From contig JARGXX010000109.1 of the NCBI GenBank assembly GCA_030374765.1, forward strand, positions 806,001 to 870,000: a stretch of DNA of 64,000 nt. The letters are read 5' to 3'. The position numbers and the translations under genes are program-made. The stretch comes from Agarophyton chilense. Lineage: Eukaryota; Rhodophyta; Florideophyceae; Gracilariales; Gracilariaceae. Below the pieces are notes generated by a model. The model was not told the origin of the DNA, ran no database searches, and saw only the letters and a list, made by a program, of their open reading frames with translations. This document shows, piece after piece, positions 1-64,000 of the stretch (the first letter of the stretch is position 1; every line of letters begins with the position of its first letter).

Positions 1-947
1 CGAGAGGTCATGAAGCTTTTCAGCAAGCTACCAGGTTGTGGTTGTAAAAGAATTAAGCGGCGTCAACAAGCGGTCAGAGAAGCTTAGAGCAAAAACAAAC
101 TAGGGAGGCTTCCAGCATATTGTATGTTTCTTGCAATTCATATATTAAAAAAGAATGGTATTTATGAAGGCGAGACCACACTTCCTTGACCTTACTTCAG
201 CTGCTTTCTACTCGTCGTTCTAGCAACCCTATATATGTCACAACGAAAAAGGAAACGCGGTTTCCTATCGAGAAGTGTTCATACCAAAAAAATGTTTTGT
301 CTCTGGGAAACTTGCGTGGAATCTTGACAAGGTTTTTCAAAGCATTGTAATTTGGGGGTACTGGAATGGTCATAGATTGAAACCCTCGTTTTCTTCTCAA
401 TGTTTGTTTTCTCAGATTTCATTTGTTTCTGTAGGGGCAGGACAACCCGTAAAATTGGTTTACGTGACCGGGATTGGTCGATCTTCAAACGCACGCACAC
501 TTAGAACTGGCCATTCTTGGTCATATACGACACCCCACTTAACGAAGACTCAATTACCAGATGTTCCCAGAGCAATGACTTTGCCCACTATCAGTATGCA
601 GCAGAAGCAGTCATTCTCATTTTACTGAACCCTGCTGCGCTCCTCATACTCTGATTGTACAAAAGCATCTGCGTCGCTCTATCGTTTTCGTTGTGTGTTC
701 TAGAAAATCTTGGCAGGTTGTCGCGTCGATACGTCTGGCTACTGGTCGAAATTTCGAGTCATTCGGGGTTGTTATTTACCCCCGCCGTTGCATTCGGCAA
801 TACAACTAATTCCTCGAGCTCGAAATTTTCCCTCGAAGCCCGGCGATAACCTATACGTATCGCGCTTTGCGCCTAAACATCCAACCACAATCCGTGCCGA
901 CGACATACATGGGTATGATCCACGAGTAACTGGTTTGGCGGGGGTAC
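1..947. other. Host intergenic DNA, no gene recognised
   Basis: Several short open frames exist on both strands but none has a recognisable domain, a convincing start context or a repeat partner elsewhere in the window. An ATAAAA box at 950-955 closes the stretch and may serve the small gene that follows. Confidence 0.5.
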
Positions 948-1194
948 GCATAAAAGCCGCTCATTCTTGAGAGGCAACTCACCAGAGAAGAAATCAACCC
1001 GGTGAGTGTGCCCGATTGTTTTTTCCCCGGAGTTTGCGAATCCCTTCTCTACATCGCGTTACTGTAACTATCCAGCGATCAGTAGCCTATCCGTCAGACA
1101 GAACTCAGAACTCAACAACAGCACTACTTCAAGATTATAAGTCTGATTACTTGTTCTCTTCTTCTTAATCCAGACTTTGAATTAGAATATAGCA

Positions 1195-1428
1195 ATGAGT
1201 AGAACCGAAGTTACAGCAAAGGAGATCACAGTAGTGCCATCAAAAGCTTGGAAAAGTAGCCGAGAGAAGCGATTCGAAAGTGAGAAAGCGAAACCGTTAT
1301 TGATTATGTCATTGTTCTTGTTTGCCAAGCCCATCTTTACAGTTGAATTCCAAGTAAATTTATGTCTACCGTGTCAAAACATGTGCAGCGCACGCGTTAC
1401 AAATTATATTCAAACACCAAACATCTAA
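1195..1428 (+). CDS. Possible small host gene with a 5' leader intron, function unknown
   Basis: The ATG at 1195 opens a 77-residue frame with a basic, Lys/Arg-rich first half and a hydrophobic, Cys-containing second half. The reason to take it seriously is the upstream architecture. A TATA-like ATAAAA lies at 950-955. A strong donor GGTGAGTG has its GT at 1002-1003. A pyrimidine-rich tract ends in CAG at 1171-1173, predicting a 172-bp leader intron just upstream of the ATG. The frame may itself be cut by a further splice, because a GTAAAT donor-like site lies near 1351. I recognise no family. It could be the first coding exon of a longer gene or a chance frame. Confidence 0.27.
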   Translation: MSRTEVTAKEITVVPSKAWKSSREKRFESEKAKPLLIMSLFLFAKPIFTVEFQVNLCLPCQNMCSARVTNYIQTPNI

Positions 1429-2130
1429 CCAGATGTGTTTGAGATGGTGGAGTGTTTAATGGTAGCATACTCTAGTTCTGCTCTTCAAAGTCAGTGAGCT
1501 AGTAGCGAACACGTAGAGCTTTCCAATGAAGCTTTTTGGCATTTGACACCTCTTTGGGTTGGGAGGATGGGTGGATCGAGGTACAGCAGAACCGCGTGGA
1601 CACCACCGGGTGCCGAATTATATGTTGAAACGGTTATATACAGAGCTGCATGACGATTCGGGTTTTTTATTATTCGAACCTTTTATCGCAATTGTTCACG
1701 TATATGACTTCAGAGGGATCTACAATCCCATTGATGAATGTAAGAAATACTAAGAAATAAAGATAAACCTGAATCTTTATTATATGTGCTCTCTTCCTTT
1801 GGCAGTTCATGTTTGGTTTTATATGTTTCCAGCAAAGCTAGAGCATCATAGATGATTAAAGAATATTGTGGTAGTCAAATTTACTGTATGGACGAATGTT
1901 TGTATCTTTCCTGCCCATAAAATGCAGGTTCGCAATATTTTTGATATAGTTCTACACTGTGATATCGTAGTTTTAATCAACTGTTCTATACACCGTACAA
2001 GATCTAATAACAACACTCCACCTTTTATAAATCTGTAGTAGCTTTACTACATCCAGGATACTGAAAGTACGCCATCAAGGCCACTCTGCAAATTCGGCGT
2101 TCCGCCTCTTTCTGCAAGTCTTGACCTATC
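1429..2130. other. Host intergenic DNA, no gene recognised
   Basis: AT-rich sequence with only short frames lacking domains. The last 130 bases become pyrimidine-rich as the dynamin-gene promoter is approached. Confidence 0.5.
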
Positions 2131-2135
2131 CTCCA

Positions 2136-2252
2136 TATAAATCGCTCCCCTCACCCTCCTACTCTCCTCTCCCACGTAGCACCCATCGCATTACCAGCGA
2201 CGATCCGACTAGCAGCATACCAAGCCTAGTGTAACGCATTCAAAAGCCAATT
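2136..2252 (+). promoter_or_regulatory. Putative core promoter and leader of the dynamin-like gene
   Basis: A TATAAAT box lies at 2136-2142. It is followed by a dense C/T-rich tract (about 2143-2175) and then the ATG at 2253. The 117-bp TATA-to-ATG distance resembles those of the glyoxalase-fold gene (108 bp) and the small frame at 50894 (96 bp), suggesting short leaders are the local norm. The transcription start itself cannot be seen. Confidence 0.5.
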
Positions 2253-4271
2253 ATGAAAACCGTTCCAATTTCTGAAACTATAGATGATGTCTTCGAAGGT
2301 CGTCTCGGAAAAAAGCTATCTCTTATCGAAGAGCTCCGAATTGATCTTGGAAACGAAGGTATCCAGTGTCCGGGAGTACTCGTGGTCGGCGCCCAATCAG
2401 CCGGCAAGTCTTCTGTGCTGGAGAGACTCACCTCAATTCGCTTCCCGAGAGCTGAAAACACCTGCACAAGAGTCCCTACCATCGTTCAACTTCATACTGA
2501 TCCACAAATCCCAACTGCCATAGCTTTGGTTTCCACGAATGCCGATTTTTCGGGAGCGAAAAAGTGCCTGGATATGAAATCTTTGGAAGAAGCCATTTTG
2601 GATTTTTCTTCTTCTATTACCGGAAACGGTACTCCTATTGCTGATTCGCCTATTCACATTCGATACACAAGGAAACAAGGACCTGTGATGACCTTGATTG
2701 ACTTGCCGGGCATCACTCATGTTGATGTGGATGACCATGAAAATTTCGATATTCATGAAGTAACTTCTTCAATGGTGAACAAGTATGTCATGAATGAGAA
2801 CATGGTTGTGTTAGTCGTCATTCCAGCGAACGATGACTTTGGAAACGCAGAAGCACTTCGCATTGCTCAATTGCACGACAAGGACGGAGAACGAACCATT
2901 GGTGTGGTGTCAAAGTGTGATCTCGTACCGCAGAACTCTGATATCCTGGAGAAGATACGCATGAGTCGACCGAGCGACGTAAAGCTCGCACTGGGTTTCA
3001 TTGCAGTGCGAAACAAAGGTATCGGAGAAGAAGAAAAGGACATTGAAAATATCGAATCGAAGCTCTTCGCTACACATGACTTACTGAAGCATTTAGAGGA
3101 TGACGAAAGAGGATACTCAGCGCTAACAAAGAAAATTGTTGACCTTCAAAGTGAACGCGTGGATGGTTTCATACCTGAGGCGATGGAATTAGTTCAGAAA
3201 CGGATTAGGACCTTACAAATGGAGGTACGGAAGTTTGGTCACAATCCAAATACTGCTGCAGAGAAGCGAATGGTTTTGACGGAGCTTCTGTGCGCAGTCC
3301 AAGAGCGAATAGGTAGCTTGATCCGAGCGCAGAACACTCCAGAAAAGAAGCTAAACATATCAGCACGGTCCATGGAATTTTGCCAAACGTTTTCTCGCTC
3401 CATTACAAAGCAATTGCCTGATGTTCTGAGTCAGGAGTTTGAGGCCATGTTACATGTTTACGTTAAGGAATCCAGTGGGTACACATTACCAAATTTTATC
3501 AGCGATTCTGTTTTCCGGAAAGTGATTTGCGGAATGCTGTTGGATACTTTGGTTCAGGATCAAACGGAGATCTTAATTTGCGATGTTGAGGACTACATGA
3601 AAGAAGCCTACCAAATCGTAATCAGCAGCACAGACTACTGTAAGAAATATGAAAAGCTGGGATCTAAGGTTTCTCAAGAAATCTTCAGACTTATTGCAGA
3701 TGCTGCTGAAAATACCAGAGTTGCCACCGGTGCACTTATTTCTGCTGAACTGAGTCAGATTTTTACCCAGAACCCGACATACATTCAAACTCTTACGGAG
3801 GTCAGAGCCAATGTTGTTGCATTGACCTCAGTCTCATGCATGCAAACCGTTGTTGAAAAAATAGGCAAGAGAGGGCAAACACTTAATTTCATTGATGAAA
3901 TTGAGAAAAATGCGAAAAACTGTGAGATCGATGAAACTTTCCTGGAAAAATGGCGTGTGGTACTGCAATCAATTGACAAATCATCAGAAAGAGCCATGAA
4001 ACTTTCAATATTTGATTTACAAATTTCAATTCATTGCTATCTGGATGTTATGTTGAAACGTCTATTCGACCTTGTTCCCATGGTTGTACGGGACATACTC
4101 ATATATCGTTTTCACAACGATTTTCATCGCGAAGTTCAAAAATCATTTGAAGCTGATGACTCTCTCAGTACGATCTTGGAAGAAAAGCAATCTGTCAAGG
4201 ACAAAAGGAAGAAGATAGAGAAACGCTTGGAATTGATGAAATGTTCTCTTAGAAAAATAAGGTCATTTTAG
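2253..4271 (+). CDS. Dynamin-family large GTPase, single exon
   Basis: The 672-residue protein carries the dynamin GTPase set: P-loop GAQSAGKS (residues 46-53), switch I TCTR (70-73), DLPG (150-153) and SKCD (220-223). After the GTPase domain comes a long helical middle/stalk region and a charged, coiled-coil-like C-terminus (about 620-672) in the position of the GTPase effector domain. I see no PH domain, proline-rich tail or transmembrane segment, so it resembles Mx/Drp-type soluble dynamins rather than classical endocytic dynamin. Members of this family oligomerise on membranes and use GTP hydrolysis to constrict or divide them; which organelle is served here cannot be read. The frame is intact with no intron. 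The ATG at 2253 is favoured because it precedes the GTPase domain by a normal short N-terminus and sits 117 bp after a TATA box. Confidence 0.95.
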   Translation: MKTVPISETIDDVFEGRLGKKLSLIEELRIDLGNEGIQCPGVLVVGAQSAGKSSVLERLTSIRFPRAENTCTRVPTIVQLHTDPQIPTAIALVSTNADFSGAKKCLDMKSLEEAILDFSSSITGNGTPIADSPIHIRYTRKQGPVMTLIDLPGITHVDVDDHENFDIHEVTSSMVNKYVMNENMVVLVVIPANDDFGNAEALRIAQLHDKDGERTIGVVSKCDLVPQNSDILEKIRMSRPSDVKLALGFIAVRNKGIGEEEKDIENIESKLFATHDLLKHLEDDERGYSALTKKIVDLQSERVDGFIPEAMELVQKRIRTLQMEVRKFGHNPNTAAEKRMVLTELLCAVQERIGSLIRAQNTPEKKLNISARSMEFCQTFSRSITKQLPDVLSQEFEAMLHVYVKESSGYTLPNFISDSVFRKVICGMLLDTLVQDQTEILICDVEDYMKEAYQIVISSTDYCKKYEKLGSKVSQEIFRLIADAAENTRVATGALISAELSQIFTQNPTYIQTLTEVRANVVALTSVSCMQTVVEKIGKRGQTLNFIDEIEKNAKNCEIDETFLEKWRVVLQSIDKSSERAMKLSIFDLQISIHCYLDVMLKRLFDLVPMVVRDILIYRFHNDFHREVQKSFEADDSLSTILEEKQSVKDKRKKIEKRLELMKCSLRKIRSF

Positions 4272-5297
4272 TTATCATGCAATAACGATATTATGCCACA
4301 TCCCAGTCAGATATAAAACGCAATGAATAAACATCTTTCTATTGGAAAATTGATCATTACAATCGGATAAGAACGGATATAGGTTGTAAAGACTGTATTG
4401 AAATAATTGTGCAGGTACTTAATGTTTGTAACCAAAACGATAGAATCTATATACAAAAGATTCAAAACCCTGGGATAAGTGATTTGAAGTTGGGGGATAG
4501 TTTGGCTGCCTGTAAAGGGCAATTTATACTACAAACAGTAATACCTGGGATCTTACTCAGATCTGTCGAACTTTTACTGAGACTTTCCAACAAAAACGTC
4601 TGTAATTTGCTCATAGACCATAATTCGCAGAGGATAAAACTGAGTGACACCCAATCACGACAAATGCAGAAGGGGAACAAAAGCAAAAACGTTAAGACGA
4701 TTGCTCACGGATCTTGGACAGTTTATCCTCGTGAAGACTACAAGGGACATCAGTGTTCTTTAATGTAAGAGTACTGTAACGAAGCGATCGGGCACACGTT
4801 TTGACTGAGGTTCAATTAATCTTACAGGAGATGGCAAAGAGCTTTGTAGAGAGAACTACGTCACTTTACGACGAGCAAAAGTAACAGCATCAAGGCGTGG
4901 TGCGCCACATATAATTGTTGGCGCCAGACCTTATCAAGGGGTGCCGAGGGCGAGGCTGTTGTCTTTCCGACCATTAGAGAATGGCATGATACTCAATCGG
5001 CTGAGGTGTGCTTGTAAGGTGAGCTCTCACAATGCACTGTTCGTCAGTCGGTTGCGAACTTGGAGTCAAGCCGGTTCTAATTAATGTTTTTCATGACATT
5101 CTTAAGCATATTCTGCTGATAAAGCAACATATGACCTGAGAGGATTGAGGCGGAGAAGACCTTTCTGATCGTCATGGGCGAAAACGGCTAAACGTACTCT
5201 CTATAGGCCTATACGGGTAGGCAACTCTGTTCTCTCAGGTGCGTTTTATCTCTGTGTTAAGCTTTTTCTCAGTTAGTTAATAAACTAAGCGGCAAAG
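4272..5297. other. Intergenic DNA downstream of the dynamin gene
   Basis: A 119-codon frame at 4409-4768 has no domain and an unremarkable composition, and I treat it as chance. Nothing else is recognisable before the LTR that begins at 5298. The CAAAG at 5293-5297 is the left target duplication of that LTR. Confidence 0.5.
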
Positions 5298-5566
5298 TGA
5301 TGTATGGAGTACACTTAGAACGCGCATAACTTGGTGAGGTGTAGACATGAGTCCTTTTTTTGAGACTCAGTCTTTATTCTCCTATTCTTCTATAGTGCTC
5401 TAAAACACTTCTACTTTGTTCTAGAAGCACAGCATTTCTTCTAAGATATTTCGTAGAGTTTCTACAATAAATGTTCTATGGAAGCTTCTAGATGCTTCTA
5501 AACAGTTCTAATTCATAAAAGCGTTTCTAGTTGTTTTCTTAAGACCTTCTAGAGGTTTCTACAACA
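5298..5566 (-). repeat. Copia-type solo LTR (copy A)
   Basis: A 269-bp unit begins TGATG and ends ACAACA, giving TG...CA ends. It is flanked by the 5-bp direct repeat CAAAG at 5293-5297 and 5567-5571, a typical LTR-integrase target duplication. It is a diverged second copy of the adjacent 5573-5843 unit. Orientation (minus) is taken from that unit, which abuts the copia coding remnant. It is rich in TTCTAGA-type motifs. Confidence 0.75.
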
Positions 5567-5572
5567 CAAAGA

Positions 5573-5843
5573 TGATGGAATGAAGTACACTCGAACGCAA
5601 AAAGTTCTCTGAAGTGTGGATTTGAGTTCGTTTTTCTCGACTCAGTCTCTGTTTTGATGTTCCTTTATATTACTTCAAAGCACTACTAAATTATTCTAGA
5701 CGCATATCATTTTTTGTCTAAGATAATCATTGTGTTTTCTACATAAAGGTCAATAGACGCTTCTAGAGTCGTCTTCTATATACTTTTATTACGTAAAGCA
5801 GTTTTCAGTTACATTTTGGAACCATCTAGAGGTTTCTACAACA
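5573..5843 (-). repeat. 3' LTR of a truncated Ty1/copia element (copy B)
   Basis: This 271-bp unit starts TGATGG and ends ACAACA. On the minus strand it is immediately preceded by a purine run (GAGAGGGGG, 5844-5852), as a polypurine tract precedes a 3' LTR. Upstream of that on the same strand lie copia RNase H codons. It aligns along its whole length with copy A, so two LTRs of one family sit head to tail with only six bases between them. Confidence 0.75.
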
Positions 5844-6265
5844 CCCCCTCTCAACTTTTAAACCGCTTCAGTCCAAGCATTTGCACGAATCGTTCGTGCT
5901 AAATTTTCTGAAGAGGCTTAGTAAAAATATCTGCTAATATGTTTTTTGTAGGACAGTATTTGATTTCAATAATTTTTTTTTTTGCACACATTTTTGAACA
6001 TAAAAGTGCTTGATAGCAATCTGTTTCGATTTTCTATGACGTTTTTCTTTTTTAGAAATAGATATTGCTGACTGATTGTCCACACACTTATTTACTGGTG
6101 TTGATGTGGAATTTTACGTTTCATGAAATAATTTCGAGTGCCATTTTCCTTGTATAACGGTTTCACATAATGCAATCAATTTAGCTTCTATAGTTGATAA
6201 AGAAACAAAGTTTTGTTTACGAATGTTCCGTGATATTAAAAAAATTTCGTAGTAGCTGGCATATC
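5844..6265 (-). pseudogene. Ty1/copia pol remnant: RNase H end and polypurine tract
   Basis: The minus strand reads recognisable Ty1/copia RNase H blocks. These are QNFVSLSTIEAKLIALCET (about 6220-6165), DNQSAIS (about 6085-6065) and the diagnostic ILADIFTKPLQKI near 5945-5905. They are followed by an LGL-type tail and the polypurine tract. Reverse transcriptase, integrase and gag are absent, so only the 3' end of the element survives, and a stop codon and frame break lie between the blocks. The neighbouring LTR (5573-5843) is its 3' LTR. Confidence 0.8.
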
Positions 6266-6650
6266 CTGAAATTGATTTTCGTTCTTCTATATTTCCTCAA
6301 CTTTCATTTCCTCTCATTGACTACATGACAGCTCGCTACGCTCGTACTATTACGCTTCGCATTTTTAAATAAGTACTATTGACAAGGAAAAAAATAGTTT
6401 TTTGACAACAACACTTCAATTTTTAATACGAAACTATAGTGTTTTAAAGTACCACGCGATGGCATCCGAGCGACTTAACCAAAAAATTACTAAGTCCCAG
6501 CCAGCTCACCCCCACTCCCCAAAAACCAATCCTACACCAAACCCCATTAAATTCCTACAACCAAGTCCACTAATACTATCCAAACTAAACTTCCTTCTGA
6601 TATAGGTTCCAAGCTCTAAGTTGATATTCCAGGAGACAGTTTTCTGTTAT
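6266..6650. other. AT-rich spacer between copia and DIRS-like remnants
   Basis: No gene is seen. A C-rich, purine-poor stretch (about 6480-6560) and simple AT-rich sequence fill the gap. Confidence 0.45.
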
Positions 6651-6746
6651 AATGATTTTTTCAGAAAACTGATTCCGAGTGTTAGAATTCTGCGAGTCGG
6701 GGACAGAATTCTGACGAACTGACTTAAACAAAAAACGATTTTCGGT

Positions 6747-7697
6747 TTAAGTTTCCACATGAGAATCCAAACCCCCAGCCCAATCTGGCGGCGGCACGTT
6801 GAAAGATGTGTATGCCCTGGTGTAAACCGCCTCAAATGACTGACGTTGGGCCGGGGATAGTTTGTTAAGCGCGTGGTATAATATGTGTGGTTGAATACAT
6901 CCCTTACAATTCTTATCGCTTTGCCAACGTCCTCGGCATTTTATATCCTGGTCGGCGAGACGAGCATAAAGCTTTTCGGTGATCGCCCCGCCGTACCTAA
7001 GCATGTGTGGAGTGATCTCGAACGGAATCCCTCGACGTTCCACGGCTCTTCGGAGACCGGCCCGAAACCGGGCTGGTTAATACGGGAAAAGAAAAAAACC
7101 TCCAAAAAATACGGCCTTTTCGTGACGGATTCATTACGGCCACGGTTTCCTATCGCAATGTTAAGCATCCCATAGTGCGGCCGCTTTTTGGTTAGTGGTA
7201 GCATGGCGACGTCCAATAATTTTTAGCTGCAATAAATCCCCCAGCCTGAGATACCCATCAAACAGCAGCAGCAATCCTACCCCCCAATCTGGATCCCCGT
7301 GTTTGGAAAGATCCAATGCCAATCCGTATACAACGATTTCCGGACACACGCCAAAATGAAGGTTAGGGCGCGACGCTGTCCAGCCTTGTATACTTTGATT
7401 CGCCAATACCAATTTCTCGCTGAGTTCGGGGAGAAAAAATTCCAACGCTGATTTTGCCTGAGCTACACCTCTTGCCTTCAATTGATGATTACCATGAAAA
7501 AGATCAATGCAATACCTCGTGAACAACTTATCAACTTCTTCTGCGTTCCTACATCGACGGCGAGCGACTGGTTGTTGCGCCAGCCACTCCACGAAATAAC
7601 CAAGGTTCTTACGGTATCCCTGCAACGTTGCCGCTTTTACCCGCCGGTGAGCTAGATCAAAAAGCCCGTGACGGTTCATCGGCTGGATTTTTCCCAC
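6747..7697 (-). pseudogene. Tyrosine recombinase of the DIRS-like element, frameshifted
   Basis: Three overlapping frames together make one tyrosine recombinase. The first (7697 to about 7200) holds an N-terminal SAM-like core-binding region followed by GYLRLGDLL, the position of the first catalytic Arg. A middle piece (about 7200-7040) carries no motif. The last frame (7043-6747) holds HMLRYGG, the HxxR pair, then RGRWQS and a downstream Tyr in HILYHAL. The R-HxxR-Y set is complete, but at least two frame changes separate it. The enzyme would insert the circular DNA copy by site-specific recombination without staggered cuts, so no target duplication is expected. It lies directly downstream of RNase H, as the element class requires. 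Confidence 0.82.
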
Positions 7698-7704
7698 TAG
7701 GGAC

Positions 7705-8336
7705 TTAAAAATTATCCATTGTTAGGTCACCAACGAGTACCAACGCGGCAACGCGTCTGCAGATACGGTTAAAGCTTCGTTTACTGCTACGTCCCTTTAG
7801 CAAAGCTCCAAGAAGCGACTGGTTATCAATAAACATAATTATCCGTGTTCGATAATTGTTCCGATTCCGAAGAAGCCAACTCAGACCAAGAATGACTGCT
7901 TCGCCCTTTAGAATGTGTATCGGGTGTTTTTTCTTCCAACGATGTCGTATCGCAATTTTCCACTCCTGTTCTTCATTCCATTCAATCCGATCCGATCCTT
8001 CGCAAATTTTCAAAGGATCTCGGCACCTTGTATGAACTACTCCTCCACCAATTAGGCTTGCGTCTGTACAAAGGATTGTTGTGTTGAACGGCGTAGAAAT
8101 ATTAATCCGGATCAACGGTGCTAGTTTTAAAATTAATTCCAGCTCCTTCCGGCTAGCTACGTTGCCGCCAACATATTCTTTGGTTGAGGACGTAATGGAA
8201 TATATTCTTTCGAAGACCGAAAAGAGTGGCCTCCTCAATAGCATAAACCAAGCCCATTTTCCAATTATGCTTTGTACTTCTTGTACCTTTCATATCTTCT
8301 TTTTCAGCATGTTTTCAGTAATTGTTATCAGCGTTC
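7705..8336 (-). pseudogene. RNase H domain of the DIRS-like element
   Basis: The frame shows LCTDASLIGGG, EAVILGLSWLL and FIDNQSLLGAL, the D-E-D core of retroelement RNase H. Upstream in the same frame a connection segment (GKWAWFMLLRRPLFS, about 8255-8210) links it to reverse transcriptase, but a TGA near 8290 and a frame change at about 8337 separate the two. RNase H removes the RNA template during reverse transcription. It stops at 7705, only 8 bp before the recombinase frame opens. Confidence 0.8.
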
Positions 8337-9521
8337 TCATTTTTCCCCTTTTGGCATCAATACGCCATTTTTCCCGACTTCAATTCCCAAGACTTCTGTA
8401 CTTCCTCCTTCTGCAGGCCATGATACTTTTGTCGCCTGCGAAGGCAAAGAGCTACGCTCAGACTCCTTTATCACGGCCCGCAGATTTCTTTCCGACATCT
8501 CATTGCTTGTTCCAAACAAAAAATAATCGTCCACGTAAGCTCCAAATTCATATTTGCCAACGGAAATTGAATCCGCTACCCAGTCGTCCATGCAGAGCTT
8601 AGCGCGAGCTAAGATTTCTAGATGAATTTTCTGAGCCACAAAGACGGAGTATGACCACCCCATGGGCATTGAGAGCATGACGGGGAATAATTTTTTTCTT
8701 TCGACTTCGATTGGTGGCAAACCAAAATACGTATTCATCCATCCTGGTAATTTCATTCGGTGGTATTGATTGTCCATGTCTGACTTTCCAACATAAAGCG
8801 TTCGTCCTTCCGGGATGTGTAATCTCGCCAGATGCCCTGGGTTAGGAAGATCGATTTTTGGTGGATCGGTAAACTGAAGGTTAGCGTTCCGAGCGTCGAT
8901 TATGATCCTTTGTTTTCCCTCTTTTTTAGGAACCGCAAAAGCAACAATTACAACTTTCGGTTTTCTTTCCCTCAAATCTACTAACCCCCCTTCCACCAAT
9001 TTTCTAATCAGGGCATTGTAATCTTTCGCCTTCACTCCACAAAACGGCTTCTTAGCTCCTTTCACCTCTTCATCTTCTCGGATACTTTTTCTAGTCATAT
9101 ATAGTAGCTGTATATCCCCTGGTAGTAATGAGATAATATCAGCCGAGGCTGCCAGACCATTTTCTGGCAATGATACTCGGTCCGGATTCAGCCAGACCCA
9201 TTGGTGTGGGTCACTGTATTCGAACGCAGAATCAACCTCTCCTACGGACTCCTCCGTAACGAAATAATTTCGGCGGTATGAGTCCTCCCCGATGCCTTGC
9301 AAGATATTGCTCGCCAGGCTTTGGACAGCGTTCCTCTCTTGTACCGGTAAAAAGGGGTAGACATGCCCGGCATACAAGCAATTAAGCCCACTTCGAAGTC
9401 TCTCAAGTATACTTTGGATTTTCTTCTTGCGTCCCCACTTTTGTCGTTGACGTGCGCTTGCTTTCTTTGAATCCCCGTCCTGTATATCAGACGCCCCTGA
9501 TATAGGAAGCACGTCCTTCAT
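8337..9521 (-). CDS. Reverse transcriptase of the DIRS-like element
   Basis: This 394-residue frame contains IIIDARNAN, LPNPGHLARL, KSDMDNQYHRMKLP and the catalytic box AYVDDYFLFG (Y-V-D-D), in the order expected of reverse transcriptase fingers and palm. The IDARNAN and SDMDNQYHR blocks are of DIRS type rather than Ty3/gypsy type. The N-terminal 130 residues are a basic linker without a recognised domain. The frame ends shortly after the thumb, and RNase H continues in another frame, so the natural RT-RNase H polyprotein is broken. It begins about 50 bp after the gag-like frame ends, in a different frame. Confidence 0.85.
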   Translation of the reverse strand: MKDVLPISGASDIQDGDSKKASARQRQKWGRKKKIQSILERLRSGLNCLYAGHVYPFLPVQERNAVQSLASNILQGIGEDSYRRNYFVTEESVGEVDSAFEYSDPHQWVWLNPDRVSLPENGLAASADIISLLPGDIQLLYMTRKSIREDEEVKGAKKPFCGVKAKDYNALIRKLVEGGLVDLRERKPKVVIVAFAVPKKEGKQRIIIDARNANLQFTDPPKIDLPNPGHLARLHIPEGRTLYVGKSDMDNQYHRMKLPGWMNTYFGLPPIEVERKKLFPVMLSMPMGWSYSVFVAQKIHLEILARAKLCMDDWVADSISVGKYEFGAYVDDYFLFGTSNEMSERNLRAVIKESERSSLPSQATKVSWPAEGGSTEVLGIEVGKNGVLMPKGEK

Positions 9522-9573
9522 GCCCGTCGAATTAAAATTTGTTGTTGTTGTTGTTGCTGTCGTTGTTTTTATA

Positions 9574-10380
9574 TTAATTTTCGTTCCCGTCTCCTTGCTT
9601 CCGCAAGGCAGACTTATCCTTCCTAAACTCCTTACGAAGTTTTTCCGACTTGTGAAGCCTTCGCTTCATTGACTCGCTTATCAAATCGTCGTGCTCCTCT
9701 TCGAGTTCTTTGGCCGCTTCCCAGTTGCCAGTCTTATCAACCATTGTCACTGCAGCCAACCTGCGAATTTCCAACTCCACCGCCAACTCATTTTTAGCGC
9801 GCATAACGCCCAAAGAGCTGATGAGGCAGTCGATAACCGGAGCTAGTGTTGCAGCTTCCCGGCGGTTCCGAATGCCCGTCAAATGACGAGCTTCAACCCA
9901 CGCAGAGACCGTTTGATAATTCGTCAGGGCTTTGCGGAGCATATCTTCCCCTTCAAGACTGTCAACCGAAACATATTGTTCAGGAAACTGTTTGCTAGCG
10001 AAAGCAACCCAGAACCCTTTGTTCGCCTTCTGCGGCTTCGAATTCAAAGCCTTCTTCGCAAGGCTCGAAATCCCCTCGTCTTCACCGTTGGACTCTGAAC
10101 CAGAGTCATTGCCCGAATCGACAACAACTCTTTCCATCGCCTGTCTGATGTCGACAAGAAAATCCTCCCCCTTTGACTTCTTCTTTGAATTTTTCCACGA
10201 CTCCTTCAATTCCTTGATGTCTTTAGTCATGCGTTTCTGCGCCTTCTCCAACCCCTCCATGAAAGAAAGAATTATCTGCATTTCACTGGGGCGCGTAGTA
10301 GCCTCTTCCTCAGAGTCAGAATCCGGAGCGGATTCGGACTCGTATTCACTCGAGGATTCACCCTCTTTGCCCCCCGTCAC
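9574..10380 (-). CDS. Gag-like first frame of the DIRS-like element
   Basis: The 268-residue product starts with an acidic Ser/Glu/Asp-rich region, then a Lys-rich helical segment with coiled-coil character, then a helical domain of about 100 residues and a basic tail. It has no zinc knuckle and no recognised domain. Its identification as Gag rests on its place upstream of reverse transcriptase and its acidic-to-basic layout. The start at 10380 is GTG; the same frame stays open upstream to about 10514 without an ATG, so the true start is lost, non-AUG or reached by splicing. Confidence 0.55.
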   Translation of the reverse strand: MTGGKEGESSSEYESESAPDSDSEEEATTRPSEMQIILSFMEGLEKAQKRMTKDIKELKESWKNSKKKSKGEDFLVDIRQAMERVVVDSGNDSGSESNGEDEGISSLAKKALNSKPQKANKGFWVAFASKQFPEQYVSVDSLEGEDMLRKALTNYQTVSAWVEARHLTGIRNRREAATLAPVIDCLISSLGVMRAKNELAVELEIRRLAAVTMVDKTGNWEAAKELEEEHDDLISESMKRRLHKSEKLRKEFRKDKSALRKQGDGNEN

Positions 10381-10514
10381 GCGTTTCGAACGCCCTCGAG
10401 GTTTTTGATCCGAGACGGTTACAACTCGAGTACTCGCTACTCCCTTAGAAGACCCCGCTTTCGACGCACTCCCTCCGACACTTAGTGTGTGTGTTTTATC
10501 TTCAATTCAATGGA

Positions 10515-11782
10515 ACAAGACGTCCGTCTCTCCCTCTTTAGGGATTCCCGGAATCTAATTCCTGATTACACGAAGGAGAGCATTTTTGCTCTTTGACTTT
10601 TCTCCAAAGTAAACTGAAAGCCTACCCCGAAAAGCTTCTCTTACGACGCCCAAGTGGTATTCCCCCATGCCCTCGATTTTCTGCCCGAGAGCCCTGCAGT
10701 TTGAAATTTTGTTTGTAGCAGGTCCATCACCTCTAAGGACGGTCAACTCATTCCGTCCTCGGGACTACTTTAACCCGTAGTGAAGGTTTGCTCTTTTAGG
10801 AGGGCTGCTCCTGGCTGAGCGCGCGACCTAAATAGGTCCAGCCGTCAACCGACCCCCATACAAGTGGAATTAGGTCCGGGCCTCGTATCCGCCAGGTCCC
10901 TGAGATTCGTGCCTCGACAACACTACCCATAGTTACTAATAGACAGACCTTGGTGCTTTAAACACCCTCGCCTTACTTCATGACGCAAGGCGCATGGTAC
11001 AGACATTTGAACAATTGTTTTTCAGAAAACCCTTCAAAAACTAAACACCAATAGCGCAAAAACCGTTAATTCCGATATGCAACTTCAAAAAAACGTTGTA
11101 AGACTCGATTGAAAAACTCGCAGAACCCCCAGCCAGATACGACCTTCACGCGAGCTCCCGGATTGCACTGACGATAAACTTGCGCACGTGGGAAAAAAAC
11201 CCTGATCACCCAATTAAGGAAAGACTTTACATAATTCCGTTTCCGGACTCTAACACAAGCAACGCCAGCAAAGCCCAATGGACAACAACCCATACGGGAA
11301 CACACTTAAGCTCTGAATTTCGTCGAACCTAGCCTTAAAAAATTATTTTTCACCAGCATACCGCAATGCCCGGCCTCGAAGTACCGGTATTTTAATTTCC
11401 TCAGAAAATTGAAACAAGTTTCAAGAATTCTGCAAAACACACCAACTTGATGTAAATCACTGGCCTACGGAGGCCTGATCACTTCCCTCTCCGACAGGGA
11501 TCCCGCCCTGACTTACTCCGTTAGCCAGTTTACGCTGCCCAGTCGACACCATGAGGAGGTGGAGTAAAGCTTTAGTCGACCAAACGCAGAGGCGTCAGTT
11601 TTTCGTCAAGTCTCCGGAACTAATAATCCCTACACAGGCTCTGCACACCAATGCTCATTAGAAGAATTATAAGAATACTGGCTTAGAGTGGTAATGGCAT
11701 ATTCCAAATTTGGTCTCGTTCCAAGCATCGACTACATGATAGATCCAATTAGTTTTCAATACGGAACTAATTCCATTCTTGT
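10515..11782. other. 5' non-coding part of the DIRS-like element and flank
   Basis: No gene is visible. The stretch up to about 11640 probably contains the 5' terminal and internal complementary repeats of the DIRS-like element, including the 11401-11433 copy of the repeat also seen at 6661-6693. From about 11640 to 11782 the sequence is AT-richer flank ending in CTTGT beside the next LTR. Confidence 0.45.
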
Positions 11783-12449
11783 TGTAGTATCCGCTCTAAC
11801 GGAGAGAGCAGACACCTGCGACAGCGTTCGGACTGCCGATGGGTCGCTTGCGGCGAAGTAAAAGGGGTGGTAGAGCTACAACACTAGCGAGCTGGAAGTG
11901 GGGTGTAAGGCCACTTCTCGCCAGCGAGGGTGAACAGTGCAACTGTAAAACGTTGATGGAACGTAGGTACGAGACGGCTCGTGAAGTGGTTGGGGGCTGA
12001 ATATCTATTATGGCTCGTCCGGATCTCCGGTTAAGGAATCCTAAGCGAGGAACAGAATAGTCATGATGCCCATGTTGTCTCCTTTACTTGGAGTCGGCGC
12101 TCCCCTCTGGTGCACTATATACTGTGTGCCAGGGTGAGTGCCCAAATAAATATATAAATAATACCCAATGGTCAGCCACTTAGCCAAACCACAGTATGGG
12201 TATGGTCCCTAATGGACGTCTAGCTACAAAGGGTAGTAAAACCTGCCACGTGGATCGCCACTACATGCGCCGTTGCAAGCCACTCCACTCGTGATGCCAC
12301 GTGTTCCACTAATGTACCCTGCCTCCTGGCATTCTACGCGGTGTGCCGTTTCATATCATAAGTTTGATGACATCACTCACTTATGAGTTCCAACCGCAAC
12401 TTCGCGAAAAATCATCCTATCGGATTCCCCGACATAGTAGAAGACTACA
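11783..12449 (-). repeat. E1-family LTR in reverse orientation
   Basis: A complete 667-bp LTR reads on the minus strand, ending TACTACA at 11783, with its 5' end (TGTAGTC) at 12449. It aligns end to end with the 3' LTR at 23522-24188. Its inner flank (12450 onward, CCAAG) is the complement of the CTTGG that follows the 3' LTR of E1 at 24189, whereas its outer flank CTTGT does not match. This is the key clue that the 5' end of E1 has been swapped into an inverted position. Confidence 0.85.
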
Positions 12450-14484
12450 CCAAGTTCCAACTGATCGTGTTCAGTACCTGGTGGGATACCGTCGGAACCA
12501 CCGTGGACTCCTTCAACGATGGCATCCGCTCCACCCCACCTGTTCATTGCAGTACTATATTCTAACCAAGTTGTTGGGAGGCCCGTATACAGAACGGCAA
12601 TACCAATCCCTAATAAGGCCCAACCAAAACACACCACAGTGGCATCAAGAGATCGCGCAACAGCAAAGCTTTTTTGCTTGTTTTGTTTTATCTCCCCACA
12701 ATTTGGCAACGCAGTTTAGCAGCCTGGCTCCTCCAATACGATCCATGCTCCTTCAAGTGCGGCAGCAGAACCATCGGGAAGTCTTCGGTACCCAATCCGC
12801 AGCGGCTCGACCTGAAAGTAACGCGAATGTACCGCCTGCGGCACCACAACATGTCATTTTGGTCACGGACGGAACTCAGAAAACTGAGCCCGTCTAGAAG
12901 ACGGAAAACGCCAACCGGTTGGATTGAGAGCCACCCCCAACCGACCCAACTCGGAAGGCCTTCCAATATCATCTGGTTCAATTATGGATGAATACCCATT
13001 GGTCACTGGAGAGGAAGAGTTAATGAAGGACCCAGTCACTATTTTCTCTCTCAAAAACAGTAACTACAAGGTAAACATCACCCTTGGGTTTACTACTAAC
13101 CATTTGGTTCCATTTGCTACCGTCCTGGATACAGGAGCAAGACCAAATCTGGTGAATGCCAGAGTATTACAACCAAGTTTGTTGGACAGGATACAGCCCT
13201 GCGCGTTGCGGAACCCACCTGTGGATGCTAATAGTAGACCCATTTCAGTCCATGATTATCTTACCCTCATCTTCATGGTTAGAAACCTGAAGGTTAGGGT
13301 CCGCTTTTTGTGATAAACCAACTGGAAACGGACTGGATTTCGGGGACATCGTTTAACGACCGCCAAATGCAGGGTACATTCTCCAGATTCCAGACGGCTA
13401 TTTTCAACAATGGAACCCCCATTGCCATTGTCGGTAAGCGCCGAAGACCCCAGAATCAGAACACCAGATGGGGGTTTGAAAACCAAGCAGTGGGTACAAT
13501 AACCAATAAGTTTCGGTTACCCCACAGGATATCAATGTTACATTCCTACCAAATGGTAGCAAAAGTCAAATCCTTGCGACCAGGTATGGTATCCCTTCAG
13601 AACCATGATAAGTTAATGGATAAACAAACGATCTTAATGGGAAATGGAATTGTCGGGAACATACCGAACAAACCGTTCAAAGTATACCTCAGCAACTTCA
13701 GCAACCACATGGTAAAGCTTCCCAAACACACCGTCATCGGCTTAGCGCCCCTGGCGCCAGGTCACATCTTGAAAATGAAACCATCATGGTCTCACGTGGA
13801 CGTGAACGATAAGAAGGGGGAGTTGATGGAGAATAAAAAACCAGAAGGTAAAGGAAAACGCTGAAAACGGAGAAAAGAGCAACACCAGCCTGGAAGTGGA
13901 GAGGGTGAAGGATTGGAGAGAAGAAGTAAATCTAGGCCTTAAAGGTGAAAGACAACTAAAAAATGATACTCTATCTACTGCAGCCGCTCGAAGCAATGTG
14001 TTCGAGACGGCTGGGTGTGATAGAAGCCACCCAGCATTGCGTAGAATCGGCGCCAGGCACCAAGTCTATTCACCAGCAACCGTACCAGGCCGCTTCAAAA
14101 GCCCGTGGATTAGAAATACAGGAGGTGAAGATGATCCTCCGTGAAGGCTTACCTGAAAGTGCGCAACGGGCAAGCCCCTTGGCGCTTATGCAAAAACGAG
14201 GAGAAACCCGAATGCGGTTCTTTATCGACAATCGGAAGTTGAATGCTGTTTCTGTAAGAGACTCTTATCCGTTACCAAAATGGATGAATGCATCGATTCC
14301 ATAGAGGACGCAAGTATATTCAGCACACTGGATTCCAACTGTGGATATTGGCGAATAGAGATTCCGGAGGAAGACAGATATAAGACTGCGTTCACATGTC
14401 ACGCCGGACTCTACCGATTCCGGAGGATGCCTTAAGGTTTACGAAATGCGTCAGAAACCTTCCAACGGGCGTCTGAAATTATAA
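12450..14484 (+). pseudogene. Ty3/gypsy element X: nucleocapsid, protease and RT fragment (inverted part)
   Basis: Read on the plus strand this gives, in order, a gag C-terminus with a degenerate zinc knuckle (CLFC near 12680), an aspartic protease with TVLDTGARPN (about 13122-13152) and a long linker homologous to the pro-RT linker of E1 and E2. RT blocks follow: FIDNRKLNAVSVRDSYPLP, then a TLDSNCGYW-type block, up to about 14484 where an LTR truncates it. Several frame changes and stops make it a relic. It differs enough from E1 and E2 to be a third, related family. The rest of the same element, gag, lies at 24189-25700 on the minus strand; the two pieces became opposite-facing through the LTR-LTR inversion described in the findings. 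Confidence 0.75.
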
Positions 14485-15074
14485 TGTCATCAAACTTGTG
14501 ATATGAAACGGCACACCGCGTAGAATGCCAGGAGGCAGGGTACATTAGTGGAACACGTGGCATCACGAGTGGAGTGTCTTGCAACGGCGCATGTAGTGGC
14601 GATCCACGTGGCAGGTTTTACTACCCTTTGTAGCTAGACGTCCATTAGGGACCATACCCATACTGTGGTTTGGCTAAGTGGCTGACCACTGGGTATTATT
14701 TATATATTTATTTGGGCATTCACCCTGGCACACAGTATATAGTGCACCAGAGGTGAGCGCCGACTTCAAGTAAAGGAGATAACTTAGGCATCATGACTAT
14801 TCTGTTCCTCGCTTAGGATTCCTTAACCGGAGATCCGGACGAGCCATAATAGATAGTCAGCCCCCAACCACTTCACGAGCCGTCTCGTACCTACGTTCCA
14901 TCAACGTTTTAAAGTTGCACTGCTCACCCTCGCTGGCGAGTAGTGGCCTTACACCCCACTTCCAGCTCGCTGGTGTTGTAGCTCTACCACCCCTTTTACT
15001 TCGCCGCAAGCGACCCATCGGCATTCCGAACGCTTTCGCAGGTGTCTGCTCTCTCCGTTAGAGCGGATACTACA
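14485..15074 (+). repeat. 5' LTR of E1 (first ~77 bp missing)
   Basis: It aligns with 23599-24188 of the 3' LTR and ends GGATACTACA. It starts at the internal TGTCATC instead of the true TGTAGTATTC terminus, abutting an RT fragment of element X at 14484. An AT-rich TATATATTTATTT block within it is a plausible promoter or polyadenylation region. Confidence 0.85.
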
Positions 15075-15103
15075 AGTGGTCTCCCGACTTAGAACCACTG
15101 TGG
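15075..15103 (+). other. Putative primer-binding site and hairpin of E1
   Basis: Two bases after the LTR comes TGGTCTCCCGACTTAGAA (15077-15094), identical over 18 bases to the site in E2 (30680-30697). A TGG start right after the LTR is typical of a tRNA primer-binding site. The flanks AGTGGT (15075-15080) and ACCACT (15094-15099) can pair, enclosing the conserved core in a 6-bp stem. The cognate tRNA cannot be named from here. Confidence 0.6.
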
Positions 15104-15289
15104 TCAGCTGCACTGAACAATTCGCTCCTGGAACGTGAAATCGATATCGATACTTGGAACAAGTGGAATCACTACTGTTATTGTTTATCAAACCACCTCC
15201 GGCAATTGCGGAATTCATCGTGGTTGAATACGTGGTCGAGAAGTCGAAGACAACATTTGGTTCGCACCTGGACTCAGGTTTGGTCTAGG

Positions 15290-17444
15290 ATGCCGAAGAC
15301 CCGAAGCCAGTCGAGTGCTGGTCGCCCCGGTCCTGCGGGACCACCCCCGAAACAGAGGCTCGCCTCATCTGTTGAAGCCGGAGAGCGGCTGTATCGTCAA
15401 GCGATGTCGCGCTCACGCTCGGTGAATGATGAACGAGATCTGTCGGATGTACCGGCCCCTGTGGCAGCGGCAGTCACGCCCACTACAGAAGCCGTAGTTG
15501 ACCCTGAGGTCGTCGGACCTCAAGAAGAGGATTATTTTGCGCAGGGAAGTGCGTCGTCTCAAGTCTGAGTCAAGCGCTTCGCGTGTGCGCATGGTTGCGT
15601 TGGAATCGCAGATCACTGCTCTTATCGCTGATGTCGAACAATTACGCAGTGCGCATCAAGCACTCGTTCGTTAAGACGATGGGAAGCAGGTCTCTGCATC
15701 AGTGAAAACACTACGTGAGGATTTGAACCATCTACTGGAGAGGTACGGGAATACGCCCGATGCGCTACCCGGCTTAACCGTGGATGTAGAGGAAGTCCTC
15801 ACTCGAGTTAAACCTCGTTTAGAACGCCTGGAGGCGGCAGTTTATGCGCAGACTGCTACTAAACCAGTCGTGCTGGAAGAGGAAGGAGCTCCTTTGAAGG
15901 AAGCTCGTTCGAAGAAGTCGAAGTCACGACGTAAGAAGCGGAAGTCCTCACGTGATTCGAGTGATGAGTCGTCAAGTACGGAGGGCTTCAGTTCCAGTAC
16001 TGATGATTCTGATGATTCAGATACGTCAGATGACAACGACAGTGATGATGGTCATCGAAGGTCCCGATCTCGGAAGAAGAACGCGTCTTCGTGGTTAATG
16101 AGAAAAAAAGGCTCACCTTACAGAGGTTTGAAGGTGCTCCCGTGCACGAATCCGCTTTATCGGAAGGTCCTGAATTACAGGTACTACCGTCTGAAGGTGA
16201 AGAGCAAGAAGCGCTCAGGACACGAAACCGCGAAGGTGAAGGATCACATCAAACGATTGAAGATCGACCTTAATGATTTAATATTTGATGGGAAAACCCC
16301 CATCCTCGTTATCGAGCTTCTCACTCGATTCGTTGCCGAAGCAGACTCTCTAGAGGTGAGTGAACCACAGGCATTTGTGTCTTTACCACACTTCCTGAAG
16401 GGTTTTGCTTTAGAGCAATATCGTTCCGTATGCGGATCATTGACAGCCGATGAAGGCGGCGTCACCTCATGGCCAGAGGCGGTGCAGTATTTGCTGCGCA
16501 GTTACGCGACTTCAAACGCGATACGTCAGGCGATCCTGGACCTAAGGGATGTGACCCAAAAGCCTGAGGAGGGCGAAGCTGAGTACAGCTCAAGGCTTAC
16601 CAAAGCTTCAGTCCGCTGTGGAAACGTCCACTCGACGGAGGACAAGATTACCTTGTACATCGACGGGCTGGACCCGAGCATCAAGTTGTTGGTAGCTCGA
16701 TATCGAGAGAAGCATGGAAGAGTCTCCTTTTTGGATTTAGTTCAGTTTGCGAAAGCTGAAGGAGAAGCAGCCGGAGCGCGTGGTAGCCCCCGTCGTTCAG
16801 TGGCTCTTGGAACCTCAATGGGTAAGGAGAAGATCTCCGCCATAGTTAATCAGCGCAGCAAACTGTTACATCTGGAATCTCCAGTGCACTCACGAGATTC
16901 GTCAATGGCACCCAAAGGGAGTGACTCTCATGAGGAGGCGGTCCATTTAATGGAATATACGGACTCTTCTGTACCTACAGTGGATCTCCCACACTCGGAG
17001 TTTCAGGACGAGTAAGCCCTAATGGCTATCGAGGGCAGTCGCCCTATGTACCGTCCCTACACGGTGCCACCACAAGGAGGTTTTAAGAACGGGAAACCCG
17101 GATGGGTGGATACTCGCACGGCATACCGCTCACAACCTATGTGGACCAACCGTCGTGACGGTTTGATATGTTATTCATGTTATGGAAAACACCATTTGAG
17201 TGCAGAATTCACGCTTCCTGCAAAGGATCTGATTCGTATCATGACGCCTTATGAAGCACTCTCAGAAGAAGAAAGGAGCCGCGTACCGGCGGGCATGTAT
17301 TGGAAAGCCAAAAGTTGGTTTTCTCAGACACCAATGCGCCGGACGGACAAGCTGGTTGCTCAGAATGCTGAAGTGTTACGACCCGGAACCCCGGTAGAAA
17401 GAGGCGCCTTTGAGGCGAATAAGCCGGTGGAACCGGAAAACTAA
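15290..17444 (+). pseudogene. Gag of E1: capsid and degenerate zinc knuckle
   Basis: The N-terminus (ATG 15290) is basic and Pro/Ser-rich and matches the start of E2 Gag (PKTRSQ against PRTRSQ). The frame breaks near 15568 and continues in another frame from about 15690. It then has a Ser/Asp/Lys-rich linker and a capsid domain with FVSLPHFLKG, WPEAVQYLLRSYAT and RCGNVHSTEDK (about 16370-16650). A TAA (17013-17015) falls between capsid and nucleocapsid. The nucleocapsid then reads CYSCYGKHHLSAEF, a CX2CX4HX4C knuckle whose last Cys is Phe. Gag would package the RNA into virus-like particles. The frame break, the stop and the lost Cys make this copy defective. Confidence 0.85.
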
Positions 17445-17470
17445 GTGACGGAGCCCCTAGGGGGTCGGCA
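17436..17470 (+). promoter_or_regulatory. Candidate -1 frameshift signal between gag and pro-pol of E1
   Basis: Gag ends GAA AAC TAA (17436-17444). The protease frame is open across this point in the -1 frame. Immediately after the stop, GCCCCTAGGGGG (17453-17464) can fold into a tight C/G hairpin. E2 has the same arrangement with a different stem. The heptamer is not a canonical slippery site. Confidence 0.45.
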
Positions 17471-20400
17471 CTACTCTATCCCGTAGTACTGACCAGGGAG
17501 AGCTCGCCTCCCTGCTCCCGCGCTTGGAAGCCCAAGATTCTCTTGAGGCCTCAGAAATTTCCGCCATACGGAATCAATCCGCCGGACGGAAAGCGAGTAC
17601 AGTTTGACTGTGAGTTACATCGTCCTTGTAGACGTTATACTTGCCCGTCAAAACGGGAAAGTTACCTCATGGTAGTGTCTAAAAGAAATTATAAGGTCTA
17701 TGCCGACATCGGCTCTGACAGCAATCTGTTATCTCGTCGAATGACTATCCTGGACACAGGTGCTGGTCCGAACTTTATACGGGAATCGGAGCTCGCTCCT
17801 GCTGACATAGAACGTATTCGATACGGTCCTTTACCGGACATCCGGGATGCCAACAAAAATGCTGTGAAGACACTGGGAACAGTTCGACTCGTGGTGCGTT
17901 TGGGACGCTTTGTAGTCCTAGTCGAATTCATCGTCTGTAAGACGTTAGCTGCACCAGTGGTACTGGGATGTGATTATTGCGACAAGTTTGTCGAAGCCAT
18001 TCGCCCGCGAAGAAATCTAGTGGAACTAGATGATGGATCAATGGTACCAATTGTTTGCAAGCAAATGCGTCGTTGCCCCGAAGCACCTCCACTTCCACCA
18101 TCTATGGAATACGGGGAGTTCCGAGGACGTGTCTCGCCGAAGATTCGAGTAGCGAAGAGTGCCATGCTGAAGGCGCAAACCCAAACTTGGGTTCAAGTAA
18201 GAACAGAACGACACGGACTCGTGGTAGTTCAACCCAACACTCGGATGTACGAATCCCGTGGATTGCTAGTCGCTAACGGCATTGTTCAGGTTGATCCTGG
18301 TAGCCCCTTTTGGATACTAGTGAGTAACCTCACCGATAACGATTATCAGATACCGAAGAATCAGGTTGTTGCTACAGCTTTGCCTCATCCCACAGTGATG
18401 GTCCCTACTCATATTTCTACTGCGGAAGTATTGGGATTAACCCACGTCGGTGACACAGACGAAGAACTGCAAACTCCGTCTGGAGATCAATTGCAAACGG
18501 CAAAAGATCCAGAGAGCCTGGTCGATGAGCTAGACTTAGCACATGTGTCGGAACACTACAGAACGAAGATGAGGTCTATGCTGAAGAATTATATATCCAT
18601 GTGGAGTGGAAAACTAGGAGAGATCTCCGCTACGGAACACCACATTGATTTTATCCCAGGGTCACGACCCATCTCCCAACCATCCTACAGAGCGGGACCG
18701 CGATCTCGCCAAATCGAGGATGAGAATGGGAAGAAGGAGTAATCGGAGCAGCTCAATCTGCTTGGGCCTCACCAGTGGTGCTGGTTCCAAAACCTGATGG
18801 TTCTTTACGATTCTGAATTGATTATCGAAAACTGAATGCAGTTACAGTTCGAAATACATACCCGTTTCCTCGAATGGACGAATGTATTTACAGCTTAGGA
18901 GAAGCGAACGTGTTCACCACGCTGGACGCCAACTCTGGCTATTGGCAGGTGCCTGTAGCGGACGAAGACCAGGATAAAACCGCATTAGCGTGTCACGCTG
19001 GTCTCTACCGTTTCAAAAGGATGCCCTTTGGCTTAGCGAATGCACCGGCTACTTTCCAGCGTACTCTGGACATCTTGCTCTCAAGATACAAGTGGAAGAC
19101 TTGTTTAGTCTATTTGGACGGTGTGATTATCTTTTCCCAGGATGTGGAAAGCCCTTTACGGCATGTCGAGGAGATCCTCAAAGTACTACAGAGCGCAGGT
19201 ATCACCTTGAAGTTCAAGAAATGCGAATGGTTCGCTGGCACCGTCCGGTACTTCGGACACGTGATCAAACCGGGACAGCTTGCCATTCAAGAGGCACAAA
19301 CAGCGGCTCTCCGCGAAATACAACCCTCGTCGACACAGAAGCAATTACGTTCTTTCCTCGGCTTGTGCAACATCTACCGACGATTCGTGCCGCGATACTC
19401 GCATATAGCGGCACCGCTCAACGCAAAGCTGCGTAAAGGACAACCAGTACAGCTGGAACAATTCAGACAAGCTGAAGTGGAAGCGTTCGACACGCTGAAG
19501 ACCAAGATTAATACAGCCCCAATCTTGGCGCTTCCCATCCCCAACCTGCCATACTCAGTGGATACCGACTGTAGCGAGTACCAAATAGGGTGTGCCCTTT
19601 TTCAAACACACCCTGATGGTGAACGCAAACCCATTGGTTACTGGTCCAGATCGCTGAACACAGCTGAGAAGAAGTATTCAGTTTCAGAAAAGGAATGCCT
19701 TGCAGTCGTTTGGGCTCTAACCACATTGCGACCGTATCTCCAAGGAGAACGTTTTACCGTCAACACGGATCATTCGTCTCTACGATGGTTACTGTCCATT
19801 ACAGACCCGTCTGGTCGTCTCACACGATGGCGCTTACGCCTTTCTGAATTCGATTTCAAAATGAAGCATAAGAAGGGATTGGCCAATGTCCAAGCTGACG
19901 CGCTATCGCGACTCAAAACACTGGGCGAAACTCAAGGCGAAATCGATGAAGAGATACCTTGCTTCTACATGGACACCCATTCACAATCTTTTGAAGAAGA
20001 GGAACAAGAGACCCTTGATGATTAATCGGATGCAGACCCGTTCCTTGCATTAGCAGACACTGACCCTTCAGTTCAACTCCGGCGAATCTCGTGCACTGAG
20101 CTCCTCAATGAGCAACACGCCGATACGTTTTGTGCGTCGATACTCTCTCGTCTTAATGGGGGGGAGGAGCTCCCCTTTTCACTCGATTCACGAGGAATAC
20201 TGTCAAGACATGTCGAAAAGCATGATCAAATAGTGATTACATACGTCTTGAAGAGTCGATTACTCCATCTGATACACTACAGCAGTCTGTCTGGTCATCC
20301 AGGAAAAACGAAGTTGTTCATGACTCTAAGAAGAGATTTTTACTGGCCTACTTTGGCAATGGACTGCCATGCTACAGTGAGGTTGTGTACAACATGTGCC

Positions 20401-22250
20401 AAGAATTGCGTGAAGCTTTACAGGAAGCGGAAACCGATGAAGTTATTCCAGGCGAAAGTGCCTTTACAATACGTCAGTATCGACATCCTAGGGGAATTGA
20501 TTCGCTCAAGGCGAGGTTATCGCTACCTATTGGTAATCACCGACCGCTTCTCGAAGCTAGTGCGGACTGTGCCGCTGAAGCGGATAACCGCAACGGTAAT
20601 CGCACAGGCGTTTATCAAACACTGGGGAGTTATATACGGACCACCAGAAGTTCTGTTATCAGATAATGGGAAGCAATTCATTGGAAAGTTCTTTCAGATT
20701 GTTTGCCGCATTGTGGGCATTCGAAACGTGTTTACCACGACCTATCATCCGCAATGCAACGGTCAGGTGGAGCGTTTCCACCGCACGCTGATAGCAGCAT
20801 TACGACGCTATATCGCGGACCACCCGAAAGAATGGGACATGTTTACTGATACTCTGTGCTACGCGTACAATACGCAAGTGCATACCTCTACAAAGACGGC
20901 ACCGTTCGACCTCGTGCTCTCACGTAGCCCTTTGGCTTTACCCGTTGCGCTCGACGACGAGACAGAATTGGACGCGCCGACCCCGGCTAAGTACCATCTG
21001 AAATGGAGGAATGACCTGAAGGCCAGAGCGGAAGAAGCCGCTAAAGAGTTATCTAAGACGCAAGCTGGCTATAAGCGAAACTATGAAGCCAGAAGGCGAA
21101 GAGGAAATCCAGCAATCCGAGTAGGAGGTCACATCTTCGTGCGAGTTGAAAGACCGGACAAACAGGAAGACTCTCGTCATAAGTTGTTGCCGATAGCGGC
21201 TGGACCCTTCAAAGTGGTGGATCTTAGTGAAGAAACAGTGTTCATCAAGACAGGTGAGGACGTTGAACGTGTATTGCGCGATCGCGTGGAAGTCGCGCCT
21301 GACCCGCAAGTGGAAGTCCAGGTATCTGGTAGAACTAAGGAGGAAAGTGCGATGGAACGTCAAGGCAAAAGCCCAAGTGACTCTGGGAAGAGTGAACCGC
21401 CACCAATAGCTCGAGCGGATGAGAAAACTCCTGATCTCCCACCGCCGGCGGTTGCGTACGCCAATCACGGACAGCTTCCGAAAAATCGGGATATGCCCCG
21501 TTGCACGCACACACCAGTAAATACAGAAATGGAACCTGAAAGCAGGAAATTTGTTTTGGAATTTGGCCCCAAGGACTTGGAAACGAGTGCACGCGAACAT
21601 GCGCCGTTGCCGCTTCAGGCTGAACCGTCAGGTGAAGCGCCACTCGCTGTTCCGCCGATTTCGGCTCCCATCCCTCGTGGGCAGGAAGAAGAAGAGTTAT
21701 CGCCTCCTGTCGTGGTGCAAGCACCATCATTCACCCAACAGCGGTCAGAATTGGATAAACCGAAGGAAGATCATCCACGAATGGAATTGAGAAGTAGCAA
21801 GAAGTACGCTTCTATGGAACCTGGAAAACAGGATAGCTCTTTATCTGAGAAAGGTTCTCAAGGAATGAGTACACTGCCCCTGCGGGCAGAACGACAGTTA
21901 GTCGACGAGCGAACGCTTAGCGACGCGGAGACTGCTAACACAGAGAAGCTTGGGTCAGCCCTAAGGCATTTCAAACCTGTTAACAGGAGTCTCGCGCCAA
22001 CAGCGAAAGCATTGGGAAACGCCCCGGAATATGTTATGGATCGCATATGTGAACATGGCGAGCATGAAGATACCAAAGAATTACTGTATCGAGTCCGTTG
22101 TACGGTTTTCCTCCGGAAGCGGATACGTGGGAACCTATAGCTCATATCCCCCGTTCGCAGCTCGTGCGATATCATCGACGCATGCGATTACCACTCTCCA
22201 GGGAGATCGACTCCTCGATAGTCGGGCTCATGGGCACATCCCATTTCTAA
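17441..22250 (+). pseudogene. Protease-RT-RNase H-integrase-chromodomain polyprotein of E1
   Basis: Protease: ILDTGAGPN (about 17750-17775). RT: IDYRKLNAVTV, LDANSGYWQVP, RMPFGLANAPATFQ and the catalytic box YLDG, where the second Asp of YLDD has become Gly (GGT). RNase H: VDTDCSEYQIG through DHSSLRWLL (about 19558-19790). Integrase: an HHCC zinc motif (about 20270-20400) and D, D, E residues in IDILGE, LSDNGKQF and GQVERFH. A long hydrophilic tail leads to a chromodomain (about 22025-22200) ending FPPEADTWEPIAHIP in a shifted frame. Defects: a frame change near 18720, a TGA at the IDYRKL block (about 18817), a frame break around 20000-20230 and another inside the chromodomain. Chromodomains in this family are thought to steer insertion toward marked chromatin. 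Confidence 0.88.
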
Positions 22251-22342
22251 GTACGGGCTACCAAGGTATTAAAAACTCGAAAGGCGAAAGGAATACAAGA
22301 AGTCATGTGGAAGAAAAGTGAAAACACGCAAGCACAGGACAT

Positions 22343-23497
22343 TTACTGATTATCACATAGGAAGAACTCCGTCCAATATTTCGGGAACGGGTCGTTAACC
22401 AACGCGGACCCGATGTAGAAGATCGCCGGTAGGAGCTCCACAGGGCAACCACGAGGACTCTCGATCGCCGCTAAATGCTCCGGAATACCGATGTAGCGCT
22501 TGAAGCGCGCGTTCCGCCGGATGCGGTCAATCTCGATCATTTGATACGGCACCAAATAGCCCAAACGTGATCGAGTACGACGTTCCCAACGGGAATAATC
22601 CGAATAGGGAATGTCACGCTTTCGAAGGAAGCAGAACTCCGCACGGAGAAGAGGTTGCTGAAAGCAGAGAGCTGCATCACGCACACCGCGCACACCGCGC
22701 CAACCGCTAACATCGACTTCAACGAGTGTCTTGATAACCGAGTAACCTTCAGCGTCGGTACCGGCTTTCCAGGTATCTGGTTCCCAGTCCTGCAGGAGGA
22801 GAACCGTACTGATGAGTCGGTGAAGACGCTGGTAAATCAGCTTGGTGAACCGCGTACGGGCTTCGGACAAGGTTTCCGTTCAACATCGCGCAAACGCGTT
22901 GTTTGGAAAAGCAATATGGCTCGCCCAGTCGTCGCTATGAATCTCGTGTTTTGGAATACCGTCAGGGAAGTACCCACCGTGTACATACAGTTGTATCAAC
23001 GCATCATCGTGGATAGCAACTAGATCAAACCAGGGCGCTTGCGCGAAAAGTTCAACGTTGTCGAGAGGATCTCGTCCATAGAAATCCGCAGGGTGGGGGT
23101 AGCTCCACTGAGCACGACGAGAAGGAGCTCGAATCACACCCGCAGAGGAGACGTAAGCCGCGTTCAGCATCGGAACAACGGTTGGCTGAGGTAACGGTAC
23201 CGACCGGAATCCGGTGTACGTGGTTGGGAACGAACGGTATGGACCGAGTTGAGCAGTAGGCTGCGACGCAGAACCAGTAGTGTTTGACGGAGCCCCAGAA
23301 GGCACATCCTCAGAGGAGGGCTGAAACGGGTTGGACCCGGCGTTCGGATCCATCGCGAAAGATCGGGCTGAAGAGCGCTGAGGAACAGAATGCTGTTGAG
23401 AACTGTAAGAGTTGGTTGTGCAGCGAGGAATTCGTGATGATGATGAGTACCCAGAACACCGGTCCGACTGCGTATAAACGCTTCTTGCGTCCCCCAT
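22343..23497 (-). pseudogene. Antisense gene aORF of E1 (one in-frame TGA, C-terminus missing)
   Basis: From ATG 23497 the minus strand is open for 385 codons apart from one TGA (22880-22882), which probably replaced CGA because the E2 counterpart has Arg there. The first 115 residues are Ser/Pro/Gln-rich. A conserved part follows with DPLDNVELFAQAPWF, LLRAEFCFLRK, RSRLGYLVPYQMIEIDRI and GCPVELLP. Each block recurs in the antisense genes of E2 (38095-39963) and E3 (54680-56010). Compared with them it lacks the last part, including the LID-x-I-x-x-x-DW block, ending abruptly at 22343. I know no family with this sequence; there is no signal peptide, membrane helix, zinc motif or nuclease motif. 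It faces pol across a purine-rich spacer and starts 25 bp from the 3' LTR, which may supply its promoter. Confidence 0.75.
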
Positions 23498-23509
23498 GGT
23501 TCGCGCTTA

Positions 23510-23521
23510 ACGAGGGGGGTA
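23510..23521 (+). other. Polypurine tract of E1
   Basis: CGAGGGGGGTA immediately precedes the 3' LTR start (TGTAGTATT at 23522). E2 has the matching CAGGGGGGTA before its 3' LTR. Such tracts prime plus-strand DNA synthesis. Confidence 0.8.
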
Positions 23522-24188
23522 TGTAGTATTCTACTATGTCTGGGAATCCGATAGGATGATTTTTCGCGAAGTTGCGGTTGAAACTCATAAGTGAGTGATG
23601 TCATCAAACTTGTGATATGAAACGGCACACCGCGTAGAATGCCAGGAGGCAGGGTACATTAGTGGGACACGTGGTATCACGAGTGGACTGGCTTGCAACG
23701 ACGCATGTAGTGGCGATCCACGTGGCAGGTTTCACTACCCTTTGTAGCTAGACGTCCATTAGGGACCATACCCATTCAGTGGTTTGGCTAAGTGGCTGAA
23801 CACTGGGTATTATTTATATATTTATTTGGGCACTCACCCTGGCACACAGTATATAGTGCACCAGAGGTGAGCGCCGACTCCAAGTAAAGGAGACAACATA
23901 GGCATCATGACTATTCTGTTCCTCGCTTAGGATTCCTTAACCGGAGATCCGGACGAGCCATAATAGATATTCAGCCCCCAACCACTTCACGAGCCGTCTC
24001 GTACCTACGTTCCATCAACGTTTTACAGTTGCACTGCTCACCCTCGCTGGCGAGTAGTTGCCTTACACCCCACTTCCAGCTCGCTGGTGTGGTAGCTCTA
24101 CCACCCCTTTTACTTCGCCGCAAGCGACCCATCGGCAGTCCGAACACTGTCGCAGGTGTCTACTCTCTCCGTTAGAGCAGATACTACA
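23522..24188 (+). repeat. 3' LTR of E1 (full length)
   Basis: The 667-bp LTR begins TGTAGTA and ends TACTACA, perfect 7-bp inverted ends. It is followed by CTTGG (24189-24193), one half of the E1 target duplication. Confidence 0.92.
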
Positions 24189-25700
24189 CTTGGAAACGAA
24201 TATTACCCGACTTGAGAGGTGTCGATCAGATGAATCGCTTGCCCATGAGGTGTGTGACCAGCTCATCCGTCTTCGGTGGTTGATGCTTCTTCAATGACGA
24301 AGACTGACCGTTTCGGTTGAACATTTGTCTCTTTCGGTGTAGGGGTAACAGTCCTTTTCTCTATTAGTAGCGTATCTCTTAAGCACTACACATAACGCGC
24401 CAGTGCGTCGTAATACACATTACAGTTTGCACAAAGGTAGTTCTTTACCTGCGACCTTATCCGTTGTCAATGACATCAGCATAAATTGACTTCAGCGTCG
24501 TGGTAGTAAGAAAGCTACCTCATCGAGACGCCGTCGCCCAGAGAGAGCGTGCGTAATCTAATTCGGTTTGTCCTGCTCGTTGACGGGGCGTAAGCACCTC
24601 AGGGTAGGCCTCCTAAATCACCTCATTAGTTGCATAGGTTTCCGAGAGAAAGTTCACCACCTCTCGGTAGGTAGTCAGCATTTCCGTCTGTTCATAATCC
24701 ATCGCCCTGGTACTGCCCTGTAAGCGGCTGTGTACCATGTCGCCAGACTGATTTTTGAGGTAAAGCAGAAATAACCACATCGCGGCACCTTCTCAAATCC
24801 CATTATGGTCAAAAGCTCTCTTGAACCTCCGAAAGAGTCGGTGGTAGCGATGCGGTCATCTCCGGAAAAACGCTTATCCCCCACTTGGAAACTAAGCTTC
24901 CGGGAATACTTATTTATCTTCTGAGCCACCTCTTGGGTAAACTCACAGTTCTTGTTCTCCAACTCATGGTTTTGGTAGTCGACCGCCTCTGTAAAAAGGT
25001 CGATCAACGGAACCATCACCTTTAGTGCAGCGCAATTACTGGTGGGTCAGCGTACTGGTCTCAACCTGAGGTAGCGTGGTACAGCGCGTCCTAAGGTTCG
25101 AATCCTTGACAGCCCCACTCCTAGAGTACTTGGTGAAATGGGCTGGTGTTTACTGCGTAGTCCTACAGGTTGGAGCTACGGAAACAATGGCTCGAAGACC
25201 AATTGGTGGAACTAATGTAACAAAGAGGGTAATTTAGTATACTAACGGTGCCTACCCTACTCTAAGAGAGAAGCGTCACTCGAGGCAAGTAAATAGCAAT
25301 GGAGAGGTGCTGGGATCTCCCTGGAACTGTAATGATAATCTTTTACACTAATTAAAATAAAATATTAACCTAAATGAGCCCAGCTGAGGTCAGCTAGTAC
25401 ATGTGGCGTTTGTAAGATACCTCAGGCCCCGGCAGTTTACAGGGCTCAACCGTTATCATTGCTCCTTCACACGTAGGTCGACATCGTTGTCGGAATCTGA
25501 CTCCGACGAGTCACACCGTTTGGTCTTACCCTTGCAGTTATTTTCCCCTCCTTACGACAGGAATCCTTCATGACTTTCTGTGAACCTCTTCGGTTGTTAT
25601 CTGTTGACCCACCAGATTCCGTTTCCGAGCTCGAAGAGTCAGGATCCGATCAGTACCCCTTTGTCTTTCACCTTAAGAACGAGTAGCACTTGTTACATAC
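24189..25700 (-). pseudogene. Gag of element X (minus strand), interrupted by E1
   Basis: The minus strand shows an acidic Ser/Asp-rich linker (about 25690-25480), then capsid blocks. These are VAQKINKYSRKLSFQVGDKRFSGDD, SRELLTIMGFEKVPR and EVVNFLSETYAT followed by a QTELDYARSL block, matching in order the capsid blocks of E1 and E2. Frames are broken several times. The reading runs into the CCAAG at 24193-24189, and if E1 is removed it continues in frame into GNIRFQ-VPTDRVQYLVGY at 12450 onward. About 400 bp around 25040-25450 do not match gag and may be a further insertion containing a B-box-like GGTTCGAATCC at 25095-25105. Confidence 0.7.
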
Positions 25701-25966
25701 CCTATGATTGCCCTTGCATTGGATATAGACAGTAACAATGCAGCAGAGGACTTGAGCTATTCAAGCATCGCCTGACCCAAGCTCTTTATGAGCCGAACAA
25801 TTAACATTTCTAGTATTCCGGCTAGGTAGACATATGTCCACCTGCGGCCATCATAGAGGCTTCGCTTTCCTCTTTTGCAGCTTTGAACGCATGCTCACCA
25901 AGCGCTTGGTTTAAGAAGGAATAATTCGGCGTAGAAATCTCGGGGCATTATAGCCCGAAAATAGGT

Positions 25967-27194
25967 CTAATGCAAGTAAAGCTCCTCGTACTTTAGATGC
26001 CCTGTAGTATGCATGAGGTTGTTAGCTGGCAACCAGAATGCGTCAACTACGTTGCTATGCCCAGTCCTTGACAGGACGTGAAAGCCTACTGTCGGTAACA
26101 AGCATTGAAAGAGAACCGTTTGTACGAGATGTTTTGCATTGGGTCCCGTTTCAAAGAAGTCAAGCACCTTATTTCGCAGTTCTCCCCCGATTTCCAGGGT
26201 CTTGACTGACACCCTGTCCAAAGTGCTGTTGAGTAGTGGCGTATTCGATTTTGCTGCGAACAATGACATGGGGCGGGTTTCCAGTGCTTCTAGAAATTCC
26301 TTGAAATCTGTGCTTTCACTACGGATAATATCTGTGATGTGAATGATCAAAGCCACACATATATTGAAAAGAACTGCACAGTTATTCCGGGCATGTCCAT
26401 GCTTTAAAATTATCTCCACTTGACTCTTGTATAGGCCACAGCACATTTCCAACTCTTTCAACCCCCACCCCTAAAGAATCTCCTTTCATAGTGGGTAAAT
26501 GATTTGTTTTTCAAGATGTAAGAAGCCTGGAAAGGGCACTAGCCACTCATGGACTTTGAGTTCACCCATAAAATGCTCTGTTGAACCTCCGCGATTGTTC
26601 TACAAATAATATTTCCTCCATATCTTAACGAACATCTTATACGTTGGTTGGTCCCCAGAAACCACAATTTATCGAGGCCCCCCTCCAGATCCGAGGCGAA
26701 TTAGATCTGCATTTAGAGAAAGATTTTCATGTATAGTCAATATATCAGCAGCACTCAGTTGCGAAATTTCCACGAAGCTTTCTTGCTGCTCGTACAAAGT
26801 TGGAGTGTCTAAAGATAGCCCACCACGGGGCTTAAAATAAGACAGAAATAACGTTCTGAAGTCTACGTTATTGCTACGCAGTAGTAGAGCTGAATAAGTA
26901 CTGTGCTGGTGTGCTAAGATTGTATCAGAAACGAGAAGCCATTCTCTATTTTCGAGTACTACCCCCAAATACCACGCCTCGTTCTACAGCTTCACGTATT
27001 GCAATCAGCTCCTTTCGATAAGATTCTATATAGTCATATGAAGTTGTCATTCCGAGACCATGCATTTCACTCGTCTAAGGCGCGCCGTACTTTCGACAAC
27101 ACCAACAATGGAAACAGTCATTTTCAGTGGACCAAGTGCGACGCCAGACCGACTGCAAATCATTTTTTCGAGGACCTTCGGCGTCTGCAAATAA
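25967..27194 (-). pseudogene. Decayed gene of unknown function, part downstream of the piggyBac-like insertion
   Basis: On the minus strand a chain of frames carries coherent protein-like sequence: VLEKMICSRSGVALGPLK (about 27160-27105), then a 99-residue stretch (26968-26669), then GDQPTYKMFVKIW and HEWLVPFPGFLHLEKQI (about 26650-26500), then a 164-residue stretch (26461-25967). Stops and frame changes separate them. GDQPT followed by a PFPGxLH block vaguely recalls uncharacterised eukaryotic transposon-type proteins, but this is an impression, not an identification. The upstream part of the same gene appears at 43077 onward, and the reading frame is open across the junction if the piggyBac-like element is removed. 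Confidence 0.45.
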
Positions 27195-27198
27195 ATTA

Positions 27199-27345
27199 CC
27201 ACTTTTGAACATAAAAGCTTATTTCAACAATAGTAGAAATAAGCTGGGTATATGAATTGGAAGAGGCTTCTCACCATCGGCAAGAGTTGGTTGTCAGAAT
27301 TCCCAGTGTTAATTTCACTTATGTCTATTATCGTAGACATAAGTG
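27199..27345. repeat. Left end of the piggyBac-like element with two related palindromes
   Basis: A palindrome at 27217-27242 lies in the terminal repeat. A second, with arms ACTTATGTCTA/TAGACATAAGT, lies at 27317-27344. Both resemble the right-end palindrome, so the left end carries the motif twice about 100 bp apart, possibly as transposase binding sites. Confidence 0.65.
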
Positions 27346-28021
27346 AAGCAATGGCATTCGCTGTTTCAAAAATAAATGTTGATTTGACCCAATAGATAAA
27401 CCAGTAGCGGAAAGTTCTTGGTAGGAAAAGTAGGCGTCATGGGCTGCCCCATGTACTTTTCGCACGAAACCGAAGTATGCACTCAAGTCATTTCTCCTCC
27501 CGCCTGCGCAGCATATTGACTTTATGATGCTTCCTGCAACATCTCCCGCTATGCCCGCTTTGCCAACAGCACCATTACCGCCAAAGAGGGTGGCCACTTT
27601 TGAAGCATTTGGGCAAAACCTGCTAATGCAGTTCGTCACCTTTTTGAATGATAAACCAAACTCCATTAGCGCAAATCAAAAGTTCAAGCAGAGATGACGA
27701 CTTGCAAGGTCAATTTCATGCTCATGAATGTAACACTGAGATTGCAGGCCCCCCGGTTGATGAGTAACTTGATGATGAATATTTGAAATGTCTGCATTAG
27801 GAGCCTATGAACAACAATATTTCTACCACACTGTGCCATAATGTGCAAAATGGCGCCAGCAAAGTGGACTCTTTCTAGAAAAGCCGCATCTTATGAAGCG
27901 TGCTTACGCACACACAAAAGAGCTAGGCTTTTTCAATCTGCTTCTGAACAGCTCCCACCTTGAATGCATCAGATGTTGAACGAGTGAGGAACTACTACCA
28001 CGGGGGAAGTTTTCAAAAGCA

Positions 28022-29087
28022 TTGCTAATGGATGAACTACAAGCATACTTTCGTCTCGAGTTAACCACTTCGCTCCACCGCCTAAATCACCTTCATGATT
28101 ACTTCTGTACATCAGAACTACTAGGAAATGACTTTTTCAAGAAGACCATGGCGAGAGATACATTTCTAAACATTCGTGCAGCGTTACGAACGTATGCTAC
28201 GTATGACCCGAACGTTGCCGTTTTGGATCCATTGTGGCACAGTCGTCAGGTTTTGGAGCATTTTGGGAGGAATGCAGCTCTGTTGGTGGTTCCTGTGGGT
28301 GTGAGCTGCTTAGATGAAAACCCTGTCAAATGCAAGGGCCGAACTTCCTTGAGGACTTACATGAAGGCCAAACCGGTACAGTTTGGGATAAGGTTTTATG
28401 CAGTCGTAGGATGGTCCCATGCATACCTGCATAGTTTTCAAAACAAAGGCTCTGAGAACAAAACTGGACAGACGGCAGTTCAACGGTACACAAATGGGTT
28501 TCGAAACTTACGTGGCGCAGTAGAACGAAAAGTTGATGGAACGCTTATTAAAAAGTATACAGCTTTTGCTTTATGGTGCGCGCAAATGGCGCATCAAACG
28601 CAATTACACCCCACTGGGAATGAAGGACGCTTGATGGTTATGGACAGTTTTTATACACGGCATGTTCTTGCCCGTCAACTGTATGAGCGACGGAGAGTGT
28701 CACGTTAGTGGAACAGTTAGGTTTAACAACGTCGACGGTGTCAATCGTCCTTCGTTGAAAGAGGCAATCGAGAATCTCAAGCACTCTGAAAGAGGAGATA
28801 GTCGTCTAGTGCATGCGTATGACAAAGGCAACGGAACGGCATCATCTGACACGGTGGCACAGAAGGCGGGATTCATTGTGTTAAAGGACAGCTCAGTTGT
28901 GTCCTTTTATGCAAATGACTTAGCTGATACCTCAAATCAGCGCATACACAACGGCGACGAGCACGCCGTAATGGGCGTCCACGGACTTGTCCCGTTACAA
29001 CAGTGGACAGGCGTACAGTCAATGCAGAAGACCACAATGCAAGTTCCTTCGAAAATAGTTGCTTATAACTTGTTCATGAACGGGTTG
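28022..29087 (+). pseudogene. piggyBac-like transposase, N-terminal and central part
   Basis: This shows the family order MARDTFLNIRAALRTY, then LDENPVKCKGRTSL with the first catalytic Asp, then KPVQFGIRFYAVVG, then VMDSFYTRHVLARQL with the second Asp, then GTVRFN and VLKDSSVVSFYAND. A one-base frame change near 28695 separates the second-Asp block from GTVRFN. The frame begins at a TTG at 28022 (first ATG 28028); an open stretch upstream suggests the true N-terminus lies further 5' but is degraded. The reading ends in NLFMNG, where the reverse LTR starts at 29088. The rest of the protein resumes at 41076. Family members cut and paste at TTAA without leaving footprints. Confidence 0.85.
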
Positions 29088-29788
29088 TGTAGGACAACGC
29101 TTGGAGCGGAGACACCACGAAGATGTTCGGGATCTTCCTCTCTTGAGAGACACGCCTCAGGCGGAGGAGACGCGTCCCAGCGGAGCACAGAAACAGAGCC
29201 ACTCTGGAAAGGCACGACGGAGTCGGGTGTAAGACCGAGGCCAATCCGGCGGGATATACCTAGAGTGTTTAGGTGAGCACGGCACAGTCCGGGGTATGAC
29301 CACTCCTAGGCGGAGCGGTATCAAGGCGATTGTCGGAAAAGGGTCGAGGAAACACTCGTATGAGGTGGACGAGCGGGGTGAGTGGGGCGGCCACTCACGA
29401 GAGCTAAAAAAAAGAACAGGAGGAAAACGGGGGCGAAACCCTATGCAGGGGCGAGACTACGACAAGTGTCGGCGATTAAATATGAACCCACGGTGGTGGT
29501 AGCACTCTGGACGACAGAAGAAGTGGATGAAATAACGTGCGACGGGCGCTCACGCAGTGGGCGGTGAAGACGCGCCGAAGGCGAAAAGTTCAGAGCCAAG
29601 ACTCTTTCCTTGGGATCTCCCAAGAGGGTGTTTACTGGGAAGCAGTGCTCAACCTCCTAAGTAGTGTGGCGCGCGGCCCCTGACAGTGGGCGTGCCCCCG
29701 AAAAATAGACACTAAATAGCGATGGCGTAGCTAAATAAATACTAAAAATTACTAAATAATACTAACCATTAGGTAGAATCCGGGCCAC
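29088..29788 (-). repeat. E2-family solo LTR, reverse, left piece
   Basis: It starts TGTAGGACAA, the complement of the E2 LTR end, and matches the E2 LTR complement down to GGGCCAC, where E2 begins. The outer flank GGTTG (29083-29087) is repeated at 41076-41080 after the right piece (40883-41075). The two pieces total about 890 bp, the length of one complete LTR. Confidence 0.9.
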
Positions 29789-30676
29789 TGAAGGACAATT
29801 CCCTTCAAGGGGGTTTCTTCGCAGGACTTAGAGGGTTCGCTCGCTTGAGGACTAGCTTGGTCTATAACAAACTATACCGCTATTGCGTGCTGACGGCCGG
29901 TTAAGACCGGAAGTGCACACTGGTGGAACACGTAGACTGCATGGATGCCGACGCTCGAGTACGAGGCGTGCCACACGTGGCCCGGATTCTACCTAATGGT
30001 TAGTATTATCTAGTAATTTTTAGTATTTATTTAGCTACGCTATCGCTATTTAGTGTCTATATTTCTAGCGCGCGCCCACTTTTAGGGGCCGCGCGCCACA
30101 CTACTTAGGAGGTTGAGCACTGCTCCCCAGTAAACATTTTCTTGGGAGATCCCAAGGAAGGAGTCTTGGCTCTGAACTTTTCGCCTTCGGCGCGTCATCA
30201 CCGCATACTGCGTGAGCGCCCGTTGCACGTTAGTTCATCCACCCCTCTGTCAACTAGAGTGCTACCACCACCGCGGGTTCATATTTAATCGCCGACACTT
30301 GTCGTAGTCTCGCCCCTGTATAGGGTTTCGCCCCCGTTTTCCTCTTGTTCTCCTTTTTGGCTCTCGTGAGTGGCCGCACCACTCACCCCGCTCGTCCACC
30401 TCATACGAGTGTTTCCGCGCTCCTTTTCCGACGATCGCCGTGGTACTGCTCCTCCTAGGATTGGTCACACCCCGGATTGTGCCGTGCTCACCTAAACACT
30501 CTAGGTATATCCCGCCGGATTGGCCTCGGTCTTACACCCTATTTCGTCATGCATTTCCAGAGTGGCTCTGTTTCTGTGCTCCGCTGAGACGCGTCTCCTC
30601 TGCCTGAGGCGTGTCTTTCAAGAGAGAAAGATCCCGAACATCTTCGTGGTGTCTCCGCTCTAAGTGTTGTCCTACA
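29789..30676 (+). repeat. 5' LTR of E2
   Basis: It begins TGAAGGACAA and ends TCCTACA. It contains an AT-rich block of repeated TAGTATT/TATTTAG words followed by a GC-rich GCGCGCGCCC block (about 30060-30100). That pair of features is also seen in the 3' LTR and may hold promoter and 3'-end signals. Confidence 0.92.
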
Positions 30677-30705
30677 AACTGGTCTCCCGACTTAGAAGTT
30701 TGAGT
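30677..30705 (+). other. Putative primer-binding site and hairpin of E2
   Basis: Three bases after the LTR lies TGGTCTCCCGACTTAGAA (30680-30697), identical to E1. Here the flanking arms are CAAACT (30675-30680) and AGTTTG (30696-30701), different bases from E1 but again able to pair. An alternative stem CCCGACT/AGTCGGG is also possible. Confidence 0.6.
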
Positions 30706-30841
30706 CGGGCACACTCGGTCACGATTAATCGGAAAGAGGACTCACAAATTGAGGTTGATCTCAGTTGCACTATTTGAGGAAGTTTCTTGGCCCCACTAGC
30801 CGATCGGGTTTGGATACTAACGTGTAACGGATTCTGATCTC

Positions 30842-32902
30842 ATGTCGTCTAAAGACCGTCCGAGGACGCGGAGTCAAACCGGTGGACCGGAACCCTCGCA
30901 ACCATCCCGTATCCCGGTCCGTTCACGGTCTCATACCGGTGGATCGACTGGCGTGCCAGTTGGAAGGGCCTCGAGACCTCCTGTCTCTGATTAGACACCC
31001 CCAGCAAGTGGAGCATCACCGGCGTATGCCGCCGCCCAGATGCTCTCCCCTGCTAGGGACGTCACTCTCCATCCCAGCTTTGCAGCTGTGGAAGAGCAAC
31101 TCCGCTCTATGCGGGAAGCTCAAGTCATCCTTGCAAAGGAGTTCGATTCCCTTCGCAAGAAGGTAAATGACACTGCTACGCAGGATTTTTCTGAGGACCT
31201 CCGTGTCCTCCGTGCGGATGTGAACTCGATTCGAGAGTCCCTTGGTGGACCCTCGGCTTTTGTCAAGGACGTCGCGGACAAGTTCTCGCGCGTCCGAAGC
31301 CGTCTCGAGACGTTGGAACAAACCCTGATGTCGGGGAATGATCCGGCCGAGCCGGTTGCAGTATCCCACAAGGAAAATAAGGGAGAGAACCGCCAGGCTC
31401 GAAAGAAGCGAAGGAACACGGGTCCCGAACAGTCAGACTCCTCATCCTCGGAGTCCGACTCTTCTGATTCATTGGTGGAAGTAGCTCGCCGTGAGCGTTC
31501 CTAACGCTCTAAGTGGTCAACAGCCACCCATGGTGTGATCTGCGCTCGCACGAACGGAAGGAAGCATACAGGTTTGAAGGAGCTGAAACCGACCAATTCG
31601 CTCTTTAAGAAGCTCCTATCATACCAGTACTACCGTTTGGAGGACTTCTCTTTGGATCGTACACCCCGTGGTACGGGAAGAGTGAAGGACTGCATTAAGC
31701 GAATGCAGCTCTCACTACGAAACCAGTTGTTTTCTGGAGAAGACCCAATAATGGTCTTGGATTTCTTAGCACGCTTTGTCGCGGAAGCTGACATCCTTGG
31801 AATGAACGAGGGACAGGCCTACATTGCCTTACCGTACTTCTTACGTGGGCTTGCAGAATACCAGTTTCACTCTGTCAGAGGTTCATCACGCGCCTCCGAA
31901 GGAGGGGTCACATGCTGGCCTGAAGCAGTTCAGTACCTCCTGAGGTCGTATGCTACTAACTCTGCCATTCAGCAGGCTATACTAGCCCTGCGAGACACTC
32001 GCCAACGTCCAGGAGAGTCGGAAACCAATTATTCGTCGCGCCTTAACAAGGCCTTCCACCGCTGTGGAAATGTTTACTCCGCTGAAGAGCGTTGTACCAT
32101 GTTTTTCGATGTTCTGGACCCAGCGATCCGGACTCTTGTTGCTCGACGTCGAGAAGATAGACCTAAAGCCACGTATTTGGAACTAGTGCAGTTTGCTCTT
32201 GCAGAAGTTGAAGCCCTGCGCGCACGCACTCCTGGCTCCAGGGTTAGGTCTGCAAAAGCGTTGATGTTACAACCGGGTACCCCGTCAGCTTCGATGATTG
32301 ACGAACAGGCCTCTCGAAGGGATTATGATAGCCTGCAGCTAGCCCAAAGCGACGTTCATTCCATCCCGACAACGGAGTTACCCTCAACCTTGGACGAATC
32401 ACAATAAGTGGTTGAGGATGACACGCTACTCTATGCGGATAATGGTCGCGTTCGTGCGCCACGCGTCCCACACGAGAGTGGTAATGTCCGCTTTTCGCGT
32501 CCTGGTTTGAGAGATACCCGCCCCGCGGTGAAGTTCGCCGAGCCTCGCCACCCAGCACCGGCTTCTGGTCTGATTTGTCATCTCTGCTACAAACCAGGCC
32601 CTACTTCTCCAAAATGTGTGTTGTCTCTCCGAGAATGGGCACCAGTCGTAGTCAATTACGAGGCCCTATCCCCGGAGGACAAAGCAGCTGTTCCGATTTC
32701 ATCGTATATCCGTGCTCGAACGGATGTTCCGCGTCACGTGTCACTTCCCCGACCTCTGGTCGTACTTGCACCGGAATCCCGTGTCACCGACGTGGTCGGT
32801 CACCCCACCGCTTCTGCGAAACCTTCTGGACCTGATGTCCAGGCGTTGCCCGCTCAACGCCCTGAGCAGCCGCCTCCGGCGGAGCAGGCCCAGAAAAACT
32901 AA
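30842..32902 (+). pseudogene. Gag of E2: capsid and degenerate zinc knuckle
   Basis: A single frame from ATG 30842 to the stop at 32900-32902 is broken only by three nonsense codons: TAG 30992, TAA 31502 and TAA 32405. It has a basic Pro/Ser-rich N-terminus, a helical and probably coiled-coil segment, a Ser/Asp-rich linker, and a capsid domain with YIALPYFLRGLAEYQF, WPEAVQYLLRSYAT and RCGNVYSAEE. The nucleocapsid reads CHLCYKPGPTSPKC, where the knuckle His is Pro. The capsid blocks are close to those of E1. Because the frame is otherwise continuous, this copy was probably intact not long before the stops arose. Confidence 0.88.
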
Positions 32903-32935
32903 ATGTGGGAGTCTCCTCTCAAGGAGGGGCGCTCT
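32894..32935 (+). promoter_or_regulatory. Candidate -1 frameshift signal between gag and pro-pol of E2
   Basis: Gag ends AAA AAC TAA (32894-32902). The pro-pol frame continues as CTA AAT GTG in the -1 frame. A stem with arms CTCCT and AGGAG follows at about 32913-32926. The placement mirrors E1. Confidence 0.5.
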
Positions 32936-35900
32936 TAGAGTCGAGGTCGACGGTGCCCGAGGCGTCCAAGCCTCGCTCCCCGGTCAAAATCCTTTCAAGG
33001 AAAGAGGCCGTCAATGACGTGAACTCGGAACACTTTAGTGTTCTGCGTCGTCCGTGGAAACGTGTTTCCCATAACCGGTTCCCAGATAGAGGTTTGGTGA
33101 TGGCCAATAGAAACTACAATGTCTATGCCAACCTTGACCATTCACCCCAGTTTATGGTGCGACACCTTACCGTCTTAGACACTGGTGCCGGTCCGAACTT
33201 TGTCGTGGAGGAAGTGTTACCGCCTGCTTTGCAGTCTAGGATCCGCCGTGACCACGCCCAGGAGGTCGCTGACGCGAACAACAAACCGTTGGATACAGTG
33301 GGGTTCATAGAACTGGTAGTCCGCGTTGGCGCTCGCGTGGTGAAACTCGAATTCGTCGTATGTCGGAAATTCGCCGCCCCAGTCATCTTGAGTTGCGACT
33401 TTTGCGATCGCTTCGTCGAAGCAATCTTTCCCCGCCAACGGAGTGTCGAGATGGAGGATGGATCGTCCACTCCGATCGTTCGTCGTCCGCATAGGCGTGC
33501 CACGAAGAAGCATGTCCCGCTACCGGCAGCACAGGAACCTGGACCGGATAACCGTTAATCTAATAAGCTCCGCGCCGCAGCGTCGTTGTGCGTCCCGCCT
33601 GAGTCCCAAATGATGGTGAAAGTAACCTCCCGTCAACACGGACTCCGGGTCTTGCAACCCTTGTCGTCAATTTATGACAGGCACAGCCTCGCAATTGCGA
33701 ATGGAATCGTCCATGTGGGGCCAAACCAACCGTTACACGTGCTGATCGCCAATCTAGGGACTGTACCCCAGTCTCTGGTGAAGAACCAAGTGGTTGGGTC
33801 CGTCATGCCGCACCCCATCGCTATGGTGCCGACAAAGCTGATTGCAGCTGACGTTCTCGGACTCGTTCACTCTAAGGAGGGGGACAGCCCGGAACCAGTT
33901 TCATCACCGGTACCCGGGGTTCAACCTGTAACATCAGGGATGCAGCCCGTTTCAACGAGTGGTGACCCTCCCGATCCAGTCCAAGAACTCGAGGACCTGG
34001 ATCTCAGCCACTTCCCGGAGTCATACCGCCATCGATTGCGAGAACTCTTGAAGGACTTCAACACTATGTGGGACGGCTCCCTTGGTGAGATTGCCACTAC
34101 GGAACACCGGATTGATTTGCTACCGGACACCCGACCCATCTCTCAGCACCCATACCGTGCCGGACCCGCCGCACGCGCGGAGGAAAAGGCACAAGTGGAT
34201 AAAATGCTTCGAGCAGGAGTCATTGAACCGGCTCAGTCACCGTGGGCTTCTCCAGTAGTTCTGGCTCCAAAGCAGGATGGTTCCTGGAGGTTTTGCGTCG
34301 ATTACCGTCGGTTGAATGCAGTCACCGTCAAGGACGTGTATCCAATCCCAAGAATGGACGATTACATTGACTCTCTGGGCACCGCCACCATCTTTACAAC
34401 CCTGAAAGCCAATTGGGGATACTGGCAAGTTCCGGTAAGGAAGCGAGACCAGGATAAAACCGCTTTCGCGGGTCACTCCGGTCTCTACCGTTTCAAACGG
34501 ATGCCTTTTGGTCTTACCAATGCCCCCGCTACTTTCAAGCGAGCCATCGACATCCTATTGTCTTGCTTTAAATGGCGTACCTGCCTGGTCTACCTGGATG
34601 ACATAATCGTCTTCTCAGATAATCTGGACAAACATCTCACTCATGTGAGGTATATCATGACCACGCTAAGAGATGCGGGTGTCACTCTTAAGTTGAAGAA
34701 ATGTGACTTCTTCACGGACAACGTGAAGTATCTCGGCCATGTTATCCGTCCAGGACGTGTTACAATCGAGGAGACTCGTGTTAAGTCACTCAAAGAGGCT
34801 AAAGAACCGCTGACGCAAACCGAGATTCGTTCCTTTCTGGGACTGGCGAACGTCTACCAACGATTCATCCCGCACTTTGCGGAAAAGGCTGCACCGTTAA
34901 ACGCGCTTTTGCGGAAAGGCCAACCACCAAAACTGGACCCCTTAACCCCCGTTCAAACGGAATCTTTCAACTCTCTTAAGGATTCTGTCGTCTCCGCCCC
35001 GATCCTCTCGTTTCCCAAGTCTGGAAGTCCCTTCACCGTAGATACGGACGCCAGCGACTACCAAGTAGGCTATGCACTGTTTCAAACTGCATTCAATGGG
35101 GAAAGACGCCCCGTAGGGTACTGGTTCCGATCGGTAAAATTCCACGAGAAGAATTACTCCGTCTCGGAGAAGAAATGCCTTGCAGTAGTGTGGGCATTAC
35201 GAACGTTGCGCCCCTATCTCATGGGTAACCATTTCATCGTTTTCACGGACCACGCATCGCTTCGATGGCTGCTCTCCATCTCGGAGCCTTCAGGCCGCTT
35301 GATGCGTTGGCGTTTCCGTCTAACGGAATTTGACTTTGACGTGCAGTACCGAAAAGGATCGTGCAACACCCAAGCCGATGCTCTCTCCCGCCTGGTCACT
35401 ACTGGCGAAGCATTACCCGTCAAAGACGATGAAATACCCTGCTTTGCAGTGAATGGCGACGTCGCCACCATCAAGGACGAGGAACGAGACACGGACTCTT
35501 CAGATTGCAGTTCCGAATGGGACGACTCTCTTCTCTCGGAAATTTCCGAGACACCCTTACCAGGGAACGTCGTGCCTATGAATCCAGAGGAGGTGAAACG
35601 GGAGCAATTCGCTGACCCGTTTTGCGCGAAGGTCCGCGCTCAACTCAATGGAGGAGGTACTCTCCCTTTTCAGGTGAATGACGCCGGATACCTTGTACGG
35701 ACCGTCGGATCGCACCCACAAATCGTGGTACCACATAACCTCCAGTCGAGAGTATTGCGGTTGTCGCACTACTCCAAACTTAGTGGACACGTCGGGGGAC
35801 GGAAACTTTACCTCACCCTACGCCGTAACTTCTACTGGCCTTCCATGGCAGTGGACTGCTACGCAACTGTGCGGTTTTGTACCGGTTGCGCTTGGAACCG

Positions 35901-37882
35901 TGTCAAACTCCGCCGTCATGCGACGAAGTTGAAGCTGTTTCCAGCTCGCGCTCCATTGGAGTTTGTGGCCATCGATATACTCGGTCCCTTCCTTACCACT
36001 AAGCGGAATTACAAGTTCTTACTCAGAATCACGGATCGCTTCTCAAAGCTGGTCCGGACCGTACCGTTACGGAAGATCTCCGCTATGAGCGTGGCTCAAG
36101 CCTTCGTCCTACACTAGGTCTTCGTCTACGGTCCACCAGTCAACCTCCTCTCCGATAACGGGAGACAGTTCGCCTCTTGTTTCTTCGAGGATGTGTGTCG
36201 CATATTGGACATGAAGAACCTGTTCACGACCACTTACCACCCCCAAACTAATGGGCAGGCCGAACGGTTCAATCGGACATTACTTGCGACACTCCGTTCA
36301 TACGTTGCAGACCACCGCAAAGATTGGGACTTGTTCACTGATGCGCTCACATTTGCGTACAATACGCAGAAGCACAGGAGAACTGGATTAACGCCCTTCG
36401 AGCTAGTACTGTCCCGTATCCCACCGCCTGTGGTGCTGGAACCACAGCCCACGCTGGATACCTTTCCGTCACCGACTGCTTACCGCGAAGCGTGGAAAAC
36501 TTGGCTCACGAAGCTCGTTCCCGCCGCACGGCGTTCAATAGGCCGAGCCCAGGCCGCTTACAAGCGTGACTTTGATACCAAAGCCCCTCGCTCGCCGCCA
36601 CATTTCGCCCCCGACGGTTATGTATTCATCCGCAAGGAGTATTGGAACCCAGAGAAGGAGAAACGCCACAAGCTGTCACCCGTTGCCAACGGCCCCTTTC
36701 GGGTTATTTCGGTGGCTCCCGACACTGTCGTTGTTGTCCTTGCTGGTAATCACGAATGCATCTCCCACGATCGCGTGGTATCGGCTCCTCCGCCGTTAAA
36801 ATCCCAACCTACTGGTGTGACTGCTCCCGTTGAAACGGATTCATCTACCCCCTTCCCCCAGGTCCACTCCGCGTCCCTACGCGTTACAACACCCATCTAG
36901 AGGTTTTTCTGACCTTCCGCTACCCGCGGCGCCCAACCCGAAAGGAATCGTGTCGCGCATTTGTCGCTCCTCCCCAGTTTACCCGACGGACACCAACTTC
37001 GGTGCACCGTCTAAGGAGGGGGAGGCGCCCGACAGCCGTCGGAATCCGGTCCATACCATCGCTGGAAACGCCGCACCGTCGCGTGTCGTTCTTCGCCCAT
37101 CAGGGGTGCCTGATACCGACGTCCTGCACGACTCGACGCAGTCGCTATCCAATCCTCAGAACGCAGCTGTGGATAACGTCACCAACACTCGCCGAGGTGT
37201 CACCACACGTGCAATACGGAATGAAAATGCGCTCGACGCGCTGCAGCCTGATACAGTACGAGTGGACGACGCACCGCCAAGTACCCCGCACAGAGAGGCG
37301 GATACATCCACGGCGTCACGTGACCACACGGAACCTCGCCGTGGGACAGAGAGGTGCGACAATGCGCCACCGCCCCAGCGAATCTCACCGCCGAAGCGAG
37401 CTTCACCACGCCGATTAGCGGAACGACCACCCGGGTTACCCGCTGGTGTGGGCCCTCCAACCGGAGTGGGAAGCGCCGAAACAAGCCCGGCACTTGGGGA
37501 AAATGAACCACCGAAGTCAGGTCGACATTCCACTCAGCCGAGGACTGCCTTGCGCGCTACACGGTCCGATCGGAGCGAAGCCGCCCAACGCGTGATCACT
37601 TTGGTACCCCCGGGCTCAGGACGGGTACCACCCGGAAATAGCACCACCGTCATACGGGATGGCCGGGGAGTGTACCGACAAGAGTTCGTGGTCGGACGCA
37701 TTCTGGAGCACTCCTACCACCCAAAGGGGTATCTCCAATACTTGGACGGTTGGTACGGGTACGGCCCCAAATGGGATTCAGACGAACCGATAGAGCACCT
37801 ACCTCGGTCAAAGGTGGTAAATTATCATCGTCGTACTATCACGGCTTTGCCGGCTACCATAGACCGAGCCCAAGTGGGATAA
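32899..37882 (+). pseudogene. Protease-RT-RNase H-integrase-chromodomain polyprotein of E2
   Basis: Protease: VLDTGAGPN (about 33173-33200). RT: VDYRRLNAVTV, YRFKRMPFGLTNAPATF and the intact box YLDDIIVF (about 34590-34612). RNase H: VDTDASDYQVG to DHASLRWLL. Integrase: HHCC zinc motif (about 35770-35900), AIDILGPF, LSDNGRQF and GQAERFNRTL. The tail is Pro/Arg/Thr-rich and ends in a chromodomain-like block, FVVGRILEH to EHLPRSKVVNYHRR (about 37687-37840). Breaks: TAA 33556, TAG 36115 (E1 and E3 have Trp here, so TGG to TAG) and one frame change near 36830-36900. RT and integrase catalytic residues are all present. Confidence 0.9.
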
Positions 37883-38050
37883 GAAGACACCCGATGTGGA
37901 TAAAGGAACAGAAGATCTGGATAAGGACCCTTGGGAGAAGGAGCAGATGCACAGAAGACCTGGAGAAGGACACTCAGAAGAAGTGGAGGAGAAGAAAGAA
38001 TACAAATACATCATAGTCGGAAGCAGTTTACTATTTTCGAAGTTGCTGCA
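37862..38050 (+). other. Purine-rich spacer between convergent pol and antisense gene of E2
   Basis: The plus strand is strongly A/G-rich for about 150 bases (37890-38010) exactly where pol ends and the antisense gene ends on the other strand. E1 (about 22260-22340) and E3 (about 56640-56500, minus strand) have similarly purine-biased spacers at the same place. It may be a second polypurine tract or a termination zone for converging transcripts. Confidence 0.55.
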
Positions 38051-38094
38051 CACACTACCGCACCGCGGGATGTACCACCCAAGATGACAAGGGA

Positions 38095-39963
38095 TTAGTT
38101 GGAAAAACCCGGATTGCCGTGCGCGCCACCCGAATCGCTAGAGGAGTTACTCCCGCCGGTCAGGCGTGCCACGAGGGCGTCTCTCATCGCACCGATGTCG
38201 CCGCTCGCCGCTTTTGCGTTCAGTCCAACACCCCGAAGGAAAAGGGAGATCACGACCGCCTCTGGGCGTATGGGAACCTCGATAACTTCCGGCTCGTCCG
38301 GCAACGCCGCCGCCACTGGATCGACCACCGCAACTGCGTGAGTCACTCCCTGCGCTGGCTGCGCCGCAGTATCGGCACCATCGGGGTCTCCCACGTCTTC
38401 CATGACCTCGTCGCCACGGTATTCGCCCGCCTCCTCCGGGAGATCATCACCGCCATAGGCGTAGTAGATGTCATTCGAGTTGACAAACCCCACGGGGTGC
38501 CCGTATGGTATGCCTCGCGGAGCCATCCGGAGTGCCGACGCCTCCGCCTCGGAGATCTCATGCTGCTCCCATGGGTTAAGGAAGATGAAATCTCCCGCCA
38601 ACAGCGTGCGACGCCCCGGAGACCGATCAGCCCCACCGGCTTCTTGACCACGGCCGCTCTGCTGGACAGACACGACAGCCCAGTCGACACGCCCAATGAT
38701 GTCGATGAGCTCCTGAGCTTCATCAGCGTTACTGACACCTCCAAGAGGGAGTTGAAGGTCCAGCTGTCGGATGTAACCACGCAAACGCGGAGGAAGATGC
38801 CACAGTCGATACTGGTCGTAGGCTTCCCACAAGATGTACGCCGCGGCTCGGACTACCCATTCGGTTAGGACCACGGACCATAAGCTGGAGTGCGGATCCT
38901 CGATGAGGTACGAGCCCAGATAGGAGACGACTGGAGGCAACTCCACGTGACATCCCCGGCACACCTCGACGGAGGACCACCACCCAGGCAGGGGAACGTA
39001 TCGCCCGAACTGATAGAAGGGACTAATCCGGTTTATCTCCGTGTTCTGATAAAGGACAAGGAACCCAAAGCGGGATCTGCTCCGACGCTCCTCGCGGATG
39101 AAGTTCTGTAACCACCGATATCGGAACTCACGACGAAGGTGGCGGAACTCGGCACGAATGATCGGACGGACCCAGCAGATCGCTTCTTGACGCGCTCGCG
39201 GTTGACCGCGCCATGCGCAAGTTTCCAAGGCCGCAAGGCGGTCACAATAGCCGATCTCATCCTGCGTCCGGTACATCCGTAGGTCGAAGCCGAATTCGTC
39301 GGGGATGGGGTATTGAAAGTTTTCCCGGTTGATCCGTGAGTAGCCGATGCGGACGAAGGTACAATGCGCCTCTTCCGCCGACTCGCGCCTTCGCCGCCGA
39401 ATCGCGTCAACGGGAACCGCCACACGGCGTCGCCAGTCCCACGAAGTGGTGATCAAAGCCGGCAGCTCGCCCGGGAGACGCGCATTGCCATCAGCATACG
39501 CGGCCACGAGTTCTTCGTCGAAGACAGCTGTCGGATGGAACCACGGAGCTCTCCGGAGAATCGCCGCATGTTGACGCGGGTTAAACCCGACGAGTTCGTC
39601 TTAAGTGGGCAAGGTGTCCTCCGCAGGAGTGATGTGGCTTGAAGCTTCAACGAGACCCCGGGATCGGCTCGGCGCGGTTGACGAGGCACTCCCCCGCGGA
39701 AGGGGAGCCGTATGGAAACCGGAGAAGTAACCCCGGCGGAGATTGTTACCAGCGTTCATCGGGAGTACTGGTCGCCGAGGTATCAGGATGTGGTCGCGGG
39801 AAGTAGGCGTACGATGCGGAAGAGCGCTCGAAGTTCGAGGAGTGGTTACCGCGTTGGTGCGTTTGTCGTTCGGTTGTGCAGCTCTGCCTTCGACAGTCGA
39901 GTGGTCGCTGGACGCGTTGCGCGGCTCGCTCTTATGCAGGTTGGACCGTTGCCTCCCCGCCAT
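38095..39963 (-). pseudogene. Antisense gene aORF of E2 (622 residues, one in-frame TAA)
   Basis: From ATG 39963 the minus strand is open for 622 codons except one TAA (39601-39603). The first ~125 residues are Arg/Ser/Pro-rich. The conserved core follows: RRAPWFHPTAVFDEEL, IIRAEFRHLRREF, RSRFGFLVLYQNTEINRI and GCHVELPPVVSYLGSYL, then SNADEAQELIDIIGRVDW. After it comes a long acidic Gly/Ala/Asp-rich tail. The core matches aORF of E1 and E3. No known domain, transmembrane helix or catalytic signature is apparent. The initiating ATG lies 36 bp from the 3' LTR (an open TTG at 40008 would start inside the LTR). A frame this long opposite no sense gene, in a GC-rich element already carrying several nonsense mutations, argues for real coding history. 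Confidence 0.8.
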
Positions 39964-39984
39964 GTCGACGGCGTGTTCGTCATC

Positions 39985-39998
39985 TAAGCAGGGGGGTA
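39985..39998 (+). other. Polypurine tract of E2
   Basis: AAGCAGGGGGGTA directly precedes the 3' LTR start TGAAGGAC (39999), in the same position as in E1. Confidence 0.8.
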
Positions 39999-40882
39999 TG
40001 AAGGACAATCTTCAAGGGGGTTTCTTCCCAGGACTTAGAGATTTCGGTCGCTGGAGGACTAGCTTGGTCTATGACAAGCTATACCGCTATTGCGTGCTGA
40101 CGACCAGATAGGACCGGAAAAGCACACTGGTGGAACACGTGGATTGCACGGATGCCGACGCTCGAGTGCGAGGCGTGCCACACGTGGCCCGGATTCTACC
40201 TAATGGTTAGTATTATCTAGTAATTTTTAGTATTTATTTAGCTACGCTATCGCTATTTAGTGTCTGTTTTTCGGGCGCGCGCCCACTGTCAGGGGCCGCG
40301 CGCCACACTACTTAGGAGGTTGAGCACTGCTCCCCAGTAAACAATCTCTTGGGAGATACCAAAGAGGGAGTCTTGGCTCTGAACTCTTCGCCTTCGGCGC
40401 GTCTACACCGCATACTGCGTGAGCGCCCGTCGCACGTTAGCCCATCCACCGCTCTGTCGACCAGAGTGCTACCACCACCGTGGGTTCATATTTAATCGCC
40501 GACACTTTTCGTAGTCTCGCCCCTGTATAGGGTTTCACCCCCGCTTTCCTCTTGTTATCCTTTTTGGCTCTCGTGAGTGGCCGCCCCACTCACCCCGCTC
40601 GTCCACCTCATACGAGTGTTTCCTCGCTCCTTTTCCGACAATCGCCGTGGTACCGCTTCTCCTAGGATTGGTCACACCCCAGACTGTGCCGTGCTCACCT
40701 AAACACTCTAGGTATATCCCGCCGGATTTGCCTCGGTCTTTCACCTGACTCCGTCGTGCTTTTGAAGAGTGGCTCTGTTCCTGTGCTCCGCTGGGACGCG
40801 TATCCTTCGCCTGAGGCGTGTCTCTCAAGCGGGAAGATCCCGAACATCTTCGTGGTGTCTTCGCTCCAAGAGTTGTCCTACA
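39999..40882 (+). repeat. 3' LTR of E2
   Basis: Its 884 bp align along the full length with 29789-30676, with scattered substitutions of several percent by eye. It ends TCCTACA and is followed by GCCAC (40883-40887), the right copy of the target duplication. Confidence 0.92.
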
Positions 40883-41075
40883 GCCACGTGTGGCACGCTT
40901 CGCACTCGAGCGTCGGCATCTGTTCAGTCTACGTGTTCCACTAGTGTGCACTTCCAGTCCTAACCGGCCGTCAGCACGCAAAAGCCGTTTAGCTTGTCAT
41001 AGACCAAGCTAGTTTTCAAGCGAGCGAACACCCTAAGTCCTGCGAAGAAACCCCCTTGAGGGGCATTGTCCTTCA
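40883..41075 (-). repeat. E2-family solo LTR, reverse, right piece
   Basis: This is the complement of the first ~190 bp of the E2 LTR, ending TGTCCTTCA. Together with 29088-29788 it makes one whole LTR interrupted by E2. GGTTG at 41076-41080 completes the target duplication of this older LTR. Confidence 0.9.
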
Positions 41076-41566
41076 GGTTGGACCGATTTGACCAGTTTAG
41101 GTCAATATCGGCCACCGTAAGGAAAGAGCAGCGAGTACCGGTGAGTATACTCACTTTTGTTTTTAACGCCAGTATTCTAAATGGACATGCTGTTCTCAAG
41201 ATAAGCTCTCCAGGACAGGCTATAATCGATATAGGGATAATGAAGAATGGGGTTATACTGCAACTGGTTAGTGACCATATTGGTTACAAGCAGCGAAAGG
41301 CCACACTACCTCCTTTATCTGGAACCAGTGGACTCTGCAACCGTCAAAGTGGTGCAGACCGAAAACCCAACCCGATGCACATCTTGCTCGAAACAGAAGA
41401 CAAGAAGAGCGTTTACTGTGTTCCCTGTCGTGTTGTTTCGACAACAGGAGGCCACAGAGGCTACACCACCTATTCATGTAGTGAATGCAAACTTGGGTTC
41501 CATTTCAACTGTTTTTCCTTCTACCACTATAAGGATCTCTTCCTAAGAACACGTCCTGATGTGTAA
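41076..41566 (+). pseudogene. piggyBac-like transposase, C-terminal part
   Basis: The reading resumes exactly after the LTR with LDRFDQFRS, containing the third catalytic Asp, then RKEQRVPVSI and FNASILNGHAV. It ends in a Cys-rich domain with CVPC, CSEC and an HFNC-type pair, like the C-terminal cysteine-rich domain of piggyBac transposases. Removing 29088-41080 (with one GGTTG copy) joins the two halves in frame, so the nest landed just before the third Asp codon. The stop is at 41564-41566. Confidence 0.85.
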
Positions 41567-41676
41567 AATGCAGTTGCGTCCGCGGAGCTAGCTTTAGCGT
41601 CAAAGTTTCGTCGCAAACGGTCTAACCGCGTGACAGCCAATATTGCAACAGCCAAAGTATTGCACAAGAAGTAAAC

Positions 41677-42192
41677 TTATTGCTGCTTATATCCCATGTA
41701 AGAGCCAACCCTGTCCGGCCAGATCCGGCGGTTTGCGTCTAGCGCGCAATTCGGAAGCTGAATCTTGTTGCCCTTGCAGAGAAATCCATAACGTTCGTAA
41801 GTATAGGATATAAAAGCACGTTTTCTCGCATCATTGTTACTCGCAAGATATATTCCAGTCTCAGGGAACTCAGTAGTCACTATGCCCAGCACACAGGGCC
41901 CAAATTGCATCCAATAACAGGGTGTTCCGCCACATCGTACGCACACGACATCTTCATTGAACGGTGTTATGATTCGTATATCAGTTTTGTTTACAGACAA
42001 CTCAGCTTTATGCTCGATAACTGAACCTGCCCCGACTGACTTTCCACGATGAGAAACTTTCGGGCTCAGTAACATGTCACATGGTACCGTCTGAGTGGAA
42101 TTGAAAGCGCCGTTTGTGGGGTGGTCATGAGAGTCGCTTTCGACTAGTGTGTTTCTGATCACCTGATCGGTTTCCGCTTCCTTTTGAAACAA
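41677..42192 (-). CDS. Unidentified 171-residue protein inside the piggyBac-like element
   Basis: The intact frame converges on the transposase with a 110-bp gap and lies within the inverted repeats, so it may be a second gene of the transposon. The first half is hydrophilic. The middle has Cys residues (CVRCGGTPC and GPC). The end reads NCALDANRRIWPDRVGSYMGYK, a pattern I associate loosely with uncharacterised proteins in algal and protist mobile elements without being able to name a family. Alternatively it is captured host sequence. It shows no stop or frame change, unlike almost everything around it. Confidence 0.5.
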   Translation of the reverse strand: MFQKEAETDQVIRNTLVESDSHDHPTNGAFNSTQTVPCDMLLSPKVSHRGKSVGAGSVIEHKAELSVNKTDIRIITPFNEDVVCVRCGGTPCYWMQFGPCVLGIVTTEFPETGIYLASNNDARKRAFISYTYERYGFLCKGNKIQLPNCALDANRRIWPDRVGSYMGYKQQ

Positions 42193-42904
42193 TCAGCGTA
42201 ACAGGGCATTTTCTTCTTCGCGCTCTGTACCGACGTGCCTTGTTCTCACCACTCAATTCCAACAACAACCACAATAAATAACAGAATCATACACACTATA
42301 TTTCTTTATAAGAAGAACAGAAAGAACAGAAAGAGAGTTCGTTGCAGCCATTAGAAAGAAAACCTACCGACCGTTAGGTAGCGTACTCAGTTGCTGTCAG
42401 ACTGAATCAACAACTCACGACGAGACAGAAACCTCCTAAGCCGAACCAAAAGTACAACAACAAAGCGACCACCTCACCCTGTTACCCAAGAAGAAACCTG
42501 TACAGAAAGCAGAATGGGTACCTTCAATAGAGCAGAACAAACATGCACTAAATTGTGCCAAAAAGTAGTTTTTTGCGCTCATATCGTATAGTAGCGATAG
42601 ATACAAGTATGTTGTTCGTGCAGCATGGAAAAGCCAACTTGCTTGCCACCGGTACGGTGCAGCTAACGGGAAAACCCTACAATCCCAAAAATTCGGAGCG
42701 ATCGGAACCGATGATGTAACTAGCACTGTAGCAGGAGTTATACAAGCCAGAAAACATACATTAATGTGAGGATCAAGACATGAAGCAACAAGTTGCCTGA
42801 GTTTGTACCGAAAACACGATGAGACATGTGACGTATTGTGGCGCTGAGGAGGCGCAGGTAGTTTCAGAAAAAGGTTGGACGAGAGTGCGGCGTTGAGGTG
42901 GAAC

Positions 42905-42931
42905 GAGAGAGAGAGAGAGAGAGAGAGAGAG
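42905..42931 (+). repeat. GA dinucleotide microsatellite
   Basis: Thirteen GA units in a row sit inside the right arm of the piggyBac-like element. The 188-codon minus-strand frame running through it (42436-43002) is Ser/Leu-rich because of this repeat and is probably not a gene. Confidence 0.9.
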
Positions 42932-43026
42932 CGGGAGGCGGCAACTGTGGAGACTCGTCTATAACGCGCAGTCGTACGGTTTATTGACACGCTCAGACAC
43001 AAGCGTTCATTATTGATTGGCTTTCT

Positions 43027-43072
43027 CTTATGTCTACTATTGTAGACATAAGTTTTCCCTGGTTCAAAAGGG
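43027..43072. repeat. Right terminal inverted repeat of the piggyBac-like element
   Basis: A palindrome with arms CTTATGTCTA and TAGACATAAG (43028-43053) is followed by GGTTCAAAAGGG, ending at 43072. TTAA follows at 43073-43076. It is the complement of the left-end motif. Confidence 0.75.
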
Positions 43073-43076
43073 TTAA

Positions 43077-44306
43077 GAACTCCTCTCTTGCGATATATCC
43101 GTTCTTTTTACGAGTGAGCAACGAAATTTCAGCAAACCTTTCAAGGTTGTCCCGCATGTTTTCTGTGAGCTCGTTCGAAACAGGAAAGATTTCAGCGAGA
43201 TTCTTTCTTGCCGCAGTTCCGAACTCTTTTCACAACGCTAGCTGCGTATTGCTTGCTATGTCTATAATGAAGGATGACCACAGCCTCTTCGGCACAGCAT
43301 AAATTTCCTCAGACAAGACCAAGTTTCCACTCTGATATTCTTCCCTTATAGATATAAATCTCTTAGCAACATCGCCAATCAAACGGCGACGCTCCTTTGA
43401 TGGCATAGAAACATCATCGACTGCAGAAATGGAAAGTAGTCCATATACTGTATCCGATATCGCAGTATGTAAAGCGTATCATCGAAACTTTTTAGTCAGA
43501 GAGAAAAGATGGATGTCCTTGGAGGCTAGGAAGGGTCCCAGCCGAGACTCCGTAGTCCTCAATCACACGTTTTGTGAGTCATCGAGAAACTGAACTAGGT
43601 TCTGTCGAAGTTTAAAGAGCTCAAAATGGGTAAAAATCTCGGTGCGGGAACGGATGGAAATGACGCCACGACCATGGTGCGCAAATGTTCTGCCAAAGAA
43701 TTTGCACGATCATTGCCTCTAATATAATTACTGTCAGTGGCAGCGCTGTCAAGAGCATAGAGAACGCTGTGAAAAAGATAGCGATCAACAACTTATTTAA
43801 GTATTACTCCATCAAAGTTGGGTCGCGAAACATAGCTTTCTCTGCTGATAATGTAAAAACATGAAAAAAATGACCTTTTTCCAACAACATCAGTAGCTGT
43901 GAACGTCCCTCCAAATTGACTCAAAACCATTTCAGAAAAGTTTAAAATTTTCCTCCAAATCTTGTAAGGTGACCACTTAATGACGAGGTAACAGACGAAG
44001 TTTTCGGCTATGGCGACGAGAAGAGAAACATTCGTGATCTTTGAAGACGCAGTAGCCGTGAACCACTCCCCTTTGCATTTACTCCGTCGTACCTTGTCAC
44101 ACCAACTGCATCCTTTGTGTGATTATGGTGTGTCTGGCAGATCTGCGCATTGTCCAGAGAGTGACACACGAATTTAGAATCTTGTAGACTAGCTCCTGTT
44201 CGCCGACAACGCTCTTCACAAAAAACACTTTTTGCCTCGACTGAGTAGCCATGTATTGATTACAACTGGTTAATAATAAAGTGGTATTTTTGAAGCTGGT
44301 CTTCAT
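43077..44306 (-). pseudogene. Decayed gene of unknown function, part upstream of the piggyBac-like insertion
   Basis: The minus strand from about 43480 to 43073 reads SKERRRLIGDVAKRFISI, PKRLWSSFIIDIASNTQ and ENMRDNLERFAEISLL, then ends REEFL exactly at the TTAA, with one TGA in between. Further upstream (to 44306) similar protein-like stretches such as RANSLAEHLRTMVVASF lie in shifting frames. No family is recognised. The downstream part is at 25967-27194. The age of decay exceeds that of the inserted transposon. Confidence 0.45.
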
Positions 44307-44734
44307 TTGGTAGGAGGTGATACCTTCTCTGTAATTTTGACGAATGGCAGAAGTAACACAACGATTTCTGCCTGAATCTCGGCTCTAATGTGTTCTTCCA
44401 TGTTTTTAGAAAGCTCGAAGATCGCTTTCTAATCTCTCTCTAAGAAAAGAGACTGCCTATCTCATGTTTGTACACGGACAGTGAGCACAAAGTAAATACC
44501 TTTGTGCCTCATTATATTGGAATGGGTTGACGTAGAGAGTAATTGAAATAGATGCGTACCTGTGGATTTGCAATACACTGAGTCAGTGGGGGTTGGCTGG
44601 GAACCTGTTATCGTTTACACCACAGATTTTACATAGAACAGTTTTTAGAAGAGTACATGGATCTATACTTACTTTCTTATGGATTTACTGCATAGCCGAT
44701 GGGTTCTTCATCCGTAATTTGATACTACTGGTAG

Positions 44735-44998
44735 ATGAATGACTTGCAGAGTAGGTCACCTTTCGATCCAGACCTCGTGATTGAATTGGAAGTAGACGGG
44801 GACGCAGAAAAAATCGTGGAGCTATTGCGGTTAGGCAAAGCGAGTGAAATGGTGCCGTGCGATGGGTTGGAGTGGGGACCAAAGCAGCGGGATATGCGCC
44901 AATGTTATGATCTTGCGCTCTACAAAAGTGGTACTGTAAGATTTATTCAGACCTTGTGGACTGACAAGGACAACGGGGTAATTAGTCCCGCTTTCTGA
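44735..44998 (+). CDS. Small acidic hypothetical protein
   Basis: ATG 44735 opens an 87-residue frame with PFDPDLVIELEVDGDAEKIVELL and a Trp-containing C-terminal half. The composition (acidic, balanced hydrophobics) is more protein-like than that of neighbouring chance frames, but there is no domain, no paralogue in the window and no clear promoter. It may be an exon of a larger gene. Confidence 0.3.
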   Translation: MNDLQSRSPFDPDLVIELEVDGDAEKIVELLRLGKASEMVPCDGLEWGPKQRDMRQCYDLALYKSGTVRFIQTLWTDKDNGVISPAF

Positions 44999-45469
44999 CT
45001 TGGCACGCGCTCCACGATAGTTCAACTGCCCAACGCTGACCCTACAACAACATTATCATGTGGTGATTCTTTCGCTTGAGTGCACAGCGGCGATCTCCTG
45101 CATTGCTGTGCACTCGGAGAAATAATTACAATTGCCGAAAGCACCACAGATGATGATTCGGAAATTTTTGGGTTATTCGTGTAATCTCTTTATTGGTTGG
45201 TTCAGGTATTCGTGTTTACACTTTCCAGTTGCATCAATTCGTAGAACGCCCCTGAAAACCGAAATGAGGTAACAACACTGTGGAGCGAAAAGAAGGGGAA
45301 AAGCGAACCAGTACCTTGCACAACATCGGAGGCAGCCTCTCGAAATGAATAGATGTTCGACATCTCTGTTGACGTCAGTGTTTCTTTTATGCAGGCGCAT
45401 GAGAAAGGTGTACATCAAAGGATGACTGACATCTTTACATTTACAGACTGCAGGCAACGAAAAGTGAAA
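44999..45469. other. Intergenic DNA, no gene recognised
   Basis: Only short frames are present. The stretch contains the 3' flank of the kinase gene. Confidence 0.5.
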
Positions 45470-46333
45470 CTACTCCCAATCATAGCGAATGCGATTGGTG
45501 CGCTTTAAACGAATGAGGGCTGAATCTAGAATTGTCATTAGCGAAGCATAATCAGGTTTCTCAGCAAAAGAGAGCTTCCAAACTTGTGTTGCGTACTCTT
45601 TGAGGCCCCAAGTCCCGGAACATAGAGATTCTATAGATATATCATTCTTCATATGCCCCATGTCACTGACACCCAGCCGTTTCCAGGGAAGAGTGCCCTT
45701 CACAAGATAAACCAATACGTATGCTAGTGACTTTAAATCATCTCTTCGCGACTGAACTTTCTCCGCATGTGCTCGCGGCGAGGCAAACAAGTGGGTGCCA
45801 TAGAAACTGTATATAGAATCGCTTATGTGTTGGGAACCATGGCCACTAACATAGCTGTGAGAGCAACCAAAGTCCACTAGATAAAACCTGGCAAGTCGAC
45901 CTTGCTGTTTTGATAGCATAATGTTGGAAGGCTTCACGTCACCATGAAGGACGCCCTTTGAATGGATATACTGCAACATACGCACAAGTTTGATACCGAT
46001 CTTGAGCACGGTTGGCATCGAAAACGAACCGCCATTCTTCCGTCTCAAATCATCAAGTGATGTTTCGAAGCGGTTCATAACCATTACTTTGTGTCCTCTG
46101 TGTGTTGAGAAGTGATATATTCGGGGAAGAAACTCTCTGTTGTGCTTTGTACATCCAAGCCGTTTGTAAGCTCGATACTCACGGTTTAGAGATGTTGAGC
46201 CTCGACTTGCTTTCACGGCGTACGTCCGACCGTCTCCATCATGGGCGGCATATACAGAGCCTTCACCTCCGCTGTCGATCTTTGACCGAATGTAGTATGT
46301 GTTATCGATAGAATCATTTGAGTGTAGACCCAT
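45470..46333 (-). CDS. Casein-kinase-1-like Ser/Thr protein kinase
   Basis: The 287-residue single-exon protein is essentially a bare kinase domain: glycine loop IDSGGEGSVY (about residues 18-27), Lys in YAVKA (about 39-43), catalytic loop HGDVKPSNI (about 134-142), DFG (about 159-161), then GTHLFASPRAH and SRRDDLKSLAYVLVYLVKGTLPW. The last block is the CK1 signature, which replaces the usual APE region. CK1 enzymes are constitutively active acidophilic Ser/Thr kinases. The tail after the domain is short, so no targeting extension is seen. The HGD in place of HRD and SGGEGS glycine loop are mildly divergent, so a fast-evolving CK1-like paralogue is likely. The ATG at 46333 gives a normal N-terminus. 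Confidence 0.92.
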   Translation of the reverse strand: MGLHSNDSIDNTYYIRSKIDSGGEGSVYAAHDGDGRTYAVKASRGSTSLNREYRAYKRLGCTKHNREFLPRIYHFSTHRGHKVMVMNRFETSLDDLRRKNGGSFSMPTVLKIGIKLVRMLQYIHSKGVLHGDVKPSNIMLSKQQGRLARFYLVDFGCSHSYVSGHGSQHISDSIYSFYGTHLFASPRAHAEKVQSRRDDLKSLAYVLVYLVKGTLPWKRLGVSDMGHMKNDISIESLCSGTWGLKEYATQVWKLSFAEKPDYASLMTILDSALIRLKRTNRIRYDWE

Positions 46334-47398
46334 TGCAAAATATGGGATATCTGACGGGGAAACTTAGATCTAACTAGGAATGAAAGAGTGCAATGAGAAA
46401 GGCGCGGATGTGCAGCGCGAAGGGTATGTGCTGGCCGAACGCAGTAAGATAAAGCTATCTTTCATTTGCGCTGGAACCAAGTGGACGGTCATCAGACCAC
46501 CCCCAGTGCGAGTCGTAAGACTTTTTTTCATTTCTGTCCCGAACCTGTGGATATGGCACTGTCCATATTTGAGCATGGGCGCAAGAACCATTTCACGCTT
46601 CCAAAACGCCATCAAATGACAGCTCATTGTGAGATGTGAGCCGAGCCGATTCCCCCTTGTTTGACGATTGGTCAAGATATGCTAGCAGGGGCCCAAACTG
46701 CTCGATGACGAAAATAGATCTCTTGGCAGAAATGAAGGTGTACAGTACCCGCTGTGGACTTCGATTGGCTCACCTTCCACCGTTGGCTCAGAATGGATCA
46801 CGCTCACTGAGAAACGGATTTCGATTTCGCCGATCGGCACAACCCGAGCCGAGAAATGCACCAAGTACTCTTCGTACATACGAAGGTTACACTCCTCCTT
46901 CAAGTAGACGGTTGACCGTTACCCCTTTGTTGATCGCTACCCGTCGTAAGAAAGCATACATGATGAGAGAGTTGACACCAACCATGGAGAGGAAGTACAG
47001 GTCATCACAACGACGACCAGCGCGCACGATGAACAGATTAGCGCCGTCGCCCTGAGGACGCGACGCTTCTTCTATTCTGCACCGACTTTGAAGCTCGCCA
47101 AAGTGTCAAGCGAAGAAAACGCTCCAAGTCGCATCACGAGACAAGTGCACACCTCGGCAGCAACATTGTCTCGGATGGTGTGGTGATACTGTATTCACTT
47201 TCTTCGAGAAAAAGCTGCCGTTTGTATTACACGTGCACAATGTGTCCACAAGTATGATTCGAAGGGTTGTCAGAGCAAATCTCTCCCTCGTTGTGACTCT
47301 CAAATGCGTCGTTAGATTCTTGAATAGTGCGCCTGCGCAGTGTCTGTGGTTGGTGCGTAGAAACGACACCAATTCTACGCTCGCTGTGAACGCCCCGC
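46334..47398. other. Intergenic DNA with weak coding-like fragments
   Basis: On the minus strand, NLFIVRAGRRCDDLYFLSMV (about 47040-46980) and a 73-residue frame (46903-46682, YLVHFSARVVPIGEIEIRF) look protein-like but lie in different frames with no motif. They may be exons or a relic of an unknown gene. Nothing certain can be called. Confidence 0.3.
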
Positions 47399-47506
47399 TA
47401 TAAAACGGAGAAGCGCCATCCGTCACTGTTGACAAAGCTCGTTCCTCGCGTCAAACGATCTGTACGAAACATTATAGAGATTTCCAAACAAGCTATCTCA
47501 TCCAAA
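47399..47506 (+). promoter_or_regulatory. Putative core promoter of the glyoxalase-fold gene
   Basis: TATAAAA at 47399-47405 lies 108 bp before the ATG at 47507. The leader contains no earlier in-frame ATG, only a TTG at 47429. Confidence 0.5.
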
Positions 47507-47911
47507 ATGACCTCTCTAACAATCGGCGTAAGTCATGTCGCGTTGGCGGTATCGACTCTCTCGAAAACCGTTCAATTCTTCGAGGAGCTTGGCTTCAAAA
47601 AAGTCGGCGGCGATCCCGATTATCCGTCTATCTTCGTATCGGACGGATGTACGATCATCACCGTCTGGCAGTCCAAATCGAAGAATCCCACGCCCTTTGA
47701 TCGCACCCAGAACATTGGCCTGCACCATCTAGCAATCAAATGCCCAACCTTGGAAGCTTTGAACCAGACGTACGAGAAAGTGAAAGGAATGAAGGGCACC
47801 AAAATTGAATTTGCGCCAATGCTAATGCCAGATCTTCCGTTCACGCACTTCATGTGCTACGAGCCGTGTGGTGTTCGGATTGAGTTCACCTATCACCCTC
47901 CATCGGAGTGA
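47507..47911 (+). CDS. Glyoxalase-fold (VOC superfamily) protein
   Basis: The 134-residue product fits a single VOC module of two beta-alpha-beta-beta-beta units: GVSHVALAV with FFEELGFKK in the first, LHHLAIKC with RIEFTYHP in the second. His in SHVAL, His in LHHLA and Glu in RIEF occupy the positions of metal ligands in this superfamily (glyoxalase I, dioxygenases, bleomycin-resistance proteins). Which reaction it catalyses cannot be read; a lactoylglutathione-lyase or small-molecule lyase role is possible, probably as a dimer since one module gives half a site. I chose ATG 47507 over the open upstream frame because that part has no ATG and the fold begins a few residues after it. Single exon, no defects. 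Confidence 0.88.
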   Translation: MTSLTIGVSHVALAVSTLSKTVQFFEELGFKKVGGDPDYPSIFVSDGCTIITVWQSKSKNPTPFDRTQNIGLHHLAIKCPTLEALNQTYEKVKGMKGTKIEFAPMLMPDLPFTHFMCYEPCGVRIEFTYHPPSE

Positions 47912-48780
47912 ACACCCCTGCAGTTGCGGTCTTGAAGCATCTTGGATGCTCGCGCACGCAGGCAACGCGATGGTCGATGGGTCCTGCATAGGGCGCAAAG
48001 CTTTCATCCTCTCGGGGGTCTCGAGTCGCGATCACATAACGAGCCAAATCATCTATGCAGCGAACTAGAGGTCATATTGAATATTAAACAGATGTTGACT
48101 GAGACAGATACATAGTTTTCCAGAACGCACAACAGAAAATTGCCGTCCCACGGCAAGGAATGCAGTGCATCATGTCTTTTTTGTCGGAGGATCATTGTCG
48201 CACATTGCTATATTCTCAGTCCTGAGTGCGTTTTTGGCGTCATCGCGGCCATGATCAGATCTCGTTAACATTTGCGTGGCGATTGTTTCCCTCGTCTCGA
48301 AAAAAGTTCGTTCCATTGCACGGTGTTGGATATTCCGTAACACTCACCGCTGCTCGTTCCAGACGGGCCCGAATTTCAGGAACAATCTTGTCTGCAGGTT
48401 GGGACTTAGGCTGTCACCGCCAAGAAAACCGTTTCGGGGAAACAATGTAGGGTACCGTACTTTCGAGACCTGGGCTCGACACTTGTTTCAGAAACCAGCT
48501 GTCGCTGACAGCAAATATCTGAGGCAGATTGCAGTGAGAGTCAGGGGAAAACACTGAACTCCGATGCGTGGCGAAGGGATCACTATGAAGCAGGGTTAAA
48601 TTGCTACCCTTCGTACGTTGGTTGAAAAGTTTTATGCATGCATTCGCGGCACACTGGCTCGAAATCAGAATTTAATCACCTCGATGCCCTGCGTGCTTTG
48701 TTTGCTATTGATAAACTACTTGTAGCTTGGCGTCTGACCGAACTCATGACAAAGATGACCAATCAAGGATTTGATGAGAT
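47912..48780. other. Intergenic DNA, no gene recognised
   Basis: Short plus-strand frames (48226-48557) lack domains and are probably chance. The stretch separates convergent neighbours: the VOC gene (plus) and the secreted Cys-rich gene (minus). Confidence 0.5.
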
Positions 48781-49302
48781 CTAAAATGGAAGGACCCAGG
48801 CATGACAAGCGTTGTTTGGGCGATGAGGATGGCGAGAAACAGCAAAAGTACACAACTGTCGAAAACATGCTGTTGGACTGTTCCAATACCCCAAGTTTGT
48901 ACCCTTGCGGCATCCTCCCTGGTAGTTACCCAGCGCGGCGGGGCTCACATTGCAATTGGAACATGTGATGGGAGCGAAGAAAATTTCTATCATGGCACAG
49001 CTGTGTGTGCAGCATTGTTGACAGAGTTTCTTGAAATTTCTGTTCTCCTGTCCAACTTTACCCAGAAAGAGTCCATGGAGGGGGGCGATTGAGAAGGGTG
49101 GGGACAGAGAGTTTGCGAGGTTCTGTTCGACGGATAGCGCATCGACTGGGTGCAAATTGGGTGCTTGGTGAGGGTGTGCAGGCCCGTTCGACAGTGGTGG
49201 CCCGATAGGCAGGGTAGATGCGTGCACAGTAACGGCGCAGATGATGATATTGACGAGAACAAGAAGCGGGAACAAGAGCAACTTCATGGTACTTTTGGGC
49301 AT
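48781..49302 (-). CDS. Small secreted cysteine-rich protein
   Basis: From ATG 49302 the protein has 173 residues. It opens with a strong signal peptide: basic start, hydrophobic core LLLFPLLVLVNIIICAV, likely cleavage after VHAS. A Pro/His-rich spacer follows, then a Cys-rich half with LCQQCCTHSC, TCSNC, GGC, AC and LC. At least eleven Cys suggest a disulfide-stabilised extracellular or wall protein. An inner ATG at 49287 would give a slightly shorter signal. I recognise no family. The last 20 residues are less ordered in composition, so a small 3' intron or later stop cannot be excluded. Confidence 0.6.
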   Translation of the reverse strand: MPKSTMKLLLFPLLVLVNIIICAVTVHASTLPIGPPLSNGPAHPHQAPNLHPVDALSVEQNLANSLSPPFSIAPLHGLFLGKVGQENRNFKKLCQQCCTHSCAMIEIFFAPITCSNCNVSPAALGNYQGGCRKGTNLGYWNSPTACFRQLCTFAVSRHPHRPNNACHAWVLPF

Positions 49303-50797
49303 GGAGGTCGGGAAGACTAGGGAGGTTCCACTGGTGTGTTGTGGACGAAGACAAGCGCGAGTTGAGAGCAAGATGCAAGATGCAGGGTTGCACTTTGCTT
49401 AAAAGCGCATGACATGGGCGAGCAGCACTAGTACACAGAGCGGGTGCACTGCATACTACATTTCGTGCACATGTAGCGCTCACCCTGTGGCCAGGGAAGA
49501 GCACTGAGCGGCGGCGGTGGCGCTGGAAAGGCCTCCAATGCACGTGGGAAGGCGAACCTTGGTGTCAACTTGTTGCGCAATGCAGAGCGTCTTCATCGAG
49601 AGCAGGATCCAACTCGCATTATAACAACCGAGCCTAAAGAGTCTTCCCCGATCACGACAGCTGAGGCGACTGTAAAGAGGTACCTGCACCTGTAGCCAGT
49701 TCGCACATGGATGATATCGAGAGCAAGCAGCAATGCATAACAAGTGGTGTAACTCGTGGCCACGTTGTACACCAATTCAGCTTTATTATTCAAAAACAGT
49801 TTGTTGAATGGGGCAACTTTTTCCTCTAACTGGGCGACTGGAGGGTCTCTGGAAAAACGTATTTTGTCGTTAAAAATGTGACCGGAAGACAATAGCTCGC
49901 CATTTTCTTTCTCGTCGACTTCGCATGCCTTGTGTGCTGTCTTTAAACTGTAATGCTGTTTGATTATCTAAAAATGTGAAACAGCAAAAGGTGTCAATCC
50001 TAAGAACATAAATTTACTTGTCTACACTGTCACTCACACCATACACGAAGCCCACCCTCCAAAATCTAATTGTAATTTACTCAAGTATTCTTTCTTTTAA
50101 ACTAACGCGCGCGCATTAAAAAAAAAAACAAAAGCTCAAACCACCTTCTATACATTTCAAACCAAACCACAGTCCAGAAACACACAATGGGCCGTTAAAA
50201 CCTTTAATTTTCTTAACAACAAACATTTACAAATATTTTTAAGTATATAATTCTTAATTTTACAGTGCATTCAGTCTCTTACTTATTTTAATCGGTAACA
50301 TGGATTCTTACATGTATTGAAACATCTTCAAAATAATTGTTACCACCTGCAGCAGAAACACTAAGACAAATTTTCAATTTCAGAAATACGGGGCTCTTAT
50401 ACATCTTTCTTTGTATGATACGAAGTAGTTGGCTGATCAAAATATACTTCGTTTTTCGTGAAATAAGTATCTTTTTGAAGGTTTTTTTCTACAACTTTGC
50501 ATGTTAAAGGCACGCAAGTCGTTAAAAACGCGTCATAGGGTGAACCAAGGTCGATAGTGGTCGTTGATCTCCAAGAAAATGTAAAAAACCATGCAAATAT
50601 TCAATTCGGTGTAGAAAACTTACAAAGTCTGAAATGAAAATCCCAGATAAGGTTTAACATGTAATACGTAATGCTCACAAGTGAATGAATGTAGCCTTCA
50701 CGACAGGCTTTATGACAAAACTTGCTAGATCTATTGAAAAGATAACTCGTCTATTGGCTGTTTAAATGCGACCGTTTTCCGTGTTTTAGTGCACCAC
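49303..50797. other. Intergenic DNA, AT-rich
   Basis: A 99-codon minus frame (49593-49892) has a mildly hydrophobic stretch but no domain. The part from 49900 to 50760 is AT-rich with homopolymer runs and no coding signal. Confidence 0.45.
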
Positions 50798-50893
50798 TAT
50801 ATAACCGAGCAAAAATCGCGCTCGCCGCTCAAAGTTGATCTCCGCCAATCTTTCGCTCGTTCCAGCCGTTGAATAAAGCAATTCTAACCCCAA

Positions 50894-51190
50894 ATGATCG
50901 GTCTGACCAAACAATCTGCTTTATGGCGCACGAAGAGAAGACTTTTCTACGACAAAAGATTCAAAACTCGCTAGATAGGTGCGATAGACAATTTCACTTT
51001 GGGTTTAGTACAGCCTAATGTCAAAGCTCAGACAATCGAGAATTGGACATTCAAACGGAGCTCTCAAAAGTTCCGGAAAGCCAAAGAGGACTATAACTGC
51101 ATGCACGAAAGCTACCGATCCGCTTCCGTGAAGATTTATCGTATGAACCAGAACCAAGACACGGTTTCGTCAATTTCAGGAAGTCGTTGA
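50894..51190 (+). pseudogene. Small basic frame with a TATA box and one in-frame TAG
   Basis: TATATAA (50798-50804) lies 96 bp before ATG 50894. The frame runs 98 codons to 51190, interrupted only by TAG at 50972-50974 after 26 codons. The product is basic (TKRRLFYDKRF, RSSQKFRKAKED) with no recognised domain. It may be a recently disabled gene, a gene whose TAG lies in an unrecognised intron, or chance. Confidence 0.3.
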
Positions 51191-52223
51191 CAGGAGCAGC
51201 AATAACTCCCGGGAGAATTCGGCTTCCACAGGTGTACATGATCAACAATGTATCGTTAGATACCGCAATCGAGTTTAACTATGGTGCCAGCCGGAGGATA
51301 GAGTCGTCTGAAGGAGATTGAAGAACAAAGAGCCGGATATTCGATATCCACATCACAGGTGGATATTCTTCGAAAGAAGCGACTATTGCTTTCACGTCTT
51401 GTGCCTCCAGCGCTGCCGATGTCGTACCGCTATGGGGTAAGGGCCCCGAACGAAAGCTTACGGAACGGAATCCGGAGAACTACGCCTGCAGTGTGTTGTT
51501 GGTGTGATCATGGTTGTTGTAGTTTTTTTGGTTGTCCATAACATTCTATTCTGAACTATTATTTGGATTAAGAGAATTGTGGACCGCTTTTGGAAGCTGA
51601 GAAATTCGAAGCATTGATCGAAATGGTGCGTACGTCGTAATAATCGAGATTTGGGGGTTCTTACTTCAAAACTACTTGAGTTTTGGTATTGCTTGTATGC
51701 TACTTTGACCGAAAGGCATGTCTGACGACCCGGATGTTTTCTTTGATGCGGTATATTCGCTGCTTTGATTGATATCGTATATGTCGTACTCTCATCTAAT
51801 GAGAGACATAGGAACTGCACCTTCACGAAAGTGGTTTTCTATGCCTTAGACTTTTTCACCGCTTGGGCGTTGTTATGAGTCTTGCCTCTATTAGGAAGCA
51901 TTATTGCTTGACGAAATGGGCACCCACGCGAGTGGTAAACACGCGCGCCCATCACCGCTGGTTGGATTATATATTTTATTATCTGTGCTACTTCTATTAT
52001 GGTAGGAAGATAGCTCTAGCACTTTATACAGTATAGTGGCTCATTAATCTCGCCTTGCTGTTTAATAATTCTTCTCCAACCGGGGTTCTTGGGGGTTTTA
52101 GTCTTTTCCGCTTGCGCATGTTTCGACTCTTTTCGGAGGTTGTGCCGTGTAATCCTCGGTAGACTTACTCCCCTCGCGTCTTTTAGAGAACTATAACCGT
52201 TAGATTATTCGCTTTTAGACAAA
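51191..52223. other. Intergenic DNA, no gene recognised
   Basis: Short frames only. AT-rich sequence precedes the truncated LTR at 52224. Confidence 0.5.
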
Positions 52224-52523
52224 AGCAGACCTTTGCAACAGAGTTCGGACTGCCAATGGGTTGCTTGTGGATAAGGAACAAAGCGGTGGTAGGGCGACAA
52301 CAACATCGGTCTGTAAGTGGGTTGTAAGGCCACTACTCGTCAGCGAGAGTGAACAGTGTAACTTTAGAACGAGGATTGAACGTAGAATACGGGAAGGCTC
52401 GAACAATAGATATGGGATGAGCCTCTTTCTCAGCTCGTTCAGATAAACGGTTAGAAAATCCTAATCGAAGAACAAAAGAATAATGATACCCATGTCGTCT
52501 TCTTTACTTGGAGTTGGAGCACA
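52224..52523 (-). repeat. Truncated 3' LTR of E3
   Basis: It aligns with the 3' half of the reverse E1-family LTR (11783 onward), from the GTTCGGACTGCC block to TACTTGGAGT. Both ends are missing; the inner end stops at the Tc1/mariner element. Confidence 0.8.
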
Positions 52524-52525
52524 TA

Positions 52526-54023
52526 CAGTCCTATTCATAAGTATACGCACACCCCCGAAACGTCCACCGAACCGTTTAAAAAGACAAAAGCACGTCTTTT
52601 GTGACGTGTGGTGGTGTATATTCTTTTTGTTAAATCACTAAAAGCTCGTTTCCTCTCACTGTATATCTATTTTCTGCAGCACATCGCATCAACTGTTTTC
52701 CACCCTCGTCATAAAAAAAAGCACAATTTAATATTTTACTTACTGTAGAACCCCTAGGCCGTATCAATACTTTGTTTTACATCCATTAGCTCTCAAAACA
52801 GCCATGCAACGCTTTGGCATGCCTCTGCTGAGCTTGTAAAGACCTTGGAGGTCTATGTTCTCCCATTCTTTCAATAAAGCTTCTTTTAAAGCATTTTTCG
52901 ACTTATATTGTCGATTATCTGCGTAAACCCTGTAAGCAAGAATACTCCATAGATTTTCAATAGCATTCAAGTCAGGAGAATGGGCCAGTCACTCCAAAAG
53001 TTCAATAGCTTCTTCATTAAACCACGCTTTTGAATACCTTGAAACGTGTATCGGTGCATTTTCTTGCTGAAATAAGAGCTCTTCTGAGTGATACATGTCA
53101 ATAAATGGTACTAAATGTTCATTTATCATCTTCACATATATCTCTGAGTTCATATTTCCTTAAATGGAAACCAAAGGTCCTTTACCAAACATAGAGAAGC
53201 AAGCCCATATCATAACCGAAAAACCTCCATTTTTGCGCATCGAAATAATCTTTTCATCATGTCGTAGATCATGCCAGTAGTAGCTCCAGCCATCGGGACC
53301 ATCACCATTAAATTTTTTTTCGTCGCTCCAAACAACCATATCCCACTCTTTAGCATAAAATCGATTGTATTGCATGGCCTATTCCAAGGGAGCAATTCTG
53401 TGAGATTCAGTGATTAGTGGTGCTGATTTTTTCTTCTTATACTCAAACGTGTCCAATCTATGGATTGCTCTTGTGACTGTTGAAATCGATACTTCAAGTT
53501 GCAAGTCATTTTTTAGACGTTTTGCCGAAGAACTTTGTTTTGAAAGTGTTCTTTTTAGTTGTCTTTCATCGTGTTTGTATAATTTTCGTGGCCTCCCGGG
53601 TCTTTTCTTTTGAATATTAGATGTATTTCGTTTCAGATATCCGTGGATACTAGATTTGGATCTTCCCAGCTGGTTTGCAATTTTTTGCAATGAAAAATTA
53701 GCGGTGTAGAGCGCTATAATTTGTGCTTTCTCTTCGCTGGTTAGTTCCTTGTCTCTAGGCATTTTTGTGATGGTATATGTTGTTCAGTGTGAACTGTAGA
53801 GCAACGTTCTGTTTTATTCTAACAAACTCATGAACATTTGTATTTCATTGAGCGCAGTACTAAGAAGTGCGCGCTTTTTTTGTAATCGTGCGTATATTTT
53901 TGCACTACGTGTGAAATTGTATTTTGTGTAATGCAAGAGATTTAATAGGAATATAACCAATATGTCTTGGAGCCTTTACATATGTGCTAAACACGCCCGT
54001 GCGTATATTTTTGAATAGGACTG
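52526..54023 (-). mobile_element. Tc1/mariner-type DNA transposon
   Basis: The ends CAGTCCTATTC (52526) and GAATAGGACTG (54023) are inverted repeats, flanked by TA on both sides (52524-52525 and 54024-54025). Total length is 1,498 bp, normal for the family. The transposase is on the minus strand. Confidence 0.92.
52764..53762 (-). pseudogene. Tc1/mariner transposase with three in-frame stops
   Basis: One frame encodes a paired-type helix-turn-helix N-terminus (LQKIANQLGRSKSSIHGYL, then GRPRK), followed by the catalytic domain: first Asp in WSDEKKF, second site in QQENAPIH and Glu in PDLNAIENLW with about 34 residues between the last two. The second site is Glu where the family has Asp. Stops are a TAG near 53378, a TAA near 53160 and a TGA near 52990 at a conserved Trp position (before LAHSPDLN). 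Otherwise the frame is continuous. Such enzymes cut and paste at TA dinucleotides. Confidence 0.9.
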
Positions 54024-54025
54024 TA

Positions 54026-54533
54026 TTCTAAAGCGTGGTTTAATGAAGAAGCTATTGAGCTTTTGGAGTGACTGGCCCATTCTCCTGACTTGAATGCTAT
54101 TGAAAATCTATGGAGTATTCTTGTTTACAGGGTTTACGCAGATAATCGACAATATGAGTCGAAAATGCTTTAAAAGAAGCTTTATTAAAAGAATGGGAGA
54201 AAATAGACCTCCAAGTTCTTTACAAGCTCAGCAGAGGCATGCCAAAGCGTTGCATGGCTGTTTTGAGAGCTAATGGATGTAAAACAAAGTATTGATACGG
54301 CCTAGGGGTTCTACAATAAGTAAAATATTAAATCGTGCTTTTTTTTATGACGAGGGTGGAAAACAGTTGATGCGATGTGCTGCAGAAAATAGATATACAG
54401 TGAGAGGGAACGAGCTTTTAGTGATTTAACAAAAAGAATATACACCACCACACGTCACAAAAGACGTGCTTTTGTCTTTTTAAACGGTTCGGTGGACGTT
54501 TCGGGGGTGTGCGTATACTTATGAATAGGACTG
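54026..54533 (+). mobile_element. Second Tc1/mariner copy, inverted and missing its 5' two thirds
   Basis: The plus strand reads KAWFNEEAIELLE, stop, LAHSPDLNAIENLW to the transposase end, then the terminal repeat ending GGACTG at 54533 with TA at 54534-54535. It carries the same TGA before LAHSPDLN as the full copy and an extra single-base deletion in the run after CGACAATATGAGTCG. It abuts the full copy at TA 54024-54025. Confidence 0.88.
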
Positions 54534-54679
54534 TAGTAGGATAATTTGCATCCTCCATCTGACGCGCGAACCATGTTGGCCACAAGATTTACATATACGC
54601 TGTCAGACTGGCTGTACGGCCATTCATCGTCTAAAATAATTCCTCCAAAACCCACTCTTCTGGTTCTCAACCGCACTCA

Positions 54680-56010
54680 GTATCCTACGGACCTTCAAAT
54701 CGATCTTCCGGGATGAGTCCACATGTTGGATCCAACGCCTTCCACTCTTCCTCTCTTCCTCTAAAGATGTGCCTTCTGAGGCTCCATGGAACGCTGTCGG
54801 TTGCGCTGCAGACTGCTGCTCTACCCAGTCAATACCGTTCCTTCTACAGACCATACCCGGGATACTGAATCGCACCGTTACCACAGCCAACCGTGGCTCC
54901 GATTTCGAACGCGGCTCGCGTTTCCTCAGACTGTGTTATTCGAGCTCCATCTCAACGTGCTCAGAGGAGCAATCCACATCTGGCAGATTTTTCTGGACAA
55001 GACCTTCTTGATAATGTAGAACGTTTCGCTTAAGCGCCCTGGTTTAATCCAGTTTCCATTGTCGATAAGGCGTCATTAAAAGAGTATGTATACTGTGTAT
55101 ATTTTATAGATGTCATTTCGGAACACGCGATATACTGCTACGACTGGAAAAGCCATGTCACTTTTCCAGACAACGCCATTGCGTGATCTTCTACGGTAAC
55201 AAAGTCCGAAGCCTGTAACCACTTTCTCATGCTGATATACCAGCATCTGCACCAGTTCATTAGTACAGTTCTCCTCCCACAGGATTATGAACTAGATACC
55301 TGGAAGGCCCGTACAAATATTGAAGGGTACTGGTACATCGAGATATTCGTCGAAGTCGACGTAATCGGTTGGCGCGGTGTACGCAGTGTGCGTAACGCAG
55401 CTCTCTGCTTCCAGCAATTTCTGTTGTGCGCGGAGTTCAGCTTCCTCCGGAAGCGATATATCATTTAATTGGATTATTGCCGCTGGGACCGTTGTATTCG
55501 ATCACGATTGGGCTATTTGGTGCCGTACCCGATGATTGAAATTGATCGCATCCGACGGAACGCGCGCTTCGGGTGCTACATGGGCATACAGAAACAACTG
55601 GTGGCAATCGAGAGTCGTCGTGGTTTCCCTGTGGAGCTTCCCTCAAAGATATCCTACACTAGATCCGCGTTGGTTAACGACCCAACCTCGGGATACTGGG
55701 CAGTGGTTCATACCGAGAGTATCGCCAAGATGGCTGTCTTCCTCCTTCTTGATGCCTATAATATCTTTTCGGTTTGGTACATGTCGTTCAGAAGCGCTAA
55801 GGTAGGCGAGAGAACTCGACCTTTCCCTTTTCCTGCGATTCCGTGCGAACCACGCCGACTTTCTCCATTTTGTGGATTTGATCGACAGCATTGATTGGTC
55901 TCGATTTTCATCTGAACAATCCTTTCGGATACAACGTGAAAGACGTCACTACTATTCTCTTGTGCAAACAGCAAGTGCTGCATATTTCGTCTGGTACGAC
56001 CCCTGAACGC
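54680..56010 (+). pseudogene. Antisense gene aORF of E3
   Basis: Several frames in series carry the whole protein: SKDVPSEAP near 54768 (E1: SEDVPSGAP), DLLDNVERFA, stop, APWFNPVSIVD (about 55003-55060), SHVTFPDNAIA, LLCAEFSFLRK (about 55430), RSRLGYLVPYPMIEIDRI (about 55500-55550), GFPVELPS, and finally NHADFLHFVDLIDSIDWS (about 55845-55900), which matches SNADEAQELIDIIGRVDW of E2. Thus E3 keeps the C-terminal block that E1 lost. The stop in FA-APWF replaces the CAA of E1. Several frame changes make it non-functional. It converges on E3 pol like its relatives. Confidence 0.75.
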
Positions 56011-56699
56011 GCCAGTTGACTCCCTCCGATTGAGCTCTTTTTCTTCGCAAGAACCCCCGTGACATGGCATAGAACCAACTCATTTGATACACATAGGATG
56101 CAAATCCATCAGAAAGCGGAGAGGAACACTAGTAGGAAGTACCGAGAGCGAGGGCTGAACTCGGTTACGAGGACAAGCTCGAACTGACAGGCGCGACGAC
56201 TTTCAACATTCGGTCCGCAGCGGCCGGAGTTACTCAAGAGTTCTCCAAGGGATTTGACCCACAACCGAGTACAATGCCAGTCGAATATCCAAGTTTGGAT
56301 CTACTGAGGTAGTTCCTCTTAGAAGCAAGGGTTTCCCGTGGAACAAGTCGAGGGTGATCGCCCGCAACTTCTCGCGAATATCCGTGACAGCACGTCTTTT
56401 TGATGACCCTAGTAACGGTCCTTACTCAAAACCTTGCCGTGACGTTCTCATACTAGTGTAACTGGTCTGAGGGGGACATCTTTTCTTCATGTTTCCATCT
56501 TGTCTTCCTGTTCTTAGTTCTTTTCGGATTCGAGTTCTTGACATCTTCTTCTATGCTTGGATTTCTCTTCTTCTTCATTTAAGATTTGAGTTTTCACTAC
56601 CTTGGTATCACATACTTAGAAATAGGATGTGCCCATGAGCCCGACCAGCGAAAATTCCATCTCCTCGGGGAGTGTTATTCGTAACCGAATATGATAACC

Positions 56700-58720
56700 C
56701 ACGAGCTTCCAGCGAGGGATATGAGCAATAGGTTTTCATTTATCTGTTCGCGCAGGAAACCCATGCTTATGGATTCGATACAGTAGTTTTCTGGTGTCTT
56801 CATGCTCGCCATGTTCAAATATGCGATCCATGACAGACTTTTGGGCATTTACCAAATCTTCTGCTGTTGGCCTGAGACTCCTGTAAAAGGTTTTTAAACA
56901 CCATGAAGTTGACTCAAACTTCTCTGCGTTAAAAGTTTAAAGCTACGAAGCGTTCTCTCATCGACTAACTGTCGTTCTGCCTGCGAGTGGAGTGTACTCA
57001 CTCCTTGAGAAATATTCTCAGCCCGAGAGCTGTCCTGCTATCCAGGTTTCGTAGGAGTACACTTCCTCTTTCTTCATTCTATTCATGAATGCAAATCCTT
57101 GGGTACATCCGATTCTGATCTTTTTTGGGAGGAACCATTGTCGTTGTGCAGTTCTTGTAGATCACTTGTAGGTGCTTTAGGATCATTCGGGCCAGAACTG
57201 AATTTGTCAAAGAAAAGCGGTGTAACACTTTGAACGGCTACACTCGGGATGGTCTTGACATCTGCTGCCTGCAGATTCGCATCAACAGTCTGCTGCTTCT
57301 CCCCAGCCGGCATATTTCTTTCTCTTTTGGGCGTTGTCGCCTCATTTGCTTTGACTGCAGACGTTCCTGACGAAGGCGCTTGCACCACGACAGGAGGCGA
57401 TACTTCTTCTTCTTCTTCCTACCCGTGCGAGATGAGAGCTGATTTTGGTGGAACAGCGAGTGGCGCTTCACCTGGTTGTTCAGCTTGAAGCAAAAACGGC
57501 ACGTTTTTTTAGTGCTATCGTCTCCCATTTGTTGCGGCCAACTTCTAAAATCTCTTTTCTGCTGTCAGGTTCCATTTCGGTTCTTTCGGGTGTGCCACGG
57601 CGCTTATCCCGATGTTTCGGGAGCTGTCCGTGATCGGCGTACACAACCACCAACAATGGATGATGAGTAGTTTTCTCCTCCACCCGAGCCACTGGTGGCG
57701 GTTCAATGTTTTCAGGATCACTTAGGATGTTACCTTTCTGATTCGCCGCAAATGCATCATCAGCTCCACCAGATTTCTGGACTACTTCTTTTAGGTCAGC
57801 TACGACTTCAACGTGATTGAGCGATAAACTTTCTACTTTTCCACCTATATTGACTACTACAGTGTCATCACTAAGGTCCACCACCTCAAACTGGTCCGCT
57901 ATCGGCAATAACTTACGACCAGATTCATTCTGCTTGTAAGGTTTTCCCACGTGCACGAAAACATGACCTCCTACTCGGAATGCTTAATTTCGTTTTCGCA
58001 TTATAGCTTATTGTTTCGCATATAACGAGCCTGCGTTTTAGATAACTCCTTAGTGGCATCTTCCGATCTGTTCTCCAAGTCATTCCTCCAGTTGAGATGG
58101 TACTTAGCCGGCGGCGGTGTGTCCAATATTGTCTCGTTGTGGAATTATTTTAGTAAAGCCGAAGGGATATATGAGAGCCCTAGGTAAGCCGGTGGCGTCT
58201 CCGGAAAGGTATGCACTTGCGTATGGTACAAAAATCAAAAAGTATCTTTAAGCACGTTTCATTTTTCCTTGTGAAACGCGGTGTAAGGTCGTAGTGCTGA
58301 TATTAGTGTGTGGTTGAAACGCTCCACCTGCCTGTTTCATTTTGGGTGTTAGGTCGTAGTCAAAACGTTTCGAATGCTTATTATGCGGCAAATATTCTGA
58401 AAGTACTTCGCAATGACCCGTTTCCCATTATCTGAAAACAGAACTTATGGCAGTCCATATCTGAAAATCCAATGCTTAGTGAAGGCCTGGGCGATTGCGG
58501 CTGCATTGATTTGCTTCGGCGGCAGAGTCAGCAAGAGCTTCGAGAAGTGGTCGGTGATTACCAATAGGTAGCGATAGCCTCGCCTTGAGCGAGTCAATTC
58601 TCCGAGGATATCAATCTTGACGTATTGTGAAGGAACTTTTGCCTGGATCAATGTCATCTGTTTTCCCTTCGTGTACAGCTTTACACGATGCTACGCACAT
58701 GCTGTACATATATTCACTCT
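56700..58720 (-). pseudogene. Integrase and chromodomain of E3
   Basis: KIDILGELTRSRRGYRYLLVI and TKHWIFRYG (58660-58450) match E1 integrase and retain the Trp that became TAG in E2. The D-E part (about 58430-58300) is recognisable but frame-broken. LLPIADQFEVVDLSDDT and the Pro-rich tail are at 57956-57480. A chromodomain, VMDRIFEHGEHED then GFPARTDK and PIAHIPRWKLVGYH, reads at about 56840-56710. It therefore confirms the chromodomain that is frame-broken in E1. Between it and aORF, 56500-56640 is purine-rich on the minus strand. Confidence 0.8.
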
Positions 58721-59256
58721 AGCCTGGCAGTCAATTGGCCAGGTAGGTTACTAGAAAGCTCTTCTAATAGAATTGAATAACTTCGTTCCTTCTGGATGAT
58801 CAGACAGAGGCTGCTGTAGTGCACCAGATGCCGTTCTCGACTTTTGGAGACACACGGAATCACGATTTGATCATGGTTTTCGACATATATTAGCAGCATT
58901 ACTCTTGAATCGAGTGAAAAGAGAGATCTTCCACCCTGTTAGGACCAGAGCCTATCGACGCACAAAACGTACCAATGTGCTGCTCATTGAGGAGCTCAGT
59001 GCACAAGATTCGATCTAGTTGATCTGAAGGGTCCGTATCCGCTTAGGCAAGAAACGGGTCCGCATCCGAATAATCACCAAGTTCTTCTTGTTCTTGTTCC
59101 TCCGAAGGTTGTCAATCAATATCTATGAAAAAGAGTGTTTTCTCTTCATCGATTTAATGTTGGGTTTCGCCCAATCTTTTGAGTCGCAATGGCGCGCCGC
59201 CTTGGATATTGGCCATTCCGTTCTGTTTTTCACTTAAGAGTCGAATTCAGAAAGGT

Positions 59257-61110
59257 CTAAGGGCTATCGTTTGAAACAACAGGATGGGTCTGTGAATGAA
59301 ATATCCATCGTAGAGACGAATTACTCGTGTTAATTGCAAAATGTTCTCGTTCGAGATACGGTCTCAAAGTGGTTAGAGCCCAAACGACTGCAAGGTGTTC
59401 CTTTTCTGAAAATAAATTCTTCGTCTCAGCTGTGCTCAGCGATTTTGACCAGTAACCAATGGGTTTACGTTCACCATCAGGGTGTGTTTTCAAAAAGACA
59501 AAAACTACTTGGAACAATTCAGAGTCGGTATCCAGTGAGTATGGCCGGCAATGAACGGCAAGCGCCAAGAATGGGTCTGCCATAAATTTGGTCTTCATTG
59601 TGTCGAACACTTCCCTTACATCCGGTCTGAGTAATTCCAGCTGCACTAGCTTTCCTTTACGCAACTTTGCGTTTAGCAGTGTGGCTATATGCGAGTATCG
59701 AGTGTAGTATTCTACTATGTCGGGGAATCCGATAGGTTGGTTTTTCGCGAAGTCGCGGTTGGAACTCATAAGTGAGTGTTATCATCAGCATTGTGATATG
59801 AAGTGGCATCCCACATAGGATGCATAGAGGCAGAATGTATTAGTGGAACACGTGGCGTCATGGGTCGAGTGGATTACCACGGCGCGCGCATAGTTGCGAC
59901 CCTTCCTAGGGGAATGCCATATTGGCAACGGCGCATGTAGTGGCGATCCACCTGGAGGGCTTTACTACCCTTTGTAGCTAGACGTCCATCCGGGACCATA
60001 CCTAGACAGTGGTTTGGCTAAGTGGCTGACCACTGGGTATTATTTAAAATTTTATTTGGGCACTCACCCTGGTACACAGTATATAGTGTACCAGAGGTGA
60101 GCGCCGACTCCAAGTAAAGGAGACAACATGGGCATCATGACTATTCTGTTCCTCGCTTAGGATTCCTTAACCAGAGATCCGGACGAGCTATAATAGATAG
60201 TCAGCCCCCAACCACTTCACGACCCGTCTCGTACCTACGTTCCATCAACGTTTTACAGTTGCACTGTTCACCCTCGCTAGCGAGTAGTGGCCTTACACCC
60301 CACTTCCAGCTCGCTGGTGTTGTAGCTCTACCACCCCTTTTCCTTCGCCGCAAGCGACCCATCGGCAGTCCGAACGCTGTCGCAGGTGTCTGCTCTCTCC
60401 ATTAGAGCGGATACTACATCGAGGAACAAATCATCGGTAAGCGTTGCATAAGCCGAGAAAAGAACGTAATTATTTCTATGTCGACGGAAGTTGAACCTCA
60501 TTGAGAGCCTCTGTTTGTGCTTTATAAACGGAGAGCTTTCCCGAATTCATGACGTATCTCAAGTACTTGACGGTGCCAGCGAACCATTTGCACTCCTTGA
60601 ACTTCAAGGTGATTCCTGAGCTTTGCACTGGTCTGAGAATCTCATCGATATTCTGTGAATGGCTTTCCACATCTTGGAAAGAGATGATCATATCGTCCAG
60701 AAACACTAAACAAAGCTTCCATTTAAATCTTGAGAGCAGGATGTCCAGAGTAGGCTGGGGAATAGCTGGTGCATTTCGTTAGCCAGATGGTATCCTTTTG
60801 AAACGGTAGAGGCCGGCAAGACACAAATATGTGGTCTTCTTCTGGTCTTTTTGTGCTACAGGCTCCTGCGAAAAGCCAGAGTTGGCGTCCAGCATGTTGA
60901 ACACAATTGCTTCTCAAAAAATTTCAAAATTTTCGTCCAGTCGGGTCAACCGGTATGTAACCCAAACTGTAACTGCGATCAATTTTCGACAGTCGGCATA
61001 GTATTTTAAATACCCATCTGATTTTGGAACCAGAACTACTGGCGAGGCCCAAACAGATTGAGGTGCTTCTATGAATCCTTCTCTCAGGATCTTGCTCACA
61101 TTTTTCCCCT
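59257..61110 (-). pseudogene. Reverse transcriptase and RNase H of E3, split by a solo LTR
   Basis: RT pieces: VVLVPKSDG and LIAVTVWVTYRL (about 61050-60950), then FLDDMIISFQDVE with the YxDD box as FLDD and GITLKFKECKWFAGTV (60706-60570). RNase H: LDTDSELFQ, KPIGYWSKSLS and LAVVWALTTLRPYL (59560-59360). The solo LTR 59703-60418 lies between them; deleting it joins FVPRYSHIA in frame with E1. Stops and frame changes are frequent. Confidence 0.82.
59703..60418 (+). repeat. E1-family solo LTR inserted in E3
   Basis: It starts TGTAGTATTC and ends GGATACTACA, with the perfect 5-bp duplication TCGAG at 59698-59702 and 60419-60423. It is about 50 bp longer than the E1 LTR owing to a diverged internal duplication near 59870-59950. 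Orientation is opposite to E3. Confidence 0.93.
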
Positions 61111-61242
61111 CGATCTAATTAAAACGAGATCCTGCTTTGTACGGTGGTTGGGAGATGTAGCAAGACTCTGGAACTAGATCAACCTGATGATCCGTAGCGA
61201 AAATCTCCTTTAACCTCCCACTCTACATGAAGGCGTATTTCT

Positions 61243-63045
61243 TCAGCATTGACCTAATTCTCGATCTGTAGTGTTCTGACATATGTCAAAAGTATAGCTC
61301 ATCAACCAGGCTCTTTGAATCCTTCTTAGCTTTCCATGGATCTCCAGACATAGTTTAAATTCTTCGTCGCTGTCAACGACATGGTCTCGTCTCAATACTT
61401 TTGCAGTAGAAATATGAGAAGGGGCCACCATTTTGGGATGAGATAAAGCTGTTGCAACAACCTGATTCTTGTATATCTGATAATCGTTATAGGTAAAGCT
61501 CCTCAAAAGTTTCCAAACGGTTTTGCCAGGTTCATCCTGAACAGTGTCATTGGCAACTAGCAACCCAAGAGATTCGTACATCCAATTATTCGGTTGAAAT
61601 ACCACTAGACGATGTGGCTCTGTTCTTATTTGATCCCACACTGGGGTCTGAGCCTTCAGCATTGCAGTCATTTCAGTTCGAATATTGGGTGAGACACGTC
61701 TTCGGGGTTTTCCGTACTCCATAGATGGTGAAAAATAAGGAGCCGCAGGGCAACGACGAGGCGGCTTGTGAACACTTCGGACTTTGAACTCAATCATTTA
61801 GATCCATTAGATTCCTTTGCGGGCGAATGGCTTCGACTAACCTTTCGCAGTAAACATATTCTAGTTCCACTGGCGCAGATAACTACTTCTAGACGATGAA
61901 ATCGACAAAGTCTAGGAATCATCCTAATCACACTACAAGTCGAACTGTCCCCAGTGTCTTCACAATATTCTTGTTTGCTTCACGGATGTCCGGGAACGGA
62001 TCGTATTGGATATCATCCAAATCCCCAGGAGCAAGCTTTGATTCCCGAAAAAAGTTCGGACAACACCTATCTCAACGATAGGCGATCGATGAGTGAACGG
62101 ATTTCTGTTAGAGGCGATGTCAGCATAGACCTCATCATTTCTTTTTGAATTTAACGTGAGGTAACTTTGCAGTTTTGACGGACAGGCATAACGTCTCCAA
62201 AGACTGCATAACTCACAGTCCAACTATCATCGCTTTCCGACAGGCGGATTCCTTCCGTACGGCCGAAATTTGGATGGTGTCAAAAGAATCTTGGGCTTTC
62301 AAGCGCTACAGCAGGGAGTAGACCTCTCCCTGGTCGGCAATACGGAATCCACTAGTGCCGACCCCCTAAAAGCTCCCTCACATAGATTTACGACTGCGCC
62401 GGCTTATTCGCCTCAAGGGCCGCTCTTTCTACCGTAAGTACCGTTTGTAGTACTTGACTACTTTGAACAACTGTGTTGTCCTCCCGGCCCATTAGTGTCT
62501 GAGAAAACCAACTTTCGGCTTTCCAATACATGCCGTCGGGTACGCGGCTAGTTTGCTTCTCCGAAAGAGCTTCTCTATTTGTAGTGATACAACTCAGATC
62601 TATTGCGGGAAGCGTGCATTCTGCCTTCAAGAAGTATTTTTTATAACATTAAAAGCACATCATACCTTCACGACGAGTAGTAAACACATACTGTGCCCGG
62701 TAGGCCGTGCGAGTGTCCACCCATCCGGAATTTTCCCGTGGTAAAACCGTGTACGGACATTACATAGGGCGACGGCCCCCCATATACATAAATAGTTCTT
62801 CGTCTTTAGACTCTGAGTGTGATAAATCTACTTCGGGTACGGATGAGTCCGCATTTTTTATTAAGTGTACCGCTTCTTCATGTAAGTTACTCCCACGGGG
62901 TTCCGACAACGAATCTCGTAAGTTTATTGGAGATTCTAGATGTAGCAGTCTTCTGTGCGGATTACTTCCGCGGAGCTCTTCTCCTTACCCCCAAAGGTAC
63001 CAAAAGCCGTTGAGCGGCGTGGATTACAACGTGTTCTGGCTTGCT
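61243..63045 (-). pseudogene. Gag C-terminus, protease and pro-RT linker of E3
   Basis: Gag: NPRRSTAFGTFGGKEK (63040-62990), RLLHLESPI, EEAVHLIKNADSSVPEVDLSHSES and a knuckle reading C-x2-C then AEC, with the final Cys present and the His replaced. Protease: GFKPS-type spacer and a degenerate DTGAGPN block near 62110. Linker: MLKAQTPVWDQIRTEPHRLVV and SLGLLVANDTVQ (61797-61243) match E1. Unlike E1 and E2, E3 has GAA instead of TAA at the capsid-nucleocapsid junction. Gag stops matching at about 63045. Confidence 0.78.
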
Positions 63046-63905
63046 TGCTTGCTGTCTTGACAGTGGCAGCAGAACAACTGTCTGGAGCGGAGTCGGAATC
63101 AAAAGTGGACTCCAGTGGAAGCACGGGAATGCATCTCGGATCATTTTCAAAAGAATAGCTGTCAGGATTGGGCTGTGTGTGAGGCACTTCTACAGGATTT
63201 TCAAAGGTAACTACGTCATTGGATTTGTTCGCATTTGCCTTAAGAGCAATTGTTTTAATCCTTTACTTTTCCATGTCATCCATCTGTCGAAGCACCGATT
63301 GCTGTTGGAGATCCATAAACTCTTTAGCGAGTTTGGGGCTTGTGCCCGGTATAGTACATAGGTTTATACGAGAATTTAGTTCCTGAACATCCAACGCTTC
63401 TTCTCGTATTTGGTTTCACTTCCTGCTCTCCTGTACAAAACTTTCTAAAGCTTGTGCCCCGCGGTTCAATGCCACATTACGTTTCGTCATTTGCACCGTT
63501 CGTTTCGTTTCACAAAAATGCCTGTGTGGAGAGCTCTTTCTCGAACTTGTTTTTCTTTTAATTTCGTCAGCTCTGAACGATAGAGCACTACCTCCTTCGT
63601 TTGTTCCAGAATCGAAACCAGAAAAGATTACGCTAAGTTTCGAAGTAGTGTTCGATTTCACTTCCTCCTTCATTAAAAAAGAATCAGTTGTTTCTTTTCC
63701 ATGTTCTCGTTTTCATCTAAACTACTTCAACATCGTAGGGAAACATCGTCCAGAAGCTCGTTTCTCGCAGCCACAAATAAAAAATTAAAAGTATGAAAGG
63801 AGTACTTACATCTGCTTCATCGGAACCGAAATATGTGCACATTTGTTTTTTTCCCTCTGATATATCAAAAAGCTGATTGTAAAGTGCGGTGACAGCCTGT
63901 GCCAT
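63046..63905 (-). pseudogene. Host gene fragment with an intron, truncated by E3
   Basis: ATG 63905 starts exon 1 (MAQAVTALYNQLFDISEG, to 63810). A textbook donor GTAAGTACT follows (GT at 63809-63808). The downstream minus strand holds coding-like segments: SKLSVIFSGFDSGTNEGG to QALESFVQESRK (63640-63416), SPKLAKEFMDLQQQSVL (about 63330-63280) and PHTQPNPDSYSFENDPR to DSCSAATVKTASK (63187-63055). These are joined by a short intron or frame change. It then runs straight into E3 gag. No family is recognised; the product is hydrophilic and Ser/Lys-rich. Whether the gene is dead or merely ends near E3 is unclear. Confidence 0.4.
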
Positions 63906-64000
63906 ATCGTTATTTTCGGGTTACCGCTGAATTCATGAGCTACCCGTTTCTGGTAGCAGCCCTCCAAAACCCAGATTAGCTTCTTAATGCTACGAAATCT

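Follow-up and report, generated by a model that had tools for sequence, protein, structure and literature searches.

At least two families of Ty3/gypsy retrotransposons in the red alga Agarophyton chilense (synonym Gracilaria chilensis) carry a long open reading frame that lies on the strand opposite gag-pol and is conserved as a protein. This antisense ORF (aORF) is represented in the window, the whole analysed stretch of 64,000 nucleotides, by the elements E1 and E3 for one family and E2 for another. Homologues of it occur elsewhere, and selection at the protein level is seen in a core of about 375 residues. On balance, we lean towards the view that the aORF is an accessory protein gene of Gracilariales Ty3/gypsy elements, made from an antisense RNA begun in the 3′ LTR, and that its product would be soluble and intracellular with a role in the nucleus or on RNA; this preference is based on E1 and E2.

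Organization of E2 and its antisense frame

E2 is a proper insertion, with paired LTRs and GCCAC on both outer sides (Table 1). Pfam matches along its pol frames run from RVT_1 (1.6e-32) through RNase H to Integrase_H2C2, and together with the LTRs and the target duplication they assign the element to Ty3/gypsy. The Chromo match at the integrase end (E=0.018) scores 15.4 bits and is thus below the Pfam cut-off of 25.1; no Chromo match was obtained for the integrase frame of E1 at Pfam E up to 1. The gag-like frames of E2 gave no Pfam gag match. Inverted E2-type LTR pieces adjoin the element's own LTRs on both sides (window 29088-29788 and 40883-41076). Elsewhere in the window are a transposase fragment on the plus strand (28022-28708; Pfam DDE_Tnp_1_7, E=2.6e-22), which we take to be PiggyBac-type, and two apparent host genes, for a protein kinase (45470-46333, minus strand; PF00069, 1.3e-24) and a glyoxalase (47429-47911, plus strand; PF00903, 2e-9).

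Table 1. Coordinates of the elements, their antisense frames and the third-group pieces. Positions are those of the window unless a contig is given.
Feature	Position	Strand	Remarks
E1 antisense ORF	22343..23497	-	one in-frame stop (22880-22882); C-terminal part missing
E1 3′ LTR	23522..24201	+	begins TG after GAGGGGGGTA; end taken from repeat match
E2 5′ LTR	29789..30676	+	91.7% identical to 3′ LTR; GCCAC directly before
E2 gag-like frames	31040..32407	+	two ORFs; gag named by position; selection control
E2 protease-like, RT/RNase H and integrase frames with weak chromodomain-like tail	32905..37882	+	several frames
E2 antisense ORF	38095..39963	-	622 codons and stop; ATG 39963-39961, stop 38097-38095
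E2 conserved core	38479..39603	-	frame residues about 120-495 (about 375 residues); bounds set by hand
E2 polypurine tract AGCAGGGGGGTA	39987..39998	+	adjoins 3′ LTR; read from sequence
E2 3′ LTR	39999..40882	+	GCCAC directly after; proposed source of antisense transcript
E3 decayed antisense ORF	54680..56010	+	several stops; E3 gag-pol matches on minus strand
Third-group gene copy L105	G000:C115:1748100-1750250		open over 639 codons; closest copies among the matches listed at 88-89% DNA identity
Piece where third-group pol was expected, L104	G000:C115:1743900-1746100		carries broken RT

The pol region of E2 ends at 37882, the aORF stop lies 212 nt beyond it, and the ATG is 35 nt from the 3′ LTR. 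A single in-frame stop at 39603-39601 leaves the window copy with a longest open piece of 501 codons; the same stop is present in 2 of 32 aligned rows, the window copy included. The genome searched comprises 79.8 Mb in 135 contigs. At least 40 matches were obtained with the E2 DNA query (443 candidates), at least 90 with the E2 protein query (1876 candidates), at least 40 with the E1 DNA query (909 candidates) and at least 41 with a third-group query (406 candidates); these searches picked out copies for their likeness to the aORF, a sampling that element copies devoid of it would escape. One of the 32 rows of the E2 alignment was dropped (L006, identical to L005), leaving 31 copies. The ATG is kept in 30 of these and the terminal stop likewise in 30. 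Each copy has 0-4 internal stops, five being free of them, counts that are biased low because best-similarity copies were used. In further E2 copies that were fetched, gag was found at the expected distance and on the strand opposite the aORF in 14 of 15, and RT in 15 of 20.

A frame of this length could be an artefact, either a chance open frame, such as GC-rich DNA tends to lengthen, or a mirror of sense-strand coding. When the E2 aORF stretch was shuffled 2000 times at constant composition, however, the longest stretch free of stops in any of the six frames had a median of 155 codons and never exceeded 403. The other five frames over the stretch, the plus frames among them, average 9-26 stops per copy in the 31 E2 copies, and pol has ended before the aORF stop is reached.

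Conservation between element families

The window copy of the E1 aORF is without about the last 230 codons when measured against the 611-codon copies of its family. Full-length frames in that family have about 608-611 codons, and those of 611 codons in L043, L044 and L046 specify identical proteins. The ATG is 24 nt from the 3′ LTR. Among 25 E1-family copies the internal stops are scattered, no stop position being shared by more than 2 copies, and 23 copies retain the terminal stop; here too stop counts are biased low, 20 E1-family copies having been selected in part because their frames were open over a long distance. The E3 aORF has 74% DNA identity to that of E1 over 898 nt. The sequence-only reading had described a long gene opposite gag-pol between pol and the 3′ LTR in all three elements; such a gene is real in E1, where it is truncated, and in E2, and the E3 copy is decayed. 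Two arrangements of inverted repeats were seen near these elements. An inverted E1-type LTR at window 11770-12449, 96% complementary to the E1 3′ LTR, lies about 2 kb from the 5′ side of E1, and a 98% identical inverted repeat pair (52524-53037 and 54023-54535) lies just outside the E3 aORF.

In the ungapped 898-nt block of E1 and E3, the share of mismatches is 21.7% at the first, 21.1% at the second and 34.0% at the third codon position of the aORF (p=2.4e-4). Among eight other E1/E3 blocks such periodicity was found in only one, in integrase (p=0.0041); the RT block gave p=0.18. Open copies of the E1 and E2 families (L043 and L014) were aligned over 582 codons, with 34% amino-acid and 45% nucleotide identity, and identity at codon positions 1, 2 and 3 was 0.51, 0.53 and 0.30. 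The mean BLOSUM score per column was 1.53 in the aORF frame and at most 0.76 in the other five, each of which has 8-26 stops. By BLASTP, open copies of the two families match at 38% over 419 aa (E=5e-87), which bears out the proposal that the proteins share blocks in the same order. For scale, E1 and E2 are 58% identical in RT, 48% in protease and 45-59% in integrase. The 3′ LTR regions of E1 and E2, which had been called unrelated, indeed gave no BLASTN match at E 1e-5 on either strand. The presence of the gene in two families with unmatched LTRs supports the view that it is coding, conserved and already existed before E1 and E2 diverged.

Conservation of non-coding DNA as the cause of the likeness is rejected: between E1 and E2 there is no conservation at the nucleotide level (45% identity, 30% at third positions), and selection is specific to one frame. 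Judged from these comparisons, the antisense frame is protein coding.

Selection within families

Variants found in one copy approximate mutation after insertion, and those found in three or more copies are mostly inherited through transposition; the two classes were compared as the ratio (shared N/S)/(singleton N/S). In the E2 aORF frame, silent and replacement variants numbered 262/673 among singletons and 59/66 among variants shared by at least three copies (p=2.8e-5). With copy thresholds of 2, 3, 4 and 6, p was 1.4e-6, 2.8e-5, 0.0012 and 0.2, the signal fading at six or more copies. The two other minus frames over the aORF gave p=0.6 and 0.91. Two control regions of E2 were treated in the same way. 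For RT, 16 of 21 rows were used, five rows at identity 0.37-0.78 being dropped, and the counts were 137/342 for singletons and 15/5 for shared variants (p=3.6e-5, ratio 0.13). For gag, 15 of 16 rows were used, L098 being dropped, and the counts were 112/312 and 29/16 (p=5.6e-7, ratio 0.20). On the 21 E2 copies close to the RT set, the aORF gave p=0.028. The ratio for the E2 aORF was 0.44 over the whole frame and 0.21 in the core (p=9e-8); the N tail (0.68) and the C tail (1.08) were not significant. The core of the E2 aORF is clearly under purifying selection comparable to that on gag, and the tails are unconstrained. At the 3′ end of pol (36598-37882, spanning two frames) and in the LTR region, no clear codon periodicity was found in the frames examined.

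The signal within the E1 family is weak. Singletons there numbered 235/700 and shared variants 25/42 (p=0.042), thresholds of 2 and 4 copies gave p=0.0032 and 0.23, and the core alone gave p=0.24. Purifying selection on the minus frame, on which the sequence-only reading had hinged, is thus clear in E2 and weak within the E1 family.

In favour of an artefact, a borderline signal (48/77, p=0.065) was obtained for one plus frame, whose third positions coincide with those of the E2 aORF. The sense frames are nevertheless closed and less similar between E1 and E2 than the aORF frame, and together with the shuffles and the frame-specific selection this leads us to reject both a chance frame and a sense-strand mirror; that the aORF is an artefact is hardly credible. 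A different alternative is that the antisense transcript itself is functional, in silencing or regulation of gag-pol RNA, with the protein secondary. A review (PMC7264820) discusses such transcripts of LTR elements and the regulatory roles that they may have. The strong protein similarity of E1 and E2 in spite of their dissimilar DNA, and the restriction of selection to one frame, argue against such a role, and we consider it improbable.

Properties of the predicted protein

In five proteins the distance from the APWF block to the AGD motif is 314-320 aa, and a core of about 355 residues can be taken from the APWF block to 40 residues past AGD. This core contains 32-44 Arg and 0-5 Lys in the five proteins, arginine nearly excluding lysine. 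The C tail is acidic in all five (pI 4.1), and the N tail is basic in four, that of P0011 being acidic. Of the family-invariant residues, 7 of 49 are altered in the third group described below, and the corresponding counts are 6 of 45 for P0007 and 6 of 55 for P0008.

No Pfam match better than E=0.029 was obtained for any aORF protein scanned. The TRP28 domain (PF04195) gave a match at Pfam E up to 1 in 0 of 11 members and again in 0 of 4 of a second set (P0008 and P0010-P0012, P0008 being in both), and membership in that family is rejected. A weak match to the Pfam family E3_binding in 5 of 11 members (best 0.029), which in P0008 falls inside the core at residues 340-359, was dropped. The sole nuclear-sounding match was Ish1, in one member at E=0.092. 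Searches of the PDB by sequence and by fold, the latter with a predicted model of middling confidence as query, gave nothing usable.

The place of the aORF between pol and the 3′ LTR is that of env, and an envelope-like gene in reverse was therefore weighed. A transmembrane segment is usually expected to reach a hydropathy of 1.6; the maximum over 19-aa windows was 1.22-1.45 in the five proteins, with no strongly hydrophobic segment. With the frame on the opposite strand and no Pfam match, Env is rejected as very improbable.

Relatives and a third group of genes

A relative outside the species is the hypothetical protein BWQ96_03215 of Gracilariopsis chorda (P0001), 49% identical to the E2 aORF over 98% of the query. 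In Agarophyton chilense, the unnamed proteins P0002-P0007 are 53-90% identical to an E1-family copy, and P0013 matches an E2-family copy at 87% identity along 39% of its length. P0008, P0009 and P0012 (source lgn) and P0010 and P0011 (source ena) are 40-52% identical to the query used. BWQ96_03215, P0002-P0007 and P0013 are direct homologues of the aORF, and their record names carry no link to retrotransposons. The gene had been called unrecognised. This stands in that it has no Pfam family and no functional name, but both Gracilariopsis chorda and Agarophyton chilense already have gene models for it, annotated as hypothetical or unnamed proteins. No relative was found in scans of viral and prokaryote contigs.

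Residues 1-406 of the 423 in P0007 have a 100% match in this genome, and in the search with this protein 30 places of a third group ranked above the first E1-family place. The third-group gene copy L105 is 56% identical to E1 and 34% to E2. The only RT found near it is about 2 kb away, broken and on the same strand as the gene; this RT (L104) is 32-36% identical to the RTs of E1 and E2 over most of its length, with one 111-aa stretch at 49%, and probably belongs to another element, though a different layout in this group would also account for its strand. As the RT lies on the strand of the gene, the third group was not counted as a third element family.

The aORF could be a real coding gene outside the core cycle of the element. 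An ancestral element would have acquired it in a single capture from a host or a virus, and it would since have persisted by hitch-hiking or through a role directed at the host, such as counter-silencing. To our knowledge, Ty3/gypsy elements in general do without such an antisense gene. The aORF also evolves faster than pol (34-38% identity between E1 and E2, as against the RT and protease values given above), and its tails in E2 are unconstrained. Against a capture of this kind, two element families carry the aORF and the constraint on the E2 core equals that on gag. Further, no free-standing homologue was recognised in protein database searches, each of which scored about 8000 candidates sharing most words and returned matches known without genomic context. 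We regard capture as unlikely, though deserving serious consideration, and retain the accessory protein gene as the preferred reading; constraint on the core at the level of gag suggests that the protein functions in propagation of the element.

Discussion

Since the LTR and the aORF start codon are only 24-35 nt apart, an antisense mRNA should have its 5′ end in the LTR or beyond. From this gap, the RNA would start in the 3′ LTR, and the layout is compatible with a promoter there; no TATA-like motif or poly(A) signal common to at least half of the 31 E2 copies was found. Translated from the antisense RNA, the protein would be soluble, its Arg-rich folded core flanked by a basic N tail and an acidic C tail. 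It may act intracellularly, most probably in the nucleus or on element RNA, with a part in regulation, export or assembly, in line with proposals for the aORF-3R proteins of plants. Its composition and the plant cases are perhaps a sign of a nuclear or RNA-binding regulator. The presence of many copies in one 80-Mb genome makes selection and expression directly testable.

Descriptions of antisense genes in LTR retrotransposons come mainly from plants, with one fungal case, and the genes are unexplained (PMC7264820). Among the matches listed from the open-licence PMC literature, no title concerned such genes in red-algal LTR elements. In plants, the Tat/Retand lineage has aORF-3R genes (Retand ORF4, RIRE2, Grande gene23). 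These are long antisense ORFs that follow pol and precede the 3′ LTR, are conserved among copies and between species, and have no known function (PMC7264820, PMC11963269); TRP28-bearing antisense ORFs are given for 97% of Retand clusters in the latter (PMC11963269). The red-algal aORF has the same position, between pol and the 3′ LTR in E1 and E2, and the same orientation, and is likewise conserved as a protein. It differs in its host, a red alga and not an angiosperm, and in being without PF04195. Retand is a non-chromovirus, whereas E2 has the weak chromodomain-like tail. The start codon of the aORF is close to the 3′ LTR, whereas the promoter that drives Grande gene23 is said to lie in the region upstream of that gene (PMC7264820). 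By its domain content, the aORF is a different protein in a known arrangement.

The antisense ORF of Boty (Botrytis, Sclerotinia) also lies between pol and the 3′ LTR, in a fungal element, and is likened here by arrangement and not by sequence (passage in PMC7264820). HBZ of HTLV and APH-2 are antisense proteins too; they are retroviral, and the likeness is one of arrangement only (passage in PMC11963269). For HTLV, PMC7264820 mentions a promoter of antisense direction within the 3′ LTR. A TRP28-less family in the same place and orientation, with gag-like constraint on its core, suggests that this position repeatedly gains useful genes. More tentatively, the Ty3/gypsy elements found in Gracilariales, and perhaps in a broader range of red algae, might possess an ancient and functionally required antisense gene with a new fold family and a dedicated 3′ LTR mRNA, an independent counterpart of the plant TRP28 genes and of retroviral HBZ.
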